Positions 1-64,000 of a DNA stretch of 64,000 nucleotides are shown here, piece by piece. Position numbers and translations under genes: made by a program. The notes beneath the pieces are model-generated. The model had not been told where the DNA came from and ran no database searches. It saw only the letters and a program-made list of their open reading frames with translations. How positions within the stretch are numbered: position 1 is the stretch's first letter; every line of letters starts with the position of its first letter. The stretch covers positions 372,001-436,000 of the forward strand of contig JAADJZ010000021.1 of the NCBI GenBank assembly GCA_011032825.1. The letters run 5' to 3'. The DNA is from Massariosphaeria phaeospora (lineage: Eukaryota; Ascomycota; Dothideomycetes; Pleosporales).

Positions 1-917
1 TGGTAATGTTCAAGCCTCTATCAAGCTCCTATACCAAGGCCCTTACCACCTACCTCCAACAAAGCCTCGGGCGAGTTCCAATACGTAAGGGCGACTTCTT
101 CCCGCTGTTTTGGGAAGCCTAGGGTGCCTCGTTCAAGAAGGCTACCGTACTCAAGTCTTTTGAAGCTACTGGTATTTGGCCTATAGATCGAGAGAAAATA
201 CTCAAACGCTTCACCGATAAGGCTCCGGATAGAGCCTCACGATCGTCAGCTCTCACCGATAAGAATTGGATCCATATAGAGCGCCTTGTAAGAGCTGCAG
301 TTACCGACACTAGCGCAGAGGAGTCGAAGCAGCTCTCTCAATCAGTACACTATCTCTATGTACAAAATGAGCTGCTTCACCATAAAAACCAGGGCTTGAA
401 GACTGCCCTTACTACTTACAAGAAGCACAAGAAGAAGGGCTCTGTCCTTAACCTCCAGCAGCGCAAGGAGTATCATGGTGGAGCTATCATGTAGTCGCCG
501 CGGAAGATCCGGAAAGCAATGGCTCGTAAGGTGGTCAAGCAGCGTACGAAGAAAAAGCTAGAGTTGCAAAAAGCAAACACTAAGGAGCTTAAGGCAGCTG
601 CTACTTTGTACAACAAAAAAATCGCGGAGGAGAAGCGTGTGGCGCGGGAGAAGCTCAAGGTTGAGCGCGATCGTGAGAAGGCTGAAAAGGCAGCTATCGC
701 GGCGGCCAAAAAAGCAGAACTCAACACCAGAAAAGAGCTTCAGACTGCCTAGTCTAGTAAGCGCAAGGCCTCACGAGTATCCTCATCTAAGGATAAGCCC
801 TAGAAACGTATGCGCGTTGCTGCAGCTCGCGCGGCGTCACCTGAAGCTGCACCAGCTGCTCCACCCAAGGTGAACCGCCGCGGCCGCAGCATCAACGTTC
901 CATCTAAATATAGATAA
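1..917 (+). pseudogene. Pogo/Fot1-like DDE transposase, decayed C-terminal part
   Basis: One frame (codons starting at position 3) runs from the window edge to TAA at 915-917, broken only by TAG codons at 120-122, 492-494, 750-752 and 801-803. The text reads as the tail of a Tc1/mariner-superfamily pogo/Fot1 transposase: an FFPLFW segment, then SFEATGIWP, then a long Lys/Ala/Glu-rich basic tail typical of these proteins. The first two TAGs sit where the family usually has Trp (TGG) and the last two where Gln (CAG) fits. Single G-to-A or C-to-T changes, as in RIP, would explain all four. The start and catalytic core lie outside the window. The element is non-functional. Family assignment is from recognised motifs only. 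Confidence 0.75.
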
Positions 918-1032
918 AACAAGTTGTACAATAGCCTCATTACAATCGCTCTACTAAAAAATCTCGTGATAATAGCTATTGTACGTGTTGTTATAGGCTC
1001 AAGTTTGTGGTGGTGAGCATGTTGGTTGGTGG

Positions 1033-1060
1033 GGCATTACGCGAACCCGGGCATTACGCG
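1033..1060. repeat. Paired GCATTACGCG motif, possible transposon end
   Basis: Two direct copies of GCATTACGCG lie at 1033-1042 and 1051-1060, about 115 bases after the transposase stop. Related GCGCATTAC / GTAATGCGC words recur at 6.7-6.9 kb and at 16675-16683, always beside repeat debris. This could be the terminal region of the relic element, but no matching left end is in the window. Confidence 0.3.
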
Positions 1061-1301
1061 CGTCAGCACGGTAGGCTAGGCGTAGTTATGCAGAAGCGCG
1101 CAAAGCCGACATCTTCATCTCTCTCTTCAGTACTACGCACTGCATGTTTGATCCGGACTGGGCACGCTGTCGCCTGGTTTTCAAGCACCAAACGAATTAC
1201 GGTACACCTAGCACCACATCGTCTGCTATAGACGGTAGCTATCTTCGAGCGCTGTTGCACCGGTGCTGGAGAACCGGCACAGAAACACGGGATTGGCCCG
1301 G

Positions 1302-1400
1302 CAATCCTCCTGGCAGTATAGGAGATTTCAGCAATTGAGAGATAGTATAGCTTCCTCTCTACAAAGCCCTATCGTATCTAGCATACTAGGTAATGTCTTA
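1302..1400 (-). repeat. Diverged dispersed repeat, copy 1
   Basis: About 100 bases align with 16771-16870, including an identical 19-base block (1359-1377 and 16828-16846) and matching flanks with scattered substitutions. Read on the minus strand both copies keep the peptide LDTIGLCR, so the repeat probably derives from a coding sequence, perhaps of a transposon. This copy has stops in that frame. The family is not recognised. Confidence 0.6.
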
Positions 1401-1499
1401 CCTGCGCACGAAAACGATGAGTTGCCATAATCAGCTTTACGCCGGAAGCGCATTTAGTTTCCGGATGCCAGATGTCGGCAACGGTTGCTTCCTAGTATG

Positions 1500-3466
1500 C
1501 TAAAGAGTAGGTAGTCTACATGACTCGTGGCTCAACCAGCAGGGCCACTCCACCACAGCGTCCTTTCCTCCAAAAGCCGTTGCCCGTCCAGCAAGGCGTG
1601 AACACCAGGCCACTCAACGGACCGCTCCGTGAGCGAACAATCAACTCTCCCCTACCCGACCCTCAGCCAGATACCTGTATAGAGTCGTTGCCTATTCAGC
1701 ATGGCGTGAACACCAGGCCGCTCGATGGACCGCCCCCGTGAGCCTCCAATCAACTCCACGATACCCTTGCAGCCCACGCACCCAATATGAGGCTGTTAAT
1801 ACTCACATCTCCAGAGCATACAGTGGACGTCTGAGCAGCTCGTATCAATATCCGGGCGACTCGACCGTCCAATCCGTCTCGGGAGCGTCCGACCAAACGA
1901 ACACCGATCGACTTGATTAGTAAGTAATCATATGCGACTACGTTCTTTAGTCATTTAACTGATTGTTCAACAGAGGAAGGCCATCGTGCGGCCAAGTCTC
2001 AGGCCACGTCCAGTACAGTGTGGGTCGTAAACGCCTTGACAACCCTAACTCGGAGCATCGACGCTGAAAACGAAAACGAGTCACCGTTTACGGTGCAGAC
2101 AACCGAACGATTTATGCGTGTTTTTCAGAAACTTCACGCCGAGAGGAAAAAATACCGTGCTGTTGTCTACCCAGCTTGAGCAGCTCCGATCTACACTCTC
2201 AGGTAAAGAGGAAGAGCTCAACAGCATGCGGACATCCACGGAAACTCAGCTTGAGCAGCTCCGATCCACACTCTCAGGTAAAGAGGAAGAGCTCAACAGC
2301 ATGCGGACTACTACAGATGATGAGGCTAAGTCGCTTCGGTATTGTATCGCATCGCGAGATGACGAGCTCGTGCTTAGCAAGCAGGCTCAGCTTGATCTTG
2401 ATCAAGAAATTGAAGACATCCGTACTGCCTTGTCTCGTGCTGAACAGGACAACGAGCAACTACGAGAGACGCAACTCGACGGGGATGAGGAGCTCGATCA
2501 TTTGAGGGCGGGGCAAGCTTCTAGAGACGGGGAAATTGTTGATCTGAAGGCTGCCCTAGCTAACAAAGAGCGAGTGATCGAGAACCTGCACGTTGAAGTG
2601 TCCTCTGCCGAGGACGACAACGAGCAATTACGAGAGACGCAGCAAACTAAGGATCAAGAAATCGAGCGTTTAGAGGCGGAGCAAGCTTCCAAAGACGGAG
2701 AAATTATTGATCTGAAGGCTACCATAGCTGACAAAGAGCAACTGATTGATAGCCTACGCGCTAAAGTGTCCTCTGCCGAGGGGGACAACGAGCAATTACG
2801 AGCGACGCAGCAAATCAAGGATCAAGAACTTGAGCGCCTGAGACCGGGACACGACGCAACTCGAAAGCGTCCAAGCACAGGCACCGACTCCCAGGCCAAA
2901 CGAGCCCGACACTTGACGTCGACAGAGATAGAGGGGCAAGGCAGTAAGTCGCTTACGTTCCTGTCTATCTGCTTAGCTTACATGGCCTAGGTTCAAGAAA
3001 TCGCACACCCCCTCTGCAGCCAGGAGTTATATCGACAACATCTTCCTCAGGCACTACAGCGCCGCGTCATACTATTAAGGGCGCTGTATCCAACGATTTG
3101 GCAGTCAACTGTGACTTGGAGTCTGTTTTCTACCAGCGGGTAGATGCTAGACTGACCGAGTTCTTGGCGAAGATCAAGGTACCGCCTAACAGATTGAACA
3201 ACCCACTTGCACCCTGCATACACGTCACCAAGAGGAAGAAGAAGCCGCAATGGACGATAACGGATGCTGGTAAGGCCGCATGCCACTTGTGCGTCAAGAC
3301 TGGTGAACCATATGTAGTAGAGTCGGGCGGTTCATACATCGTACTACCTTTACCAGAACTGGTCCGTGGCGCGGCAGAAGCAGGTAGAGAAGCGTTCTAT
3401 GTGACACGCCTTCATAAAGGCGACTTAGAGAGGGCGAAAACGGCTGGAGTCTATGCATCTGGGTAA
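1500..3466 (+). pseudogene. Coiled-coil protein gene with repeats and disrupted 5' frames
   Basis: The firm part is an exon from about 2118 to 2943, an intron at 2944-2990 (GTAAGT..CTAG) and a final exon 2991-3466 ending in TAA; the two exons join in frame. The first exon encodes a long coiled coil: a 25-residue unit beginning TQLEQLRSTL occurs twice (DNA period 75), then a 56-residue unit beginning with AEDDNEQLRE-like text occurs about two and a half times, then a basic KRPS/KRAR stretch. The second exon encodes about 150 residues of unknown fold with a CHLC motif. No ATG opens the coiled-coil frame. Upstream, a different frame (about 1976-2182) has good coding text with an ATG at 2114 and runs into TGA at 2180. 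A duplicated segment (about 1571-1650 and 1685-1760) shows one extra C in the second copy, which shifts the frame. The gene is either decayed or has 5' exons I cannot resolve. Confidence 0.5.
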
Positions 3467-4082
3467 TAATTTGGTATGTTATTGAGTTGTTAACGTGTAC
3501 ACAAGATGTGAAAGTTTGAGAATAGCACTTACTACCGCACTTTCTAAACTTTCACATATTCCCATCGTAAGTCATCTCCATAATATTATCATTGTGCAGT
3601 GCTGCGGCGAACATTGTTCGAGTTCCGTTACTAAAATGAATGGAGAATGGTGGGGGATGTGTCTGGCATGGTGCCAGATCAAAACAATTTAGCGATCGTT
3701 CTTTATATATGTGTCCGTTCCTGGTTCCATTCCCGTAAGCATTTCTCAGGCTTAGTGTGTTAGCAACTGTTCGTTCAATGTCAGGCCGCCTTCCAACACG
3801 GGTACCCTCACCTCTGGCCATATATCATCCTCTATCGCCTCATGACTAGTGTTCGTAAAACTGGGATCGATAGACTTGGAAGACAGTGAGGAAGAGACGG
3901 GCAGCTATCCTGTCAGGTAAAGTAGACGTCTAGATGTTCTTGGTGTAGCTATATAACTCCAATCAGGCCCTCTACCACCCGACTCTTGCCTCCATCTTCT
4001 CACCCCTCTCCGATCAACAATTCCATTTCTCGCCAAACTACAAACCCTATCATTATCATTTCTACCGACTATAGCCGCAGAG
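3467..4082. other. Intergenic region with one hairpin
   Basis: No coding text is convincing. A perfect 12-bp inverted repeat (3506-3517 with 3546-3557, 28-base loop) lies 40 bases after the coiled-coil gene and may mark its 3' end. The last 100 bases before the next gene are pyrimidine-rich, as in a fungal 5' leader. Confidence 0.4.
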
Positions 4083-4773
4083 ACCATCAGCGTTCAGATT
4101 CCGAACGACGCCGAACCTAACACCGAAGCCGCGAGTGGGCGGGTGAGAGCCTGGGACACGCCCAGTTTCCGGTCCAAGCTGACCTCGAGAGCCCACGCCA
4201 CGTTCTTCGTCAAACTGAAGCTCACCCATAGCGACATCACGACGTTCCTCGCGCCAGAGTTCAAAGACGACTCACAGCAAATGAGAGAAATCCAGATATG
4301 GGCGAAGGACATGGTCCTACGACTTCAGCGGAAGATGCTCCGAGACCCGAAAACCACCAAAAGAGTAGGTGTGAAACTTCCATGATAACATACGCTGATG
4401 GACTTAAGTATTGGAAGTGATCGAACAGTATCCCCGCGTTTCCAAACAAACCCTGGGCGCCACATCCTTTGATGGACGAGAACTGTACTACGCCACGGGC
4501 TTTGATGATGACATCGCTCGTCGGATGCTGAGGCCATTCACGCCAACGCTGAACCAGGATCTCATATTGCGATCGGACCTTCTCCGCGGGTACCTCGCGG
4601 CGCTCTTCGTTGGAATGTGTGAGGTGACATGGGGCTGCTGGGGCAGGTCGAAGAAGACCAAGAGCGGCATCCCCAAAATGAATATGCTACACTTCTACAT
4701 GTTCCTGCGGGGTGTACCGGGAAAATGCGACCTCCCACCGCCCTGTAAAGTGCCAGTGACCAAGGCTCTTTAG
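4083..4773 (+). CDS. Hypothetical protein, two exons, no visible ATG
   Basis: An open frame from about 4083 continues through residues WDTPSFRSKLTSRAHATFF and KDMVLRLQRKM to an intron beginning GTAGGT near 4365 and ending at an AG near 4408. It resumes as EVIEQYPRVSKQTLGATSF and ends at TAG 4771-4773. Codon use looks genuine, with a basic amphipathic middle and a C-terminal WGCWGRSKKTKSG stretch. I recognise no family. No ATG lies in frame upstream before the pyrimidine-rich leader. An ACCATC at 4083-4088 sits where a Kozak ACCATG would be expected, so the start may be mutated, or a 5' exon is missed. It could be a lineage-specific gene or a recent pseudogene. Confidence 0.45.
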
Positions 4774-5423
4774 GGAAATTCTGTGGGAGGCTCTTTGGAG
4801 GAGAACATTGGGGGCAAACCAGACGCGCTAGACGGGTAGGACGGGTCTGGAAGCGGAAGCCGCAGAAAAGCACGAATCCTTTTTTTTATTGGACATGGGC
4901 AGTCGGCTGGCGCGACAATCGCTGTGGTTCTTGAAGGCGCACGAACTGGAAGCTGATATCTGACGGCGGTGGATCAGAGGGTTAAGCGCAAGTTATTTGG
5001 TTTTTTCTCTGTTTTTTTCATTCGTTTACACGATACTACGACAGTCATGCAACTCTTATTCGCTATGTAGCATTATTTCAATATATCAGTTCCTATAGAC
5101 CTCATTCTTCCTAGAAAAACACCGTAACTCTCGTGTGGTCATTCAAGACAATCATCGTCTACTTCATTTGCATATTCTGTGTACCATACTCCCCCTCCAG
5201 CCATCACTCCTTCTTTCTATGTACTTCCAGCCTACGGCCTATTCCGATAACTATGATCAAATGTCAGCCATGGCACCAGATGAGACTCATAGACAACTTA
5301 CACTTAGTTCACATGAAAGAGTCTGGCCGACTGCGTGCTAAGGTTTTGAGGATGCTCTAAGGCAATATGTTAGTAAGAGCGGTAATCGAGAGGCTTCGAC
5401 AACTTACATGATAGCACATTGCT
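4774..5423. other. Intergenic region between convergent genes
   Basis: This stretch separates two genes that point towards each other. It is AT-richer than its surroundings after 4990 and contains T-rich runs suited to 3' ends. The short open frames in it have no coding character. Confidence 0.4.
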
Positions 5424-6280
5424 TCAGGCATCATCGACGACCTCGTCTCCGAAGTTGAAGTCGTCATCGTTGACCTCCATAATGGGCTTCCGGCGCGGGA
5501 GGGTGGTTTCAAAGATGGACTGCATCGCTGGGAGGTCCGCGGGAGAAATGAGTTGAGTGAAGTGGGCTGGGATCGACTCCACATTGGCATACACTATTTT
5601 AGTGTCGATGACCGGCAGTTCGTCGCGCTCCCTGAGCTTAAGGTCTACGGCGCTTAGAACGATTCCATGTGCGGCCGCTACGACCAACGCCCGGATGTAC
5701 CGCTTGGTGTAGGCGTAATGAGTGTTATGCCAAAGTTCTTCTATGGAGACTGCTTGTTGGACCGGACGCAGCACCATAACGAACTCCTCGTACCCGAGGT
5801 TCTCGATCATGAACTGTTTGACCTCGTTGGAAGCGAATCTCTTGAACGATTTAGCCCGACCGCGCGACGCCTCGTATTTGATAATGTGCCCCCAGACCTG
5901 TGGTGTCGTTAGATCAGACAAGATAAAAAAAGACAAATTCAAAACAAACTCACGGCTTCCTGGAGAGGCAGGCCCGTCCACATGCTGCGCTTGAGACGAG
6001 AGGCAAGACCCCTGGACCTCTGCGCCCACCAAGAGGATTCCCATGACTTTCCGTTCTCGTCCGTCATCACGAAACGCTCAATTAGGCTCAAACTGACCGT
6101 TAAGAAGATCAAGTATACCAGGAACAGGAGGCGTGATTGTAGGCGCAGGAAGTCGCAAATGGGGCTGATCTTGCCGGCTTCCCTGTCGTCCTCATCGTTC
6201 TTCGGGCCGCCCTCCTTTATTCCCCTGCCGTAGACGTTCCACTCACGTAAGGTCTTCTTTTCGGTGTGGGTAGGCGGCAT
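5424..6280 (-). CDS. Hypothetical single-pass membrane protein
   Basis: Model: complement(join(5424..5897,5954..6280)), 266 residues; the 56-nt intron is GTGAGT..CACAG in phase 0. The N-terminal 45 residues are polar and charged, followed by one hydrophobic segment (LLFLVYLIFLTVSLSLI, about residues 52-68) and a larger soluble part containing GHIIKYEASRGRAKSFKRF, a hydrophobic stretch near ALVVAAAHGIVLSAV and an acidic C-terminus ending in VVDDA. The start is the ATG at 6278-6280, the first in the frame. I do not recognise the family. The layout suggests a membrane-anchored protein with a large soluble domain; topology is uncertain. Confidence 0.65.
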
Positions 6281-6425
6281 TATAAATGCCTGCGAGGCAG
6301 CTCGAGAGTGGGAGGTAACGAAAGGGGAATGTCGAAGATCACCGGCAAGGTGGCTCTTTTGCGAGTGGGGTGTAGTAGAAGAGAAAGCAGAGGGGCGACA
6401 TGAGACTTTACCTGGCAGACGAACG

Positions 6426-6507
6426 GCGCCAAGCTACGTACCTGCCTTCACTTGAACAATCCAGGAGCGCCAAGCCACGTACTTGCCTTCACTTCGAGAA
6501 CCTGGGA
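6426..6507. repeat. 41-bp tandem duplication
   Basis: Two copies of a 41-base unit start with GCGCCAAGC at 6426 and 6467. They share ACGTAC and TGCCTTCACTT and differ at a few positions. The start of a third unit (GCGCCC) follows at 6508. Confidence 0.75.
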
Positions 6508-6705
6508 GCGCCCATATGTCCGCCGTTAGTGAGAAAGCAGTCGATTCGGATCGACGTGCCACTACCATAGATCCGGTGACTATAAACTGCATGCTGAAGG
6601 GGGGTCGACGCAAGATACGAACCCATAGACCAACGCCCCTATATTGACTTTAGGCAGGCAGGATCCTTCGATTGATACATAAGCCTACTGTAGACACCAG
6701 TAACG

Positions 6706-6895
6706 GTAATGCGCAGGCCGAGCTGAAGGTTGTTGTCTGTCGTATACATCATACGGTGTAATGCGCGTGCGACCGCCTGGAAGGGTTACTGTCTACTGTA
6801 AGCGTTAAAAAGGGTAATACGCACGAAGGGCAGAGGGTTGTTGTCTACTGTATCCACCAAGAGACTTAATGCGCCAGCGAAGCAGAGAATTGGCG
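6706..6895. repeat. Degenerate 52-56-bp tandem array
   Basis: Four units are headed by GTAATGCGC (6706), GTAATGCGC (6758), GTAATACGC (6814) and TTAATGCGC (6866), spaced 52, 56 and 52 bases. Each of the first three also carries a TTGTTGTCTACTGTA-like block about 25 bases further on. The unit is not part of any visible gene. Confidence 0.7.
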
Positions 6896-7154
6896 TGGCC
6901 ATCAAATAGCGTACCCATACAACACTGAGCAGGCACATCGACAAGAGCTGAAGAGTGAAAGGACTATTTTTCTAGACCTAAATCCAGGAGTATCTATTGT
7001 CTACTCCGTGCACACGAACTACCCCGGTCTCATTACAGCCAACTCCGCCACCACACACGTCATACGTAAGTGCTTTTGCTCCTCCATTTTTTTTTATCGG
7101 GGCATTGCAACGCGTCCGAAAGAGTTCGTACTACGGCATCATAGAATCCATAGC

Positions 7155-9053
7155 TTAGATGACACGGCCCTTGACCTGCTTGAAGTTCTTGAGGTTGATG
7201 TCCCGCCAGAACATGACGGAAACGAGACCAATCACCATGACCGTCGTACCGCCAACAGCCATCCATTTCTGCGACTCGCCATACGCCATCTCGATAGCGA
7301 GCCTGGTAGGTGTGCCCTTGGCATACGAGAGCTGAGTAGGCAAGCTGGCGTAGATGTTCATGAGTTCGCCCTGGGACTCCGCAGGAAGGAACTCGGCTAG
7401 TTTCTTGGGGAACATACCAGTCCAGATGGCGGCAGCGATGGAGCTTCCGATACCTCCACCGATGGCTGAGAACATGCCTTCAATAGCAAGTACGACGGCG
7501 ACGTGCTGGTGGTCGGTGGCGGCCATGACTGCGATCTGCTCGGTGATAACGCAGGCACCACCAGCAAAGGCGATGAAGATCTGTGACATGACGACATAGC
7601 CGATAGGAACACCAGGCTGTCTGAAGTGGATCATGAGGCCGACGCCGAGCATAGTAACAGGGACACCGAAGTAGAGGGCAATGAACTTGAAGCGGCCGGT
7701 CCAACGGATGAGTAGCCCGACGATGAGGGAGAAGAAGCAAGACCCGATGCTATAGATGTTCTGGACGTACGTGGCCTCGGTCAGGTTGACGCCGCTAACA
7801 ACCAGAAGGAAAGACGAGAAGTACGCATTCCAGATGTAGAAGCTGACGAAGAGAGTAGCTGACAGGACGCAAGCTCCGAGAACAGTGCGGTCCAGTAGTA
7901 GCTGGTAGGGAATGAAGGTCTTGGGTGCGATGAACTTCTCGTATAGAACGAAGCCGATCAACATGAGGATGCCGATGATAAAGAATGATATGACTAGAGG
8001 TGATTCCCACAGACCGTCCTGGTAGGAAAACAAACTGAATGGGAGCAGGAAGAAGACGAGGCCTCCCATCAGTAACAGGAGACCACCGACGTCAAACTCA
8101 ATGGTGTAGTATTTGATGGACTCGACCAAGGTACGGTTGCTCTTGGTTGGCACGATAAGTCCAGCGTTGACGGCCTTGCGGTAGTTCAACCAGAAAAGGA
8201 CGACGAGTGGGATACAGGAGATGAGAGTGACAAACACGAAGGCTCCATAGAACCATCGCCATCCAGGTCCGGTCATGAAGGCGGTTGCCATAGGTCCGGT
8301 GATCCAAACAGTGACGATATAAGGCGAGCTCACGTAGGCGTACATGAAGCCTCGATTCTTCAGGTGGGAAGTGTCCGCGATAAAGACGCTGATGGTATAG
8401 GAAATACCATTGTATCTGCATGGACGGTTAGCGCATATTTTTCGACTGCATTCACAAGCACATACCCAACCCAGTAGAATATTTGGGCGGCAGCAAACGT
8501 TTGCACGCCGTTGCAGGCAGCCATCATGATCAGACCGAGAACGAGGAAGCCAGTCATGATGAGGAAACCTTGGGGACGTCCGAAGATATCAAGGACCTTG
8601 GCGAGGGGCAGCTTGATCACACCTCCGATGATGTTGGCCATGATACCGGTGTAGGCGGTTAGAGAGTGCTGCATGAAGGAGCTGGTGACGAAGGGTGTCA
8701 AAGCCCCAGACGTGCCTTGCTGCATAGCATCAACGAAGGTAACGAACCACATCCTATCGCGAGGTTAGAGGCGTTTGAATGAGCTTGATGAGGCTCACTT
8801 ACAAGACATATGCAGCAATGAGGTGACTCTTGGTCCACACCATAGTGGTGGCCTCCATCTTCTTGACTCCATCTTGAGCGCCAGACGTGAAAGTGCTGTC
8901 GTCGTTGTCGACAGGATTCGTGGTGTTGACGACCGGAGGCAGACCTGCCTCGACAGCCTTGTCGACATTCAGCGTTTCGCCATCGCGGATCGGCTCGCCC
9001 CCGGTGGCCATGGGCAACTGCACCGAATTGCCGACTCTGAAGATGTTCCTCAT
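7155..9053 (-). CDS. Siderophore-iron transporter, MFS (SIT/MirB family)
   Basis: Model: complement(join(7155..8415,8466..8753,8803..9053)), 599 residues, the usual size of the family; introns are 50 and 49 nt. Members of this major facilitator group import ferric siderophores across the plasma membrane by proton symport. The hydrophilic N-terminus (about 75 residues) is followed by the expected 14 membrane segments. Family-diagnostic text includes FVTFVDAMQQGT in the first loop, FYWVGYNGISY across the second splice junction, and IADTSHLKNRG. The C-terminus is short, charged and cytoplasmic. Which siderophore is carried cannot be read from sequence. No siderophore biosynthesis gene (NRPS, SidA, SidF and the like) lies beside it. 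Three SreA-type GATA sites upstream suggest iron-repressed expression. The start chosen is the ATG at 9051-9053. Confidence 0.92.
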
Positions 9054-9493
9054 GATGGCACGAGTGCTCAGTTGGCAGACGGTAGAGGAGTTGAAGGTAC
9101 GCTCTGAGCGGACGAGGTAGGAAAGGATGAGCTGTGAAGAAACAGATGCCAACCAGTTGACCAGGACTGCGGGACGGTTAATATATGCAAAAGCTAGGAG
9201 TTCACAGGAGCGGAGCGGGCCTGCTAGGTATGCTGCAGAGCAAGGTGGTATCCGGTAGGGGGAAGTACCTTGAACTAGCGCGGCCGGGATGCTCGCCTTG
9301 TGGTGTGTAGGAAGCTCAATGCTGGTCTCGACAGGTCCACGGAAAAGAACGGGGAGCTTGGCGGGGCACTGATGGCACGACAGCACCGCGAGCAGGCCTG
9401 TCGTCTGTCCATAACCCTGCGCGCGCCGCAGTAGTGAGCACCGAGATGCACGGGGTGAATGCCGTGCTCGGCCTAGCGTGCAGAATTTTATCA

Positions 9494-9518
9494 ATCTGAT
9501 AATCAGAAGATCTGATAA
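9494..9518. promoter_or_regulatory. Two SreA-type GATA sites (ATCTGATAA)
   Basis: ATCTGATAA occurs at 9494-9502 and again at 9510-9518, 441-465 bases upstream of the transporter ATG. The word matches ATCWGATAA, the extended site known for fungal iron-responsive GATA repressors (SreA/SRE). Repression by a SreA orthologue in iron sufficiency is an inference. Confidence 0.7.
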
Positions 9519-9578
9519 GACTCGGCCCAGCGCCGGCATCGGGGCTGGCGTGCACCAATCACGACGCGGCGCGCAGAG

Positions 9579-9587
9579 TTATCTGAT
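9579..9587 (-). promoter_or_regulatory. Third SreA-type GATA site (ATCAGATAA)
   Basis: TTATCTGAT on the plus strand reads ATCAGATAA on the minus strand and fits the same ATCWGATAA consensus. It lies 61 bases beyond the nearest of the other two, giving three exact matches within 94 bases. Confidence 0.65.
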
Positions 9588-10546
9588 CCGCCGCCGGTGG
9601 GGCTAGTTGAGGAAGTGGAGTGACGCCAACCTGGGTCCTGCACCAACACGCAACACGCCGTGTCGTCCCTACCACCTCTTGATCCGCCCGCCCCGAGTGT
9701 CAAATGTCAATAGAGGCCATGCCTGCATTGCCCCTTCCGCGAGCATGGTCGCGGCGCTGAATCGTTGGCATCGTGCCTCCCGTTTTCACGCCGAACGCGC
9801 GACAGGAAAATCTCTGCCGCCCCGCGCCATCGACGACAGCGAGTTTTCGCAAGAAAGAGGGCGTTCGTGGCGTAAGTCGCGAGCTTCGCGTGACGACCGG
9901 ACACACCTGGGCACAGCACACCGACGTACTGGGTGGAAGACTGCCGGCACCGACGCCGATGACGGGGATGAGGTCAAGGACTCAAGGTGGAGAGGAGAGG
10001 ATGAGGGGACAGAGCGTCATACGCCCAGGCGCTGCTGCTCCAGCTGTTAGGTAAGCGTGGGGCTACTTCACGTGTCGGCATCTCTTCCGAGGTTTCCACG
10101 ACCTCCCACGCGTCCAAGTCATTAGACGCACTCTCCGTTCCACATTATTGCCTTCGATATCACCGTGTAGTGTCTAGTCTTCATCTCGATGAAATTAACA
10201 TCGGAACCCTCGGACTGCCCCAACTTTGCTCCGACCCCTCTATTCCGAGACTCCGGACCTTCAAGGCTATCAGATCCATCAGTGCGAATCTAAGTACGTT
10301 TGATGGCTCTATGACCCGCTTTCGCCAGGCTTGTGCATTCGCGCGCGTTCTGGGCGTCGTCGGCGCAGCATCGCAAACTTTGACTGCCGGTTTTCTTCCG
10401 AGGGTGTTCCCACAGCTATGTCTACCTGGGTCTCACTTGTCACAATCACACAAATGAACATCCAGCTGCAGTGTCAATTGATCCATTGACCTTTTCGTAC
10501 AGTACATCATCTCGTGTCACAATCATCTCATTATCTCTTTATGCAT
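9588..10546. other. Intergenic region, no gene seen
   Basis: GC-rich, with overlapping open frames on both strands but no splice-consistent model or recognisable domain. The part nearest 9590 is the distal promoter of the siderophore transporter; the part nearest 10546 is the 3' flank of the aminopeptidase gene. Confidence 0.45.
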
Positions 10547-12151
10547 TTATACATCGTGTCCACAAGTGCCAGTGTGCCTCTCACTCGGGTCCTGGGTCCA
10601 CTGGATATCGCTACGGCCGATCAGCCCTCGGCTCGTGATCATCGTGGCGTTGACGGGACTCTTAGGGATGAGCTGTTCTCCCTCTGTCGCTAGAATCGAA
10701 AGAACGTGTGCCGCGGCCTTTTAGTTGTCAGCAGTTTCCTTCACCTTCATCCAGGAATAAGCTTACCTTTGCGTTGATGGTCAACGTTGTCGGGTTAGGG
10801 TTGTCAATCGTATCACACGCTTGATGGTAGCAGGGATCTTGCTCGACACCCGTTCCTGTGTGCAGTCCACCGACAGGCTTGCCAATGTTCATGAACGACT
10901 GGTAGTCGCTTCCACCAGTGAAGCGGGCAGCGGTTACGTTGATACCCTTCTTCGTGTAGTCGTCGACGAAGATCTTCTCAATGACCTCGGAGCCAGGTGC
11001 GCCAGTGAGGTTGTGGGTGCTGCCGTCGCCGTCGAAGACGCCAAAGTAGCCCCGAGATACCATATCGAAGTTGAGGTACGTCAAGATGTTGTTGGCTGCC
11101 GTCGCGTTAAGATTCTGCGTGTAGTACTTTGATCCAAGTAGACCATTCTCCTCAGCGCCCCACCATGCGAAACGGACTTTGTTCTTGACCTTGAACTTTT
11201 CGAGTGCGGTCTTCAGCTCGAGGATTAGAGTGGACCCTGACCCGTCGTCGTTGATACCGGCTCCGGCCTGTACACTGTCAAGATGAGCGCCGAGCATGAT
11301 GACGTTAGTCGGATCTCCCTCCCTGGTTTCGGTGAAGACGTTTTGTGTGATCTTCGTCTCGATGGTTTGCGTTTGCTGGAAGTATGCGGTGATTGCCTCA
11401 CCGGCATTGATCCGGGTAACCAAAGCCTCGCCGTCGTCCTTGTTGATGTAGCCGGCGGGCACATATTCTTCTGGGTTGGGGTTCGACAGGGTACCACCAG
11501 TGACCTTCGTCGTCAGGTCGCTGTACACAATCACAGCCGCAGCTCCTGCAGCTGCAGCGGGCTTAATGCGGCCAGCAAGAGTCGTGCCGTCTGGGCAGGT
11601 TCCACGCTGAACAAGTACAATCTTATCTTGCACGTCTATATCGGCGTAAGCGTCATTTGTGCAGCCCTCTGCTCCTGAAGCACCGAGGACCAGCGGCGCG
11701 GTCAATCCAGCCTCGGAGGTCGATGGCGAATACGAAAGGCCAACTACGTAATACGACTTGCCATCTATAGTAAAGCTGATGGAGTTGACCTGGAAGAACA
11801 GCGCCGGGAAGTCCTGAACGTATGTAACGAAGTTGGTCGAATTCTGCGTCCGCGAAAGGATATAGTCGACCGAGGCTTTGTATCCGGGGGTTCCAAACGC
11901 GCGTGTATTGCCGTTCGCTTTAGCAATCTCGTCGAGCTTGACCAGGTTGCCCATCAACCTTATGCGAAGGGTTAGCTTGTCATTGCACCTTGTTTGTACA
12001 TCTGAAGTACTTACCCCTCAGTCGTAACCAAGTCCTGGAAAGGCTGCGACTTCACCACCGGACGCAAGCGATCACCATACGTCGTACGAGGAAAAGCAGC
12101 AGCAAGCGACCGTGCAGCTCCAGCAAGGAGCAGCACACAATGGGTCTTCAT
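10547..12151 (-). CDS. Secreted M28 aminopeptidase with PA domain (Lap2-like)
   Basis: Model: complement(join(10547..10717,10767..11958,12015..12151)), 499 residues, close to known fungal Lap2 enzymes; introns are 49 and 56 nt. It should be a zinc exopeptidase releasing N-terminal residues from peptides outside the cell. A signal peptide (MKTHCVLLLAGAARSLA) opens the protein. A PA insert lies around residues 130-200 (KIVLVQRGTC, AAVIVYSD). The M28 metal ligands are visible: His271 in GAHLDS, Asp283 in INDDGSG, Glu315/316 in GAEENG, Asp344 in NFDMVSR and His412 in GGLHTG. There are several N-glycosylation sequons. Without splicing the last intron the frame would stop early after LFLDEGEGNC. 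The spliced tail (HVLSILATEG..) looks like the family's last helix. Confidence 0.92.
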
Positions 12152-13297
12152 CGTGAAAACAGCAATATCGCCAAAATTCCAAAAGACAGACAATCCCAAC
12201 CTAAGTGCGACAAGAGACCCAAAAAGCTTGCAGCACTCTCTCCCAAACTCTCGGGGCCTCACTCTTTAAAGGACCCCCTACCCCGCAGCTCCGGATGCCA
12301 ATCTAATTGATTGCGCGCAGCGTGCATCATCGCCGCCGAGTCTGTCGCAATCAAAACCACAGCGTCTTATCGTCGCGAGCGCCGGCGTCCGGCGTCGTGC
12401 AACGCGGTGGAGTACAGGGGACAAAATAGCAGGTCCCAAGAGGTTAATGTCAGATGCCAAGCGCGACGAACAATTATCCCGTCGCACCTTCCGGATGCGG
12501 TGAATGCACGTGATTGTCCACGGCTTGGCGAGAGGGCCGCTGATAGCGGGAGTGGTGCGGCTGCCGTTTGGGGGGTTGAGCCGCGGCGGAGGGATGCAAG
12601 GGTTTGGTGAGCGGGCAGATCGGCAGGTGCGGTGCTGCGGTGGGAGGGAGGACGAGGGCGAGGAGAAAGGTGTAGGAACTGCTTGGCACGACTGGTGCAT
12701 TTCAGGGCAACTGCCAATATTTTGCAAACCACGGATCGTTCCGAGGTGATATCGACAACCATAAGAAGAACCCAATTCTAGTGGTCTTATTGAACACCAT
12801 ATTTTTGATACCCCACAGCAACAAGAGAAAACCAACCATTGACTTAGGTCGCGCTACTCTAGCAGCACAAGGCAGGTACATCACATCATTGCTACACCAT
12901 GTAAGACCGTAGAGCTAAGTGCACCAACTAATGAATGATACGACCGTCGTCTTACTCGGAGAACTGCTTGCTACATGTTTTGGGTACAAACAAGTACTTC
13001 AAGCTGGCACTCACCTAAAGAACAAACGGAGAAACTCTACCGATACGCAGTAAGATCAGCTGTACCTTTTACAACCCACTGCTTTACTCATCAGTTCGAG
13101 CACCGTGCTATTGAGCCTAGTAATGAGTCAGGTAGGACAATTCAATCCAACGTGAATTCATCAGTTCACGTTGAAGTCAACATTTCAAAATTGTAATATT
13201 ATTTTCTTTCAATTTATAGTAAAAAAGGTAAGACACCAGAAGCATACCATCGAGGTAGCCAGCAACACCGAAGAAAGTAAGCGTGTCGTCCACCGCT
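12152..13297. other. Intergenic region between two minus-strand genes
   Basis: It holds the aminopeptidase promoter (a TTTAAAGG stretch near 12265 could be TATA-like) and the 3' flank of the RING/chromo gene. Open frames here overlap in several frames and show no coding character. Confidence 0.45.
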
Positions 13298-14317
13298 CTA
13301 CTTATCCTCTGGAATTGCCAGCCCCTTTTCTCGATGGTAATTTTTCCATACCTCGGACCTCTTCATCTCCTCTCGCTGCGTCCATTGGTGCCACCACGGG
13401 TTATCGAACCCCAACCAGTGCACCTTGTACTCCCACCCCCCATCCGGACGCACATAGTGCTCGACGATCTGCTTCACCGGCCAATCGTCGTTCCAGACCT
13501 CGTCATCGTCCATAAACAGCTCCAAATTGCGGTACGCACGCTCGGAAATCTCGCCGTGCAGATCATGCCGCACGAGGACGCTAAACTGATCACTCCACCG
13601 CTTGCACATTGTGCGCAGCATGGTGGTGATCCAGGGCTCCTTGCCGGAGGGGAAAGACTTCGCGATGTCCGGGTTTTTGGGGAGGTAGCCACGGGCCCGT
13701 GGGTTTCGCATGGGCTTGGCGAGCGTGGCGTACTTCTCGAGTGCGGCTGCTTGGTCGACGTCGGAACCGCGGAGCGGATCTAGCATCAGTGCGAGATCGT
13801 GCCAGCGGTGGTACTGGGCGTCGTGGTCTTCCAGCACAGTTCTCCAGTACCGGACGAGCTCGCGCTTGAGAGCCACGGACATCTTGAAGAACCCGCTGTC
13901 ATCTTTAAGCTCCGTGAGCTCGTCCGCGAGTTCGGCGGCCATGTCTTTGCGGAGGCTGATCACGCGCTTGTCAGGCATCGCCGGTTGCTGGGCAGCGATG
14001 TGGGCGGTAGACCATTCGCCGCATTTTTCGCACCCGGTGATATTTAGTGGGAGCTCGGGACACCGAAAGGGGCACGCGATGTGCGAGGCTCGATGGGTAT
14101 TAAAGCAGTCCTTACAGATGACGTGCCGGGCCTCGCAGTGCATGACTATCGGACGGACTGTTTTACCGTCAGCGTCCTTCCCAAACCACTCCACTAAGCA
14201 GATCGGACACTCGTCCTGTTCTGCGTTCGTGGGAAGGGCCTTCTTGTTCCGGACCCGCGTTATGGTGTGGGGGCAGTCGGGCTCAGCAGGGGCGGTAGCC
14301 TTGCGTTTTGGTGGCAT
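13298..14317 (-). CDS. RING-type zinc finger protein with C-terminal chromo-like domain
   Basis: An uninterrupted frame of 339 residues from the ATG at 14315-14317. An ATG further upstream at 14390-14392 would add 25 residues; MPPKRK was preferred because it has a good Kozak context and a basic start. A RING-like cluster spans residues 37-86: C37-P-I-C40, C61, H65, C68, C71, C82, C86. The last pair is spaced by three residues, not the usual two. A predicted helical middle follows. Residues about 285-325 read VKQIVEHYVRPDGGWEYKVHWLG split around aromatic residues, then WWHQWTQREEM, the aromatic-cage and acidic pattern of a chromodomain. A ubiquitin ligase that reads a methylated or transposon-associated partner is possible. 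Chromodomains also occur in retroelement integrases, so a domesticated origin cannot be excluded. Confidence 0.75.
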   Translation of the reverse strand: MPPKRKATAPAEPDCPHTITRVRNKKALPTNAEQDECPICLVEWFGKDADGKTVRPIVMHCEARHVICKDCFNTHRASHIACPFRCPELPLNITGCEKCGEWSTAHIAAQQPAMPDKRVISLRKDMAAELADELTELKDDSGFFKMSVALKRELVRYWRTVLEDHDAQYHRWHDLALMLDPLRGSDVDQAAALEKYATLAKPMRNPRARGYLPKNPDIAKSFPSGKEPWITTMLRTMCKRWSDQFSVLVRHDLHGEISERAYRNLELFMDDDEVWNDDWPVKQIVEHYVRPDGGWEYKVHWLGFDNPWWHQWTQREEMKRSEVWKNYHREKGLAIPEDK

Positions 14318-15300
14318 CTTGAAGTTTATAAATGCGTATCTGTTCCCCGCTGTTTGAAGGGTTGCGATGTGATACCGATCCATAGGAAGCATTTCGTAGA
14401 GAATATATATTGCTCAGTGTATTGTCGCATAGTGAATTGACATCGACACCGTGCGGCGAGATAGTAACGGAGGCATTCCAACACTATCAGAGTACAACGC
14501 GCTTTCCATCTTAGGCCTCTTGGGTTGGTCCACTGGACTTTTCGTCGGGATTTCTTGTTTTGCTCGAACTGTCACCCTTTTCTTTGATCTACTTTTCTAC
14601 CTTCTCAACAGCTTCTAGGGCAGATCCAAGTCTTGAGACCCCAAGACCTCCGGGAAAGAGTAGGATGCAGTGCATTGTGAAGATATATAGGTATAGACAG
14701 ACGGGTCCCGAGTGAGGGATCTTGTGGTGTAGGTTGTATACAATGCAGGTGCAAGGGTTGACGGGGCTTTCGATGCCTTTATATGTATTGTGACGGGATA
14801 GAGGATTGGCGGTTCGGGCAGAGGACAAAAGCAAACACTGGGGTGAGTTTATCCTGTCTTTGTTTAGTGTAGTCAGTTTGCAGTGTTAGATAGTTTGGCC
14901 TACAGTTTGTCAAAATATGGATGTGAATGAATACTCTATATCTCGACACAATGTTTTGCTTCCGTTGTCTTTTTCTCCTAGTTCGATCAAACGCTGCACG
15001 CATCTGTTCCGTGACGGACTGTGTAGTTTCATTCTCATTCTTTTCTAAATCCATCAAGCTCATTTGATGAATTGCTAGACATTCCCAGCAAACTGGGTCC
15101 CAAACCATTTTTGGCCGTAAAACCTATGGAATTCCGTTGCTTAGTAACATACGTATAAATCATTAGGCTAGTAGCATGCAACAGGAGCCTATGTGTACCG
15201 AGACAGAGACCGGGTAGGCTTCAGTCTATTGGGCGTAAGTTTGCGGACACGTTGCTCGAACTTTAACATACAGGGCGACGGGTTGTCGGTTGTCCATGAC
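14318..15300. other. Intergenic region with a possible small gene or relic
   Basis: A minus-strand frame beginning with the ATG at 15106-15108 (MVWDPVCWECLAIHQMS..) and running through an Arg/Lys-rich segment (RTRRKRQRKQ) has coding-like text for about 55 residues, then becomes poor. A second minus-strand frame ends at 14589. I could not join them into a gene. This is either an unrecognised small gene or a decayed one. Confidence 0.3.
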
Positions 15301-16584
15301 TTAATCTTCATCTACAGCACTCTCCTCTTGCTCCGTTATACCATAGGAAGTCAGTTCATCCTGTGGATGTCAGTTAGGCTGGAAGCGAGGCTTATATGTT
15401 GTTGAAGACTTGTACCTACCTGAAAATGTTTCTCAATGCCATACTTCTGGCGCCAAGCCGCTAGAGGCATCTCATAATAGTCGATGAAGTTCCCGTCACC
15501 GAGTTGCCCCGAAATCAGCTTGATGATGACTTTGGTGCCGTACTTCGCAAAATTCAAGTACGCAACCCGAAATAGATCAAGGATTCGCTCAAAATCCCTT
15601 ACCGTATGAGTCACTTCCAATCCTTCCACCGACAAGACTGTCGTGAGATTCTGTCTTGGCTTTTGACGCGCGAATCTCGCGAAATCGGCTCGTAACTTCT
15701 CAATGCCTTTTCTAGATAGCATGCTCGTACCGTACGTCCCAATCAGCTTCGTCTCGCTACGGATGTCGGGCACGTAGAACACGTCTAGGTATTCGATGGA
15801 AGATGATAGTGTTGCCCCAACATTGAAGACATCTAATTCCAGAATTCGGCCTGCATTTTTGCATGGGAGGTCCGTTGGTATCTCCATTTCTCGGCTGAGT
15901 AGAGACCCGACTGCTTCCTTAACGGTCTCTTGCCCAACTACGGCTTGCAGCAGAAGTATGGGTACATTTTCCGATATTAAACATCTGCACGGTGATCCGT
16001 CAGAGCATTTCCAGTGTATAGCCCTTAGTGATTCGGTGTCGAGGTCGGCAATGTCGTCGACTTGGGCCCGGACATAATCTAAGGCTAATTTTGCTTCCAC
16101 AGAGTCTCCGAATCCCCAGTAATGCTCATAGATATGATCTCGTAATTCTCTCGGAAGTCGTTGTTGCATACGTGTCGTAAGGGGGAGGACGTCGCCAATT
16201 GCAAGGGCAGACTTACTGTAAGGTGGTTAGCCAATCTCTACTGAATCACACAAGTCTACTAGAAACACAACGTACTGGTGAAACATAGGTAGCTCATCAA
16301 TCTCGCGAGCCAGCTTGCGGGTCTCGAGCACTATGGCACCCTTTTGCTGAAGCTGCCGAACGCTAATCCGAAAGTTAGTTAGCTACGTACTATGATGAAG
16401 AACTACTCACCAATTGAAGGCAGCTACCTTCTCAGCATTGATCTCCTTGTGAATGATGCTATCGTAGTATCAGTAAAAAGTAGTGAGTACGCGTCGCGAT
16501 CGATCCATACCTCTGCCGCATCTCTTCGGGGCTTCGTGCATTATCCTCCATGTCGTGAGAGGAAGAGTCGTGTTTGCGCTTCAT
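15301..16584 (-). CDS. F-box-like hypothetical protein, paralog A
   Basis: Model: complement(join(15301..15360,15420..16215,16276..16362,16411..16458,16511..16584)), 354 residues, five exons with introns of 48-60 nt. The N-terminal exons encode a charged helical region (EEMRQ, KEINAEKVAAFNCVRQLQQ). Then comes the signature LPRELRDHIYEHYW, an F-box-like motif common in Dothideomycete short proteins that recognise no further domain. The central 200 residues are shared with the neighbour at 17251-18445, including the DYYEMPLAAWRQKY end of the domain. The last exon is a short acidic tail (EQEESAVDED). Function is unknown; F-box-like proteins often serve as ubiquitin-ligase adaptors. Same strand and same exon plan as paralog B, so the pair arose by tandem duplication. 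Confidence 0.8.
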
Positions 16585-17250
16585 ACTGGATGCGTGGGCA
16601 GCTGTGCGCAGGATGAGGAGAGTGAGGTTGGGTCTCAGAGGATGTGGGGTATCAGCTAGCGCAAACCCGGCCTAGCGCATTACGCGTAAACACGTGCCAG
16701 TAATTCCTCTATGGCCCAAGCACCAGATTCGGCCTCGCTGCGATACGTTGCTAAATGCCAGACTCCTCCCTGATCCTCTAGACAGTGTAGAAGTTTCCAG
16801 CTCAATGTGAAAGGATCAATCTGACTCCTACAAAGCCCTATCGTATCCAGTATACTGAACAATGTCCTGAATCCACAACGAAAAGTGAGAACGTTGGACA
16901 AGGCTACCTAGTTAGCGTCGGCACCTGTTGTCTTCACAGTGAATCTAATAGCTTCTTTCGAAAGAAAAATAGTGATTCATTTGCTACTAACGCAAAACCA
17001 ATTAATTCTCCGAATCTCTCAGCAGAGTAGTTCCTCCGCCTATTAGTATTATACTTGGCTTCGACGATAGTCTCTGCCGAAAAAGTCCATGCTCTTGGAA
17101 AGGCTGGCCAAATTGCCGCTGTTGTCATCACCAATGAAATAAATCAAGCAATCCATCCTTGTGATCTACCTCCTATGAGGCAGAGACGATTCATAGTTCG
17201 GAGGGCATTCGGGGATTCGTTTCTGACACCCCTATGATAGCGGCGACTAT
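16585..17250. other. Spacer between paralogs, holding a repeat copy
   Basis: It contains GCGCATTAC at 16675-16683 and copy 2 of the dispersed repeat. The remaining AT-rich part (16930-17150) has short open frames without coding support. Confidence 0.5.
16680..16901 (-). repeat. Diverged dispersed repeat, copy 2 (coding-like)
   Basis: Bases 16771-16870 align with 1302-1400. In this copy the minus strand stays open for 73 codons, containing LDTIGLCRSQIDPFTLSWK and LLHCLEDQGG, so it is the better preserved copy of what was probably a protein-coding repeat. No known transposon protein is recognised. Confidence 0.55.
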
Positions 17251-18445
17251 TCACGGAACTGATTCGCTCTCGTCGAATTCCAACTCCTCGTGCTCCTCGG
17301 CTTCTTCCTGTGGCATGTTAGAGTCCGATTTGAAGTGATAAACGCGAGGATCCGACTTACCTCGATGACGCTGGTAATTTCATACATGTCTCGCCACTCT
17401 TCCAACGGCATAGAATAGTAGTTTGGCAGCATGCCATCGGGAAGCTCCTTCATGCCGAACAGTTCGCGAGTCAGATCGGGCCGGATGCGCACCCAAGCAG
17501 GACCCTGTTTCATGAAGATGCCGTACACCTCGCGGAGGATTTCGAACGTGCGCTCCAGATCGATAGCAGACGTCCAGCAGTCGATGCAGACACTAAGCTC
17601 AAAACCACGCTTTAGCCTGATCTGGAGTAGCGCTCTGAGGTGCTCCTTGAGAGTCTGTATGTTGCTCATCGAGATTGGCGACATGGATCCTGGGGTTTGG
17701 CGTATACTGTCCTGGATCTCGACGGAAACAGCTCGGATATGCTGACCGTAGCTGACTCCGACGTGGAAAGGGTCCGATTTCAGGAACACGTCAAGCTCTG
17801 GAGCGTAGCGTTGTAACACAAACGCGCCTGGCCTGAAGTGCTCCATGGCCACGGCCACGGCTTCTCGCGCAGCTTCTAGACCTACGAAGGGTGGCAGTAC
17901 CAATGGAGGCAGTGTATCCCAATCGGCGTACGCGCAAGAGCCGTCTGCAGGACAGATGTGTGTGGAAATATCCCAGGAGTACTGTTCCAGTTTTGCCAAG
18001 TCACCCTCGTACGTGCTCCAGTAGTGTTTGTAGACGAGAGTTCGCAGCTCCAGAGGAAGTCGCTCCTGCATCCGGTGGGCGAGGGCTAGATTCTCCTGCC
18101 TAGAGTAAGGAATCACAGCCTCCATGAAATGCCTGCCTCATGTCAGCGACAACCGAGCCTAGGAGTGTACAGGACAGCAACGTACCTGTCTGTTGAATCT
18201 GCCATCTGTCGAAGATTTTGCACTGCGCTTTGATATTGCTTAATTCTAATCGAGGATGTCAGCTGAGTTACCTGTCAGGTCAAGACAGCCTACCTTGTAA
18301 GAATCCTTCGTGTTGTTCGAGCCCGACTGTGATAACGGTTAGCAGGGATCAAATAAGGCTATGCAGTTACGCACTGATGCAGGTCTTGGATCCTGGGTCC
18401 CTTGTACACTTTTGCGATACCACATGTACCCTGTGCTCGATTCAT
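17251..18445 (-). CDS. F-box-like hypothetical protein, paralog B
   Basis: Model: complement(join(17251..17307,17361..18132,18186..18245,18294..18326,18375..18445)), 330 residues, five exons. The first three exons give a basic helical N-terminus (ARTTRRILTRIKQYQ, AVQNLRQMA). The main exon carries LPLELRTLVYKHYW, matching the F-box-like signature of paralog A, and ends with NYYSMPLEEWRDMYE. The last exon is an acidic tail (EEAEEHEELEFDESES). Intron positions flanking the main exon and before the tail are conserved with paralog A, whereas sequence identity is low, so the duplication is old. Specific function unknown. Confidence 0.8.
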
Positions 18446-18700
18446 TGTCGGTGTCCTTGCAGTGGCGGGCGTGGGCGTAGAGAAGTCGTGTAGGAAGGTA
18501 GGAGGATTAGGTGCAACAGTAGATCTATTTAAGCTGTTGCCTAGCGTCTTTTATCACGCCGTGACTGCGTGACCCTGTTGGCCAGGTAAAGGCAGAGGAG
18601 TCCTATTGTTTATGTATAGGCCGCTCCAAAATGCTTCACCCCTTATTACATTCACTCCGACTACCTCCCAACATGTTGTACACTCCATTCACGTTTTTTC

Positions 18701-19342
18701 TCAGTAGAAACTCGCGCCTTTGTACGTTTCGACCTTGGCCTTCCGATCCCCCTCCTGTCCCACAGTCTCGCTCTCCGCCGCCGCCTCCACCTCCTCCGCC
18801 TTCTCGATAATCTCCGCCCCTCCAGCAGCCCTCCGCTCCGCCCGCCGCCTCTTCTTACTCCTAAACAACTCCTCCTCCTCCCCAATCTCCCGAACCACCT
18901 CCTCCCACTCCCTCTCTTCGCCTTCCACGCCCGTCCCAAGCACCTTCTCGACATCGACCTCCTCCCCACTCTGCACCCTTTCCACCACCTCCCTCAACAG
19001 GCCAATCTTCGCTTCTGCACGCCGCATGTAATGTGCCCGGTCTTGCTTCAGCCAGAGCATATGGATGGCCTGTGAGCCGACAAGCAGACCGAGGAGGATG
19101 TAGGACGTTGCGGGATTCCATCCTTTGGCTGGGTGGGTGGATCGCGATTTGAAGGGCCGCGGGATCATGGACGCCCAGAACGAGGGTTGGATGATTCGGG
19201 GTAGGGAGATATAGCGCGCATGGGGAAGGGTGGGCGCAAGTAGGGTAAAGGCGCGGGTTTGCGGGCGCATGGCGGGCGTCATGATTGTACGGTAGGATGA
19301 GGGCGTGCGGAGCAGTTGTCTGAGTAGGATTGATGACTCCAT
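18701..19342 (-). CDS. Mitochondrial membrane protein, DUF5321-like
   Basis: Single exon, 213 residues from the ATG at 19340-19342; an ATG at 19385-19387 would add 15 residues. The N-terminus is basic and hydroxylated without acids, as in a mitochondrial presequence. Then comes a conserved block (QPSFWASMIPRPF, then GWNPATSYILLGLLVGSQAIHML), a single membrane helix followed by a coiled region (RRAEAKIGLLREVVERVQ) that I recognise from the fungal DUF5321 family. The C-terminal third is Glu/Arg/Ala-rich. It is transcribed divergently from the thioesterase gene, with about 330 bases between the two starts, so a shared promoter is likely. Confidence 0.75.
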   Translation of the reverse strand: MESSILLRQLLRTPSSYRTIMTPAMRPQTRAFTLLAPTLPHARYISLPRIIQPSFWASMIPRPFKSRSTHPAKGWNPATSYILLGLLVGSQAIHMLWLKQDRAHYMRRAEAKIGLLREVVERVQSGEEVDVEKVLGTGVEGEEREWEEVVREIGEEEELFRSKKRRRAERRAAGGAEIIEKAEEVEAAAESETVGQEGDRKAKVETYKGASFY

Positions 19343-19669
19343 CGTGTCGGTTGAGGCAGACTTTTGCGATGAAGCGACGGAAGGCAATTGCAGGTTGAGC
19401 TCGGAACTCAGATTTCGAGAGAGAATTGCGCTGGTTCAAATATGGTTTAGCGGTTGGTTAGCTCGCCTGTGACTGGATGCCGAGGTCCAGATCAATCCAA
19501 CGTCGTTCAAGATGCTTAGGAGGAACATACGCCCGGGGCGTTTCCTTATTTATTTATATCGCTTCGTAGTCCCAGTCTTATTAGTACCTACTCCGCTCTA
19601 CCATCTCTCAACAACGCTTTATCGTCTACGTTCTATTTCACCATCATCTTCTCTTCCTATCTCAACACC

Positions 19670-20212
19670 ATGACCTCCCCCGTGCACAAGCTCGATCGCT
19701 CGGAAAAAATACAGCCATGGCTCGATATAGGCAAAACAGAAGACTACAAGGTAACGATAACGAACCCTGGCGCTCTCCCCACTAACCCCTCTCCAGTACC
19801 ATGATTCCTCCGTCTTCCCCTTCCTCACCCTTCAATCCGCAACGCTCACCCCCACCCCACCAACCCATACGCCGCCACCACCATCTTCTCACTCAAAGTC
19901 TCGCAAAGTCTGTGCAACCCCTCGGGGACTCTGCACGGCGGAGCCGTTGCCCTAATCTACGACGTCTGCACCTCGATGGCGCTTGAACTGTGCAGCGAAG
20001 ACGGGTTCTGGGACACGGGCCACGTGAGCCGGACCCTGAACTGCACCTACTTGCGACCGGCACGTGAAGGTGCGACGCTGACTGTGGAGAGCGAGGTTGT
20101 GAATCTGGGACGGCGGATGGCGATGCTGAAGGGGGTGATGAGAGGGGAGGATGGGAAGATCTGTTCTACTTGTGAGCATGGGAAAGTGGCTGTTGGAGGT
20201 GCGGGCTTGTGA
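19670..20212 (+). CDS. Hotdog-fold acyl-CoA thioesterase (PaaI/THEM2-like), frameshifted
   Basis: Exon 1 is 19670-19750 (27 codons, MTSPVHKL.. to TEDYK), the intron 19751-19796, and exon 2 19797-20212. Exon 2 begins in frame with DSSVFPFLTLQSAT, but the catalytic part (GTLHGGAVALIYDVCTS, then VSRTLNCTYLRPAREG and CEHGKV) is in another frame. Exon 2 is 416 nt, one short of a multiple of three. The switch must lie near 19848-19868, inside the C-rich run ACCCCCACCCC. A missing C there would restore a protein of about 166 residues, normal for the family. Members hydrolyse acyl-CoA in cytosol or mitochondria, and the HGG motif is the family hallmark. Sequencing slip and true pseudogene are both possible. 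Confidence 0.7.
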
Positions 20213-20529
20213 AAGATGAAAGGCGCTTGTTGTGAGTTGAACGAGGTTGTGTAGAATATAAATGTCCGCTGAGGGGACAAAATTATGATACAAAGACGTA
20301 AATGCATGACAAGAAACGCCGCCCAATGCATAGATGAGGATCCACCTCTATTGCTTGCCCGTATTACCAGCAGTACCAGTTACCAGTCGTTACCTGGTGC
20401 AACAAAAGAATGACTGCTCGACAGCCGACGGAAAACCCTGCCGTTGAAGATATTCTATAGTACAAATAGATATTACAGCGTCACATCGACTTATCATGAC
20501 CAAGTCAACATATAAAGACTTGCGAGTAC
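20213..20529. other. Intergenic region between convergent genes
   Basis: 3' flanks of the thioesterase and ETP-repeat genes, which point towards each other. The short open frames here show no coding character. Confidence 0.45.
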
Positions 20530-21568
20530 TTAGTGGTTGTGGCTGCCGTATGCTGCTGGAGTCTCAGAAGCATAGGATGCCGGAGTCTCAGTAGCGTAGG
20601 ATGCTGGAGTTTCGGTAGGCTTTGGTGTTGCATAGTCGGGAGTTTCCGCGGGCGCTACAGGTGTCTCAACGGGCGAACCATAACCAGGAGTATCCTCGGG
20701 AGCTGGATACGGTAGGATGCTCATCTCTGCCTCGGGGGTCTCGGGTGCTGAAGTCGCATCCGGTACGAAGAAATCCATGTCGGTGCAGTTGGTGTAAGGC
20801 GCGTTTACGACGGGTGCGGCAGGGGTTTCTTGAGGCCCAGGAGTTTCTCCGGGGTACTCCTCATCAATGGGAGTCTCCTCGTCCATGGGAGTCTCCTCGT
20901 CCACAGGAGTTTCTTCGTCCGTCTCCTCGTCAGCGGGAGTCTCATCATCGTATGAGGGGGTCTCCCCCGGCGCGGGAGTCTCCTCAGGTGCGGTGGCGAT
21001 AGGCGTCGCAGATGGCACGCCCCAGCCTCCAGAGAGAGCCCATGTCTGCGACGGGCTCGCAGCCGGTGCCGAGCCTTCAATGTTGTAACACGGGAAGACG
21101 CTGTATACAGTCAGCTGTGAACCACCATACCATCGTGTTCAATACATACGCATGATCGACCGGAGTCCCGGCAGCGTCGTAGTGCGCTTCGACAATCTGA
21201 TAGCAGACTTCGCGGCCGGGCTTGGCCACTTCTGGAGTGCCAGTCCCCTGCGCGGGCACATCTTCGTAGCCACCATGACGCCTCACATAAAAGCCACCGC
21301 TGGAGGGCTCAGCAGCTCCTGGAACCTGAGCCGGGATTTGTGTAGGAACAGATGGCTTGCCCCCAAGCGGGGCGGAAGCACAGCTGATAACCATTCCAAT
21401 GTCGCGCAGATGGGTGCACTGGTCAAGAGTCTGCGGTCCGTCGCTTGAGCCGGTCTGCGAAGGCGCGGGTATGGAGGGCTCGTTCGTGAGCATAGGCTCA
21501 GGCACTGAGTAGAAGCAAGCACCGAGCTGGGCGCCAGCAAGGAGGACTGCAGCAACTTTGGAATGCAT
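20530..21568 (-). CDS. Secreted ETP-repeat protein with N-terminal Cys domain
   Basis: Model: complement(join(20530..21100,21150..21568)), 329 residues, one 49-nt intron. A signal peptide (MHSKVAAVLLAGAQLGAC) is followed by about 150 residues with five cysteines (DQCTHL, VISCAS, EVCYQ, FPCYN, and NCTD further on). The second half is dominated by ETP triplets: DEETP and ETPAP blocks at residues about 195-240 and ETPASYA blocks at the C-terminus. The DNA has corresponding 18-27-base tandem repeats (20545-20640, 20860-20950). Acidic ETP tracts resemble cell-wall or glycosylated surface proteins; no enzyme domain is visible. It may be a secreted wall or effector-like protein. Confidence 0.75.
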
Positions 21569-22677
21569 TTTGATCGTATTGAGAGTGATAATGGAAGTAG
21601 TACAGAATAAACTGCAAAAAGGAAGAAAATGTCCGCTGGAAAGAAATTGAACGGCCTGGTTCGAAAAGAGAGAATGGGCCTGAACGTCTTTTGTAGACTC
21701 TAGCGGCGAAGAAGAGAAGAGGACAACTGGTTTGAAGACCCAAAATGATCCATGAGGCGTAGGTAATCTTTATATATATCGTGTGTCTACCCAGGGCGCA
21801 GTCGCAACAGCATGTGCCTGACCAGCGCCGCTCCCAAGAGTGTCCGAGAGCCAGCAGAAGAGGTCTGTGCCACAAGGGTAAATTTTAGGAATGAAACATC
21901 AAACAATCAGGATGGCCAAGATCCAGACCCCGTAGATGGGCTTCCTAGTGTTACCGGGAAACGGCAAGGGCAGATATCGGAGAATTTACCTACGGAAGGC
22001 GGTATTCCTTCTTAGTCTCAAAAGGCAGATGAACGGTAGCCCGAGCAGGCAGTCCTTTTGCGGCTGTGAAACGTACCGATCAGAGAATAGCAAAGGTCGT
22101 GAGAAAGACTGCTAACGTCAGACCTGTTGAAAACTCAATGATAGGGATCTTTTGCAATTGCATCTCAACGTAAGCATATTCGTCAGCCCTCGCAAATGTT
22201 GCGTTGCCGTCCGGAAGGAACTCTGCGAGATGATGACGGCGGGCTTTCCCGAGCGTGATATTGCTGCCTATAGCGGGCTTCACGTTCATTACAGCCTTGT
22301 GTGATAATATTCGGGCGTATAGTAGGTAGCTTAAAGGATGTACGAAGGACGTACCGCCCGGATGCGGACATTGTGAGGATGAAGTGCGTGTTTGACGCCT
22401 AGTCAGGAAGCCGGACTCTGAGCCGAGGTGGTATTTCGGTCTCTAAACGCACGAGAGTTCTGTGATTGCTCCATTGTGCGACCGAGGTAGTTTTGGTAGC
22501 TATTCGAAGTAAAACCGCTGTTGCCGTGTGGAGTGCGCAGTCGTGGTTGAGGACTGGAAGTGCCCGGGAGGGCGGAGGCTAAGGCGGGAACGCCAAGACT
22601 GTCGCCCTGCGGAAGTGGAAGCGGCCGGTGCACAGCTTCGTCAACACCGCCCGCCCAGCTGCCACGACACACGCGCA
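21569..22677. other. Intergenic region, possible short minus-strand ORF
   Basis: It holds the promoters of two divergent genes. A minus-strand frame at 22080-22289 could encode 69 residues ending in a hydrophobic tail (LTLAVFLTTFAIL). An upstream ATG exon (22371) does not join to it in frame, so I do not call a gene. Confidence 0.35.
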
Positions 22678-24704
22678 ATGGATCTCGGCGACGAAGGCAG
22701 CTCTCCGTGGGGAGGTAAGAGTGGGCGTGTCCCGCGACCCCAGCATCCCGCTAATGTAGCCTGCAGACGTGCCCTCACGATCGAGTCCAGTACCGAAGAT
22801 TGCCCAAGAAGACACGCAGGACCCTGGTATGACGTCCTGGCCCACGACGAAATGGCGCAGAAACTCTGACAGGCAACAGACACACCGGCTGATACCAAAA
22901 TAGCCGCAAGCACCGAGCCCAATGTCGCCGCAGCGCCGCGCTCACCCGCCGGACGAGGGCCCCGACGACGGCAGCATGGCGCGCAACCCACCCGGCTCGA
23001 AGTTGTAGACGACCCTCTGGGGCCATTGGGAGCTCCAACGCCCCCCTCGGCTCCAGAGGCCCCGCCAGCCCCTCCACAGAAAGAGCCCACAGCAGCACGA
23101 AGCACCCGCGCGACACCTGCAACATCGACGTCGTCGATCCGGGGGCTGATGGATTCGGTGAACCTGGACGACGACGAAGAAGACGCGCCTGCAGCTCAGG
23201 GCCCGCGGGTCCCTCCCCCAGTACAGGCCCCGCGAGGTGCGGCGCCGCAGAGACAGACGCAGCCGAGCGTGAGCATAGAGCAGGCAGCAAAACCAACCTT
23301 CTCCATCTCGGTCGGAGACCCGCACAAGGTCGGGGATCTTACAAGCTCCCATACCGAATATTCAGTCACCACAAAAGTGTGTTTGATCTTCCCTCTCCGA
23401 GCACTAAGATAGCTCACTAACCGCTAACCAGACCACATCGAAGGGGTACCGCAACTCTGAATTTACCGTCTCCCGCCGCTACCGCGACTTCCTCTGGCTT
23501 TATACCCAACTTCACAATAACAACCCCGGGGTTATCATACCTCCGCCGCCGGACAAGCAAACTGTTGGCCGATTTGACACGGATTTTGTTGAGTCAAGAC
23601 GTGCGGCGCTGGAACGCATGGTGAACAAGACCGCCATACACCCGGTGCTGCAACACGATGGCGATCTGAAGCTCTTTCTCGAGAGCGATGCCTTCAGTGT
23701 TGATGTCAAGAACAAGGAGCGCAAAGATCCAGGTCTCGGCGAGAGCAAGGGCATGTTTGGCTCCATGTTGTCTGGTGGCACCGGCAAGTTTATTGAACAC
23801 GATGATGTAGGTTCTGCCAGATTGAACTTAGAGCATTCCAAACTAACTGTTTAGTGGTTTCATGATCGGAAAGTTTACCTGGATGCCCTCGAGAACCAGC
23901 TCAGAGCTCTCCTCAAGGCAACCGACACGGTTGTGGCGCAAAGAAAGGGCCTAGCGGAGGCATGCGGGGACTTTTCAGCTTCTCTACATGCGCTGTCTAC
24001 TGTGGAGCTGTCTCCGTCTCTTTCTGGCCCGCTCGATAGCTTGTCCGACATTCAGATTCGCATCCGCGAGCTCTACGAACGCCAAGCGCAACAAGATGTC
24101 TTGACCATGGGAATAGTCATTGATGAGTACATTCGTCTCATTGGATCGGTGAAGACTGCGTTTCAGCAACGGCAGAAAGCCTATCACTCATGGCACACTG
24201 CCGAGTCTGAACTCCAAAAGCGGAAGGCGAACCAGGACAAACTTCTCAGGCAAGGGCGCTCGCAGCAAGACCGACTCAATCAGCTTAACGCCGATGTTGC
24301 GGATGCTGAGCGGAGGGTACATCAGGCGCGATTGCTTTTTGAAGATATGGGCCGTCTAATGAGAGGCGAGCTGGAACGATTCGAGAAAGAAAAGGTGGAG
24401 GATTTCAAGTCAGGTGTCGAGACGTATCTAGAGACTGCAGTGGAGGCCCAGAAACAGGTGAGCTCAACTCCCATGCCAAGCACAGCGATCCCCCACTAAC
24501 TTGCCTCCCCAGCTCATCGAAATCTGGGAAACCTTCCTCATGCAGCTCGACACGGAGGAGGACGAAAACTTCGTGCCCCCAGCCGGCGTCGTCGCGTCGC
24601 CCAGCGAACAACCCACACCCTCCACCGAGCTCCCGACAACCGCGGATTCAGAGTCGACGGATGCGGCGGCAGCAGCGGAGGCTACGCGGGATGTCGAGGA
24701 GTAA
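22678..24704 (+). CDS. vps5: Sorting nexin Vps5 (retromer PX-BAR subunit)
   Basis: Model: join(22678..22714,22767..22826,22880..23376,23432..23806,23855..24457,24513..24704), 587 residues, six exons. It binds PI3P and curves endosomal membranes within retromer to return cargo to the Golgi. The start MDLGDEGSSPWG and the box TRLEVVDDPLGPLG are typical of fungal Vps5. A Pro/Ala-rich linker follows. The PX domain spans about residues 170-300 (FSISVGDPHKVG, SRRYRDFLWLY, PPPPDKQTVGRF). The BAR region spans about 325-525 with long charged helices (YERQAQQDVLTMG, HSWHTAESELQKRK). The C-terminus is acidic and Ala/Thr-rich. The third exon start is set by the acceptor at 22879; the nearer AG at 22872 breaks the frame. 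Confidence 0.93.
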
Positions 24705-24800
24705 TCAGCTAATCTAAATTCACCCCTTCTCTGGCATATGTAATCCATTTACCGAATTCTTCGTGCGCTAACTCGTGCATCTTGGCACAGACATGTTAAG

Positions 24801-24929
24801 ATGACAGAGTTCATATTGCGGTCGCTGCGTGACGAGTTCGAGTTGACGGACGAAGAGGCGCAGGCGCGCTTCTTGGAGTCGGTTCATAAGGGGGTCGAGA
24901 AGAGGCTGGGGACGTTTGGGGGATTGTAA
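24801..24929 (+). CDS. Possible 42-residue microprotein
   Basis: A short frame (MTEFILRSLRDEFELTDEEA.. ending GTFGGL) lies about 100 bases after the Vps5 stop. Its text is a strongly amphipathic, acidic-basic helix with good coding character, unlike other short frames nearby. It may be a free small gene or the last exon of an unspotted one. No family is recognised. Confidence 0.3.
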   Translation: MTEFILRSLRDEFELTDEEAQARFLESVHKGVEKRLGTFGGL

Positions 24930-25200
24930 GAGTCGGGTCGGTATTAGCGTATGGAGGGTGAGACTGGATGTTCGTGCTCCCGCCCCGCACACTATCAATT
25001 CGAGCGTTACTTGGAACCCTCCCGAGCTTTGAGACTCAATGCACTACAGTACGCTTCGTAATGTGCACCCATATAAAATCCTAACTTTGTTATGTTGGTA
25101 CTTTTACTATCATTAAACATTGGTCTGATATGTATACACGATTCCCCAGGCAATATCTACCGTATCATCACTCATTCACTCATCTCATTCCCAAGCCCCT

Positions 25201-27333
25201 CTACTCGGGCTTGCCCCTGCCCAGACCAAAGCACTCCGCCATACCAAAGAAGATATCAATACTGTTGTACACCCCCCCAAACAGGTCCTGGCACGGCCCC
25301 ATAGCGAAAACCGGCACATCCGTCAAACTGTGCACGCCCTGATCGTTCTCCACCGGCAGCGTCCCATTCAGCAGCAGCCCGCCCTTGCCATCCTTGGGAT
25401 TCGCATAAAAGTCCTCCGAGTCCTCCACGATCTCAACCGCCGGCTTACGCGGGCCATCCTTGTGCACGGACCAGTTCTCGCGGCGGTCCGGGTCGGCCAT
25501 GAGGCCCTGGAACAGCGTATACCGCGGGTCCCAGTTGGACGGGAAGTTGGAGCCGCCCAAGGTCAGGTTGCCGGTGGTCTGGTACTGCGAGAGACCTGAG
25601 TTCTGGTACGTGCCGACGGCGTCGCGCTTCTTGCGCTGCGTGTCTTGCGCGGCGAGGTAGGCCGTGTCGACGGAGCCCATGACGTCGAAGCCGTGGCCGT
25701 GGTCGGCGGTGACGAGGATCAGGGTTTCCTTGTCGCAGCCTAGGGTCTTGAGCTTGGCAACGGTGGCGTTGATGGTGTCGTCGAGCTCGAGGAGCTCGCC
25801 GAGCGCGCGGTCGTAGTCCAGCGCGTGCATCATCTTGTCGATGGAGGCGGCTTCTGACATGAGGAAGAAGCCCTTGTCGCCCGAGCGCTCGTGCAAGATG
25901 TCGATGGCCTTGAGCGTCATTTCCTTGAGGCCGGGCTGGTCGAGCGCGGCGGTCTTGTCGCCTGTGGGGGACAGTGATTGGTTGAGGTTCTTGCGGTAGA
26001 CGTTGCGGTCGAGCCATTTGGCCATGTTGGAGACGGTGAAGACGCCGAGAGCCCGGTCGGAGTTCGGTGCGTTAAGGAGGGAGGTGCGGTTGTGGAGGAG
26101 TTGGTAACCGGCCTTGGAGAACTCCTCGTAGTAGTCTTTGTCTTGGTAGGTCTCGCCGCCGAGCTTGGGCGAGTAGAAGTTCTCAGCACCGCCGCCGAAC
26201 AGGACATCAGGACCGGTCCAGTTGGTCCAGGTGTAGTTGGTGATGCCGTGTAGGAAGGTGTCAATGACATGCTCGTATTGGCTACGGTCACGAGTGTGAG
26301 CAGTGAGGGCGGCGGGCGTGGCATCCGCGAGGTATGCGGTGGAAACGATACCAATAAGGCCGCCAGTCAGACGGTGGAAGATCTCAGCAATAGTCTCGAC
26401 CTTCGGGTCATCGAAGGGGCTCTTGCTCGAGTCGGCGTACACACCAAGGCAGTTGACGCTGCTCTTGTGGCCGGTGTAGAGGGCCGAAGCTGAGTTGGCG
26501 GAGTCGGTGATGAAGCTGTCAATGGAGTGGGTCATCTGGTGACCCAGCACAGGGAACTTGTCCATCTGCATCTTGCTCTGGTATTTGCCGTTGACAGACT
26601 TGTGGCCAATCAGGCGTGCTGCCGTGATCATGTTCGTGGTCATGCCATCTCCAATGAAGAGGATGATGTTTTTGGCGCGGCGCTCCTCTGCAAGGTCGCG
26701 CACCAGCCAGGTCGCCTTGGTCGTGGCGCCATTGTTGTAGCTGAGGGTTGCGGTGTACTCTGGACATATATAAGCTTGAATCGTTCGCGGCGAGGATCTA
26801 GAAACTCACCTCCTGGCTCGTAGAGTGCCACTCGGCGGTAGGCCTTGGATGTGACGTTCACGAGGGAAGGCTTCTTCGCATCGCGGGCAAACAGGTCCTC
26901 AAACCACGTGAAGTTCCACCGCTCGAGCTTAGAGTCCTCGATTTCGAAGTACTCAGTGACCGACTTCGCCTCCTCGTCTCCCTTGGCGATGGTGAAGGTG
27001 AACTTCTCGTCCGGCTGGAGGCCGTTCGCCTCGGAGCCGTTGACCGGGGCGTGGACCTCAAGACGGATGTCGAAGTACTGACCCGCCAGGAAGTCGGCTC
27101 TACGATTATTTGTTAGATATAAAGCTTCTCGGAGCTTGTCAAGAGCCAGTGGCTTACTGGTCGGGCGGAAAGACGCATCCTGAAGCAATTATTAGCGTTC
27201 AACTCTAAACTCACTGAGGTGACAGAGACAGCTTACCGAGCGCTGGACACGTTCCAAGGCGCTGGAAGTGTTGCGCAGACGCAGCGCCCGCAAGAGCAGC
27301 GGCGGCGAGAGCAATTGACCGTACAGACTTCAT
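25201..27333 (-). CDS. Secreted alkaline phosphatase
   Basis: Model: complement(join(25201..26759,26810..27099,27158..27179,27237..27333)), 655 residues, including a 22-nt exon that restores CVFPPDQ between the first and third exons. A signal peptide (MKSVRSIALAAAALAGAASA) leads to an N-terminal beta-rich region (residues about 35-150: ADFLAGQYFDIRLEVHAP). The phosphatase fold follows: metal ligand in FIGDGM (Asp174), nucleophile Ser223 in TDSANSASALYTG, EAASIDKMMH (Glu439, Asp444, His448) and VTADHGHGFD (Asp489, His490). It hydrolyses phosphate monoesters outside the cell or in the wall. Many N-glycosylation sequons fit secretion. Phosphate-starvation control is usual in the family, but I found no Pho4-type CACGTG in the first few hundred bases upstream. 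Confidence 0.93.
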
Positions 27334-28659
27334 GATGATGCGCTGGTAGTTGCAGAGACGCAACACGGTGCCAGAGGGCAGAAACCCAGTGAGCTGCAGC
27401 AACCTTTTATATAAGCTTCCCACGGCCCAGGAAGCTGCATGGAGCTACAGCGTGCCTGAAGTTGTGCAGTCAGCCTGACCAGGACCCCAGCCGCCGCCGA
27501 CGCAAACCACGCGTTCGTCGATTGGACTGACCGTGGTGCGTAACCGGCCCCCGTGGGATATCGCAGCGCTGTCACTGCTGGAGAGGCCGTCGGCGCCGCT
27601 TGAGCCAGGAACCGGGAATCGGCGGTCCTCCCGCCGTCTGGGTCGCTGGTGCGCGCGAGTGTCATCATGCAAGCCGACGAGCTGCCTGATCGAGCTTGGG
27701 ATGCCGCTCGCGGTGGAGAGAACAGCTGCGAGAATTTCGAGAAGAGTACGGGTCTTGGCGCAACGTGAGGGCATGCGCGCTCGCCATTCGCGCGTTCGTG
27801 GGTGCGTGTGGGGGAGCCGTGCCCCCTGCAGCTTTAGCTTGGCGCTGTTTATCCGCATCGCCCAATTCCCCAGGCTGTGTTTCTTGCACCACAAGGAATC
27901 TGCGCGTGCTGGGTTCGCGGCCACTTCATTCGCCCGCTGCCTCCGGGGACGCATGCATACGAGTTGCGCCGCCTGCAGCTGTGTGCCATAATTTCCGCAT
28001 AACGAGTTGGTTCAAGCCTTCAAGATATCGTCGTGACGGATGAGGCCTTTTTGGTTGATATCTATATCTGGACGGGATCGAAGATGCGGGACTTCTCAGA
28101 ACGCGGGCCGTACGCTCCAGTACGGCGGCGGTCCGTGCGCGATGGTGATTGCCGTCACTGCTCGCCGTTCATCCATGGTTCACGTCGACCCCCAGGCGCC
28201 TTTCTCTAGTTGGCAACCGGTCTTCCCAATGCTCTTGTGGGCTGTATGCTCGGCATATTTAGAGACGTTCCATCGAATGTACTGATTCTCTTGGGTAAGA
28301 GCTGTCTAAACCCTGCGCGCACGCGACCATCTTCCCAAAACCGCTTCCCAACGCGACGGACCAGGGAGGGTGCTCCGAAACACCACAGCGCGGCCGCCAG
28401 ATCGACTCTGCGTGCGCGAACTCCATATCGGATCTGAAACAGTTCATACTGTAGAGAACACTCCGGGAAGCTTCCGACGTCGATCTAGAAATACTACGAC
28501 TGGTGCTGGACATCATGGTCGCAGCCAGAACGAGTTTAGTGCTGGCTTTCTGGCGAAGACGTCATGACTTGATTCCGCTTTCAGGATTCGAGCTGTATTG
28601 TAGGGTCTTTAAGCTGCAAGGTACCGGTACCAATAACTCTTTCAACTATAGCATTATAC
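27334..28659. other. Intergenic region between divergent genes
   Basis: Shared upstream space of the alkaline phosphatase (minus) and photolyase (plus) genes, 1.3 kb. It is GC-rich; overlapping open frames on both strands show no splice-consistent coding text. It must hold both promoters. Confidence 0.45.
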
Positions 28660-30489
28660 ATGCTGCGTGAGAACCCCTTGTTCGTGTCCAGATTCTTTGA
28701 GAGAGTACCGGTGAAGCGGTTCGCAGCTGGCCCAGTTCGACGCGTAACATCTCCCAATTGTACCTTTAATCGCACAGCGTATTGTCGAGGCTTTGCGACT
28801 TCGACGAATAAAACAAAACAGGCTTCCGAAATGTCCAAACGCACTTCCTACGAACGCTCCGAGCTCGGCCACCCCAGCACCAAGCGCGCGAAGCAGATCG
28901 ACCAGGACCTACCCTTCGCCCACCTCCGCTCGGCCCTTGAAGCTCAGGACGAGCAGAAAGAAGTGTCGAAAGTGGTACATTGGTTCCGCGGCAAAGATCT
29001 ACGCATCCAGGACAATATCGCCCTTCATCGCGCCTCCGAACTCGCAAAGAAATCCAAGAAAGCGCTCATATGCGTCTACGTCGATTGCCCGGCAGAAGAG
29101 TCATGGCACGGCACCAGCGCAGCGCGGGTAGACTTCATGTGCGAGACGCTGGCAATAATGCAGAAAGAGTTGCAGGGGTTGAATATACCGCTTGTGTTCT
29201 TGCAGGCAGAGACCAGAGGTAGGTATGTTCCTGCTGTTACCGATTTTGTGCGGGACAACTCCGTATCGCACGTCTTCGCCAATTACGAATACGAGATCGA
29301 TGAATTACGGAGAGACATCAAGTTCGTGAAAGAGGTGGGCAAAGAGGTCCAGGTGTCCATATACCATGATCAAACCGTGGTCGAGCCCGGCACTATAAAA
29401 ACAGCAGCGGGCACACCGATGAAGGTCTTCACGCCGTATCAACGCGCTTGGTTGGTTGTCGTCAAACAGAATCCGGATCTGTTAGATACCGTACCTGCTC
29501 CTTCAAAGAACGACTCTTCAGTCACCAAAGAAATGAAGCATCTCTTCAATACTCCGACTCCCAAACCAGCCGATGATAAACAGTTTGCCAATGAAGAAGA
29601 CAGGAAGCGAATACGCGGCCTCTGGCCTGCAGGCCACGATGCCGGCCTCAAACGCATGGACTCTTTCTTAAATCAAATCAGTACGTATGCTGCTACCCGG
29701 AGCAACCCTGCCAAGAATAGCACCTCCCGTATGAGCGCCTACTTCTCCGCTGGCTTGGTCTCCGTTCGCGAAGCGCTATCCAAGGTCCGCCAGCACAACA
29801 AGGGCAGCAGCGATTTTACCGAATCTGGCGCGTCCCCAGGGGTGTACGGCTGGGTCCGCGAGATCGTGTTCCGAGAACTATATCGACAAACCACACTTTA
29901 CACTCCTCACACGGCCATGAATCTCCCCCAGAACCTTAAATTTGACTTCGTACGTTGGGAAGACGACGAAGAAGGATGGGAGAAGTGGTACAAAGGTCAG
30001 ACGGGCGAGCCCTTTATCGATGCGGGAATGCGGCAGTTGAACACCGAGGCGTATATGCACAATCGGCTCCGCATGAACGTGAGCAGCTACCTATATTGTA
30101 ACCTGCTGCTCGATTACCGGAGAGGTGAACGCTACTTTGCCGAGACGCTGATTGACTGGGATCTGTCGAACAATACGCAGGGCTGGGAGCCGAGCTATAC
30201 GGTGTTCAACCCTGTGTCACAAGCGGAGAAGAACGACCCTGACGGAGAGTACATACGAAAATGTAAGTGCATCTTTCTGCAGAGCGCAGATTAGAAATCC
30301 GGACTGACGGTTATAGGGGTTCCTGAACTCAAAAATGTCAAAGGAAAGGCTGTCTTTGCGCCATATGCTCGGCTGAGCAAAGCAGAGTTTGAGAAATTGG
30401 GGTACCCCAAGCCGCATGTTGATTGGAAGAAGACGAAACTTAGAGCGATTGAGAGGTTCAAGAGTGATATGCATGATGCAGATCCTTGA
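28660..30489 (+). CDS. phr1: Deoxyribodipyrimidine (CPD) photolyase
   Basis: Model: join(28660..30262,30317..30489), 591 residues. It repairs cyclobutane pyrimidine dimers with blue light using FAD and an antenna cofactor. The photolyase N-domain starts near residue 105 (VVHWFRGKDLRIQDN). The FAD domain carries GVYGWVREIVFRELYR, GEPFIDAGMRQL, YMHNRLRMNVSSYL and WDLSNNTQGWEPSYTVFNP, the form seen in fungal Phr1. The spliced C-terminus (KWVPELKNVKG..) is the usual end. Residues 1-50 are basic and acid-poor (VSRFFERVPVKRF, ending RGFATS), resembling a mitochondrial presequence; a second ATG at 28831 (MSKRTSYERS) precedes a basic KRAK stretch. Two products, mitochondrial and nuclear, from alternative starts are plausible but inferred. 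Confidence 0.92.
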
Positions 30490-31649
30490 GCGCGTATGTC
30501 TCCAAGGAACCCATCGCCGTGCCGCGACGTTGCGTAGGATTCCCGAACTACCTCTGGCTATGATGAACAACGATGTCATATCCGGCTTGGATAAGCCTTC
30601 GTAGAAACCAGATATTCGAAGATCCTATGGGATAGCGAGCTCGACAACTCCAGGGACCCAGCATCCGGGCAGCGCTCTAGCAATGGTTCCGATATGAGGT
30701 CGCTAGCAAATGAATATTGCGTGTCATCCTCGCGTGTATCTTCCATTATTCTGATCTGCGCTGCGCTGTTGTATGCATTATTGTCCAAGTATCCACAGTA
30801 GACGTATATCCGTCGAGTGTGTCTCTCTGACGGCGATCCCGGGGACAGGCATGAAGTTTACTGTGACCCTAAACTCAGTTATAACACGCCGTGCGCCAGC
30901 AGTATCTCCGCTTCCTCTTCTCTATCCAAATTGTATGATGGCGCCTCGTGGTTGTTCGGCTGGATTCAGCTGTTCGATCGCGAGTTCAGCAAGCTCGAGG
31001 GCCTATAGCGCTTCTGCAAACGTGAGCTTCGTTAGTGCAGCAGAAATATAACATTAGTCGCACAGAGATTCGCTTCGTGGATGCCGTCCACGTTCGCCAT
31101 GGATAATTCGGATATGTGGAGTACATTCGTGCACACGAGGAACAGGCAGACAAGTGGTTGTCACTGCTATGGCGTCATGACGGAGTGTGGTTACATTTTT
31201 GGTGAGCCGCTCTCTAGAATGAGTTTGCATGTGGGGCGCTGATGACTAATATCACTTTGTCATCCCAAACCTGTCTAGACGATAGACGACCGCGACCGCG
31301 ACTTCTTCCTGTCACCAACCTTCTCGCATCCGCTTCTGCGCTTTCAGTCAAACCCACTGGAACTATGTCTATCTTAGAAATAGGCCTAGACGCCACGATT
31401 GATCGCGTTTACAGCCATATATGGAACTGTGACGAGGTACACGCCAGATAAAGTATTCAACTATCTCCGTGGCACGGAAGCTAGTTCCTTCTAGCTTTCC
31501 ATAGGTATGCCCTGCAGGACGCAGTAAGAGTTTGATGTGGATTTTCACTACGAGCAGATGCAATCAAATAACTTTTGTCTATCCTTTCCTTTTGTTTAAC
31601 CGGCCCAACCCCTTCTCAGCAGATCTTCCGAGTCCTCCCCAATACGATG
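30490..31649. other. Intergenic region between convergent genes
   Basis: Flanks the 3' ends of the photolyase and the small gene at 31650. Open frames on both strands are short and overlapping; none is supported. Confidence 0.4.
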
Positions 31650-32240
31650 TCAAGAACCATCGCCACCCTTCCACCGACTTCCTGGCCATACAGTATCGTA
31701 CTGGCCCGAACTCGCCCTTCTCATGCTTAGCGCGGCTGAAAAGTTCCGGACTACATCCCTCATCGTCACCAATGCCGTATACGCCTCGGTCCAAGCCGCT
31801 CCCTGCAACGCTGCATTGGCTTGATCAATCGCCGTGTTGATATCCTGAAGTGCTTCGTCGGCTTCAGGTGCAGTAAGATTCAAAGAACTGGAGTTCTGTT
31901 GGGCTGTATTCGCGTATATCCGTTCGGCGAGCTTCTTTATGTTGCCTCGGTGTGGTTCGGGAACAGCAGCTGAAAGATCCGCCACTGGACCTGTCATGGC
32001 TTGAAGTCCACGCTGGAAGAGGGTACTCGCACTTCGCGGCGGCTTGACAGGGGACAGAGTCGGGCTTTATGGGTTAGATGCTTGCTCTACAACTCATCAA
32101 ACGAACAATCGACGTACCATCAACAAAGCGCTTGCTTGTCCACAAGTCCAGCTACCCAGTTCCGCCAAAGAGGAAATTGACTTGGCCACCAGTGCTGTCG
32201 CAATTGTTCCCATCTGACGCGCATGCAAGGGAACACGCAT
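31650..32240 (-). CDS. Small hypothetical helical protein, tentative
   Basis: Model: complement(join(31650..32042,32118..32240)), 171 residues; a start at 32213 would give 162. The intron opens with GTACGT and has a CTAAC branch. A nearer AG at about 32059 would give a different frame with poorer text; the acceptor at 32043 keeps the good frame. The protein is rich in Ala, Thr and Asn with predicted helices (GNIKKLAERIYANTAQQN, EADEALQDINTAIDQAN). No signal peptide or known domain is recognised. The last 25 residues after FSAALS lose this character, so a 3' intron may have been missed. Confidence 0.4.
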
Positions 32241-32757
32241 CTCATTGGCTAAATGCAAACACTCAACATATTTTTTCTCTTCGCGATCACAGGGTCTGGA
32301 CCCGGCAAATTGGCACAATACTGGTCCTTCCTCACGCCATTCTCCGCTCTTGTGTGCGTACATGGCGCTACCGGAAAATGTCTTCGTGTTCCAGCTTTTG
32401 CCTCGAAAAACTGAACTGAGAATCTGGTTTGGACAGGGATTGTTTCGCTAAGACGATCTACCACTCCAACCTCACAGAGCATTGTTACAGGGTGGCAAGC
32501 ACACTAGCGCTGCTCAAGTTGGGTAGAATGGAGCTGGATTTTATCATGATAAACAGGTATGCGGCCCCAAAGTCTACAAAACTTTTGACTACCAGCCCAG
32601 CAAATGTGTGGTGTCGGGAAAAAGATTATGCCCCCCGGGAGGCACATCACCAGGATTTTTTTTCATGCCTCAAAGGTCTCAAAAGCATCATGAGAGATCC
32701 CGAGGCGTACAATCGCTTTCCACCAAAACAACTTTTCTGTGTTGCCAAACTGGGTCT

Positions 32758-33747
32758 TCAGGCTTCGAGATCAGGGTAACCCATAGCCCATTCTTCTTCA
32801 ATATGGGGTGTATCCAACGCAAGTCGAAGCCCAGTCACCGAACTCATGCATATACCCAGCTGCTCATAGAGATCATGGAACAGCAACAACGCGTGGACTA
32901 GCTGGTCCATCGCCTCGACGTATTCGGGAACACCAGCTCTCTCCTTTTGCAACGCTCGCAGCTCCAAGATCGTTCGCCGTATTTCCTTGCGCTTCAAGCC
33001 TTTGATGTCCCACTCAAGACCTTCTTCTGTCAAGTCCACCAGCGCATGAACCTCTTCCTTCTTCTCTTGCCATTCCTGTTGTAGCACGGGCTCAAGAGCC
33101 GATATATCGATGTGGGTAAAGTGAGCAATTCGCTTTTCGGCGCCGGTGCTGAACGCGCTTCTTACGGATGACATGGCCTCAGCCTCGGTCTCGATCTCAG
33201 CTTCAATCGGTTGCTTCTTGCGTCTAGAGGCTGTGGTCGAGGTAGGGACGCGCTTTCGTTTTGGCGATGGGGTTTCGATGGCAGCCTGGGATTCTGCCGA
33301 TGATGCGGATGTGACCGCTTCCTGTACAGATTTTGGTACCCCGAATGCTTTCTCGGTAGGCATGCGCTTTCGTTTTGGCGATGAGGCTACGCTGGTGGTC
33401 TGGGATTCTGCTGCTGGTGCGGATGTGATCGGTTCCTGTGCCGACTTCGGTGCCCCGACTGCTTTCACGGTAGGTGTGCGCTTTCGCCTCGGAAACTCCC
33501 GTTTCAGATGCATATCGATGTCTCCGTCTTTGTCCAATTCTCGCTGTTCCGCAACACTGCTGTCCTCTTCGGCCGCGGGTTTTATCCCTCCGTTAGGCTC
33601 CCTTGACCTTAGCGCTAACATTCTCACATTCTCCATCGTCTGGGGATAAACACAGGTCACGCCGCGCCGCTTGCATGTGGTACAAGGTTGCCCGCCGCTG
33701 CACTTTAAGTGGCTAGCACGGCATGTCCCGCAACGGATTAGCGCCAT
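32758..33747 (-). CDS. Zn2Cys6 binuclear cluster protein with internal repeats
   Basis: Single exon, 329 residues from the ATG at 33745-33747. The N-terminus is a complete Zn2Cys6 DNA-binding cluster: C6-x2-C9-x6-C16-x5-C22-x2-C25-x6-C32, starting MALIRC. Residues about 85-190 hold two and a half copies of a 41-residue unit (PKRKR, then PTxKAxGxPKS, then SAxAESQ), each supplying a basic nuclear-localisation-like PKRKR (DNA period about 123 in 33240-33490). The C-terminal third is helical and charged (LKRKEIRRTILELRALQKER). The fungal-specific TF regulatory domain is absent and the protein is short for the class. Targets are unknown. The longer frame upstream of this ATG is Arg/His-rich leader and was not used. 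Confidence 0.8.
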   Translation of the reverse strand: MALIRCGTCRASHLKCSGGQPCTTCKRRGVTCVYPQTMENVRMLALRSREPNGGIKPAAEEDSSVAEQRELDKDGDIDMHLKREFPRRKRTPTVKAVGAPKSAQEPITSAPAAESQTTSVASSPKRKRMPTEKAFGVPKSVQEAVTSASSAESQAAIETPSPKRKRVPTSTTASRRKKQPIEAEIETEAEAMSSVRSAFSTGAEKRIAHFTHIDISALEPVLQQEWQEKKEEVHALVDLTEEGLEWDIKGLKRKEIRRTILELRALQKERAGVPEYVEAMDQLVHALLLFHDLYEQLGICMSSVTGLRLALDTPHIEEEWAMGYPDLEA

Positions 33748-34724
33748 GCCGTTCCGGGGTCTTCGGAGTAGTAATCGTAATGACAGTGGTAATGAATTTG
33801 TAAGAGGCGGTGGAGGGTGAGAGTCGACAGTAGTGTAGAGTAAGTGGTGATGTTGGGGAAATTGCTCATGACGATTTCGGAAGAGTCGCACTAGTTGGCA
33901 TAAGGCGCGTGGCGGTGAAAGTGAACTCGATGAGTGGCGCAGCAGATCAACCCCATTCACTGGAGATGGAAAATCCGATACTGCAGTTGCGGGGTGCGCT
34001 GGGCAGGTACGTTCATACTATTGCTTAATGTGGCGACACCATACTAATCGGAGCGGTGTGTATTGACTCTGACCATTTGCGAAAGAGGTGTTTGACCGAC
34101 TTCTCTGATATACTAATCTGCACCTGATGGCTTTCACTTCCACCACAACTCCTACTCGCGCGCATATGGTTCCGTCCAATGAATATGTGTAACATGGTCC
34201 ACCTGCCTTCGGATCTTCTACCTCTTTTAACACCTTCAACAATCCTTAATGTTTATCATTTCAGCACTGTTATTGGTCCTTCTAGCGCTCATCAGTAGAT
34301 GCTATAAGCGGACCAAGCGCATTTGTGTTTGTAGCCCTACTCTCAGATACGCCGGATGGTAGTTGTCGTGTTCACGTTGTCATCGAGCTCGGTGGACCAT
34401 TGTCTGGGTTCTACTAGCGACAGCTGATTGCCTTTCCAGGCCACTTTGCTTAGTTATGTTTGCTTGTACGGGACCCCAAGGGTTGATGCAGGCTTCGATG
34501 TCGGAGGGCGGAGAGCGGCTAGGCGCTAAGGCCAATGCGGCATAGTGACCCAAGGCAGTGTGACCATGTAAAACACGCTGGAAGTGACTGGTATATTTCT
34601 CAAAAGTTTATTGTCTTGGCTCCGACACTTAAAGAGGATTGGGCCCTCATCGTCTGCCCGTTTCTTGAGCAAAACACGCCAATCGTCTCATTTACCCTGT
34701 TTTCGACCTTCATCCTCCACCATC
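33748..34724. other. Intergenic region between divergent genes
   Basis: Upstream space of the Zn2Cys6 gene (minus) and the gene at 34725 (plus). No coding text is supported. CT-rich leader sequence precedes 34725. Confidence 0.45.
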
Positions 34725-35243
34725 ATGAGTCTCAACCAAATCGAACCCAAAGCCTTCACGGATGACGACAACGATAATTCTACTACCATCTTCACCCCAC
34801 CACAAACCATCATCGCCGACTTTCTCGAGGCTCCTGCCCGCTCCGCCGTTCCTTGGGCCGGCTCCACCTTCATCATCCGATGCATGTCAACCCACAAAGT
34901 CCTTACGCTCGTCGGGGGCAGGATCATGCTTGCGCCACGGGGTGGCGGCGCTGGCACGATTCGCTGGGAGTGCGTAGAGAACCATGGCTGGCTCGGCTTC
35001 CGAGACCCAGCGACACACCTGTTTCTGGGCCACAGCGATCACGATATGTGCTGCAGGGCTCCTCATCACGACGAATGGGAACGCTTCATCGCGCAGGCGA
35101 CGCCAGATGGAGGCTATGTGCTGAGCATGCCGCATTGGTGGAAGCTCTGTCCTGTGGGGTTGCGGGGAGACCAGTTGGTGAAGTATGCGGATGGATCTTT
35201 GTATAGCGGGGTCGTTTGGCAGTTCGAAAAGGTTGGCGCTTGA
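34725..35243 (+). CDS. Conserved fungal hypothetical protein (trefoil-like)
   Basis: Single exon, 172 residues from an ATG in good context (CATCATG); the frame is open further upstream, but the leader looks non-coding. Text such as AGSTFIIRCMSTHKVLTLVGGRIMLAP split by Gly-rich turns, GTIRWECVENHGWLGF, FLGH and VVWQFEKV is that of a widespread ascomycete family of unknown function. Its repeated GxxFLGH / W-rich strands suggest a beta-trefoil-like fold. No signal peptide is evident. Function is unknown. Confidence 0.75.
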   Translation: MSLNQIEPKAFTDDDNDNSTTIFTPPQTIIADFLEAPARSAVPWAGSTFIIRCMSTHKVLTLVGGRIMLAPRGGGAGTIRWECVENHGWLGFRDPATHLFLGHSDHDMCCRAPHHDEWERFIAQATPDGGYVLSMPHWWKLCPVGLRGDQLVKYADGSLYSGVVWQFEKVGA

Positions 35244-35783
35244 GAGGGGACTATAGAGTGGGGACTACAAAGTGATACGTCATCGTGCAGTACATTGAGA
35301 TATATATATTTGGCATATGAAGGAGACAGACGATGAGGAGGCTGACACTAGGCATTCGCCTCTAACGCCTTCAAATCGGGAATATATGGGTAGCCCGGTA
35401 ATAACCAGCATTCGGTAATACATTAATTCGCATCGAAGTCATGCGTATTATCGAGATGTCCCGTCCAGATTGTAATACACTAAATATCCAAGGTTAGCAC
35501 AGCTCCATCGCAGTGGGGAACAATACTTACATGTGAAATTCGTTCGGTGAAGACAATCATCAAATGTTGGCGCTCCAGCCACCTGGCAAACTCTTCACCC
35601 TCAACATCAATTTTTGTCAACTTGATTGTCCACTCAATAAGCGACCCAGTTATCGCTGCTGTCCCGTTACTAGTGCGTCGAAGTCTTCAAGTGAAGTCTT
35701 TCAATTCCGATATCTACACTATCCACAAGAGACTAGAAATACAACATGACATATGAACTTATAGAACAGTATTTCGAAACGTT
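35244..35783. other. Intergenic region between convergent genes
   Basis: AT-rich 3' flanks of the trefoil-like gene and the giant repeat gene. No coding text is convincing. Confidence 0.45.
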
Positions 35784-38700
35784 TCAACCTCTTAAGAATC
35801 TCGCCAGCCTCCCTTTCGGCCTCCGATCACGCATGATCCACGAGCGCAGCCACTCTTCGTACGTCCACTCAGCTGCACCATCCTCTAGATGACTTTCATC
35901 GTTTTCTGGACTCTTGGTGGCATTCCGAGGAGTTATCCAATCCCACGCGTGTTCCCAGAATGTTTTCAGCGTCGCAACGACCCTAGGAACACGATCCAGC
36001 TCCGTGGCCACCCGAGAGGAATTGATGTTTTGCGCAGTATCACGCTTCTCGTTTCCGACGAAAGCCGTATCTTGCCATATGGGTTCCGGTTCCGCAGTCG
36101 GGTTATACCAAGGAGGGTATAATGTGCTCGTAACCGTCTCGCGAGGACATTTGGGAACAGTCGGAGAGGGTGATGGAATAGGCTCTTCAACCCACCCATC
36201 TTCTTCGGAGCTAGACCAGTCACAACAGCAACAGTAGTCCGAGCCGTCTTCTGAGTCAAAGTCCCAGTATCCTCCGTTATTGTGTCCTTCCTCCGATGCA
36301 GAATTCCACTCACAGGAACAGTCCTCCTGAGCATCTCCATTTCCTTCTCCATCATCTTCTTCATCTCCCCACCACCAGTCATAGTCATCATAGCCAAAGT
36401 CTCCCGATCGTGGCCAAGGCCATGGATTCCATGGATCTGGCCAATGATCTCCAGTAGGAAGAGGATGGCTTGGGTCTCCTCCAGTGTTCGGGGTTCCATT
36501 ACCCGGTTCAGGCTCACCTGAAGGTAAAACTGTTGTTATGGATGCATCCCGGCGGCTGCTTGAGCTCTCAATCCGAGTACTTGGCTGATCAGGTGTTGGA
36601 CCGGGAGGGGGAGTCACGACAAAAGTAACAGTAGGGGTCGAGCGTGATAACTCGAGTAGTTCCGAAGTCTGAGATGAGTCGGGGTCTCGCAATGGCGTTG
36701 ATATTGGAGGCTGCTCTCCGTTTGTATCGGTTGGAATTGGAGGTTCCGATGTCGGACTTACAGCTTCGGAAAAGGGTGACGAGGTTGATAGTGGTTGTAA
36801 TCCTGAAGGCGTGTGTTGATCTGGCGGAGTAACAATGGGGGTCGCAGTTGGTACAGGCTGTGTGGATCCATCTGAATTGCTCCGCGGAGGAGAACTCGAA
36901 GGAATTGACTGTGTAGTTTGGACTTGAGGTCGTGAGGTCGTGACAGTAGTCCTAGAGATCCCGGTATTTGAATTCGGCAACGGCAGACTTGATGGAAGAA
37001 GAGTAAGAATGGTTGGCGGACCCTGATCGTTGGATGTTTGGGTCCTCCCTGGTTCAGATGTTACACTCATAGGCCGCGACGCCGTGGCACCGCTTATAGA
37101 TAATGCACTGCTAGGCCCGTTGTCAGGAATTCCCGCTGTACTACCACTCGAGACTGGTATTGGTAGGTTTACACTTTCACTTAGCGACGGCTGAGTCATT
37201 GGAGTGCTGCTCGAGACTGATATTGGTGGGTTTGCACTCTCACTCAGCGACGGGGTGCTTCTCACGATTGGTGTCCGAGAAATTGGAGTCGACCTTGTTA
37301 CTATGACTGGCAAAGAGATTGTTGTTCTGGTGCCTAGTGATCTAGAGATTGGTATTGTCAAGCTTACACTGCTCCTGCTTTGAACAACTGTTTCTTGTCC
37401 AGGTATAAGCGTGCCGCCCGAAACAATTGAGCCAGACACTCGAGTATTTGACAGTGTAGGAGTTCGTGAGGGTGATGAAGAAGGCGTGCTTGTTTGAGAA
37501 GCTTGCGGCGTTTCTATAGAGGTGGGACTGTTCTCGTCCAAAGGACTCGATTGCGGGCCTGAGGTAGGGCGGATGAAGGATCCGGTCGATGAAGGCAGTG
37601 TTGCACCAGGTTGTCGTGAAACCGTGCCAGTCGGTTCTACAACCAAAGTGCTTCCGCTCAGTGGTACTGACTGGGACCCGGAATCTGATAACCCATTTGT
37701 TGGCAGTGTAGGCGGAGCGTTCGAGGGGCTAGGCGAACTCTGAATCGCACAGTTGCCGAAACCGGCTAGACAACCGGTGCCGCAAGCCGCAGCCTCATCA
37801 CTACTACACAGAATGTTAGCCTTGGCCGTACTAACAATGTGAAACTATACTTGCCAGAATCCATTGCGACTGCAGCACTGTCCGAAATTACTTCCAAGGC
37901 ACGTATACCCAAAGAAGCTGCCACAAAGCCCGTTCGGCGAAATGCGGATTACAGGACGTGGCACTTGAACCGATGTAGATGGCAGCGGCAAAACAGTTTG
38001 GCTGCCCTGTGTATTCCGGCTGGGTTCGCTCAACGGTGTACTAGTCATTTGAGACGAGCCTGAAGGATTCGGATCTATACCCGGCGAGCCTCGTGGTGAT
38101 GTAGATGTCAATGAGGATGGACGGGTATTCAGCGTTTCTTGACTACCAGTAGAAACAGTGGGCGGAATGACGACGGGAGTTGCAGATGTGAATGACGACG
38201 ACGATGAAGGGGTATTCGGTGCAGTCTGCCTACTGATAGAGCCGGTGTTTGTCGTAGTCGGTGTTATTACAGTTGACATGCCTTTCACGACGACAGGAGG
38301 GCGAGAGGTCGATGCAACTGGAGTTGATATCCCAGCAGGCGCCGCGCCTCTCTTTAACATCGCGCAGTATCCACTCACAGCTTGTTGGGGACCAAGTAGG
38401 CTTTTGAGGAAGCATGTCTTGGAAGGAGTGTAGACAACTGCGGAGCAGAGAATGTTGTTCGTACAACGTTCGATACATCGCTCAAACGACAAAGAGGTAA
38501 GGTGTTGCCCAAGCAGGTCGCTAAGATAATAGTTGGTATCGCATGCGGCCTCGTAATTCATGGTGGCGTAGGAGTACTCTTGGCCTGCAACAACACCACA
38601 ACAGGTTTTAATACTTTGAGTTGGCTGTGCAGGCTCAGTTCCGCCACTCTCCAAGATTCCAGTGGGTATTAAAGATGAGGTCGGTACACTAGCGCGGGTG

Positions 38701-39404
38701 TCCGGGCTTGAGGGAAGCCCAAATGTTGAAGAGGACGAAATAAGGCTAAGCAACGGTGTAGATATTCTCTGCGACGAAGAGCCTGTTCGAATAGTACTTG
38801 GCGGTAAAATGCTGGTGGGAATCAGTGTTGCAAACGTGTCAGGCTGTACAGACGGTAAAGGCACAACTCCACTTCTTGTCAGTACATTAGTAGGAGTCTG
38901 TAGGGATCCAGACCGGGATGACACTTGACTCAAAGAAGCTGAGGCGGACAAGAAACTTGAGCCAGTAACTGAATTATCGGCCGTGTTACTACTCCTAGTA
39001 ATGGCAGGCTCGGCATCTGAAAGGAAATCGAATGATGCTCCTGAAGTAGGTATATTCGGACGACTTAATGAGATTGTAGAAGGTCTTGCTGTGCTCTGCC
39101 CTTGTTCGATTGGTGTATTTGTTCCAATCGACACACTAGCTTGTGACGAGGAAGAGCGCGGGGTACCGGTATTGGGTGAGCCGCTTGGATCAGGAGAGGA
39201 AGTCAGCGATGGTGGAATACGAACGGTTCCGCTGGACGATGATTGGATAGGACTGAGGACAGGTTCAGACACGGGTGAGCTTGCGACAGTAGAGGCAGTA
39301 GTCAGACCGCTAGATGGTCGCATGGTAGATGAAAAACCACTGTTGATAGGCAGTACTGGAGTCTGAGTATTGCCGGTGCTCCCACTCGTCGTGGTAGGCA
39401 GAAT
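35784..39404 (-). CDS. Giant repeat protein, C-terminal part: PAN-like, hevein, acidic tail
   Basis: Two open blocks, 37855-39404 and 35784-37803, joined by a GC-AG intron at 37804-37854. The first ATG is at 39321-39323. Contents: Ser/Thr stalk; PAN/apple-like module (CCGVVAGQEYSYATMN, FERCIERCTNNILCSAVVY, KTCFLKS; 38350-38615); hevein-type chitin-binding domain (LCGSFFGYTCLGSNFGQCCSRNGF then CSDEAAACGTGCLAGFGNC, eight cysteines, about 37750-37925); a 450-residue Ser/Thr/Pro stalk; and a peculiar tail with WPDPWNPWPWPRSG, an acidic run, DYCCCCDW and a basic end (RRPKGRLARFLRG). Without the splice the frame stops after GFWQV and the hevein domain lacks its last four cysteines. It would bind chitin at the cell wall. 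Confidence 0.65.
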
Positions 39405-42400
39405 TTAAGATCCTGGTGAATCAGAGCTCTTCGAACTACCGCTGATGAATGCTGATGTAGATACGACGCCGAGAAGAGATGATGTCGTTACAATTCTAGA
39501 AGTCTGCGCAATATTCAGGATTCTTCTAGCAGCGCACATGCTCCGCCTCAGGGTCATTCCTCCTATTTGCGACTTGAGAGTGCAGTCGCCCGATGTTGAG
39601 CTCCAGGCTACACCAACACAACTGCTAGATGTTGTGCAGATATCCATACAGTTAGCGAAAGATACTGCGCTCGCGATGGGCTGTGGATTCAAATTGCTTC
39701 CGGAGGATATAGTGTCGCATGTAACCATGAACCCAGGATTCGTTTCTGTGTTGGTGCTCTCATACGTCCCTCCGTTGCCCACAAGACAACAAGACGGACT
39801 AGCCGAAGGCCTCGTAGTTAAGGAGGCCGTGGATGGGACACCTGGCTGTCGAGGTGTCGTTGACACTATTTGGGTTGGTACCCCTGAAGATTTACTACTT
39901 GTGGGAAAAATGGGGAAATTGCTAGAAGAACCTGCGCCAGAGGAGATGCTGTTAGTAGCTGCGCTCGATGATGATGGCAATACAGACATTGACGATTGGG
40001 CCATTGACGTCTGACGAGACAAACTTGACATTGATGGAGTCGGCGTTGATGAAACCGATGTGGGTGATGTTGTCGTCAGTCCGATTAACGATGATATGGT
40101 TGATGTCCGTGGATTCGACATCGGTGAATTTGATATTGGTGGGCTCGCCGTCAATGGGAGTGATGTCGGCAATATTGCTGTTAATGAGAAACTACGACCT
40201 GTACTCTGCAAAGAGCTCGTAGATCCACCCTGATTGGAAGAAGGCGCTCCTGGTGAGCCTGTAGTAATGGAAGATATCCTCCCCGATCCGCTCGATGAGA
40301 ACATAGAGTTTGAGGGCTGGGGGCTGCCGATGGGTCCGCTTGTAGGAGCAGACGATGGTCTCGAGGTGCCAGTCATTCCTCCGTCTCCGCCAATGAGACT
40401 CGAAGACATGTTATCGAAAATCCCCCCTGCGGTTGTACTCGCAGTTGAGGCAGCGCTTGTCGCAGTGGTTGAAGATTGCAATCTTGATGTGCTACTTAGT
40501 CCTCCGCCTCCACCAAGAAGACTTGAAATCAGGTCCTCGAGAACACCGCCTGCCGTTGTAGTATTCGATGGAGAAAGGATTCTAGTTATAGCCTGTGACC
40601 TTGACGTGCTTGTTACTACTCCGGTGCCGCTAATGAGACTCGAAGATATGTCAATAGGGCCCGACCTTATACTTGTGTCCGCAGATGCAGCAGTAGAGCG
40701 GCTAGTATCTCCAGATTCGAGTATGCTTCGTGTAGTCGCAGTGACTGGTTGGGAAGTGGAAGCTGTGATCTGTGGTCTTGATACACTCGTTGCTCTTCCG
40801 CTTCCACTTACGAGACTCGAGATTATGTTTGTGAGACTCCCTCTTGTACTTGAACCCGCAGCTGGAGTAGTGGATCTGCTCACAGTTCCAGACGGCGATA
40901 TTGCCGTGCTAGTTAAGCCTCCGTCGAAAAGACCTGATACCAACTCATCAAGAAGACCTCTCGCACCTTTACTTGTGGAGAGAGTGCGTAGAATACTCGT
41001 AGTCGTAGATATTGGCCTGATCGAACTAGTGGTCAATCTTCTCGTAGTTCCAGATGGCGATTTTGCTGTGCTAGCTACGCCTCCAAAGAAAAGACCCGAA
41101 AATAGCTCGTCAAGCACGCCTCCTGCACTTGTACTGATGAATGGAGGTTTTGAAATAGTCGAAGTCACAGATGTTGGCCTAGTCGTACTAATCGTTCCGG
41201 TTCCGCCAGGACTAACAGGAGTAGTCGGCCGGCTTATGCTTATAGGTCCAGCAGTCGTTACCCCGGGAAGTTTTGAGGAGCTAGACGTCTGTCCTGGTCC
41301 GCCAAGAAGGCCGGAAAATAGACCGCCAAGCACCCCTGCTGTACCAGAGGTTGTAAGCTGAGATCGTGTCAGCACTGACCTTGCCGAACTCGTTGGCGAG
41401 CTTGTAAATAGTGAGACCTGAGAGATGCGCGATGTCAACATGGTGCTTGGAACTGAGATCCGTCCGGTGCCAGTGTTTGTTGCCTGACTAGGCACAGTAG
41501 GTGATGAAACTAAACCAGAGCCGGGAGATGAAGCTGAGATACCACTAGATATTGCTGTAGGTTGACGACATAATGAACCTCCGCAATCAAACAAGTTCAA
41601 ACTCAGATCTACATCAATAAGCGGTGGTGCAACTGGTGATGAAGTTGCTCGCGGAGAGGCTGAAACACCGGGTGGAGTACTGATAACCACGGAACTCGCG
41701 GTTTGAGGAGATGACGTGACCGAGGCAGATACAACACCACCTATCGACGTACTCGATGGCGATGAGGAACATGGAGCACCCGATGCGCAGTTCAATAGGC
41801 CAAGACTCAAGGTGATATCTAGCAAAGGCTGAGTATTTCTCGATGACGCTACTGGCTGACGAGAGGATGGTGTTAGCATTGAACTATCACTCGACAGCGA
41901 GGATGCTGGTATCGTTCCGATAATAGCGCTATTTGAAGCTCGAGAGGATAGGTCAATCAGTGGAGGAATAGAGCTAGAGGAGATTGATGAACGACTAGGT
42001 GTACCAATGATCAAAGTGTTCGACGTGCTGCTGAACCTTATTGGGGTAGAAGAATATACTGGGCATGGAGTTGTTCCGCAGTTAAGAAGGCCCAAACTTA
42101 GATTGACATCGATGAGCGGCGGGTTCGATCTCGCAGGTGTTGGCACGGTGAGTAGTGAACGGGTCACAGTAAACAGTGAAGTGTCTGCCATGCTTGACTG
42201 GATTTGTGTCGATGATGTAGGGCCTCCCGGGATGATTGTCGGGCTGGACCCGGCTCCGGTGGAAGGGATTCCGTTGCATGACGTGCCAACGCAGTTCAAC
42301 AACCCAAGACTTAGGTCAACTACAACGAGAGGAGAATTGCTTCTCGTAGACACCATCGGAGTAGTAGATATAACAACGCTCCTACCTGTCGAAGAACGGG

Positions 42401-42887
42401 TATTTAGCAGATTATCCAGCGGTCCCAGGCTCAGGTTGACATCCAGAAGTGGTGGAGTACTTCTCAACGAGGCACTTGAGGCGATCGATGACGCTGCACG
42501 TGTAGGAATGCTCAGTGGTGGAGCAGAACTTATCGGTGCCGCCGCGGTAGTTGCAGTAGGAGTTGACACTTGACTCGTTTGTCCAATGGGTGAGGACGGC
42601 GCTGTAGGCACTAGCCCACTCGATGTACGACCTGTACACGAGGGACCTGCGCAGTTGAGCAGTCCTAGATCCAAATCAACATTGATGAGTGGAGGGTTGC
42701 TCCTAAGCGCGCTGAATGACGTGGAAGATCTCGTAGTAAGTAGACCAGTCGGCTGACTCATGATCGAAGCTGAGTGGGATGGACTGGGCGGGACAGGGCC
42801 TATAGTATCTTGTCCCGTGCTGCTACTTGGCGTTGCAGGAATGACAGTACTCGCGGGGATTGGTCCACTACTTATACGAGTCGTAGC
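39405..42887 (-). CDS. Giant repeat protein, middle ORF with first PAN-like module
   Basis: Open from just after TAG 42888 to TAA 39405-39407; the first ATG is at 42759-42761 (1,118 residues). It begins with eight SLGLLNC-type units, each ending in a CxxxxC pair (GLLNCAGPSC, GLLNCVGTSC and so on). A Gly/Leu-rich array with a GGLFSGLLGG core and a Ser/Thr stalk follow. Near 39520-39795 lies a compact cysteine domain (CCLVGNGGTYES, MVTC, FANCMDICTTSSSCVGVAW, GDCTLKS), which fits the PAN/apple pattern of a C-x3-C helix and a following C-x-LK strand. There is no signal peptide of its own, which supports its being part of the upstream gene. Confidence 0.6.
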   Translation of the reverse strand, partial: ATTRISSGPIPASTVIPATPSSSTGQDTIGPVPPSPSHSASIMSQPTGLLTTRSSTSFSALRSNPPLINVDLDLGLLNCAGPSCTGRTSSGLVPTAPSSPIGQTSQVSTPTATTAAAPISSAPPLSIPTRAASSIASSASLRSTPPLLDVNLSLGPLDNLLNTRSSTGRSVVISTTPMVSTRSNSPLVVVDLSLGLLNCVGTSCNGIPSTGAGSSPTIIPGGPTSSTQIQSSMADTSLFTVTRSLLTVPTPARSNPPLIDVNLSLGLLNCGTTPCPVYSSTPIRFSSTSNTLIIGTPSRSSISSSSIPPLIDLSSRASNSAIIGTIPASSLSSDSSMLTPSSRQPVASSRNTQPLLDITLSLGLLNCASGAPCSSSPSSTSIGGVVSASVTSSPQTASSVVISTPPGVSASPRATSSPVAPPLIDVDLSLNLFDCGGSLCRQPTAISSGISASSPGSGLVSSPTVPSQATNTGTGRISVPSTMLTSRISQVSLFTSSPTSSARSVLTRSQLTTSGTAGVLGGLFSGLLGGPGQTSSSSKLPGVTTAGPISISRPTTPVSPGGTGTISTTRPTSVTSTISKPPFISTSAGGVLDELFSGLFFGGVASTAKSPSGTTRRLTTSSIRPISTTTSILRTLSTSKGARGLLDELVSGLFDGGLTSTAISPSGTVSRSTTPAAGSSTRGSLTNIISSLVSGSGRATSVSRPQITASTSQPVTATTRSILESGDTSRSTAASADTSIRSGPIDISSSLISGTGVVTSTSRSQAITRILSPSNTTTAGGVLEDLISSLLGGGGGLSSTSRLQSSTTATSAASTASTTAGGIFDNMSSSLIGGDGGMTGTSRPSSAPTSGPIGSPQPSNSMFSSSGSGRISSITTGSPGAPSSNQGGSTSSLQSTGRSFSLTAILPTSLPLTASPPISNSPMSNPRTSTISSLIGLTTTSPTSVSSTPTPSMSSLSRQTSMAQSSMSVLPSSSSAATNSISSGAGSSSNFPIFPTSSKSSGVPTQIVSTTPRQPGVPSTASLTTRPSASPSCCLVGNGGTYESTNTETNPGFMVTCDTISSGSNLNPQPIASAVSFANCMDICTTSSSCVGVAWSSTSGDCTLKSQIGGMTLRRSMCAARRILNIAQTSRIVTTSSLLGVVSTSAFISGSSKSSDSPGS

Positions 42888-43250
42888 CTAACATGAGGGT
42901 CCTGAACACTCCAATATTCCGAGACTGAGATTGATGTCCAGAATAGGAGGAATGCTTTTCACCAAGGTTGAAGACGATCTGATGTTTGACAAGCTTGGTA
43001 GTCCGACTAGTTGGCTCGTCGAGATTGGAGATACGGGAACACTGGAAGATGCTGACGCTCCGCCCGCGCTCGAGGACAACGCGCTCGATTCCGGAGGATT
43101 TTGAGAACTTGACGAACTAGGTCTGATCGGACATGGCGAGGTTCCACAGTCCAGCAAACCCAGATCCAAACTGATGTCAACGGGTGGGGGTTGCTCCTCA
43201 CAGGCGTCACGGTAGGCCTAGATGTTGGGCTAAAAGCTGGCTGAGTCGAA
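42888..43250 (-). pseudogene. Giant repeat protein, fragment between frameshift and TAG
   Basis: After TGA 43253 the original frame reads SRPTVTPVRSNP and then garbles. Shifting by one at the five-G run 43186-43190 recovers PVDISLDLGLLDCGTSPC, the same unit as the intact RSNPPLIDVDLSLGLLNC copies on either side. The frame then runs to SGPSC and the TAG at 42888-42890. The match to sister repeats is what shows that a base has been lost. Confidence 0.65.
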
Positions 43251-43252
43251 AT

Positions 43253-46200
43253 TCACAAGGTAGAAGATGGCAAAACACCGGTTGTGCTTGCCTCCGAGGT
43301 CACACGCGGTAGGCTACTAGCTCTTGCGTTCGATGTCCCGCCTGGGAGGGGTAGGTCTAGGCTCAAGTTGATATCAACAAGAGGCCGTGCGCTCGATCGG
43401 CTTGACGAAAAGGATTGTCCTGTTGTGCTTAGCTGAACGGGAGTACCCACCGAGGTTTCGTGGATCGGTGAAGAAGTTGTGATAGTCCCTACTGAATCCT
43501 CATCTGAGCTCAATATCGGAGATGCTGAGGCTAGGCTAGTAGCGATACTAGATCTGCTCGTAGTTCGACACCCGGGAAATCCGCAGTTCAAGAGATCGAG
43601 ACTCAGACTAAGCTCAATGAGTGGCGGCCTTGATGAGGAGAGTTCCTGCATTGAAGATGTCGCACCAACTTCAGTCGGCACCCCATTAAAAATCCCCGTA
43701 AGTGCGTCAAGGCCGACAAGTGGACTTCTGGTAGCAGTGGCGGATAATGGGTCGGAAAGTATCGAACTAAGGATAGATGGTACGTTTAAAGCCCCAAGGA
43801 GCTCATCAAGGTCGATAAGAGGCTTCACTGTTGACATTGTTGTAGTTGGAGAACCCGTAGACTCCGGGGAAGGAGTAGTGTAGCTAGTCAGCATACCAAG
43901 GAGACTGCCTAGATCAATAAGAGGTTTTGGGAATGGCGTCTCAGTAGCCAAACGACTGTCGCTTATCGAAAGAGAGGACATGGAGCCACTGAGAAGTCCA
44001 AGGACCTCATTGATGTCAATGAGAGGCTTGTCAGCTACTGTCGTCGAAGATGGAGAATCCGTATTCGTAGGAAATTCTGTAAGAGGTCCAGTCAAAACTC
44101 CCAGGCCATCGTCAAGGTCAAGAACAGGCTTTCCGGCCGGCGATGTTACACTGGATGAGCCAGTACTCGCTGGAACAGCAGATACCAGACTGTTCAGAAT
44201 CCCCGGAATCCCACTGAGATCGATAAAAGGTGTTGTAGATGACGTGATGGTAGCAGAAGGATCCGTGCTCGCCGGGAAAGAAAACTCCGGACTGTTCAGA
44301 ATCCCCAAAATATCGTCAAGATCGATAATAGGCTTCGCAGATGAAATCGCAGTTGCAGAAGCATCTGTACTCGTTGGAAGATCAGGTGAGCCATTCAGAA
44401 TCCCAAGAAGCTCGTCGATATCATCAAGGGGCTTCATAGAGGGAGTCGCCGTACTTGATGGGCCGGTGCTCGCAGGAGTGGAAGGAGTTGGGCCATTTAG
44501 AATCCCGAGGAGCGCATCGAGGTCAACAAATGGCTTTTCAGCGGATGTAGTTGTTGAGATAGGCCTGGAACTCTCTGATGTGGATGGCACTCCGTTCAGC
44601 ATACCGAGATCCAGAGTCGCTGCGATGAGAGGCGATATTGTAGGTCGACCTCCGAGAGAAGATAGTACACCGCCTAAGAGGTCCAGATCCAGATTGACAA
44701 GCGGTTTCGTACTCGATGCCGATCTGGACAAGCTAGGGACTGTGCTGGCTTGGTTACTTCCATCATCTGTATTTGGCAGGCTGGTGAACTGAGAAGTGGA
44801 CGTCCGAGGGATTAGTGTTGAAGGACGTGATATCATGCCAAGATCTACGCTGAGCAACGGCGGGTTTGCGATGGAGGTCATTGTCGAGACTCGGACACGA
44901 GATGGCATGGTAGTGGGTGTTGCTATGGCCGAGAACGTTGACTTCGCTGTCTGCGGAAGCCCAATACCAAGATCAAGATTCAGCAAGTTTCTGCTAGATG
45001 GATTTGCTTGCCCAGAAATCGTAGTCGATGCTGCTTGTTCCCCCAAGATATCAAGGTTGCCCGACAAGATCCCTAGGTTCAGCGATGCTCCCAGCAAAGG
45101 CCCATTTGACCTCACAGGCTGGGTCGTAGTACCTATCTCACGTCTTGTCGAGGTCGAGGTCGAGGTCGAGAGAACATGGGACACTTGGCTGACGGGCAAG
45201 GGAAGATCGTCGATGGGCTTTGGTGTAGGCACCAGGGCACCTGGAGTGAGACTAAGCCCCAAGCTCACATCTACTAAGGGCTCCTGGGTCGTGCTCGAGA
45301 GTAGGCCTAAAGAGAAGTCCGAATCTATGAGGGGCGAGTTCACTAGACTTGACAACACCTCCGAAGGGGTAGTCGGAATTCCGCCGGTTGCAGTTTGCGA
45401 GATGGGATTATAACTTGGACTAGTATTCAAGTCAATATCCAACGGACTTCGAGTGGACTGTGTAATCACAGGAGTGTTTGAACCCAGGCCTAGCGCGGAG
45501 AGAGCATTCTCCAACAAATTTCCCTCGTCGTCTAAGATCGGAACACCAGATGGGGCTGGTAGTAGTGACCCTGAACGAGTGAGTAGATTTCCAAGACCAG
45601 AGAGTAGATTGTCAATATTGTCTCCAGCAGTCGACATGGTATTAGGTAGTGGAACAAGGTCTGGTGTCTCTGTGCCAAATGATCGCGTAGTCAAAACCTC
45701 AGATCTGGTGAGAAGACCTCCAAGCAAACTCTCGACGAGATCATCTCCAGCAGTTAAAATCGTAGTAGGTAGCGGAATAAGTTCTAAGGTCTCCATAGCA
45801 GGTGATCGCGTAGTCAAACCTCTAGAACTAGTGAGAAAGCCACCAAGATCGGAAAGTAGATTGTCGACGATGTTATCTGCAGCAGTCAGAACCGTCGTAG
45901 GCAACGGGACAGGCTCTATTGTTTTCGTATCAGATAGCGACGTGGTTGAAACTCGAGTTCCAGCTAAAAGGTCTCCAACACCGGAAAGTATGTCCTCGAC
46001 AATATCATCTCCAGCAGGAAGAATCGTTGTAGGCAACAAACCGGGCTCCAAGGTTTCCGTACCAGATGACCGTGTGACTGGAACCCCGGATCCAGTCAAA
46101 AAGCTTCCAAGACCGGAAAGGACATTGTCGACGATATTGTTGCCCGCGGTCAGAACCGACGTAGGTAACGAGATGGATTCAACTGTTCCTGTACTAGATG

Positions 46201-49200
46201 ATAGTATGATTGGAACCTCAGATCCCGCCAAAAGGCTTCCAAGCCCGGAAAATACATTGTCGACGATATTGTCTCCCACGGTCAGCACCGTCGTAGGTAA
46301 CGATGTTCTAGTATTAGATGATAGTGTGATTGGAACCCCGGATCCCGCCAAAAGACCTCCAAGTCCAGAGAGCACATCGGCCACCACGTCTCTTCCGCTA
46401 GTGATGGTCGCTGAGGACGACTTAGTACCTAAGGTTTCAGAAACAGAGGACTGTGAGTCTGAGGTGGAAGGTGCCAGAAAACCTCCGAGTCCAGAAAGTA
46501 GATCTTCTACAACATTCTCCCCACCACTAGCGGTTGCAGTGGACGAAGTACCTAGCGTTTCAGAGCTGGGCTGTAGGGAAGATGGTACCAGAAAACCTCC
46601 AAGTCCAGAAAGTAAGTTTTCAACAACATTCTCCCCACCACTAGCGGTTGCAGTGGACGAAGTGCCTAGCGTTTCAGAACTAGATAGTGCTAGGAGACCT
46701 CCAAGTCCAGAGAGCACATTGTCCACAACGTTGTTCCCACTGCTGGTAGTTGCAGTAGACGATGAAGTACTCGGCGTCTCAGACTCAGGATGTGAGGTAG
46801 ATTGGGTTAGAATACCTCCCAGGCCAGAGAGCAGATTGTCCACGACATTATCCCTACTAGTAGTAGGAGACGATGTACTCGACGTTTCAGAACTGGGCTG
46901 TAAGGTAGATGGGGCCAGAATACCCCCAAGACCAGAGAGCAGATTGTCTACAGCGTTTTCTCCATTAGTGACGGTTGCGATATTCGACGAAGTAGATCTT
47001 CGTGTTTCGAAACCAGATTGTACGATAGAGGGTGGCAGAAGGCCTCCAAGGCTAGACAGTAGGTTGTCCACGATGTTGTCCTCGGCAGCCATAGTCAGGC
47101 TAGGCAGTAATGTAGGGCGCAGATCTTCGGTATCAAAGGGCGGTGATTCTAAAACAGGCGTTGGTAGAAGACCTCCGAGACCAGACAGCAGATTTTCCAC
47201 TATGCCATCTTCAACAGCCACAGTTAGGATAGGCAGCAAAGTGGTTCCTATATTTCCGGTATCAAAAGACTGTGACTCTAAGATGGTCGTTGGTAGAAGA
47301 CCTCCAAGACCAGACAGCAGATTTCCCACTATGCCATCTTCAGAGGCCACAGTCAGGCTAGGGCCGCTAGGCAGTAATGTAGGTCCTAGATTTCCGGTAT
47401 CAGAGGGCTGTGAATCTAAGGTGGTCGGTGCCAGAAGACCTTCAAGACCCGACAGCAGATTGTTCATGATGCCATCTTCAGCAGACACAGTCGGTGAAGG
47501 CAGTAAAGTAGACCGGGATTGCGTATTTGAAGTAGATGGTGCCAGAAGACCTCCGAGACCCGACAGAAGATTATCCACAACGTCATCTTCAGCAGCCATA
47601 GTCGCTGAAGGCAGTAAAGTAGGTCCTAGAGTTCCAATATCCGGGGGCTGTGAGCCTGAAGTAGATAGTGCCAGAAGACCTCCCAGACCAGAGAGCAAAT
47701 CATCCACAACACTATTCTCAGTAGCCACCGTCGGAGTAGGCAACAAGCTAGGTTCCAGACCCGAGAGCAGATTGCCCACCACGTCATCGTCCGCGGCCAC
47801 AGTCGGTAAAGGCAGTAAAGTAGGTCCTAGTAAGTCTAAAGCAGACGGTGTCAGAACACCTCCCAGACCAGAGAGCAAGCCATCCACAACATTATTCTCA
47901 GTAGCCACCGTCGGAGTAGGCAACAAGCTAGGTTCCAGCGTCTCGATGTCAATTGGTTGTGTGGGCATGATGGATGCCAAGATAGAATTCGCAGGTGAGA
48001 AAAGGACGTTGCCAATACCAGAAAGAATATTCCCCAGTAGATTTCCGTCCGGAGTGACCGCTGGAGAATCTGTAGGCAAACCCGTAATGGCAGGTTGACT
48101 TGAAGAAAACGGCGTGGCTTCGAAAATTCCCGATTCACTAAGAAGTCCTCCAAGACCTGAGAGTATGTTCCCCACCGGATTCGCATCGCTACTGACCGCC
48201 GTAGAGCTTGGCGAGGCAACTATTGGCGACTCTGTTATCGAGGCTAATACTGATGACAAGATCGCTGCTTGTGAAGATGCAGGGCCAGAGATCAGATCGT
48301 CGACGATATTGCCATCTAAAATAGACGAGATTGGACCGCTAAGACCTGAGAGTATGTTTCCCACCGGGTTCGCATCGCTGCTGAACGCCGTAGTGCTTAT
48401 TGGCGACTCTGTTATCGAGGCTAACACCGATGACAAAATTGCTGCTTGTGAAGATACAGGTCCAGAAAGGACATCGCCTAGACCAGAGAACAGGTCGTCG
48501 ACAATATTGCCATCTAAAACGGACAAAACTGGACCGCCAATACCTGAGAGTATATCTCCCACCAGACCGTCTTCGTCACTGACGGGCGTGGAGCTCGGCA
48601 AGACAGATATCGGCTGATCGGTAATCGAGGCTAGAATCGAGGATAAAAACGCTTGTTGTGAGGATCTGGGCCCGTCAAGAACATCATCAATACCGGAAAA
48701 TAAGTTATCGACAACATTGCCATTTGAAACCGACGAGGTTGTTGGACTGCCGAGACCCAGGCCTGAGAGTACGTTTTCCACCAGGTTGTTTCCGCTACTG
48801 ACGACTGCCGTAGAACTCGGCAAGATAGATATTGGCCGATTGGTGATCGAGGCTAGAATCGAGGATAAGACCGCTTGTCGTGAGGACCTGGGACCGCCAA
48901 GAACATTGCCAATACCGGAGAACACATCGTCGATAACATTGCCATCTGTAGAGCTTGATGCGGTTGGACTGCCGAGACCGAGGCCTGTCAGCAGATTCCC
49001 CACCGGATTGTCTTCGCCATTGACAGTTGTGGGTACCGGTGAGGCGAGTGATAACTGATCCGTGCTCGAAGCCAGATCCAATGATGGAGGCGCTATTTGT
49101 GATATTTTAATCTCCGAAACCACATCACCTACACCAGAAAGCAGATTCCCTATGAGGTTGCCATCCCTGGAATTTGACGGTGTCGGATTACCGAGAAGAT

Positions 49201-52200
49201 CAGGGTTGAGATCAATATCCAACGGAGGGATATTGCTGCTAAGGACTTGATTTCCCGTTGTAACTTGTGAAGTTTGACCCGGCACAAGTGGTTCGAGACC
49301 CGTGAACGTACCCAGGGCCAAGGGGCTAGAGGGACCACCGCCGAGATCAAGTCCAAGTCCTGACAATATCCCAAGTAGTGGGTTTCCGTTCGCAGTGATT
49401 GTGGCTGGAGTAGTTTCCGCTGACGACTCCGTAGTAGTTGACGTGAACACCACAGAGGTAAGGGTAATACCGGGGTTTAATCCTAGAGCAGAGAGAAGCC
49501 CAAGAAGACCATTCATACTCTCTTCATCAGCATTTCGGCCTGGACGCCCCGATGATGTCGCAGAAACAGGTATAGAAGAAGAACGGGCGCCTAAGCTGGA
49601 TCCGAGATCAAGATCTATTCCAGAAAGCGGTCTATCGCTGCGCGTGAGCCGAGTGAATACCGAATCTTCCAAACTTGTGGGGGTCGGAAATACTGGTAAC
49701 TGCACCGTCGTCGGCAAGGAAGTCAGAGAGGGTAATCCGTAAACAATACCCCCCAGAAGTGATCCGAGATTTACATCAACGAGCGGGTTCTGACTGGTGG
49801 GGCTCAGAGCGCTTGGGGCACTCGAATCCTCCGAACTTGTGGGAATCGGAGATACTGGTAACTGCACCGTCGTCGGCAAGGAAGTCAGAGAGGGTAATCC
49901 GTCAACAATACCCCCCAGAAGTGATCCGAGATTTACATCAACGAGCGGGTTCTGACTGGTGGGGCTCAGAGCGCTTGGGGCACTCGAATCCTCCGAACTT
50001 GTGGGAATCGGAGATACTGGTAACTGCACCGTCGTCGGCAAGGAAGAAAGAGAAGATAATCCACCAACAATACCGCCAAGAAGTGATCCAAGATTTACAT
50101 CAACGAGCGGGTTCGGACTGGCGCTCGGGGCGCTCGGGGTTCTTGAATCCTCCAAGTTTGTGGGAATCGGAGATACTGGTAACTGCGCCGTCGGCAAGGA
50201 AGTAAGAGAGGGTAATCCGCCAACGATACCCCCAAGAAGTGATCCAAGATTTACATCAACGAGCGGTTTCTGGCTTGCGCTCGGAGTACTCGAACCCTCT
50301 AAGCTTGTGGGGATCGGAGGTACTGGCAACTGCACCGTCGGCAAGGAAGTAGGAGAAGGTAGTCCGCTAACGATACCCCCAAGAAGTGATCCGAGATTCA
50401 CATCAACGAGCGGTTTCTGACTGGCGCTCGGGGCGCTCGAATCCCCCGTCGGGACTACGGAGGAAGGAATGGTGGTCACAGCCGTAGCTGGCGATGCTAT
50501 ATTTGCAGGCAGTAGCGCTAACAGCGAGCTTCGAGGAAGATAGATACCCAGATCCACGCTCAAGTATGACAGTAATTGCTCCAGGTGATTGTCTAGTGAC
50601 AAGCTAGTGGGCACGCCGGGCTGGCTAGTGATAGACGCGGCGGAGGCAGAATTCTGCGGGGGAATTGCCTCGGACGATGGCGTCAGGGATGCAGAAGCGC
50701 TTGACCCTGGGCCTAAGCCTAATAAGCCCAGAACCGAGTCTAGGACGTTGTTTGCTGGAGCTATAGGCGTGGTCGGTATTGAAGCTACTGGCGAAGTAGA
50801 GCTTGGTGGGGTAGCGATATTTGTTGGTCGAGTCGACGCCGCTGTTGCAGCGCCTACGCCTAACAAGTCCAGGATCGGGTTCAAAACGTTGTTTGTCGGA
50901 GTAGCTGGCAGGCTTGTCGAAGCTATTGGCGAAGTAGAGCTTTGTGGGGTAGCAATATCTGTTGGTCGAGTCGACGCTGTTGCAGCGCCTGATTCAGGAC
51001 CTACGCCTAACAAGTCCAGGATCGGGTTTAAAACGTTGTTTGTCGGAGTAGCTGGCAAGCTTGAGACAGGAATCAAGGGTGATGAGCGGACAGACGTGCT
51101 GCTCCCGGAGCCAGGTCCGAGAATCGAGCCCAGATCCAGAAGTGGAGCGTTGCTTTGCGAAGGAAAAAGCACGTTGGTGGCTGTGCTAGATGTGGAACGT
51201 GTCGACGTACTGCCTCCCACAACGGATCCTGGATTCAAGGTCAAGTCCAGAAGAGGAGTGTTGCTCGACGCACTGCCGAGCTGAACGCCCAAGCTCAAGC
51301 CCATAATCGGATTATTGACTTGTGAAGTGGAGAGGAGATTCGTCACTGTGCTAGCTGCGGAACGCGTCGCAGTGGTGATCAACGCGCTGGACGGGACTAT
51401 TCCAATGACGGGTCCCAAGTCAAGACCCAGACTGACCCCAATGGGTGCATTATTCCCAGCAATTGGTATTGGAGATGATGATTGGAAAACAGATCTTGGT
51501 ACCGTGATCGTGGATAGAGTCTGCACAATCGATATAGGAGGAAGTTGTATAGGAGCGGAGGCCGCGAGGACGCTCGAGAGTAGACTGCCCTGTGGTAAAG
51601 ACTGAGCCGAAGTTCCCGAGGGCAGAGTCGACACAATCGATATAGGGGGAAGCTGTATAGGAGCGGAAGCCGCGAGGGCGCTCGAGAGTAGACTGCCCTG
51701 TGGTAAAGACTGAGCTGAAGCTCCCGAGGATGGTTGTGCGCGCGATGTCGTTGCCGCTCCCGAGGACAGAGTCTGCACAATCGATATAGGGGGAAGCTGT
51801 ATAGGAGCGGAGGCCGCGAGGACGCTCAAGAGTAGACTGCCCTGTGGTAAAGACTGAGCCGAAGCTCCCGAGGATGGTTGTGCGCGCGATGTCGTTGCCG
51901 TTCCCGAGGACAGAGTCTGCACAATCGATATAGGGGGAAGCTGTATAGGAGCGGAGGCCGCGAGGACGCTCGAGATGAGACTGCCCTGTAGTAAAGACTG
52001 AACCAAAGCTCCCGAGGACGGTTGTGCGCGCGACGTCGTTGCCGCTACGGGGCTCGCGGTTGAAGAGCTAGATGCAAGGCTCGAAGAGGGTATTCGCGAT
52101 GAAGATGTCGGGGGAGACAGAACGCCTGGCAGAACTCCACCTAGAATCTGCGGTCGAGCAGTAGCAACTTGGGCAAAAAGAAGCCAGGTCAAGACGTGTC

Positions 52201-52240
52201 TTAGACAGCTCCGAAAAGAACTGACCCCTAGTGGTACCAT
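43253..52240 (-). CDS. Giant repeat protein, intact N-terminal ORF (2,995 aa)
   Basis: An unbroken 9-kb frame, single exon. MVPLGVSSFRSCLRHVLTW.. is a signal peptide with likely cleavage after VATA. Residues about 20-250 hold four 48-residue repeats (GSLLSSVLAASAPIQLPPIS core) that are nearly identical in DNA. Next come three DLLGVG repeats, then six KPLVDVNLGSLLGGI units (49.67-50.45 kb, DNA period about 160). The central 1,300 residues are more than thirty diverged units with a VVDNLLSGLGGLL core. The last 500 residues carry about ten KPLIDLDELLGILN units and the first SLGLLNC-type units. There is no catalytic domain and almost no cysteine until the end. If translated alone, it would be a secreted protein without the PAN and chitin-binding modules. 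Confidence 0.8.
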   Translation of the reverse strand: MVPLGVSSFRSCLRHVLTWLLFAQVATARPQILGGVLPGVLSPPTSSSRIPSSSLASSSSTASPVAATTSRAQPSSGALVQSLLQGSLISSVLAASAPIQLPPISIVQTLSSGTATTSRAQPSSGASAQSLPQGSLLLSVLAASAPIQLPPISIVQTLSSGAATTSRAQPSSGASAQSLPQGSLLSSALAASAPIQLPPISIVSTLPSGTSAQSLPQGSLLSSVLAASAPIQLPPISIVQTLSTITVPRSVFQSSSPIPIAGNNAPIGVSLGLDLGPVIGIVPSSALITTATRSAASTVTNLLSTSQVNNPIMGLSLGVQLGSASSNTPLLDLTLNPGSVVGGSTSTRSTSSTATNVLFPSQSNAPLLDLGSILGPGSGSSTSVRSSPLIPVSSLPATPTNNVLNPILDLLGVGPESGAATASTRPTDIATPQSSTSPIASTSLPATPTNNVLNPILDLLGVGAATAASTRPTNIATPPSSTSPVASIPTTPIAPANNVLDSVLGLLGLGPGSSASASLTPSSEAIPPQNSASAASITSQPGVPTSLSLDNHLEQLLSYLSVDLGIYLPRSSLLALLPANIASPATAVTTIPSSVVPTGDSSAPSASQKPLVDVNLGSLLGGIVSGLPSPTSLPTVQLPVPPIPTSLEGSSTPSASQKPLVDVNLGSLLGGIVGGLPSLTSLPTAQLPVSPIPTNLEDSRTPSAPSASPNPLVDVNLGSLLGGIVGGLSSLSSLPTTVQLPVSPIPTSSEDSSAPSALSPTSQNPLVDVNLGSLLGGIVDGLPSLTSLPTTVQLPVSPIPTSSEDSSAPSALSPTSQNPLVDVNLGSLLGGIVYGLPSLTSLPTTVQLPVFPTPTSLEDSVFTRLTRSDRPLSGIDLDLGSSLGARSSSIPVSATSSGRPGRNADEESMNGLLGLLSALGLNPGITLTSVVFTSTTTESSAETTPATITANGNPLLGILSGLGLDLGGGPSSPLALGTFTGLEPLVPGQTSQVTTGNQVLSSNIPPLDIDLNPDLLGNPTPSNSRDGNLIGNLLSGVGDVVSEIKISQIAPPSLDLASSTDQLSLASPVPTTVNGEDNPVGNLLTGLGLGSPTASSSTDGNVIDDVFSGIGNVLGGPRSSRQAVLSSILASITNRPISILPSSTAVVSSGNNLVENVLSGLGLGSPTTSSVSNGNVVDNLFSGIDDVLDGPRSSQQAFLSSILASITDQPISVLPSSTPVSDEDGLVGDILSGIGGPVLSVLDGNIVDDLFSGLGDVLSGPVSSQAAILSSVLASITESPISTTAFSSDANPVGNILSGLSGPISSILDGNIVDDLISGPASSQAAILSSVLASITESPIVASPSSTAVSSDANPVGNILSGLGGLLSESGIFEATPFSSSQPAITGLPTDSPAVTPDGNLLGNILSGIGNVLFSPANSILASIMPTQPIDIETLEPSLLPTPTVATENNVVDGLLSGLGGVLTPSALDLLGPTLLPLPTVAADDDVVGNLLSGLEPSLLPTPTVATENSVVDDLLSGLGGLLALSTSGSQPPDIGTLGPTLLPSATMAAEDDVVDNLLSGLGGLLAPSTSNTQSRSTLLPSPTVSAEDGIMNNLLSGLEGLLAPTTLDSQPSDTGNLGPTLLPSGPSLTVASEDGIVGNLLSGLGGLLPTTILESQSFDTGNIGTTLLPILTVAVEDGIVENLLSGLGGLLPTPVLESPPFDTEDLRPTLLPSLTMAAEDNIVDNLLSSLGGLLPPSIVQSGFETRRSTSSNIATVTNGENAVDNLLSGLGGILAPSTLQPSSETSSTSSPTTSRDNVVDNLLSGLGGILTQSTSHPESETPSTSSSTATTSSGNNVVDNVLSGLGGLLALSSSETLGTSSTATASGGENVVENLLSGLGGFLVPSSLQPSSETLGTSSTATASGGENVVEDLLSGLGGFLAPSTSDSQSSVSETLGTKSSSATITSGRDVVADVLSGLGGLLAGSGVPITLSSNTRTSLPTTVLTVGDNIVDNVFSGLGSLLAGSEVPIILSSSTGTVESISLPTSVLTAGNNIVDNVLSGLGSFLTGSGVPVTRSSGTETLEPGLLPTTILPAGDDIVEDILSGVGDLLAGTRVSTTSLSDTKTIEPVPLPTTVLTAADNIVDNLLSDLGGFLTSSRGLTTRSPAMETLELIPLPTTILTAGDDLVESLLGGLLTRSEVLTTRSFGTETPDLVPLPNTMSTAGDNIDNLLSGLGNLLTRSGSLLPAPSGVPILDDEGNLLENALSALGLGSNTPVITQSTRSPLDIDLNTSPSYNPISQTATGGIPTTPSEVLSSLVNSPLIDSDFSLGLLSSTTQEPLVDVSLGLSLTPGALVPTPKPIDDLPLPVSQVSHVLSTSTSTSTRREIGTTTQPVRSNGPLLGASLNLGILSGNLDILGEQAASTTISGQANPSSRNLLNLDLGIGLPQTAKSTFSAIATPTTMPSRVRVSTMTSIANPPLLSVDLGMISRPSTLIPRTSTSQFTSLPNTDDGSNQASTVPSLSRSASSTKPLVNLDLDLLGGVLSSLGGRPTISPLIAATLDLGMLNGVPSTSESSRPISTTTSAEKPFVDLDALLGILNGPTPSTPASTGPSSTATPSMKPLDDIDELLGILNGSPDLPTSTDASATAISSAKPIIDLDDILGILNSPEFSFPASTDPSATITSSTTPFIDLSGIPGILNSLVSAVPASTGSSSVTSPAGKPVLDLDDGLGVLTGPLTEFPTNTDSPSSTTVADKPLIDINEVLGLLSGSMSSLSISDSRLATETPFPKPLIDLGSLLGMLTSYTTPSPESTGSPTTTMSTVKPLIDLDELLGALNVPSILSSILSDPLSATATRSPLVGLDALTGIFNGVPTEVGATSSMQELSSSRPPLIELSLSLDLLNCGFPGCRTTSRSSIATSLASASPILSSDEDSVGTITTSSPIHETSVGTPVQLSTTGQSFSSSRSSARPLVDINLSLDLPLPGGTSNARASSLPRVTSEASTTGVLPSSTL
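45147..45170. repeat. GAGGTC hexanucleotide microsatellite
   Basis: About four units of GAGGTC lie inside the giant gene; on the coding strand they give alternating Ser-Thr. Confidence 0.6.
49670..50450 (-). repeat. Six-copy tandem repeat in the giant gene
   Basis: Units of roughly 150-165 bases, each encoding KPLVDVNLGSLLGGI..LPVSPIPTS. Copies starting near 49836 and 49998 are almost identical at the DNA level, which points to recent amplification or gene conversion. Confidence 0.75.
51590..52060 (-). repeat. 144-bp tandem repeat near the N-terminus of the giant gene
   Basis: Near-identical units of 144 bases (for example GAGGACAGAG at 51762 and 51906) encode a 48-residue block with core GSLLSSVLAASAPIQLPPIS; one unit is shorter. 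Length polymorphism between strains is likely. Confidence 0.75.
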
Positions 52241-52900
52241 TTTCAATGGCTTCCCGGAAGCCGGGAGAGGTGAACGAGGAGGCCAATAGACAGCAAAAAG
52301 AGTGTATAGAACTGTGAACGCGGTAAGGCAAACAAAAGATTGACAAAAAGAGGTATTCCCATATGGAGACGTGAAGACTGATGATGTTCACTGAGAGTGA
52401 TAGTGTGGTACGGAATAGTCCGTCCATGCTGGCTACGCGTCGCGTCCAGTACCCCGCGAAGCGTGTGAACCGTGTTGGAATGTTAGTGCTGAACAAGACA
52501 TGAGAGCAAGGCGAGGGATAGACAAGGTTTGCAGTGATGGATACCAGAAGTGAAGATGTCAAAGATTGCAAGAGCACAATGAGGCACTGGATGGTTAGTA
52601 GACATGGGCAGTATCTGTAATCAGTAGCAATATGGCTCTTTGATGCTGAACACCTCTAGAGGAAAAGGAACACTTTACCAGCCAAACTATGATGTTGACC
52701 GTTCGGGAAGCTTGGTGCCAAGAGTAGTGGGATCGAGATGGGATAATGTTGCCCAGATGGCGTTTCGGCAAGGGGACATGATCGGACTGCAACTGTGACA
52801 CACAGCACACATTAACACCGAGCGGAAGGTCGAGCAGCGGGCCGATGCGACAAGCGCGAGAGTCCCCGCACATTTCTTCGTCCGAGGTCGCACTTCTAAA
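52241..52900. other. Intergenic region upstream of the giant gene
   Basis: Promoter and 5' leader of the giant gene, then the 3' flank of the dehydrogenase gene. No further gene is supported. Confidence 0.45.
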
Positions 52901-53903
52901 CTACATTCTTGAAGTTCGCAGCTGGGTACTGTCCATCCGATTGCCTTCGTCCGCTTGCTCTTGCACACCGAGATCGGGAAACCGCGCGGGCATGATGCGG
53001 CGCGGAGAGGCGCGAGACACCACATTATACTTGTCGAAATCGGTGACGCCAGTTTTGCGCAGGAAGTCTTCGTCGAGCTCCAGGCAGCCGTTGACTTGGG
53101 AGGCGGGCGCCCGCAGCATGGCAAGAATGGCGTCGGAGTAGATGGTCGGCTTGCGCAGGTCGCCGGCATTTTCCCGATCCAGGTTCTCTGTCGCCGCGGA
53201 CTGGATTGCGGTGGCTGGCCAAATGCTGGTGATGGCCATGTCCTTCTTCTCTTCGCGTCCCCAGTCCATGGCCAGGCCTTTGGTGAGGACGCTCATGCCA
53301 ACCTTGCCCATGGCGTATGCTGTCTTTCCGCGAAAGAATCGCGAGTAGATGGGCGGGCTCACGACGATAATGCGGCCTTTCCAGCCATTCTCTTTGAAGC
53401 GAGGGAGCGACGCCTGCACGGCACCGTACAGCCCCTCCACATTGACGCGCTGCATCAGCTGGAAGCGCTTCATGGGCGTCTGCTCGACTGGAGCCCACCA
53501 GATTGCGCCCGAATTGTACACCAGCACGTCCAGACGGCCGTAGATGGCGCTGGTCTGGTCGACCATCCGCTGCACGCTGACATGGTCGCGCGTGTCCACG
53601 GCCACAGCCGCTGCCTCGCCGCCCGCTTCTCGGATCTCTCGTTCGACGGTGCTGATGGTGGACTGCGGCGAGTTCGGGTCGGGAGGGAATGGGTGCACTG
53701 CAGACGCGTCCGAGGTGCTTTTGGCAGCAACGACGACTTCGATGAGTCAGCAAGCTGGATAAACCACCTGAACACCATCAATCATCACACTCACCTCTGT
53801 AGCCGTTCTTCGCCAGGTCAATGGCAACCTGCCTGCCAATTCCTCTCGATGCGCCCACCACAAGCGCGACAAGCGCGGCCTCCTGTTTATGAGGGGTGGT
53901 CAT
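52901..53903 (-). CDS. Short-chain dehydrogenase/reductase (HSDL2-like)
   Basis: Model: complement(join(52901..53736,53795..53903)), 314 residues, one 58-nt intron. It is a classical NAD(P)-binding Rossmann enzyme: GASRGIG near residues 18-24, VYNSGA in place of NNAG, VVSP for the catalytic Ser strand, and YAMGK for the Tyr-Lys pair. The segment SPPIYSRFFRGKTAYAMGKVGMS followed by a conserved tail (RRIMPARFPDL) is the form seen in fungal relatives of HSDL2. No signal peptide; no peroxisomal SKL at the C-terminus (ends TSRM). Substrate unknown, an alcohol or acyl-related carbonyl being possible. Confidence 0.9.
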
Positions 53904-54250
53904 AAATGCAAGCTTCAAAGCCGAGGGAGACAGCCACCGACCGGAATGGAGTATGACGTAGACGACTCGGCTTCTCAGGCCACTTTGTATTGCTGTCGAC
54001 ACCAGAGATGCTGAGAAGACTGTCAATTTGCAGCGACAGCCCGCGGGTGTGTTCCGAGGACATCATGGTGGAGTGGGAGAGTGATGAAGGATTAGTGATG
54101 CTTTCCTCTCTACCTCGTGAACCTCGGCTGGACAGGCACGGCGATCATCAGTCACACGGAATCTGGATACCCATCCTTAACGACAGATGATCAAAAGTCT
54201 TTCTACACATCTTCCGATCTTCGACTTTCGCCGCTGAAGCTATCGCGCGC
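53904..54250. other. Shared promoter region of divergent genes
   Basis: About 350 bases between the dehydrogenase start (minus) and the GST-kappa start (plus). No coding text is supported. Confidence 0.5.
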
Positions 54251-55341
54251 ATGGCAGCCAGGATTACGTGCTACCTCGACTGTGGTGTGGACGCCCAGGC
54301 CCAGCACCACACCCAACCTGCCCGCGCTAATAAGCTGCAGTATCACCATACTCGTTTTTTGCCCTGCTGTATCTCGACAAGCACAAAGAAGCACTAAAGT
54401 CACACGCTGTGCATGTAGAGTACGTACCCACTCGCTGCAAGCTCCCTTCGAGTCCTGTGTGCCCACGGACCACGTGAAGCACATGATGCAGTTAGGCCGA
54501 AGTCTCGCATTGCAGCGGTCCAGGGGCCATATTTCTTGACGCACCCCACGGATTGATTGCACTCCCGCGGCAAGGATCTGGACTAATGTTGTATAGCATT
54601 GTACCCGTCTTCCTAGGCGGCATCAACGTGGGCAGCGGTACGCCTTCCCCTTCCCCACCACTCCACGTCTGACGACGGGCAGGCAACAAGCCCCCCTGGA
54701 CGCTTCCAGCAAAAGCTCGCTACAGCGAGTTCGACAGCGCCCGAGCAAAAAAGTACTTCGGCGTACCTGACGTGAAAACGCCCCCGTTCTTCCCCATTCT
54801 GTCACTCCTGCCGCAGCGCGCTATGGTCTTCATCAAAGCTACCCACCCACACCTCTTTACCCAAGTATTTCTGGATGTCTTCTCCGCAATGTGGAAACAG
54901 GGTATTGACGTCAGCAAGCCAGACCTGCTGGCCTCCGTCCTTTCTCAGACATTCGATCAACGGGAAGTCGTCGAGATCGTCGAGCAAGCAAACAGCCCGG
55001 AGTACAAGCAAGTGCTAAACGGCAACACCAAGGAAGCTCTCGAGCGGGGTGCATTTGGCTGTCCGTGGTACTGGGTAAGAAATTCGAAAGGGGAAGAGGA
55101 ACCGTTCTTCGGAAGCGACAGGTACGTTTCTTTCGCCTTGTGTCAAGACTCTCGTGGGGATGGTGCGGTTCCCGCCGGCAACGGGAGGGGACCAAACGCC
55201 GGATGTGGACAACGGAATACGCGCTCGGGGTGGAGCTGATGTTTCACCACTAGATTCCATTACATGTGGGAATATCTGGGGTTGCCTTGGAAAGACTTGG
55301 AGCTGCCGCCGCAGCCGGAGAAACCGAAGGCAAGAATTTGA
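54251..55341 (+). CDS. Glutathione S-transferase kappa / DsbA-like protein
   Basis: Model: join(54251..54284,54341..54419,54597..54637,54683..55121,55254..55341), 226 residues, the family norm. Introns 2 and 4 are long for this window (177 and 132 nt). The start MAARITCYLDCVSPYSFFALLYL holds the SPYS motif with the active-site Ser of the thioredoxin-like fold. VPVFLGGINVGSGNKPPW is the glutathione-site loop, and GAFGCPWYW and FFGSDRFHYMW near the C-terminus are also typical. Kappa GSTs conjugate glutathione in mitochondria or peroxisomes; 2-hydroxychromene-2-carboxylate isomerases share the fold. Localisation is not evident from the termini. Confidence 0.9.
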
Positions 55342-57381
55342 CTCTTTCCGACCATGTGCGTGGGGTGGACACGGGTACCTCCGCTGTTACGCTGCTCTCG
55401 CACAGTATCGCCGATCCGAATACGATGAACTGTATTTACCAATGCCAGACCGACGATGTTTAGGACCAAGTTCAAGTACTTACAAAAGGAAGCCTCATCG
55501 GATTCTCAAAGTTGCCATAAACCACGGAACCCGTATCCGCACAAATGATTGTCGAAGCCCCAGACAGCTGCATATGCCCAGTGGGCCGTTTGTGACACGT
55601 TCGACGAAGGCCATGGATCGTGTTACCGTCGGTACGGGTACCGACTTCCCCAGGCACTGGCGGAAGAGGCGCCGCTACCTGTCAAAGTTTCGCTGCCCAT
55701 CACTGAAACAACGAGCCGAGAAAGTCTCATGTTCCAGTCTCCAGTCTCCACAGTCTCCACAGTCTCCCTTTGGGTGTTGGCTGTAGCAATAGACGCCTGC
55801 GACCGTCCGTCACCATAGCCCAGTTCGCTAGGACTTGCATGTTATGGGTTAAGCGTGGGCTCAGACGTGAAGATGTTAAACGCAGGTGTGTTTTTGGAGG
55901 GAGAACACGAGTATTGGTGTTTCCGGTGCATAGCGTGAAAGCTGAGTGAAAGGCCTTTGTCTCTAACTCAGTGTAGCGGCTCGTGGGCGTATTTCGTGAG
56001 CTTGTTGGTATGAGCATATCTCACGGGCACGTAATGGTGCAAATCCCCAAAACGCATGTTTGACAGGAACATGGTGGAGAAGCTACTAACGCCGGATAGA
56101 CCTAGCAACCTCTGCGATCATGCTGTGCTTAGTGCCTTGCCATTCGTTGACGATACGCGGGAACTCGCCTTTGCCAAGCCTCTTATGCGGATAGCCGTTC
56201 GCATCTGCGCGTCCGCCAAACAAGCCGCTGGTGGAGCATCTGGCCAGCGCAGCTAGGCCCAGAAAGCAATCCTGACAAGCCTCAGACTTCGCTGCTCCAA
56301 GCTGATAGGTCGACAACCGCAGATGTGCACTAAGATATGTCCTACAAGGCTGAGCGTATAGTAGAGATTGGCGAGGCTGCCACGTTGATGGTGAGGTCGT
56401 CATCGAGCTGTTGGCTTTACAGCGAGGCAGCTGCGTCGTCTCTGGCACTGAACGTGCTTTGGCCTCAGGGTGCGCGGGATTAGGGGTGGGCAATTTGGTT
56501 GCCCGCTCTCCACCCGTGCCGGTTCCAGAATTGACATGTTCAATGGCAGTGGGCCTGTACGGCAGCTAGGACCTTTCGTTCCGCTGCCGCGCACTGTGCT
56601 CTAAAGCATGGGGGTTCAAACGATTGGGTGCAACACTGGGAACGATGCTCCAACTTGTAGATATAAATTACCAACTGCTCAGGCGAACATGTGTAAGAGT
56701 ACGTCTCTCAACTCTACTGGTGGCCTCGGCTCCTTTTGTTCTATTGTTTTGAGTCCATTTGGTGCATCTTCTCATTGTCTATACTTGTCGTCGTACGAGT
56801 CGACGTCGCTGATGTGTGGTAGTGTGTTTGTGTCTGTCCATGAGATCATAGCCTGCGAATAGGCTTTCACTCATATTTCCGCGCTCTCGTGGCATAGTCT
56901 GATGTAAGTACCATCATTTTCCTTCACACGATCTGTCAAAATGTTAGCGCGATGATGATGATGAACATCAGTTAGGGTCTTAGTGCGGTCTCTTGCTATA
57001 GATACTGAGCAACCTCGTTTTGCACCACGACCCATTCACTGTATCGTAAATCCCGCAGTGCGATCATCGGCCGGCGTACAGGGCAGCATCTATCACTCGA
57101 ATCACAGCTTTCCATTACCTCTTGCTCTTCACCGCTTGTTCGCGTGAAGCTCGCAGTTTCACCGGCAGTCGGTCCCGGCTTCGAGGCGTGAATGGTTCAC
57201 GTACCTGCGCCCTCCTCTCTAGACCCGACGAACTCCATTCACCGAGCTTAGCCGCAAATCAGCTGCCTGCCCCCGCCCTCTTGTGAACGGCATTCACGTC
57301 GAGGATTGGTCGACTCGTGCCAATCTTGGAGAGCGCCAGGCAAGAGTCTTTAAAAGGACGCTCGCCGTGGATCATGCAGCT
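55342..57381. other. Long intergenic region, no gene seen
   Basis: Two kilobases with many short overlapping frames on both strands and no splice-consistent coding text. A CTCCAGT/CTCCACAGT mini-repeat occurs at 55738-55770. The last few hundred bases must hold the promoter of the Myb-like gene. Confidence 0.4.
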
Positions 57382-58924
57382 ATGGCCGATATCGTGGATC
57401 AGTATTGCCATTTCAGCTGCTTCTCCGACTCACCGGCACTGATCCAACACCCCGCGGGCTCCTGTCGCAGCTCCTTCGGCCCGACGTTTACTCACACCGA
57501 TACCGGCAAACCGCTTACGCAAGTGACGGCACAACCATTCCTAGCCATGTCAACGATGCAGCGAACACACTCAACGACCCCACTGCAACACCAGTTCAAG
57601 TTCGAAAGCGGCATGACTAGCCAGTACCTGCCGGACGAGCGGTACATGTCAAGATACCGACAATTGTGTCCCAAGCCCGAGTCCACATCAGAGCCAGCGG
57701 GATTCTACAACAATACGTGGGAGCAAATGTCCACATCTGGTTGTGCTTCTACATTGAACAGTAGAAACGTCCAGCCAGCCATCATGACAAATTCCAGACC
57801 ACTGTTCGCGACGGGTGGTCATTCCGGCTTCGACAACTCATTGCTTAGGCAAAATACACTCGGCAATTCTGCCTTCGAACATGGGGCTGGAGGTCCTTGC
57901 TGGTTGTATGACAGTACCGGTCTTCCTCATACGGGGCAATTCAGCGGCTCGGACCTGGAGACAAATGCGTCGAACTCGCCGGTGAGTGTGTTCAGTGAAC
58001 CATCGGAGCAGGACTTGTCACACACTCCTGGTACGGTCGTTGAGAGCAATTGGGACCCCTTCCCGACAGGCCACTACCAACACCTCATCCAGTCTCCTGC
58101 AGATACTGCGTCTTCTATGCCGCCGACCATGGATTACAAACTGTGTCAGCCAAGCCAGAGTGCTGAGGGCATAAACACGTCTGAACATGAGGGCTTCGGC
58201 TTGGGCATCTCAATGCCTTCAGCACAACAAAGGCCAGCAGGAGGACAGGACATGATGACATGGTCCAGGGCACCCTTCACACAACACTCGTCTATGGGAA
58301 TGAGGCAGTGGCAGCCAAATCACGCGACACAGTTGCCATCGAGCATACCTTATGTGCAGAGGCTCCAACGGCGCGACGGTATGCGACCCGAAGACCAGAA
58401 CGGTACGACTCCTATATACGGGGCTGGAGCGCGTGGCGATGGCACCCTCCAGCATACTCTTCAGGTGATGTTCACTCCAGACACGCAGGCACAGCGACAG
58501 ACGGATGACGGCATCCTCCTGGATGGGAAGGCTGAAGGCCTTACTTATAAAGAGATAAAGAAGAGAATGAGCACAAACGTCGCAGAGTCTACACTGAGGG
58601 GCCGGTACAGGTCTCTCACCAAGCCTAGGAAGGATCGAGTGCGCAAGCCGATGTGGACTGGCAAGGACGTAAGTCACCGGATATACAGCTCTTTGGGCAC
58701 AGACAGATGCTAACCTCTCGCGACAGATTCAGCTCCTGGAAGAAATCGTACTCGCGGAACTCGATCGGCTCGACGATGGCGCTCGCGCTACGACTCAGAA
58801 TCAGAAGCTGGCCAAGCTGTCGTGGAAGAGAGTTGGGGAGTATATCGCAGAGCACGGCGGATCGTACCATTTCGGCAATTCGACATGCAAGAAGAAGTGG
58901 ACCGAGCTGCACTCGGGCGGTTGA
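57382..58924 (+). CDS. Myb/SANT-like nuclear protein
   Basis: Model: join(57382..58668,58727..58924), 494 residues; the first in-frame ATG is at 57382, though the frame is open 33 codons further up from a GTG. The first 370 residues are low-complexity, rich in Ser, Gln, Pro, Thr and Gly, as in activation regions. Residues about 370-490 are a conserved basic block: TDDGILLDGKAEGLTYKEIKKRM, STLRGRYRSLTK, RKPMWTGKD, then across the intron IQLLEEIVLAEL and WKRVGEYIAEHGGSYHFG ending KKKWTEL. This is a Myb/SANT-type helix-turn-helix pair known from Dothideomycete predicted regulators. Targets are unknown. Confidence 0.82.
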
Positions 58925-59390
58925 TGCGACGCAGTTGGCTGGAACAGTGCGTCTCGCTTTGTTCTGCGTGTGGGTTGTTGTCTAATACTATGATCGGGTT
59001 GGTGTGCGGAGTTAGTTCTTCTTGTGTTGTGCAATACCCTGTACCACTGACCTGGAAGGCGGCATGGTGTGCGATCCTATATTGATGTTTCTAGCTTTGT
59101 TTTGATATTCGGGCGTGCTGGAGCCCTGGAGGGGTGTTAGACACGTGCATGCTGCAAAGCAGATGGGACCATTCGTTCGGGCAGGCGAAGAGGGCGGTCT
59201 TTGTAATTTGCTCACATAGATGATAGTAGAACAGCTGGTACATTTGTGTCTGAACTGCAGTGAGCCGATATTGTGTCGTGGTGATGGATGACGCAACGTC
59301 CGGGGCGGAGTGTTCAACGCCGACGCCGACGCCGACGCGGGTCTCTGTGCATGTGCACTTTAGCTGGAGCTCCACGGCTCCTACACGAAG
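58925..59390. other. Intergenic region with a CGACGC microsatellite
   Basis: Contains a run of about four CGACGC-like units at 59318-59339 just upstream of the next gene; otherwise no coding text. Confidence 0.5.
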
Positions 59391-60553
59391 ATGCTGCTCG
59401 GCCTCTCAGAAGCGCTTCCCAGCCTGGTAGAGGCCAAGTTCCGGTCGGCCAAAGCTGCCCAAAGCCTCATCTTCTCCCCCACAGAGCTCGCTGTCATTCG
59501 CACGTCGGCAGGAATCCCAGTAAGCGCCTGCACTGGAACCGCTTCATACTCTCTACTGACTCCCGCAGTTCCAGTTGCGATACTGCCCGGCTCTTGCAAA
59601 GAAGCCCGTCGCGAAGAAGGGGGACGCTGCCCCCGCCGCAATAAGACCTGACCCTTTCGATAACCCTCCCGCCGACCTTCTGATCGCCCGCATCCCGCAC
59701 GACGACCCCAGCCACCTGCTCGTCTTGAACAAATACCCCGTCATTGCAGGACACTTCATCCTCGCTACAAAGGCCAATAAGCCACAGACGCATGCGCTAG
59801 AAGAAGATGACCTGGAGGCAGCGTATGCCTGCTTGCAGGCGTGGCAGGGCGACGACGTGCGTGGCGGCCCGAGGCGACTGTTTGCTTTCTTCAATTCTGG
59901 GGATCACAGCGGCGCAAGCCAGCCGCACCGGCATCTGCAGTTCCTTCCGCTTGAGAACATGAAAGAGAACGGCGGCCCGGCCAGTCCTTGGGACCTGCTG
60001 ATAGATCTCATCCTAGCAAGCCCTGAGGCTGGATCTGAAGGTATATTGTCAACGTAGCGCACAACTGACGCCGCAGCTGAGGGTCGGTGTAGATCTGTCA
60101 TCGAGACTCATCCAGCATCCCGACCTCCCATTTACCCATTTTGCGCTCAAGTTGCCTCCAGCGACGAAGGGCGCCGAGCTTCTTGCCGCGTATCAGACCC
60201 TCTACACGTCTGCCAAAGAAGCGGTTGACAAGTTCATAGCCACTAACCCTGGCAGCCTGACACTGCACCCCTCTGCTGAAGGACATCTTCCAATAAGCTA
60301 CAACCTAGCGATGACAACCGTGGGAATGGCCATCTTGCCAAGGCGAAGCGAGGGTGGTTCGCTGCAACGTGACGGCGGAACCGAACTCGGTTTCATCGCT
60401 CTAAACGGCACTACGCTTGGAGGGACGTTGATGGTCAAGCACCAAGAGGAGTGGGATCTACTGCGAGCTCAGCCTGAGAAGCTGCAGTCCATACTTGCTG
60501 CTATCGGGATCCCAAGGGACCTGCGGACGGGGAAACTTCGCGCCCAGGTTTGA
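59391..60553 (+). CDS. ATP adenylyltransferase / Ap4A phosphorylase (Apa2-like)
   Basis: Model: join(59391..59519,59569..60040,60093..60553), 353 residues. The enzyme splits diadenosine tetraphosphate with phosphate to ADP and ATP. Exon 1 carries SPTELAVIRTSAGIP, joining to FQLRYCPALAKKP. The catalytic HIT-like motif is in SGASQPHRHLQFLP (H-x-H-x-Q). The C-terminal domain begins DLSSRLIQHPDLPFTHF and includes SYNLAMTTVGMAILPRR and LNGTTLGGTL. The second intron ends at 60092; the AG at 60076 gives an intron of only 36 nt and the wrong frame. Cytosolic or nuclear. Confidence 0.92.
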
Positions 60554-61919
60554 CCACTTATATCTACGCCTAAGCCTAGGTACAGTTTCTACATTACGTT
60601 GGCAGTATGTTTGATTAGCGCCGACGTCAGCAGTTCTTACTCGTCTTGAACGAATGCTTACCGAACCCACTCTAATCCGCTTCTACATTCATGTGGTGTT
60701 GTCAGATACATTTGTCTTGATTAGCGCCTGGTTCATTCACATGCGACGCAGTTCACGGCTTCCGATCCCTATACCAAACGTATATGTCCAGCACACTTGA
60801 CACCTACTCTTCCACCCCCCGCATCAACTTACCCTTCTCCCATCTCCCTGCATTAAACTTCTGCAAAACCCCGCCCGCCCGTCCACCGCCACAATCACAA
60901 ATCCCTTACGCCCCAAAAAAACAAAAGTCCTTACACACCGCATGCAGCAAAGCTGTGGGCCGCCTTGGCTAGCCATAAATTCGCGTATGCGATGTGCTGG
61001 TAGGTTGGCGGAGCGCATCGTACGATGTGTGCATGGTTTAGACGAGTGGAGTTGTTAGGGTGGTGCACAGTATGTGAGGGAATACAGTAAGAAGCCGGAT
61101 AATAGCAGCTGAACACGGTTGGGCCTCAGTCATAGGACTGCACGAATAGACCTCAGCACATGCGTTCTCGTAAATGATACACGTTGACATCATGTCGTTC
61201 GTTTTCATTAAGTAAGTTGCCTTGGTGAAAGGCCTATTCCTCTGTCGCGGCACGGCTGAGTTAAGCCAGCGACCAAAAGTACAGCCCAATCCCTCCATCA
61301 TCGAAGTCAATCCCAAGACCACGAGATGCCGTCCACCACAAATGCCGCAAAGCTACCAATCCACTTAGAATGAGATCCCCTCACTCAGCAGATCTCGCCA
61401 GCAATCCTGGCTTTGTAGTCCAACATGCTCGCACATGTAACCCCCCCTCTGGACCAACGCCGAAACTCCATGCCGCGGGGTATCCGTCATCCAGTATATC
61501 GTAAACCATCGGAAATAGTCCTCAGTACCGTTGGTAATCTGAGCATTACAAGGGAATATGCGCAAAGAAGGAGAGAGCAAGAGTGGAAGAGAGAACGCAG
61601 TATAGACAGTTCGACTGTAAATCACTTTAGTCGTTGTAGATCCAGAATGAGGTAATCGGCGGCGGCCTAGCCGCGAAAAGGTTCCTGCAGTATCGAACGC
61701 AACCACTTCTACCGAGGGATGGTGTAAGGGAGATTTGTAGCACCGATCGCCGAGCCGATCGCCGAGCCGACCGTCGTACAACGACGTGGAGGAACATCGA
61801 ATTTTCGGAACTGGCTGATTCCGGATATTGTAGTGCTTTGACTGATGTTTGTTGCAATGGATCCGAATTGCCTACTCCCTAGTAATTGTGGCGGATACCG
61901 AGTCGAGTTGAAGGGCTGA
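60554..61919. other. Intergenic region, no gene supported
   Basis: 3' flanks of the Ap4A phosphorylase and GPCR genes. A minus-strand frame at 61365-61781 is open for 138 codons and includes a short GCCGAGCCGATC duplication, but it lacks a recognisable domain and I do not call it. Confidence 0.4.
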
Positions 61920-63450
61920 CTACTTTAGCATCTCGCTCAGCGAAATCTCCTGCTCGCAGTCCAGAGACTCATCGGTAAGAGAAAGATGTTTGTCGATAGT
62001 GTTCAGCGCTTTCCTTCCGCGGAAATGATCCATCGTTTCCGTTATCGCGCGTTTGCATTCGGGCCACGAAGTCGAGATGTAGATAACCGCATTCCAGAAG
62101 CCTTGCAGCGGAAGAACTAAAGCGGAGGCAAGGTTCAGTCCGAACACGGGTTTGTCCTTGTGGGTGAATTGCTGAAGGCGATTGACAGTCGAGGGCACCC
62201 AAACGATGATCAGGGCCGTGAACATGAGGAAAGCGACTTTGAAATAGCTCCATGCAGCCCTGTTACTTGCAATAGCCTTGGGACTGGTTCGCCGTCGAGG
62301 TGAATGAGGAAGGCCGTTGGAGGTTGGAAGCCTCTGAGTCACGCCAGGGTCCTCGACCTGATTGAGAGCAACCACGGTAGCTTTGTAGCCTGTGTTTAAA
62401 TCTTCGGGACGACGAGGACGAGAATCTGCCAATCCACGAGACAAGCTCGGCATCCAGGCGACACGCGAGAAACTAGAAGGGCCGGCAGTAGTAGACACTG
62501 GAGACTGTATTTGAGAGAGTTCCCTGGTGCTGGAAAAGGAGCTCCGACAGTCGGATGTGGAGGATAAAGGTGGAGTCTCGGAGTCGTGCCCGGGTTGCGC
62601 ACGAGTCTCGACCTTCATTTCGGTCTCGACTTTGATGTCTTTTGTGTTTTCAGAGGTGAAGAGGCTGATCGTAGCTGGTCCATGGGATGCTGTGTGCTTC
62701 GAGACTGATATGAACTCAGCATTTTGGCGCAGGATCCGCCGACCTATAGCAATATAGAGTCCAAGCGTGGCACAGATAATGATCCTAAAAGCTGTTAGTA
62801 TTGACACCTATAACTTAAAAGGATATACATACCATACGGGGGCGTAGAAGAAGGCGATGCGCATCCATTCGGCGTCGGCGGAGACCCAGCACCAGATCTG
62901 TTCGATTAGCATATACCATCTCATGATGCAAGTCTACTCACGGTTGCAGGCCCGATGATCTTTTTCGAGTGACGTAGATCGTTTACGATGTAAACAATGG
63001 ACGGGATGCCCGGGACTCCATAGTTGACGAGCAAGTACCACTTCTCAAGGTGACGAAGCTTCTTTGTCTCGTAGGATCTGAAGAAGACAAGGTAGACATT
63101 GAGCGCCATGGAGAAAACCTGCGACGTTGTTAGTGCCAGAGCATATGACACTGAACCCTTGCACCTACCCAGCATGCGTCCGCCATGAAAAACCACTGGA
63201 TCAAGATGCCCTGGAGCAAGCACAGGCCAGGGATTATAGTTGGACGTATCGAAGAGGTAGAGATGAGTGTAGCTACGCTGGCCAGCATGTTGCCGAAACT
63301 GGCGTAGAAGATCAGTCGATTGATAGGCTTTCGGAAGTACTCCCGACAGAAAGTCAAAATGATGACGAAGGACCCCAACAGAGACAATATGGACATGCAG
63401 CGCTCTGTGAGCTGGAGGGCCAGCGCTTCGCGGCTGGTGAGTTCGATCAT
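61920..63450 (-). CDS. G protein-coupled receptor, cAMP-receptor-like (Crl class)
   Basis: Model: complement(join(61920..62784,62833..62897,62942..63118,63169..63450)), 462 residues; introns are 48, 44 and 50 nt. Seven membrane segments can be laid out: CMSILSLLGSFVIILTF; RLIFYASFGNMLASVATLI; LLQGILIQWFFMADACWVFS; WYLLVNYGVPGIPSIVYIV; RIAFFYAPVWIIICATLGLYIA; FKVAFLMFTALIIVWVP; LASALVLPLQGFWNAVIYI. Loop 3 is about 160 residues, Ser/Thr/Pro-rich and a likely phosphorylation target. The RKPINRLIFYASFGN start of TM2 and the LQGFWNAVIY of TM7 are marks of the Dictyostelium cAMP-receptor-like class in fungi. The ligand is unknown; a nutrient or host signal acting through a G-alpha is usual. Confidence 0.9.
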
Positions 63451-64000
63451 GGTGTGAGTTGTTGCTTCTGCTAGGCGCGAAGTTGAGAAGCGCGTAGCAA
63501 GTATAGCGGGTTGTGAGGGTCCTCTTGCTTCAAACGAGCAAGCTCATACCGCAGCGAGGCAGCATGGAAACGCAGGCGGGGTAGATTCGCAGTCGGCGAG
63601 CTGCTGGTTGCTGTTATGAACAGTCGATGCTGCAGGGTGCAACGGGAAATCGCAGATGAGTGCGTGCCCCAAAAAGGGATGGCACGGCTCGGACGAACAA
63701 GCCGGCAGTGAAAGTGATTGCGGTCCAGGGAGTCCAGATAGTAGAGTGAGCAATCATCGGCGGTGAGAGCAAAAATGTGACAACCAGCCTCAAGACGGAG
63801 CTCGCAGGCGCACTGTGGAAGTGTGCGGAGATGGACGCGAGCCCTTCGTGGAATTCGAGTAGACCGGGTACAGCAGGAGAGGGAGACAGAAATGCCAGTG
63901 ACCCTTTGGCACGACGTGATACAAGACCAGACGGGTTAGGGAGCAAGTTAGGAGCCAGCTTGCACGACTTCGCCGTCGGTCGGTACCTGTCAAGCGAGAT
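63451..64000. other. Upstream region of the GPCR gene, window edge
   Basis: Promoter side of the receptor gene. Open frames on the minus strand are overlapping and show no coding character; a gene beginning beyond the window edge cannot be excluded. Confidence 0.4.

What the first reader, a model, noticed from the sequence alone, without database searches (positions are those of the whole stretch)
35784..52240. A 16.4-kb single-gene unit for a ~5,470-residue secreted repeat protein with PAN and hevein modules
Seen: signal peptide at one end; six or more distinct tandem-repeat families in series; two PAN/apple-like cysteine modules; a hevein-type chitin-binding domain; and an acidic Trp/Cys tail, all in one orientation. 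Known: hevein domains bind chitin, PAN modules bind protein or sugar, and Ser/Thr stalks extend fungal adhesins. Inference: a giant wall-anchored or wall-coating adhesin that holds on to chitin by its C-terminus. I know of no described fungal protein with this order of parts.
Basis: partly seen in the sequence, partly recalled or inferred. Interest (0 to 1): 0.88.

Follow-up and report, generated by a model that had tools for sequence, protein, structure and literature searches.

The report
Interrupted giant fungal surface-protein gene
A fungal genome carries a 16-kb stretch that looks like one giant gene for a secreted, repeat-built cell-surface protein with sugar- and protein-binding modules near its end, but in this sequence the gene is interrupted at several places, so the full protein is probably not made as one piece.

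Summary
The anatomy is real. On the minus strand, 52240 to 35784 is one run of coding-like sequence: a signal peptide, at least seven repeat families in Ser/Thr/Pro-rich sequence, two PAN/apple modules, a hevein (CBM18)-like module split by a 51-nt GC-AG intron, and an acidic Trp/Cys tail without a visible GPI signal. 'One gene of ~5,470 residues' does not hold as read here: three in-frame stops (TGA 43253, TAG 42888, TAA 39405) and one frame change near 43190 remain, none covered by a strong-consensus intron. The only frame that starts with the signal peptide ends after 2,995 residues and lacks PAN and CBM18. Real decay, a null allele or local sequence errors are all possible; evidence on assembly quality is mixed. 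The CBM18-like module misses Pfam's cut-off and has lost two of four binding-site positions, so holding chitin by the C-terminus is doubtful. PAN with Ser/Thr stalks, and apparently PAN with CBM18, occur in other genes of this genome. No relatives of three searched pieces were found, without a control for fungal coverage. Ordinary in kind, unusual in size; moderate to low interest.

The parts
52157..52240 (-). Signal peptide (first 28 residues, cleavage after VATA by eye)
   Evidence: Translation; no other ATG in that frame upstream to 52387. By eye, no predictor run.
43253..52240 (-). Piece A: 2,995-codon open frame, S+T+P 37.7%, ending at TGA 43253-43255
   Evidence: no Pfam or NCBIfam family up to E 1
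51516..52046 (-). Repeat family 1, 48-residue unit (LAASAPIQLPPISIV)
   Evidence: TRF period 144/108; lag 48; 3 strict motif copies
50711..51063 (-). Repeat family 2, 49-residue unit (NNVLNPILDLLGVG)
   Evidence: TRF; lag 49; 3 strict copies
49661..50441 (-). Repeat family 3, 54-residue unit (PLVDVNLGSLLGGIV)
   Evidence: TRF 162/147; lag 54, identity 0.65; 5 copies
48233..48987 (-). Repeat family 4, ~74-residue unit (LSSILASIT)
   Evidence: TRF 222; lag 74; 4 copies
45581..49144 (-). Repeat family 5, 36-46-residue unit (VDNLLSGLGGLL), overlaps family 4
   Evidence: Lags 36-46; 24 copies
43787..44707 (-). Repeat family 6, 34-residue unit (KPLIDLDELLGIL)
   Evidence: Lag 34; 7 copies
41583..43627 (-). 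Repeat family 7 with Cys (PPLIDVDLSLGLLNC, usually a second Cys 4-5 residues on); runs across the TGA, the frame change and the TAG
   Evidence: 7 strict copies; Cys pairs
43253..43255 (-). In-frame TGA inside coding-like sequence
   Evidence: no strong-consensus intron; weak candidates
43160..43217 (-). Frame change (frame 0 to frame 2) inside a family-7-like unit
42888..42890 (-). In-frame TAG
   Evidence: no consensus intron
39405..39407 (-). In-frame TAA (1,160 and 519 open codons on its two sides)
   Evidence: no consensus intron; weak candidates
39507..39809 (-). PAN/apple module 1
   Evidence: PAN_1 21.1 bits, cut-off 21.4; 29-30% identical to module 2, E 2e-07 for that single comparison
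38325..38621 (-). PAN/apple module 2
   Evidence: PAN_1 24.7 bits excised, cut-off 21.4; factor XI apple domain E 0.014; Foldseek top hits largely apple/PAN-type
37749..37925 (-). Hevein/CBM18-like 8-Cys module, split by the intron
   Evidence: Pfam 13.1 bits, cut-off 27.8; own-genome CBM18 profile 43.0 bits, best of 500 Cys-fixed shuffles 22.7
37804..37854 (-). 51-nt GC-AG intron (GCAAGT ... GCTAAC ... TAG); removes the stop at 37845-37847
   Evidence: main support is that its removal gives the 8-Cys module
36123..36452 (-). Acidic Trp/Cys segment (110 residues: 30 D+E, 11 W, 7 C)
35784..36122 (-). C-terminal end with KR and RR dibasic sites, four low-confidence helices, no visible GPI signal, stop
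   Evidence: GPI signal judged by eye

Best explanation
This is one ancestral gene for a giant secreted, probably O-glycosylated surface protein of a filamentous fungus. A signal peptide sends it out; thousands of residues of Leu/Gly-containing repeats in Ser/Thr/Pro-rich sequence form an extended coat or stalk; near the C-terminus two PAN/apple modules, a degenerate CBM18-like module and an acidic Trp/Cys tail bind wall or matrix glycans and proteins, so that the protein sticks back to the wall without a GPI anchor (inferred). In this genome the coding frame is interrupted by three in-frame stops and a frame change between 43255 and 39405, so it is most likely a recently broken gene or null allele; the only frame with a signal peptide now ends after the repeats and lacks the binding modules. 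Shown: anatomy, frame interruptions, lack of strong-consensus introns there. Inferred: glycosylation, surface location, wall binding, brokenness in the living organism.
For: Open pieces in order on one strand. A codon model trained only on the first and last pieces ranks the expected frame best in 37 of 39 bins of 120 nt around the three junctions, with the change from frame 0 to frame 2 near 43190; the 2 exceptions overlap the GC-AG intron (the bins above 43255 and below 37802 belong to the training pieces). The only strong-consensus intron on this strand in the span is the GC-AG one, against 24 scan hits elsewhere on that strand of the window. Family-7 repeat units lie on both sides of TGA, frame change and TAG. 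PAN by profile and fold match; CBM18 type by own-genome profile. Frames of 4,010 and 1,936 codons around AMP-binding domains are open elsewhere, and in 210 kb of sampled genome no unexplained stop pair like the TAA was seen.
Against: No transcript, read-level or sister-species data. The pieces downstream still look fully coding, which fits very recent decay (about 0.7% neutral change for three nonsense mutations) but equally a handful of sequence errors; the frame change lies beside a run of C. Assembly evidence is mixed: 4 of the 15 AMP-binding matches listed contain one or two in-frame stops, not resolved into introns or errors (14 of 63 first-look candidates were scored). The intron scan is noisy: it also gives 7 hits on the opposite strand of the span. 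Weak GT-AG introns that jump the stops can be drawn (5 candidates at the first junction, 9 at the second). No relatives found, so conservation is untested. A generic codon model had no power to confirm the frames.
Confidence: 0.48

Rival explanations
1. The gene is intact in the fungus and codes one ~5,470-residue protein; the interruptions are assembly or sequencing errors.
For: Downstream pieces keep coding character and repeat register; the frame change lies beside a short run of C; domains stay recognisable; 4 of 15 AMP-binding matches elsewhere also contain in-frame stops, cause unresolved.
Against: Four separate events within 4 kb, three of them in-frame stops; frames of 4,010 and 1,936 codons elsewhere are open; in 210 kb (21 loci, 20 of them on this contig) 0 of 43 same-frame stop pairs had at least 300 open codons on both sides without a consensus intron.
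Confidence: 0.29
2. The living gene is the 2,995-codon frame alone (52240-43253), a secreted repeat protein without PAN or CBM18; the rest is its decaying former C-terminus.
For: Uninterrupted 9-kb frame with signal peptide; every interruption lies at or beyond 43255.
Against: Absence of stops upstream is not significant: about 1.8 expected at the downstream rate (computed), so none has a chance near 0.16. The C-terminus shows little other decay.
Confidence: 0.13
3. Several introns with poor splice sites remove the stops, so the gene would be multi-exonic and intact.
For: In-frame GT-AG candidates exist at both junctions.
Against: All have poor donors (judged by eye against GTRNGT), and the first-junction ones, 386-416 nt, would cut out coding-like repeat sequence.
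Confidence: 0.07
4. Two or three separate neighbouring genes.
For: Stops separate the pieces.
Against: Later pieces show no signal peptide at their first Met by eye and start inside repeat or module sequence; repeat family 7 spans the first three breaks.
Confidence: 0.03

Closest known systems
Blastomyces BAD-1 (PMC6023273 passages; PMC3708853 start of abstract in the search listing)
   Same: Secreted, highly repetitive, no GPI signal; [quoted passage not shown] Cys in repeats.
   Different: BAD-1 has 24-residue Trp/Cys repeats and an EGF-like chitin-binding domain; here the repeats are Leu/Gly/Ser/Thr-rich, the module is CBM18-like with a degenerate site, PAN modules are present, and the whole span is several times longer.
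Ustilago Rep1 repellent (PMC4617103 passages)
   Same: Secreted, repeats of 34-55 residues with a hydrophobic part.
   Different: Rep1 repeats are cut apart at Kex2 sites; piece A has only two [KR]R sites in 2,995 residues, and hydrophobic patches are no denser than in shuffled sequence.
Oomycete CBEL (PMC3532174 passages)
   Same: Non-enzymatic wall protein joining carbohydrate-binding modules and two PAN/apple modules; wall and adhesion roles.
   Different: CBM1, small, no giant repeat stalk, not a fungus.
Other PAN and CBM18 genes of this same genome (L013, L034)
   Same: CBM18 + Ser-rich linker + PAN; signal peptide + PAN + Ser/Thr repeats.
   Different: Largest frames 737 and 1,069 codons; CBM18 on the N-terminal side in L013; no Leu/Gly repeat arrays seen in the translations.
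Typical GPI-anchored fungal adhesins (Als, Flo, Hwp; PMC6023273 passages)
   Same: Signal peptide, Ser/Thr-rich tandem repeats, long stalk.
   Different: No N-terminal ligand domain found, no visible GPI signal; the whole span would be about twice the 600-2,500 residues given there for many of them.

Membership tests
PAN/apple domain (PF00024) | Profile score at or over the curated cut-off | tested here: met
   Met by module 2 only when excised: 24.7 vs 21.4; inside its 519-residue piece 21.2. Module 1 not met: 21.1 excised, 15.8 inside its piece
PAN/apple domain (PF00024) | PAN fold | tested here: inconclusive
   Low-confidence model (pLDDT 54); Foldseek's top PDB matches are largely apple/PAN-type (SML-2, plasminogen, NK1 and MANEC as PAN folds: recalled), best E 0.015, 0 of 141 at 0.001 or better
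CBM18 / hevein (PF00187) | Profile score over the curated cut-off | tested here: not met
   13.1 vs 27.8 bits after removing the intron
CBM18 / hevein (PF00187) | 8-Cys framework and similarity to the genome's own CBM18 modules | tested here: met
   43.0 bits vs best of 500 Cys-fixed shuffles 22.7; profile from the 7 modules that a Cys pattern found in 10 of the 12 loci then held
CBM18 / hevein (PF00187) | Binding-site residues (hevein Ser19, Trp21, Trp23, Tyr30; recalled) | tested here: not met
   Here S, N, F, A: two of four lost. In the 7 own-genome modules position 21 is aromatic in 6 and position 30 is His or Tyr in 7
GPI-anchored fungal adhesin | C-terminal GPI-addition signal | tested here: not met
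   C-terminus is basic, no hydrophobic tail (read by eye, no predictor)
Fungal adhesin (broad) | Signal peptide, Ser/Thr-rich tandem repeats | tested here: met
   signal peptide by eye
Fungal adhesin (broad) | Mediates adhesion | not testable with these tools
   Needs experiment
Rep1-type repellent | Kex2 sites between repeats | tested here: not met
   2 dibasic [KR]R sites in 2,995 residues
Intact single gene | One open frame after removal of consensus introns | tested here: not met
   3 stops and 1 frame change remain

The most novel reading that the evidence does not exclude
A lineage-specific giant hyphal coat protein of about 5,470 residues, built from at least seven serial repeat families with Cys pairs that could cross-link it, and held to the wall by PAN and CBM18-like modules and an acidic Trp/Cys tail without a GPI anchor; intact in the fungus or in its relatives, with this copy a null allele or a mis-sequenced one.
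Probability: 0.25. Interest if true: 0.5.

Novelty: new member of a known kind. Interest (0 to 1): 0.3.

Why it matters
If intact in relatives, it would be a very large GPI-less fungal surface protein and a test of whether long Leu/Gly repeat coats with PAN and hevein modules replace other hyphal coat proteins. If broken, it shows how fast such giant surface genes come and go. Either way it is a caution: a 16-kb span that reads as one gene at a glance does not read as one frame.

Tried and rejected
RIP as the cause of the stops: the composite RIP index of the span is negative (-0.22; rest of the window -0.38), though one 2-kb bin (46001-48000) is slightly positive at 0.07; not supported. Dense hydrophobic patches as a self-assembly signal: 71 in piece A against a mean of 64 and a maximum of 74 in 300 residue shuffles; rejected. 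Kex2-released repeat peptides: rejected.

Relatives: three protein searches gave none beyond the window's own tail ORF (first 500 residues, 7,976 candidates scored, none at E 0.001; last 257 residues, 825 candidates, 1 hit = itself; PAN 2, 237 candidates, none at E 1). No positive control for fungal coverage of that database was run, so absence is weak evidence. Paralogs in the own genome: none for the tail (13 candidates) or the 1,160-residue piece (7 candidates); the PAN 2 piece matched itself and two places over its CBM18 part; piece A did not complete. The PF00024 search of the own genome found nothing, not even the window's modules, and its controls were silent, so it is uninformative; the PF14295 search gave 3 matches, 2 over the cut-off, and also missed the window's modules.

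A generic codon model had no power. The C-terminal row was computed out of frame and is discarded; one search replaces it. Structure of the tail: pLDDT 45.5, uninformative. Papers: none with PAN domain + CBM18 + fungal + adhesin, none with five of six terms on giant Ser/Thr-rich secreted repeat proteins. Of 9 papers listed, three were seen in passages (PMC2409186, PMC4480369, PMC3532174); of 8 listed (11 found), one (PMC4617103); of 15 listed (41 found), one (PMC6023273); of 5, none beyond the listing.

Full report
What was checked. The window is part of a 753-kb contig of an unnamed 42.08-Mb genome in 51 contigs (contig length). Intron-split genes and DUF5321 and Zn2Cys6 domains point to a filamentous ascomycete (inference from recalled distributions). 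The finding spans 35784-52240 on the minus strand. The stated ends are exact: ATG 52240, stop 35784-35786.

Anatomy. A first frame of 2,995 codons opens with MVPLGVSSFRSCLRHVLTWLLFAQVATA, a signal peptide by eye, and is 37.7% Ser/Thr/Pro with 15.3% Leu and 9.3% Gly. Tandem Repeats Finder and a protein lag scan show successive arrays with periods of 48, 49, 54, 74, 36-46 and 34 residues; strict motif counts are 3, 3, 5, 4, 24 and 7, plus 7 copies of a Cys-bearing unit (PPLIDVDLSLGLLNC) that begins near the end of this frame and continues downstream. The recurring units are real. Hydrophobic patches as such are not special: 71 against a mean of 64 and a maximum of 74 in 300 shuffles.

Modules. 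Two segments of about 100 residues (39507-39809 and 38325-38621) are 29-30% identical to each other. Module 2 passes Pfam's PAN_1 cut-off when excised (24.7 vs 21.4) but not inside its piece (21.2); module 1 misses it (21.1 excised, 15.8 in its piece). A two-row AlphaFold model has low confidence (pLDDT 54), but Foldseek's best PDB matches are largely apple, plasminogen, SML-2 and NK1 structures, which I recall as PAN-type folds; none of 141 matches reaches E 0.001. The hevein-type module appears only after a 51-nt GC-AG intron (37854-37804) is taken out. It misses Pfam's cut-off widely (13.1 vs 27.8), yet scores 43.0 bits with a profile of seven CBM18 modules of the same genome, against at most 22.7 for 500 shuffles that keep its Cys. 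At the sites matching hevein Ser19, Trp21, Trp23 and Tyr30 (recalled) it has S, N, F and A, and the Gly that follows the fifth Cys in all seven is Ser here. I therefore call it CBM18-like with doubtful chitin binding. The tail has a 110-residue segment with 30 D+E, 11 W and 7 C, then a basic end; no GPI-type hydrophobic end is seen.

Is it one gene? Not as read here. Five open pieces lie in a row. A codon model trained only on the first and last pieces ranks the expected frame best in 37 of 39 bins around the junctions, crossing from frame 0 to frame 2 near 43190; the two exceptions overlap the GC-AG intron. Scores in the PAN 1 part are low (down to -0.23), though still the best of three frames. 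A strong-consensus intron scan finds only the GC-AG intron on this strand in the span, against 24 hits elsewhere on that strand of the window, but it also gives 7 hits on the opposite strand of the span, so single hits mean little by themselves; the intron rests mainly on the Cys framework it yields. Candidate GT-AG introns over the other breaks (5 and 9 listed) have poor donors. In 210 kb sampled from the same genome (21 loci, 20 on this contig), 43 same-frame stop pairs had at least 100 open codons on each side; one of them had at least 300 on both sides and it has a consensus intron, whereas TAA 39405 has 1,160 and 519 and none. A generic codon model was uninformative. On assembly quality the AMP-binding search is mixed: frames of 4,010 and 1,936 codons are open, but 4 of 15 listed matches contain one or two in-frame stops that I did not resolve into introns or errors, and only 14 of 63 first-look candidates were scored. 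Three nonsense changes correspond to about 0.7% neutral change: recent decay, a null allele or local error cannot be told apart here. RIP is not indicated.

Relatives and novelty. No relative of the first 500 residues, the tail or PAN 2 was found beyond the window's own ORF, without a control for fungal coverage. The own genome holds no second copy of the tail or of the 1,160-residue piece; piece A could not be searched. It does hold what appears to be one gene with CBM18 modules, a Ser-rich linker, a PAN module (PAN_1 21.4 bits excised, cut-off 21.4) and a CBM4/9-like part below its cut-off (L013), and one with signal peptide, PAN_4 (33.8 bits) and Ser/Thr repeats (L034). Both domains are counted in several ascomycete proteomes or secretomes in PMC2409186 and PMC4480369 (passages). 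So the parts and their pairing are ordinary; the size and the serial arrays are unusual.

How it would work. By analogy with BAD-1, which is secreted and rebinds the surface through a C-terminal chitin-binding domain without a GPI signal (PMC6023273 passages), and CBEL, which joins two PAN modules and carbohydrate-binding modules in a wall protein (PMC3532174 passages), the ancestral protein would be a coat or stalk that binds back to wall glycans or proteins by its C-terminal modules. With the frame as it stands, the secreted product would lack those modules. Confidence in the whole reading is moderate.

Noticed in passing
L013:2018-5094 (G000:C51, about 1371018-1374094): Apparently another secreted gene of this genome with several CBM18 modules (by eye; introns inside the modules), a Ser-rich linker, a PAN module and CBM4/9-like segments (below cut-off).
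   Followed up: partly
L034 (G000:C3:1207515-1207679): Signal peptide (by eye), PAN_4 module over cut-off, then several hundred residues of Ser/Thr repeats in a 1,069-residue frame.
   Followed up: partly
G000:C49:670318-682747 and C24:287949-289004: Four AMP-binding domains within 12.5 kb, one of them with an in-frame TAA inside the match, and one in a 4,010-codon frame on C24: likely nonribosomal peptide synthetase genes.
   Followed up: no
window 2226-2990 (+): ORF with a 168-bp tandem repeat (2.3 copies) and a sub-threshold HIP1 clathrin-binding match, probably coiled coil.
   Followed up: no
window 33241-33486: 114-bp tandem repeat (2.2 copies) inside the Zn2Cys6 ORF 32758-33747.
   Followed up: no
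window 45636-48098 (+): 820-codon ORF antisense to the repeat array, no Pfam match; probably a mirror of the low-stop repeat sequence.
   Followed up: partly
window 28660-30294 (+), 25201-26643 (-), 52904-53746 (-): Neighbours: DNA photolyase/cryptochrome, alkaline phosphatase, short-chain dehydrogenase.
   Followed up: partly
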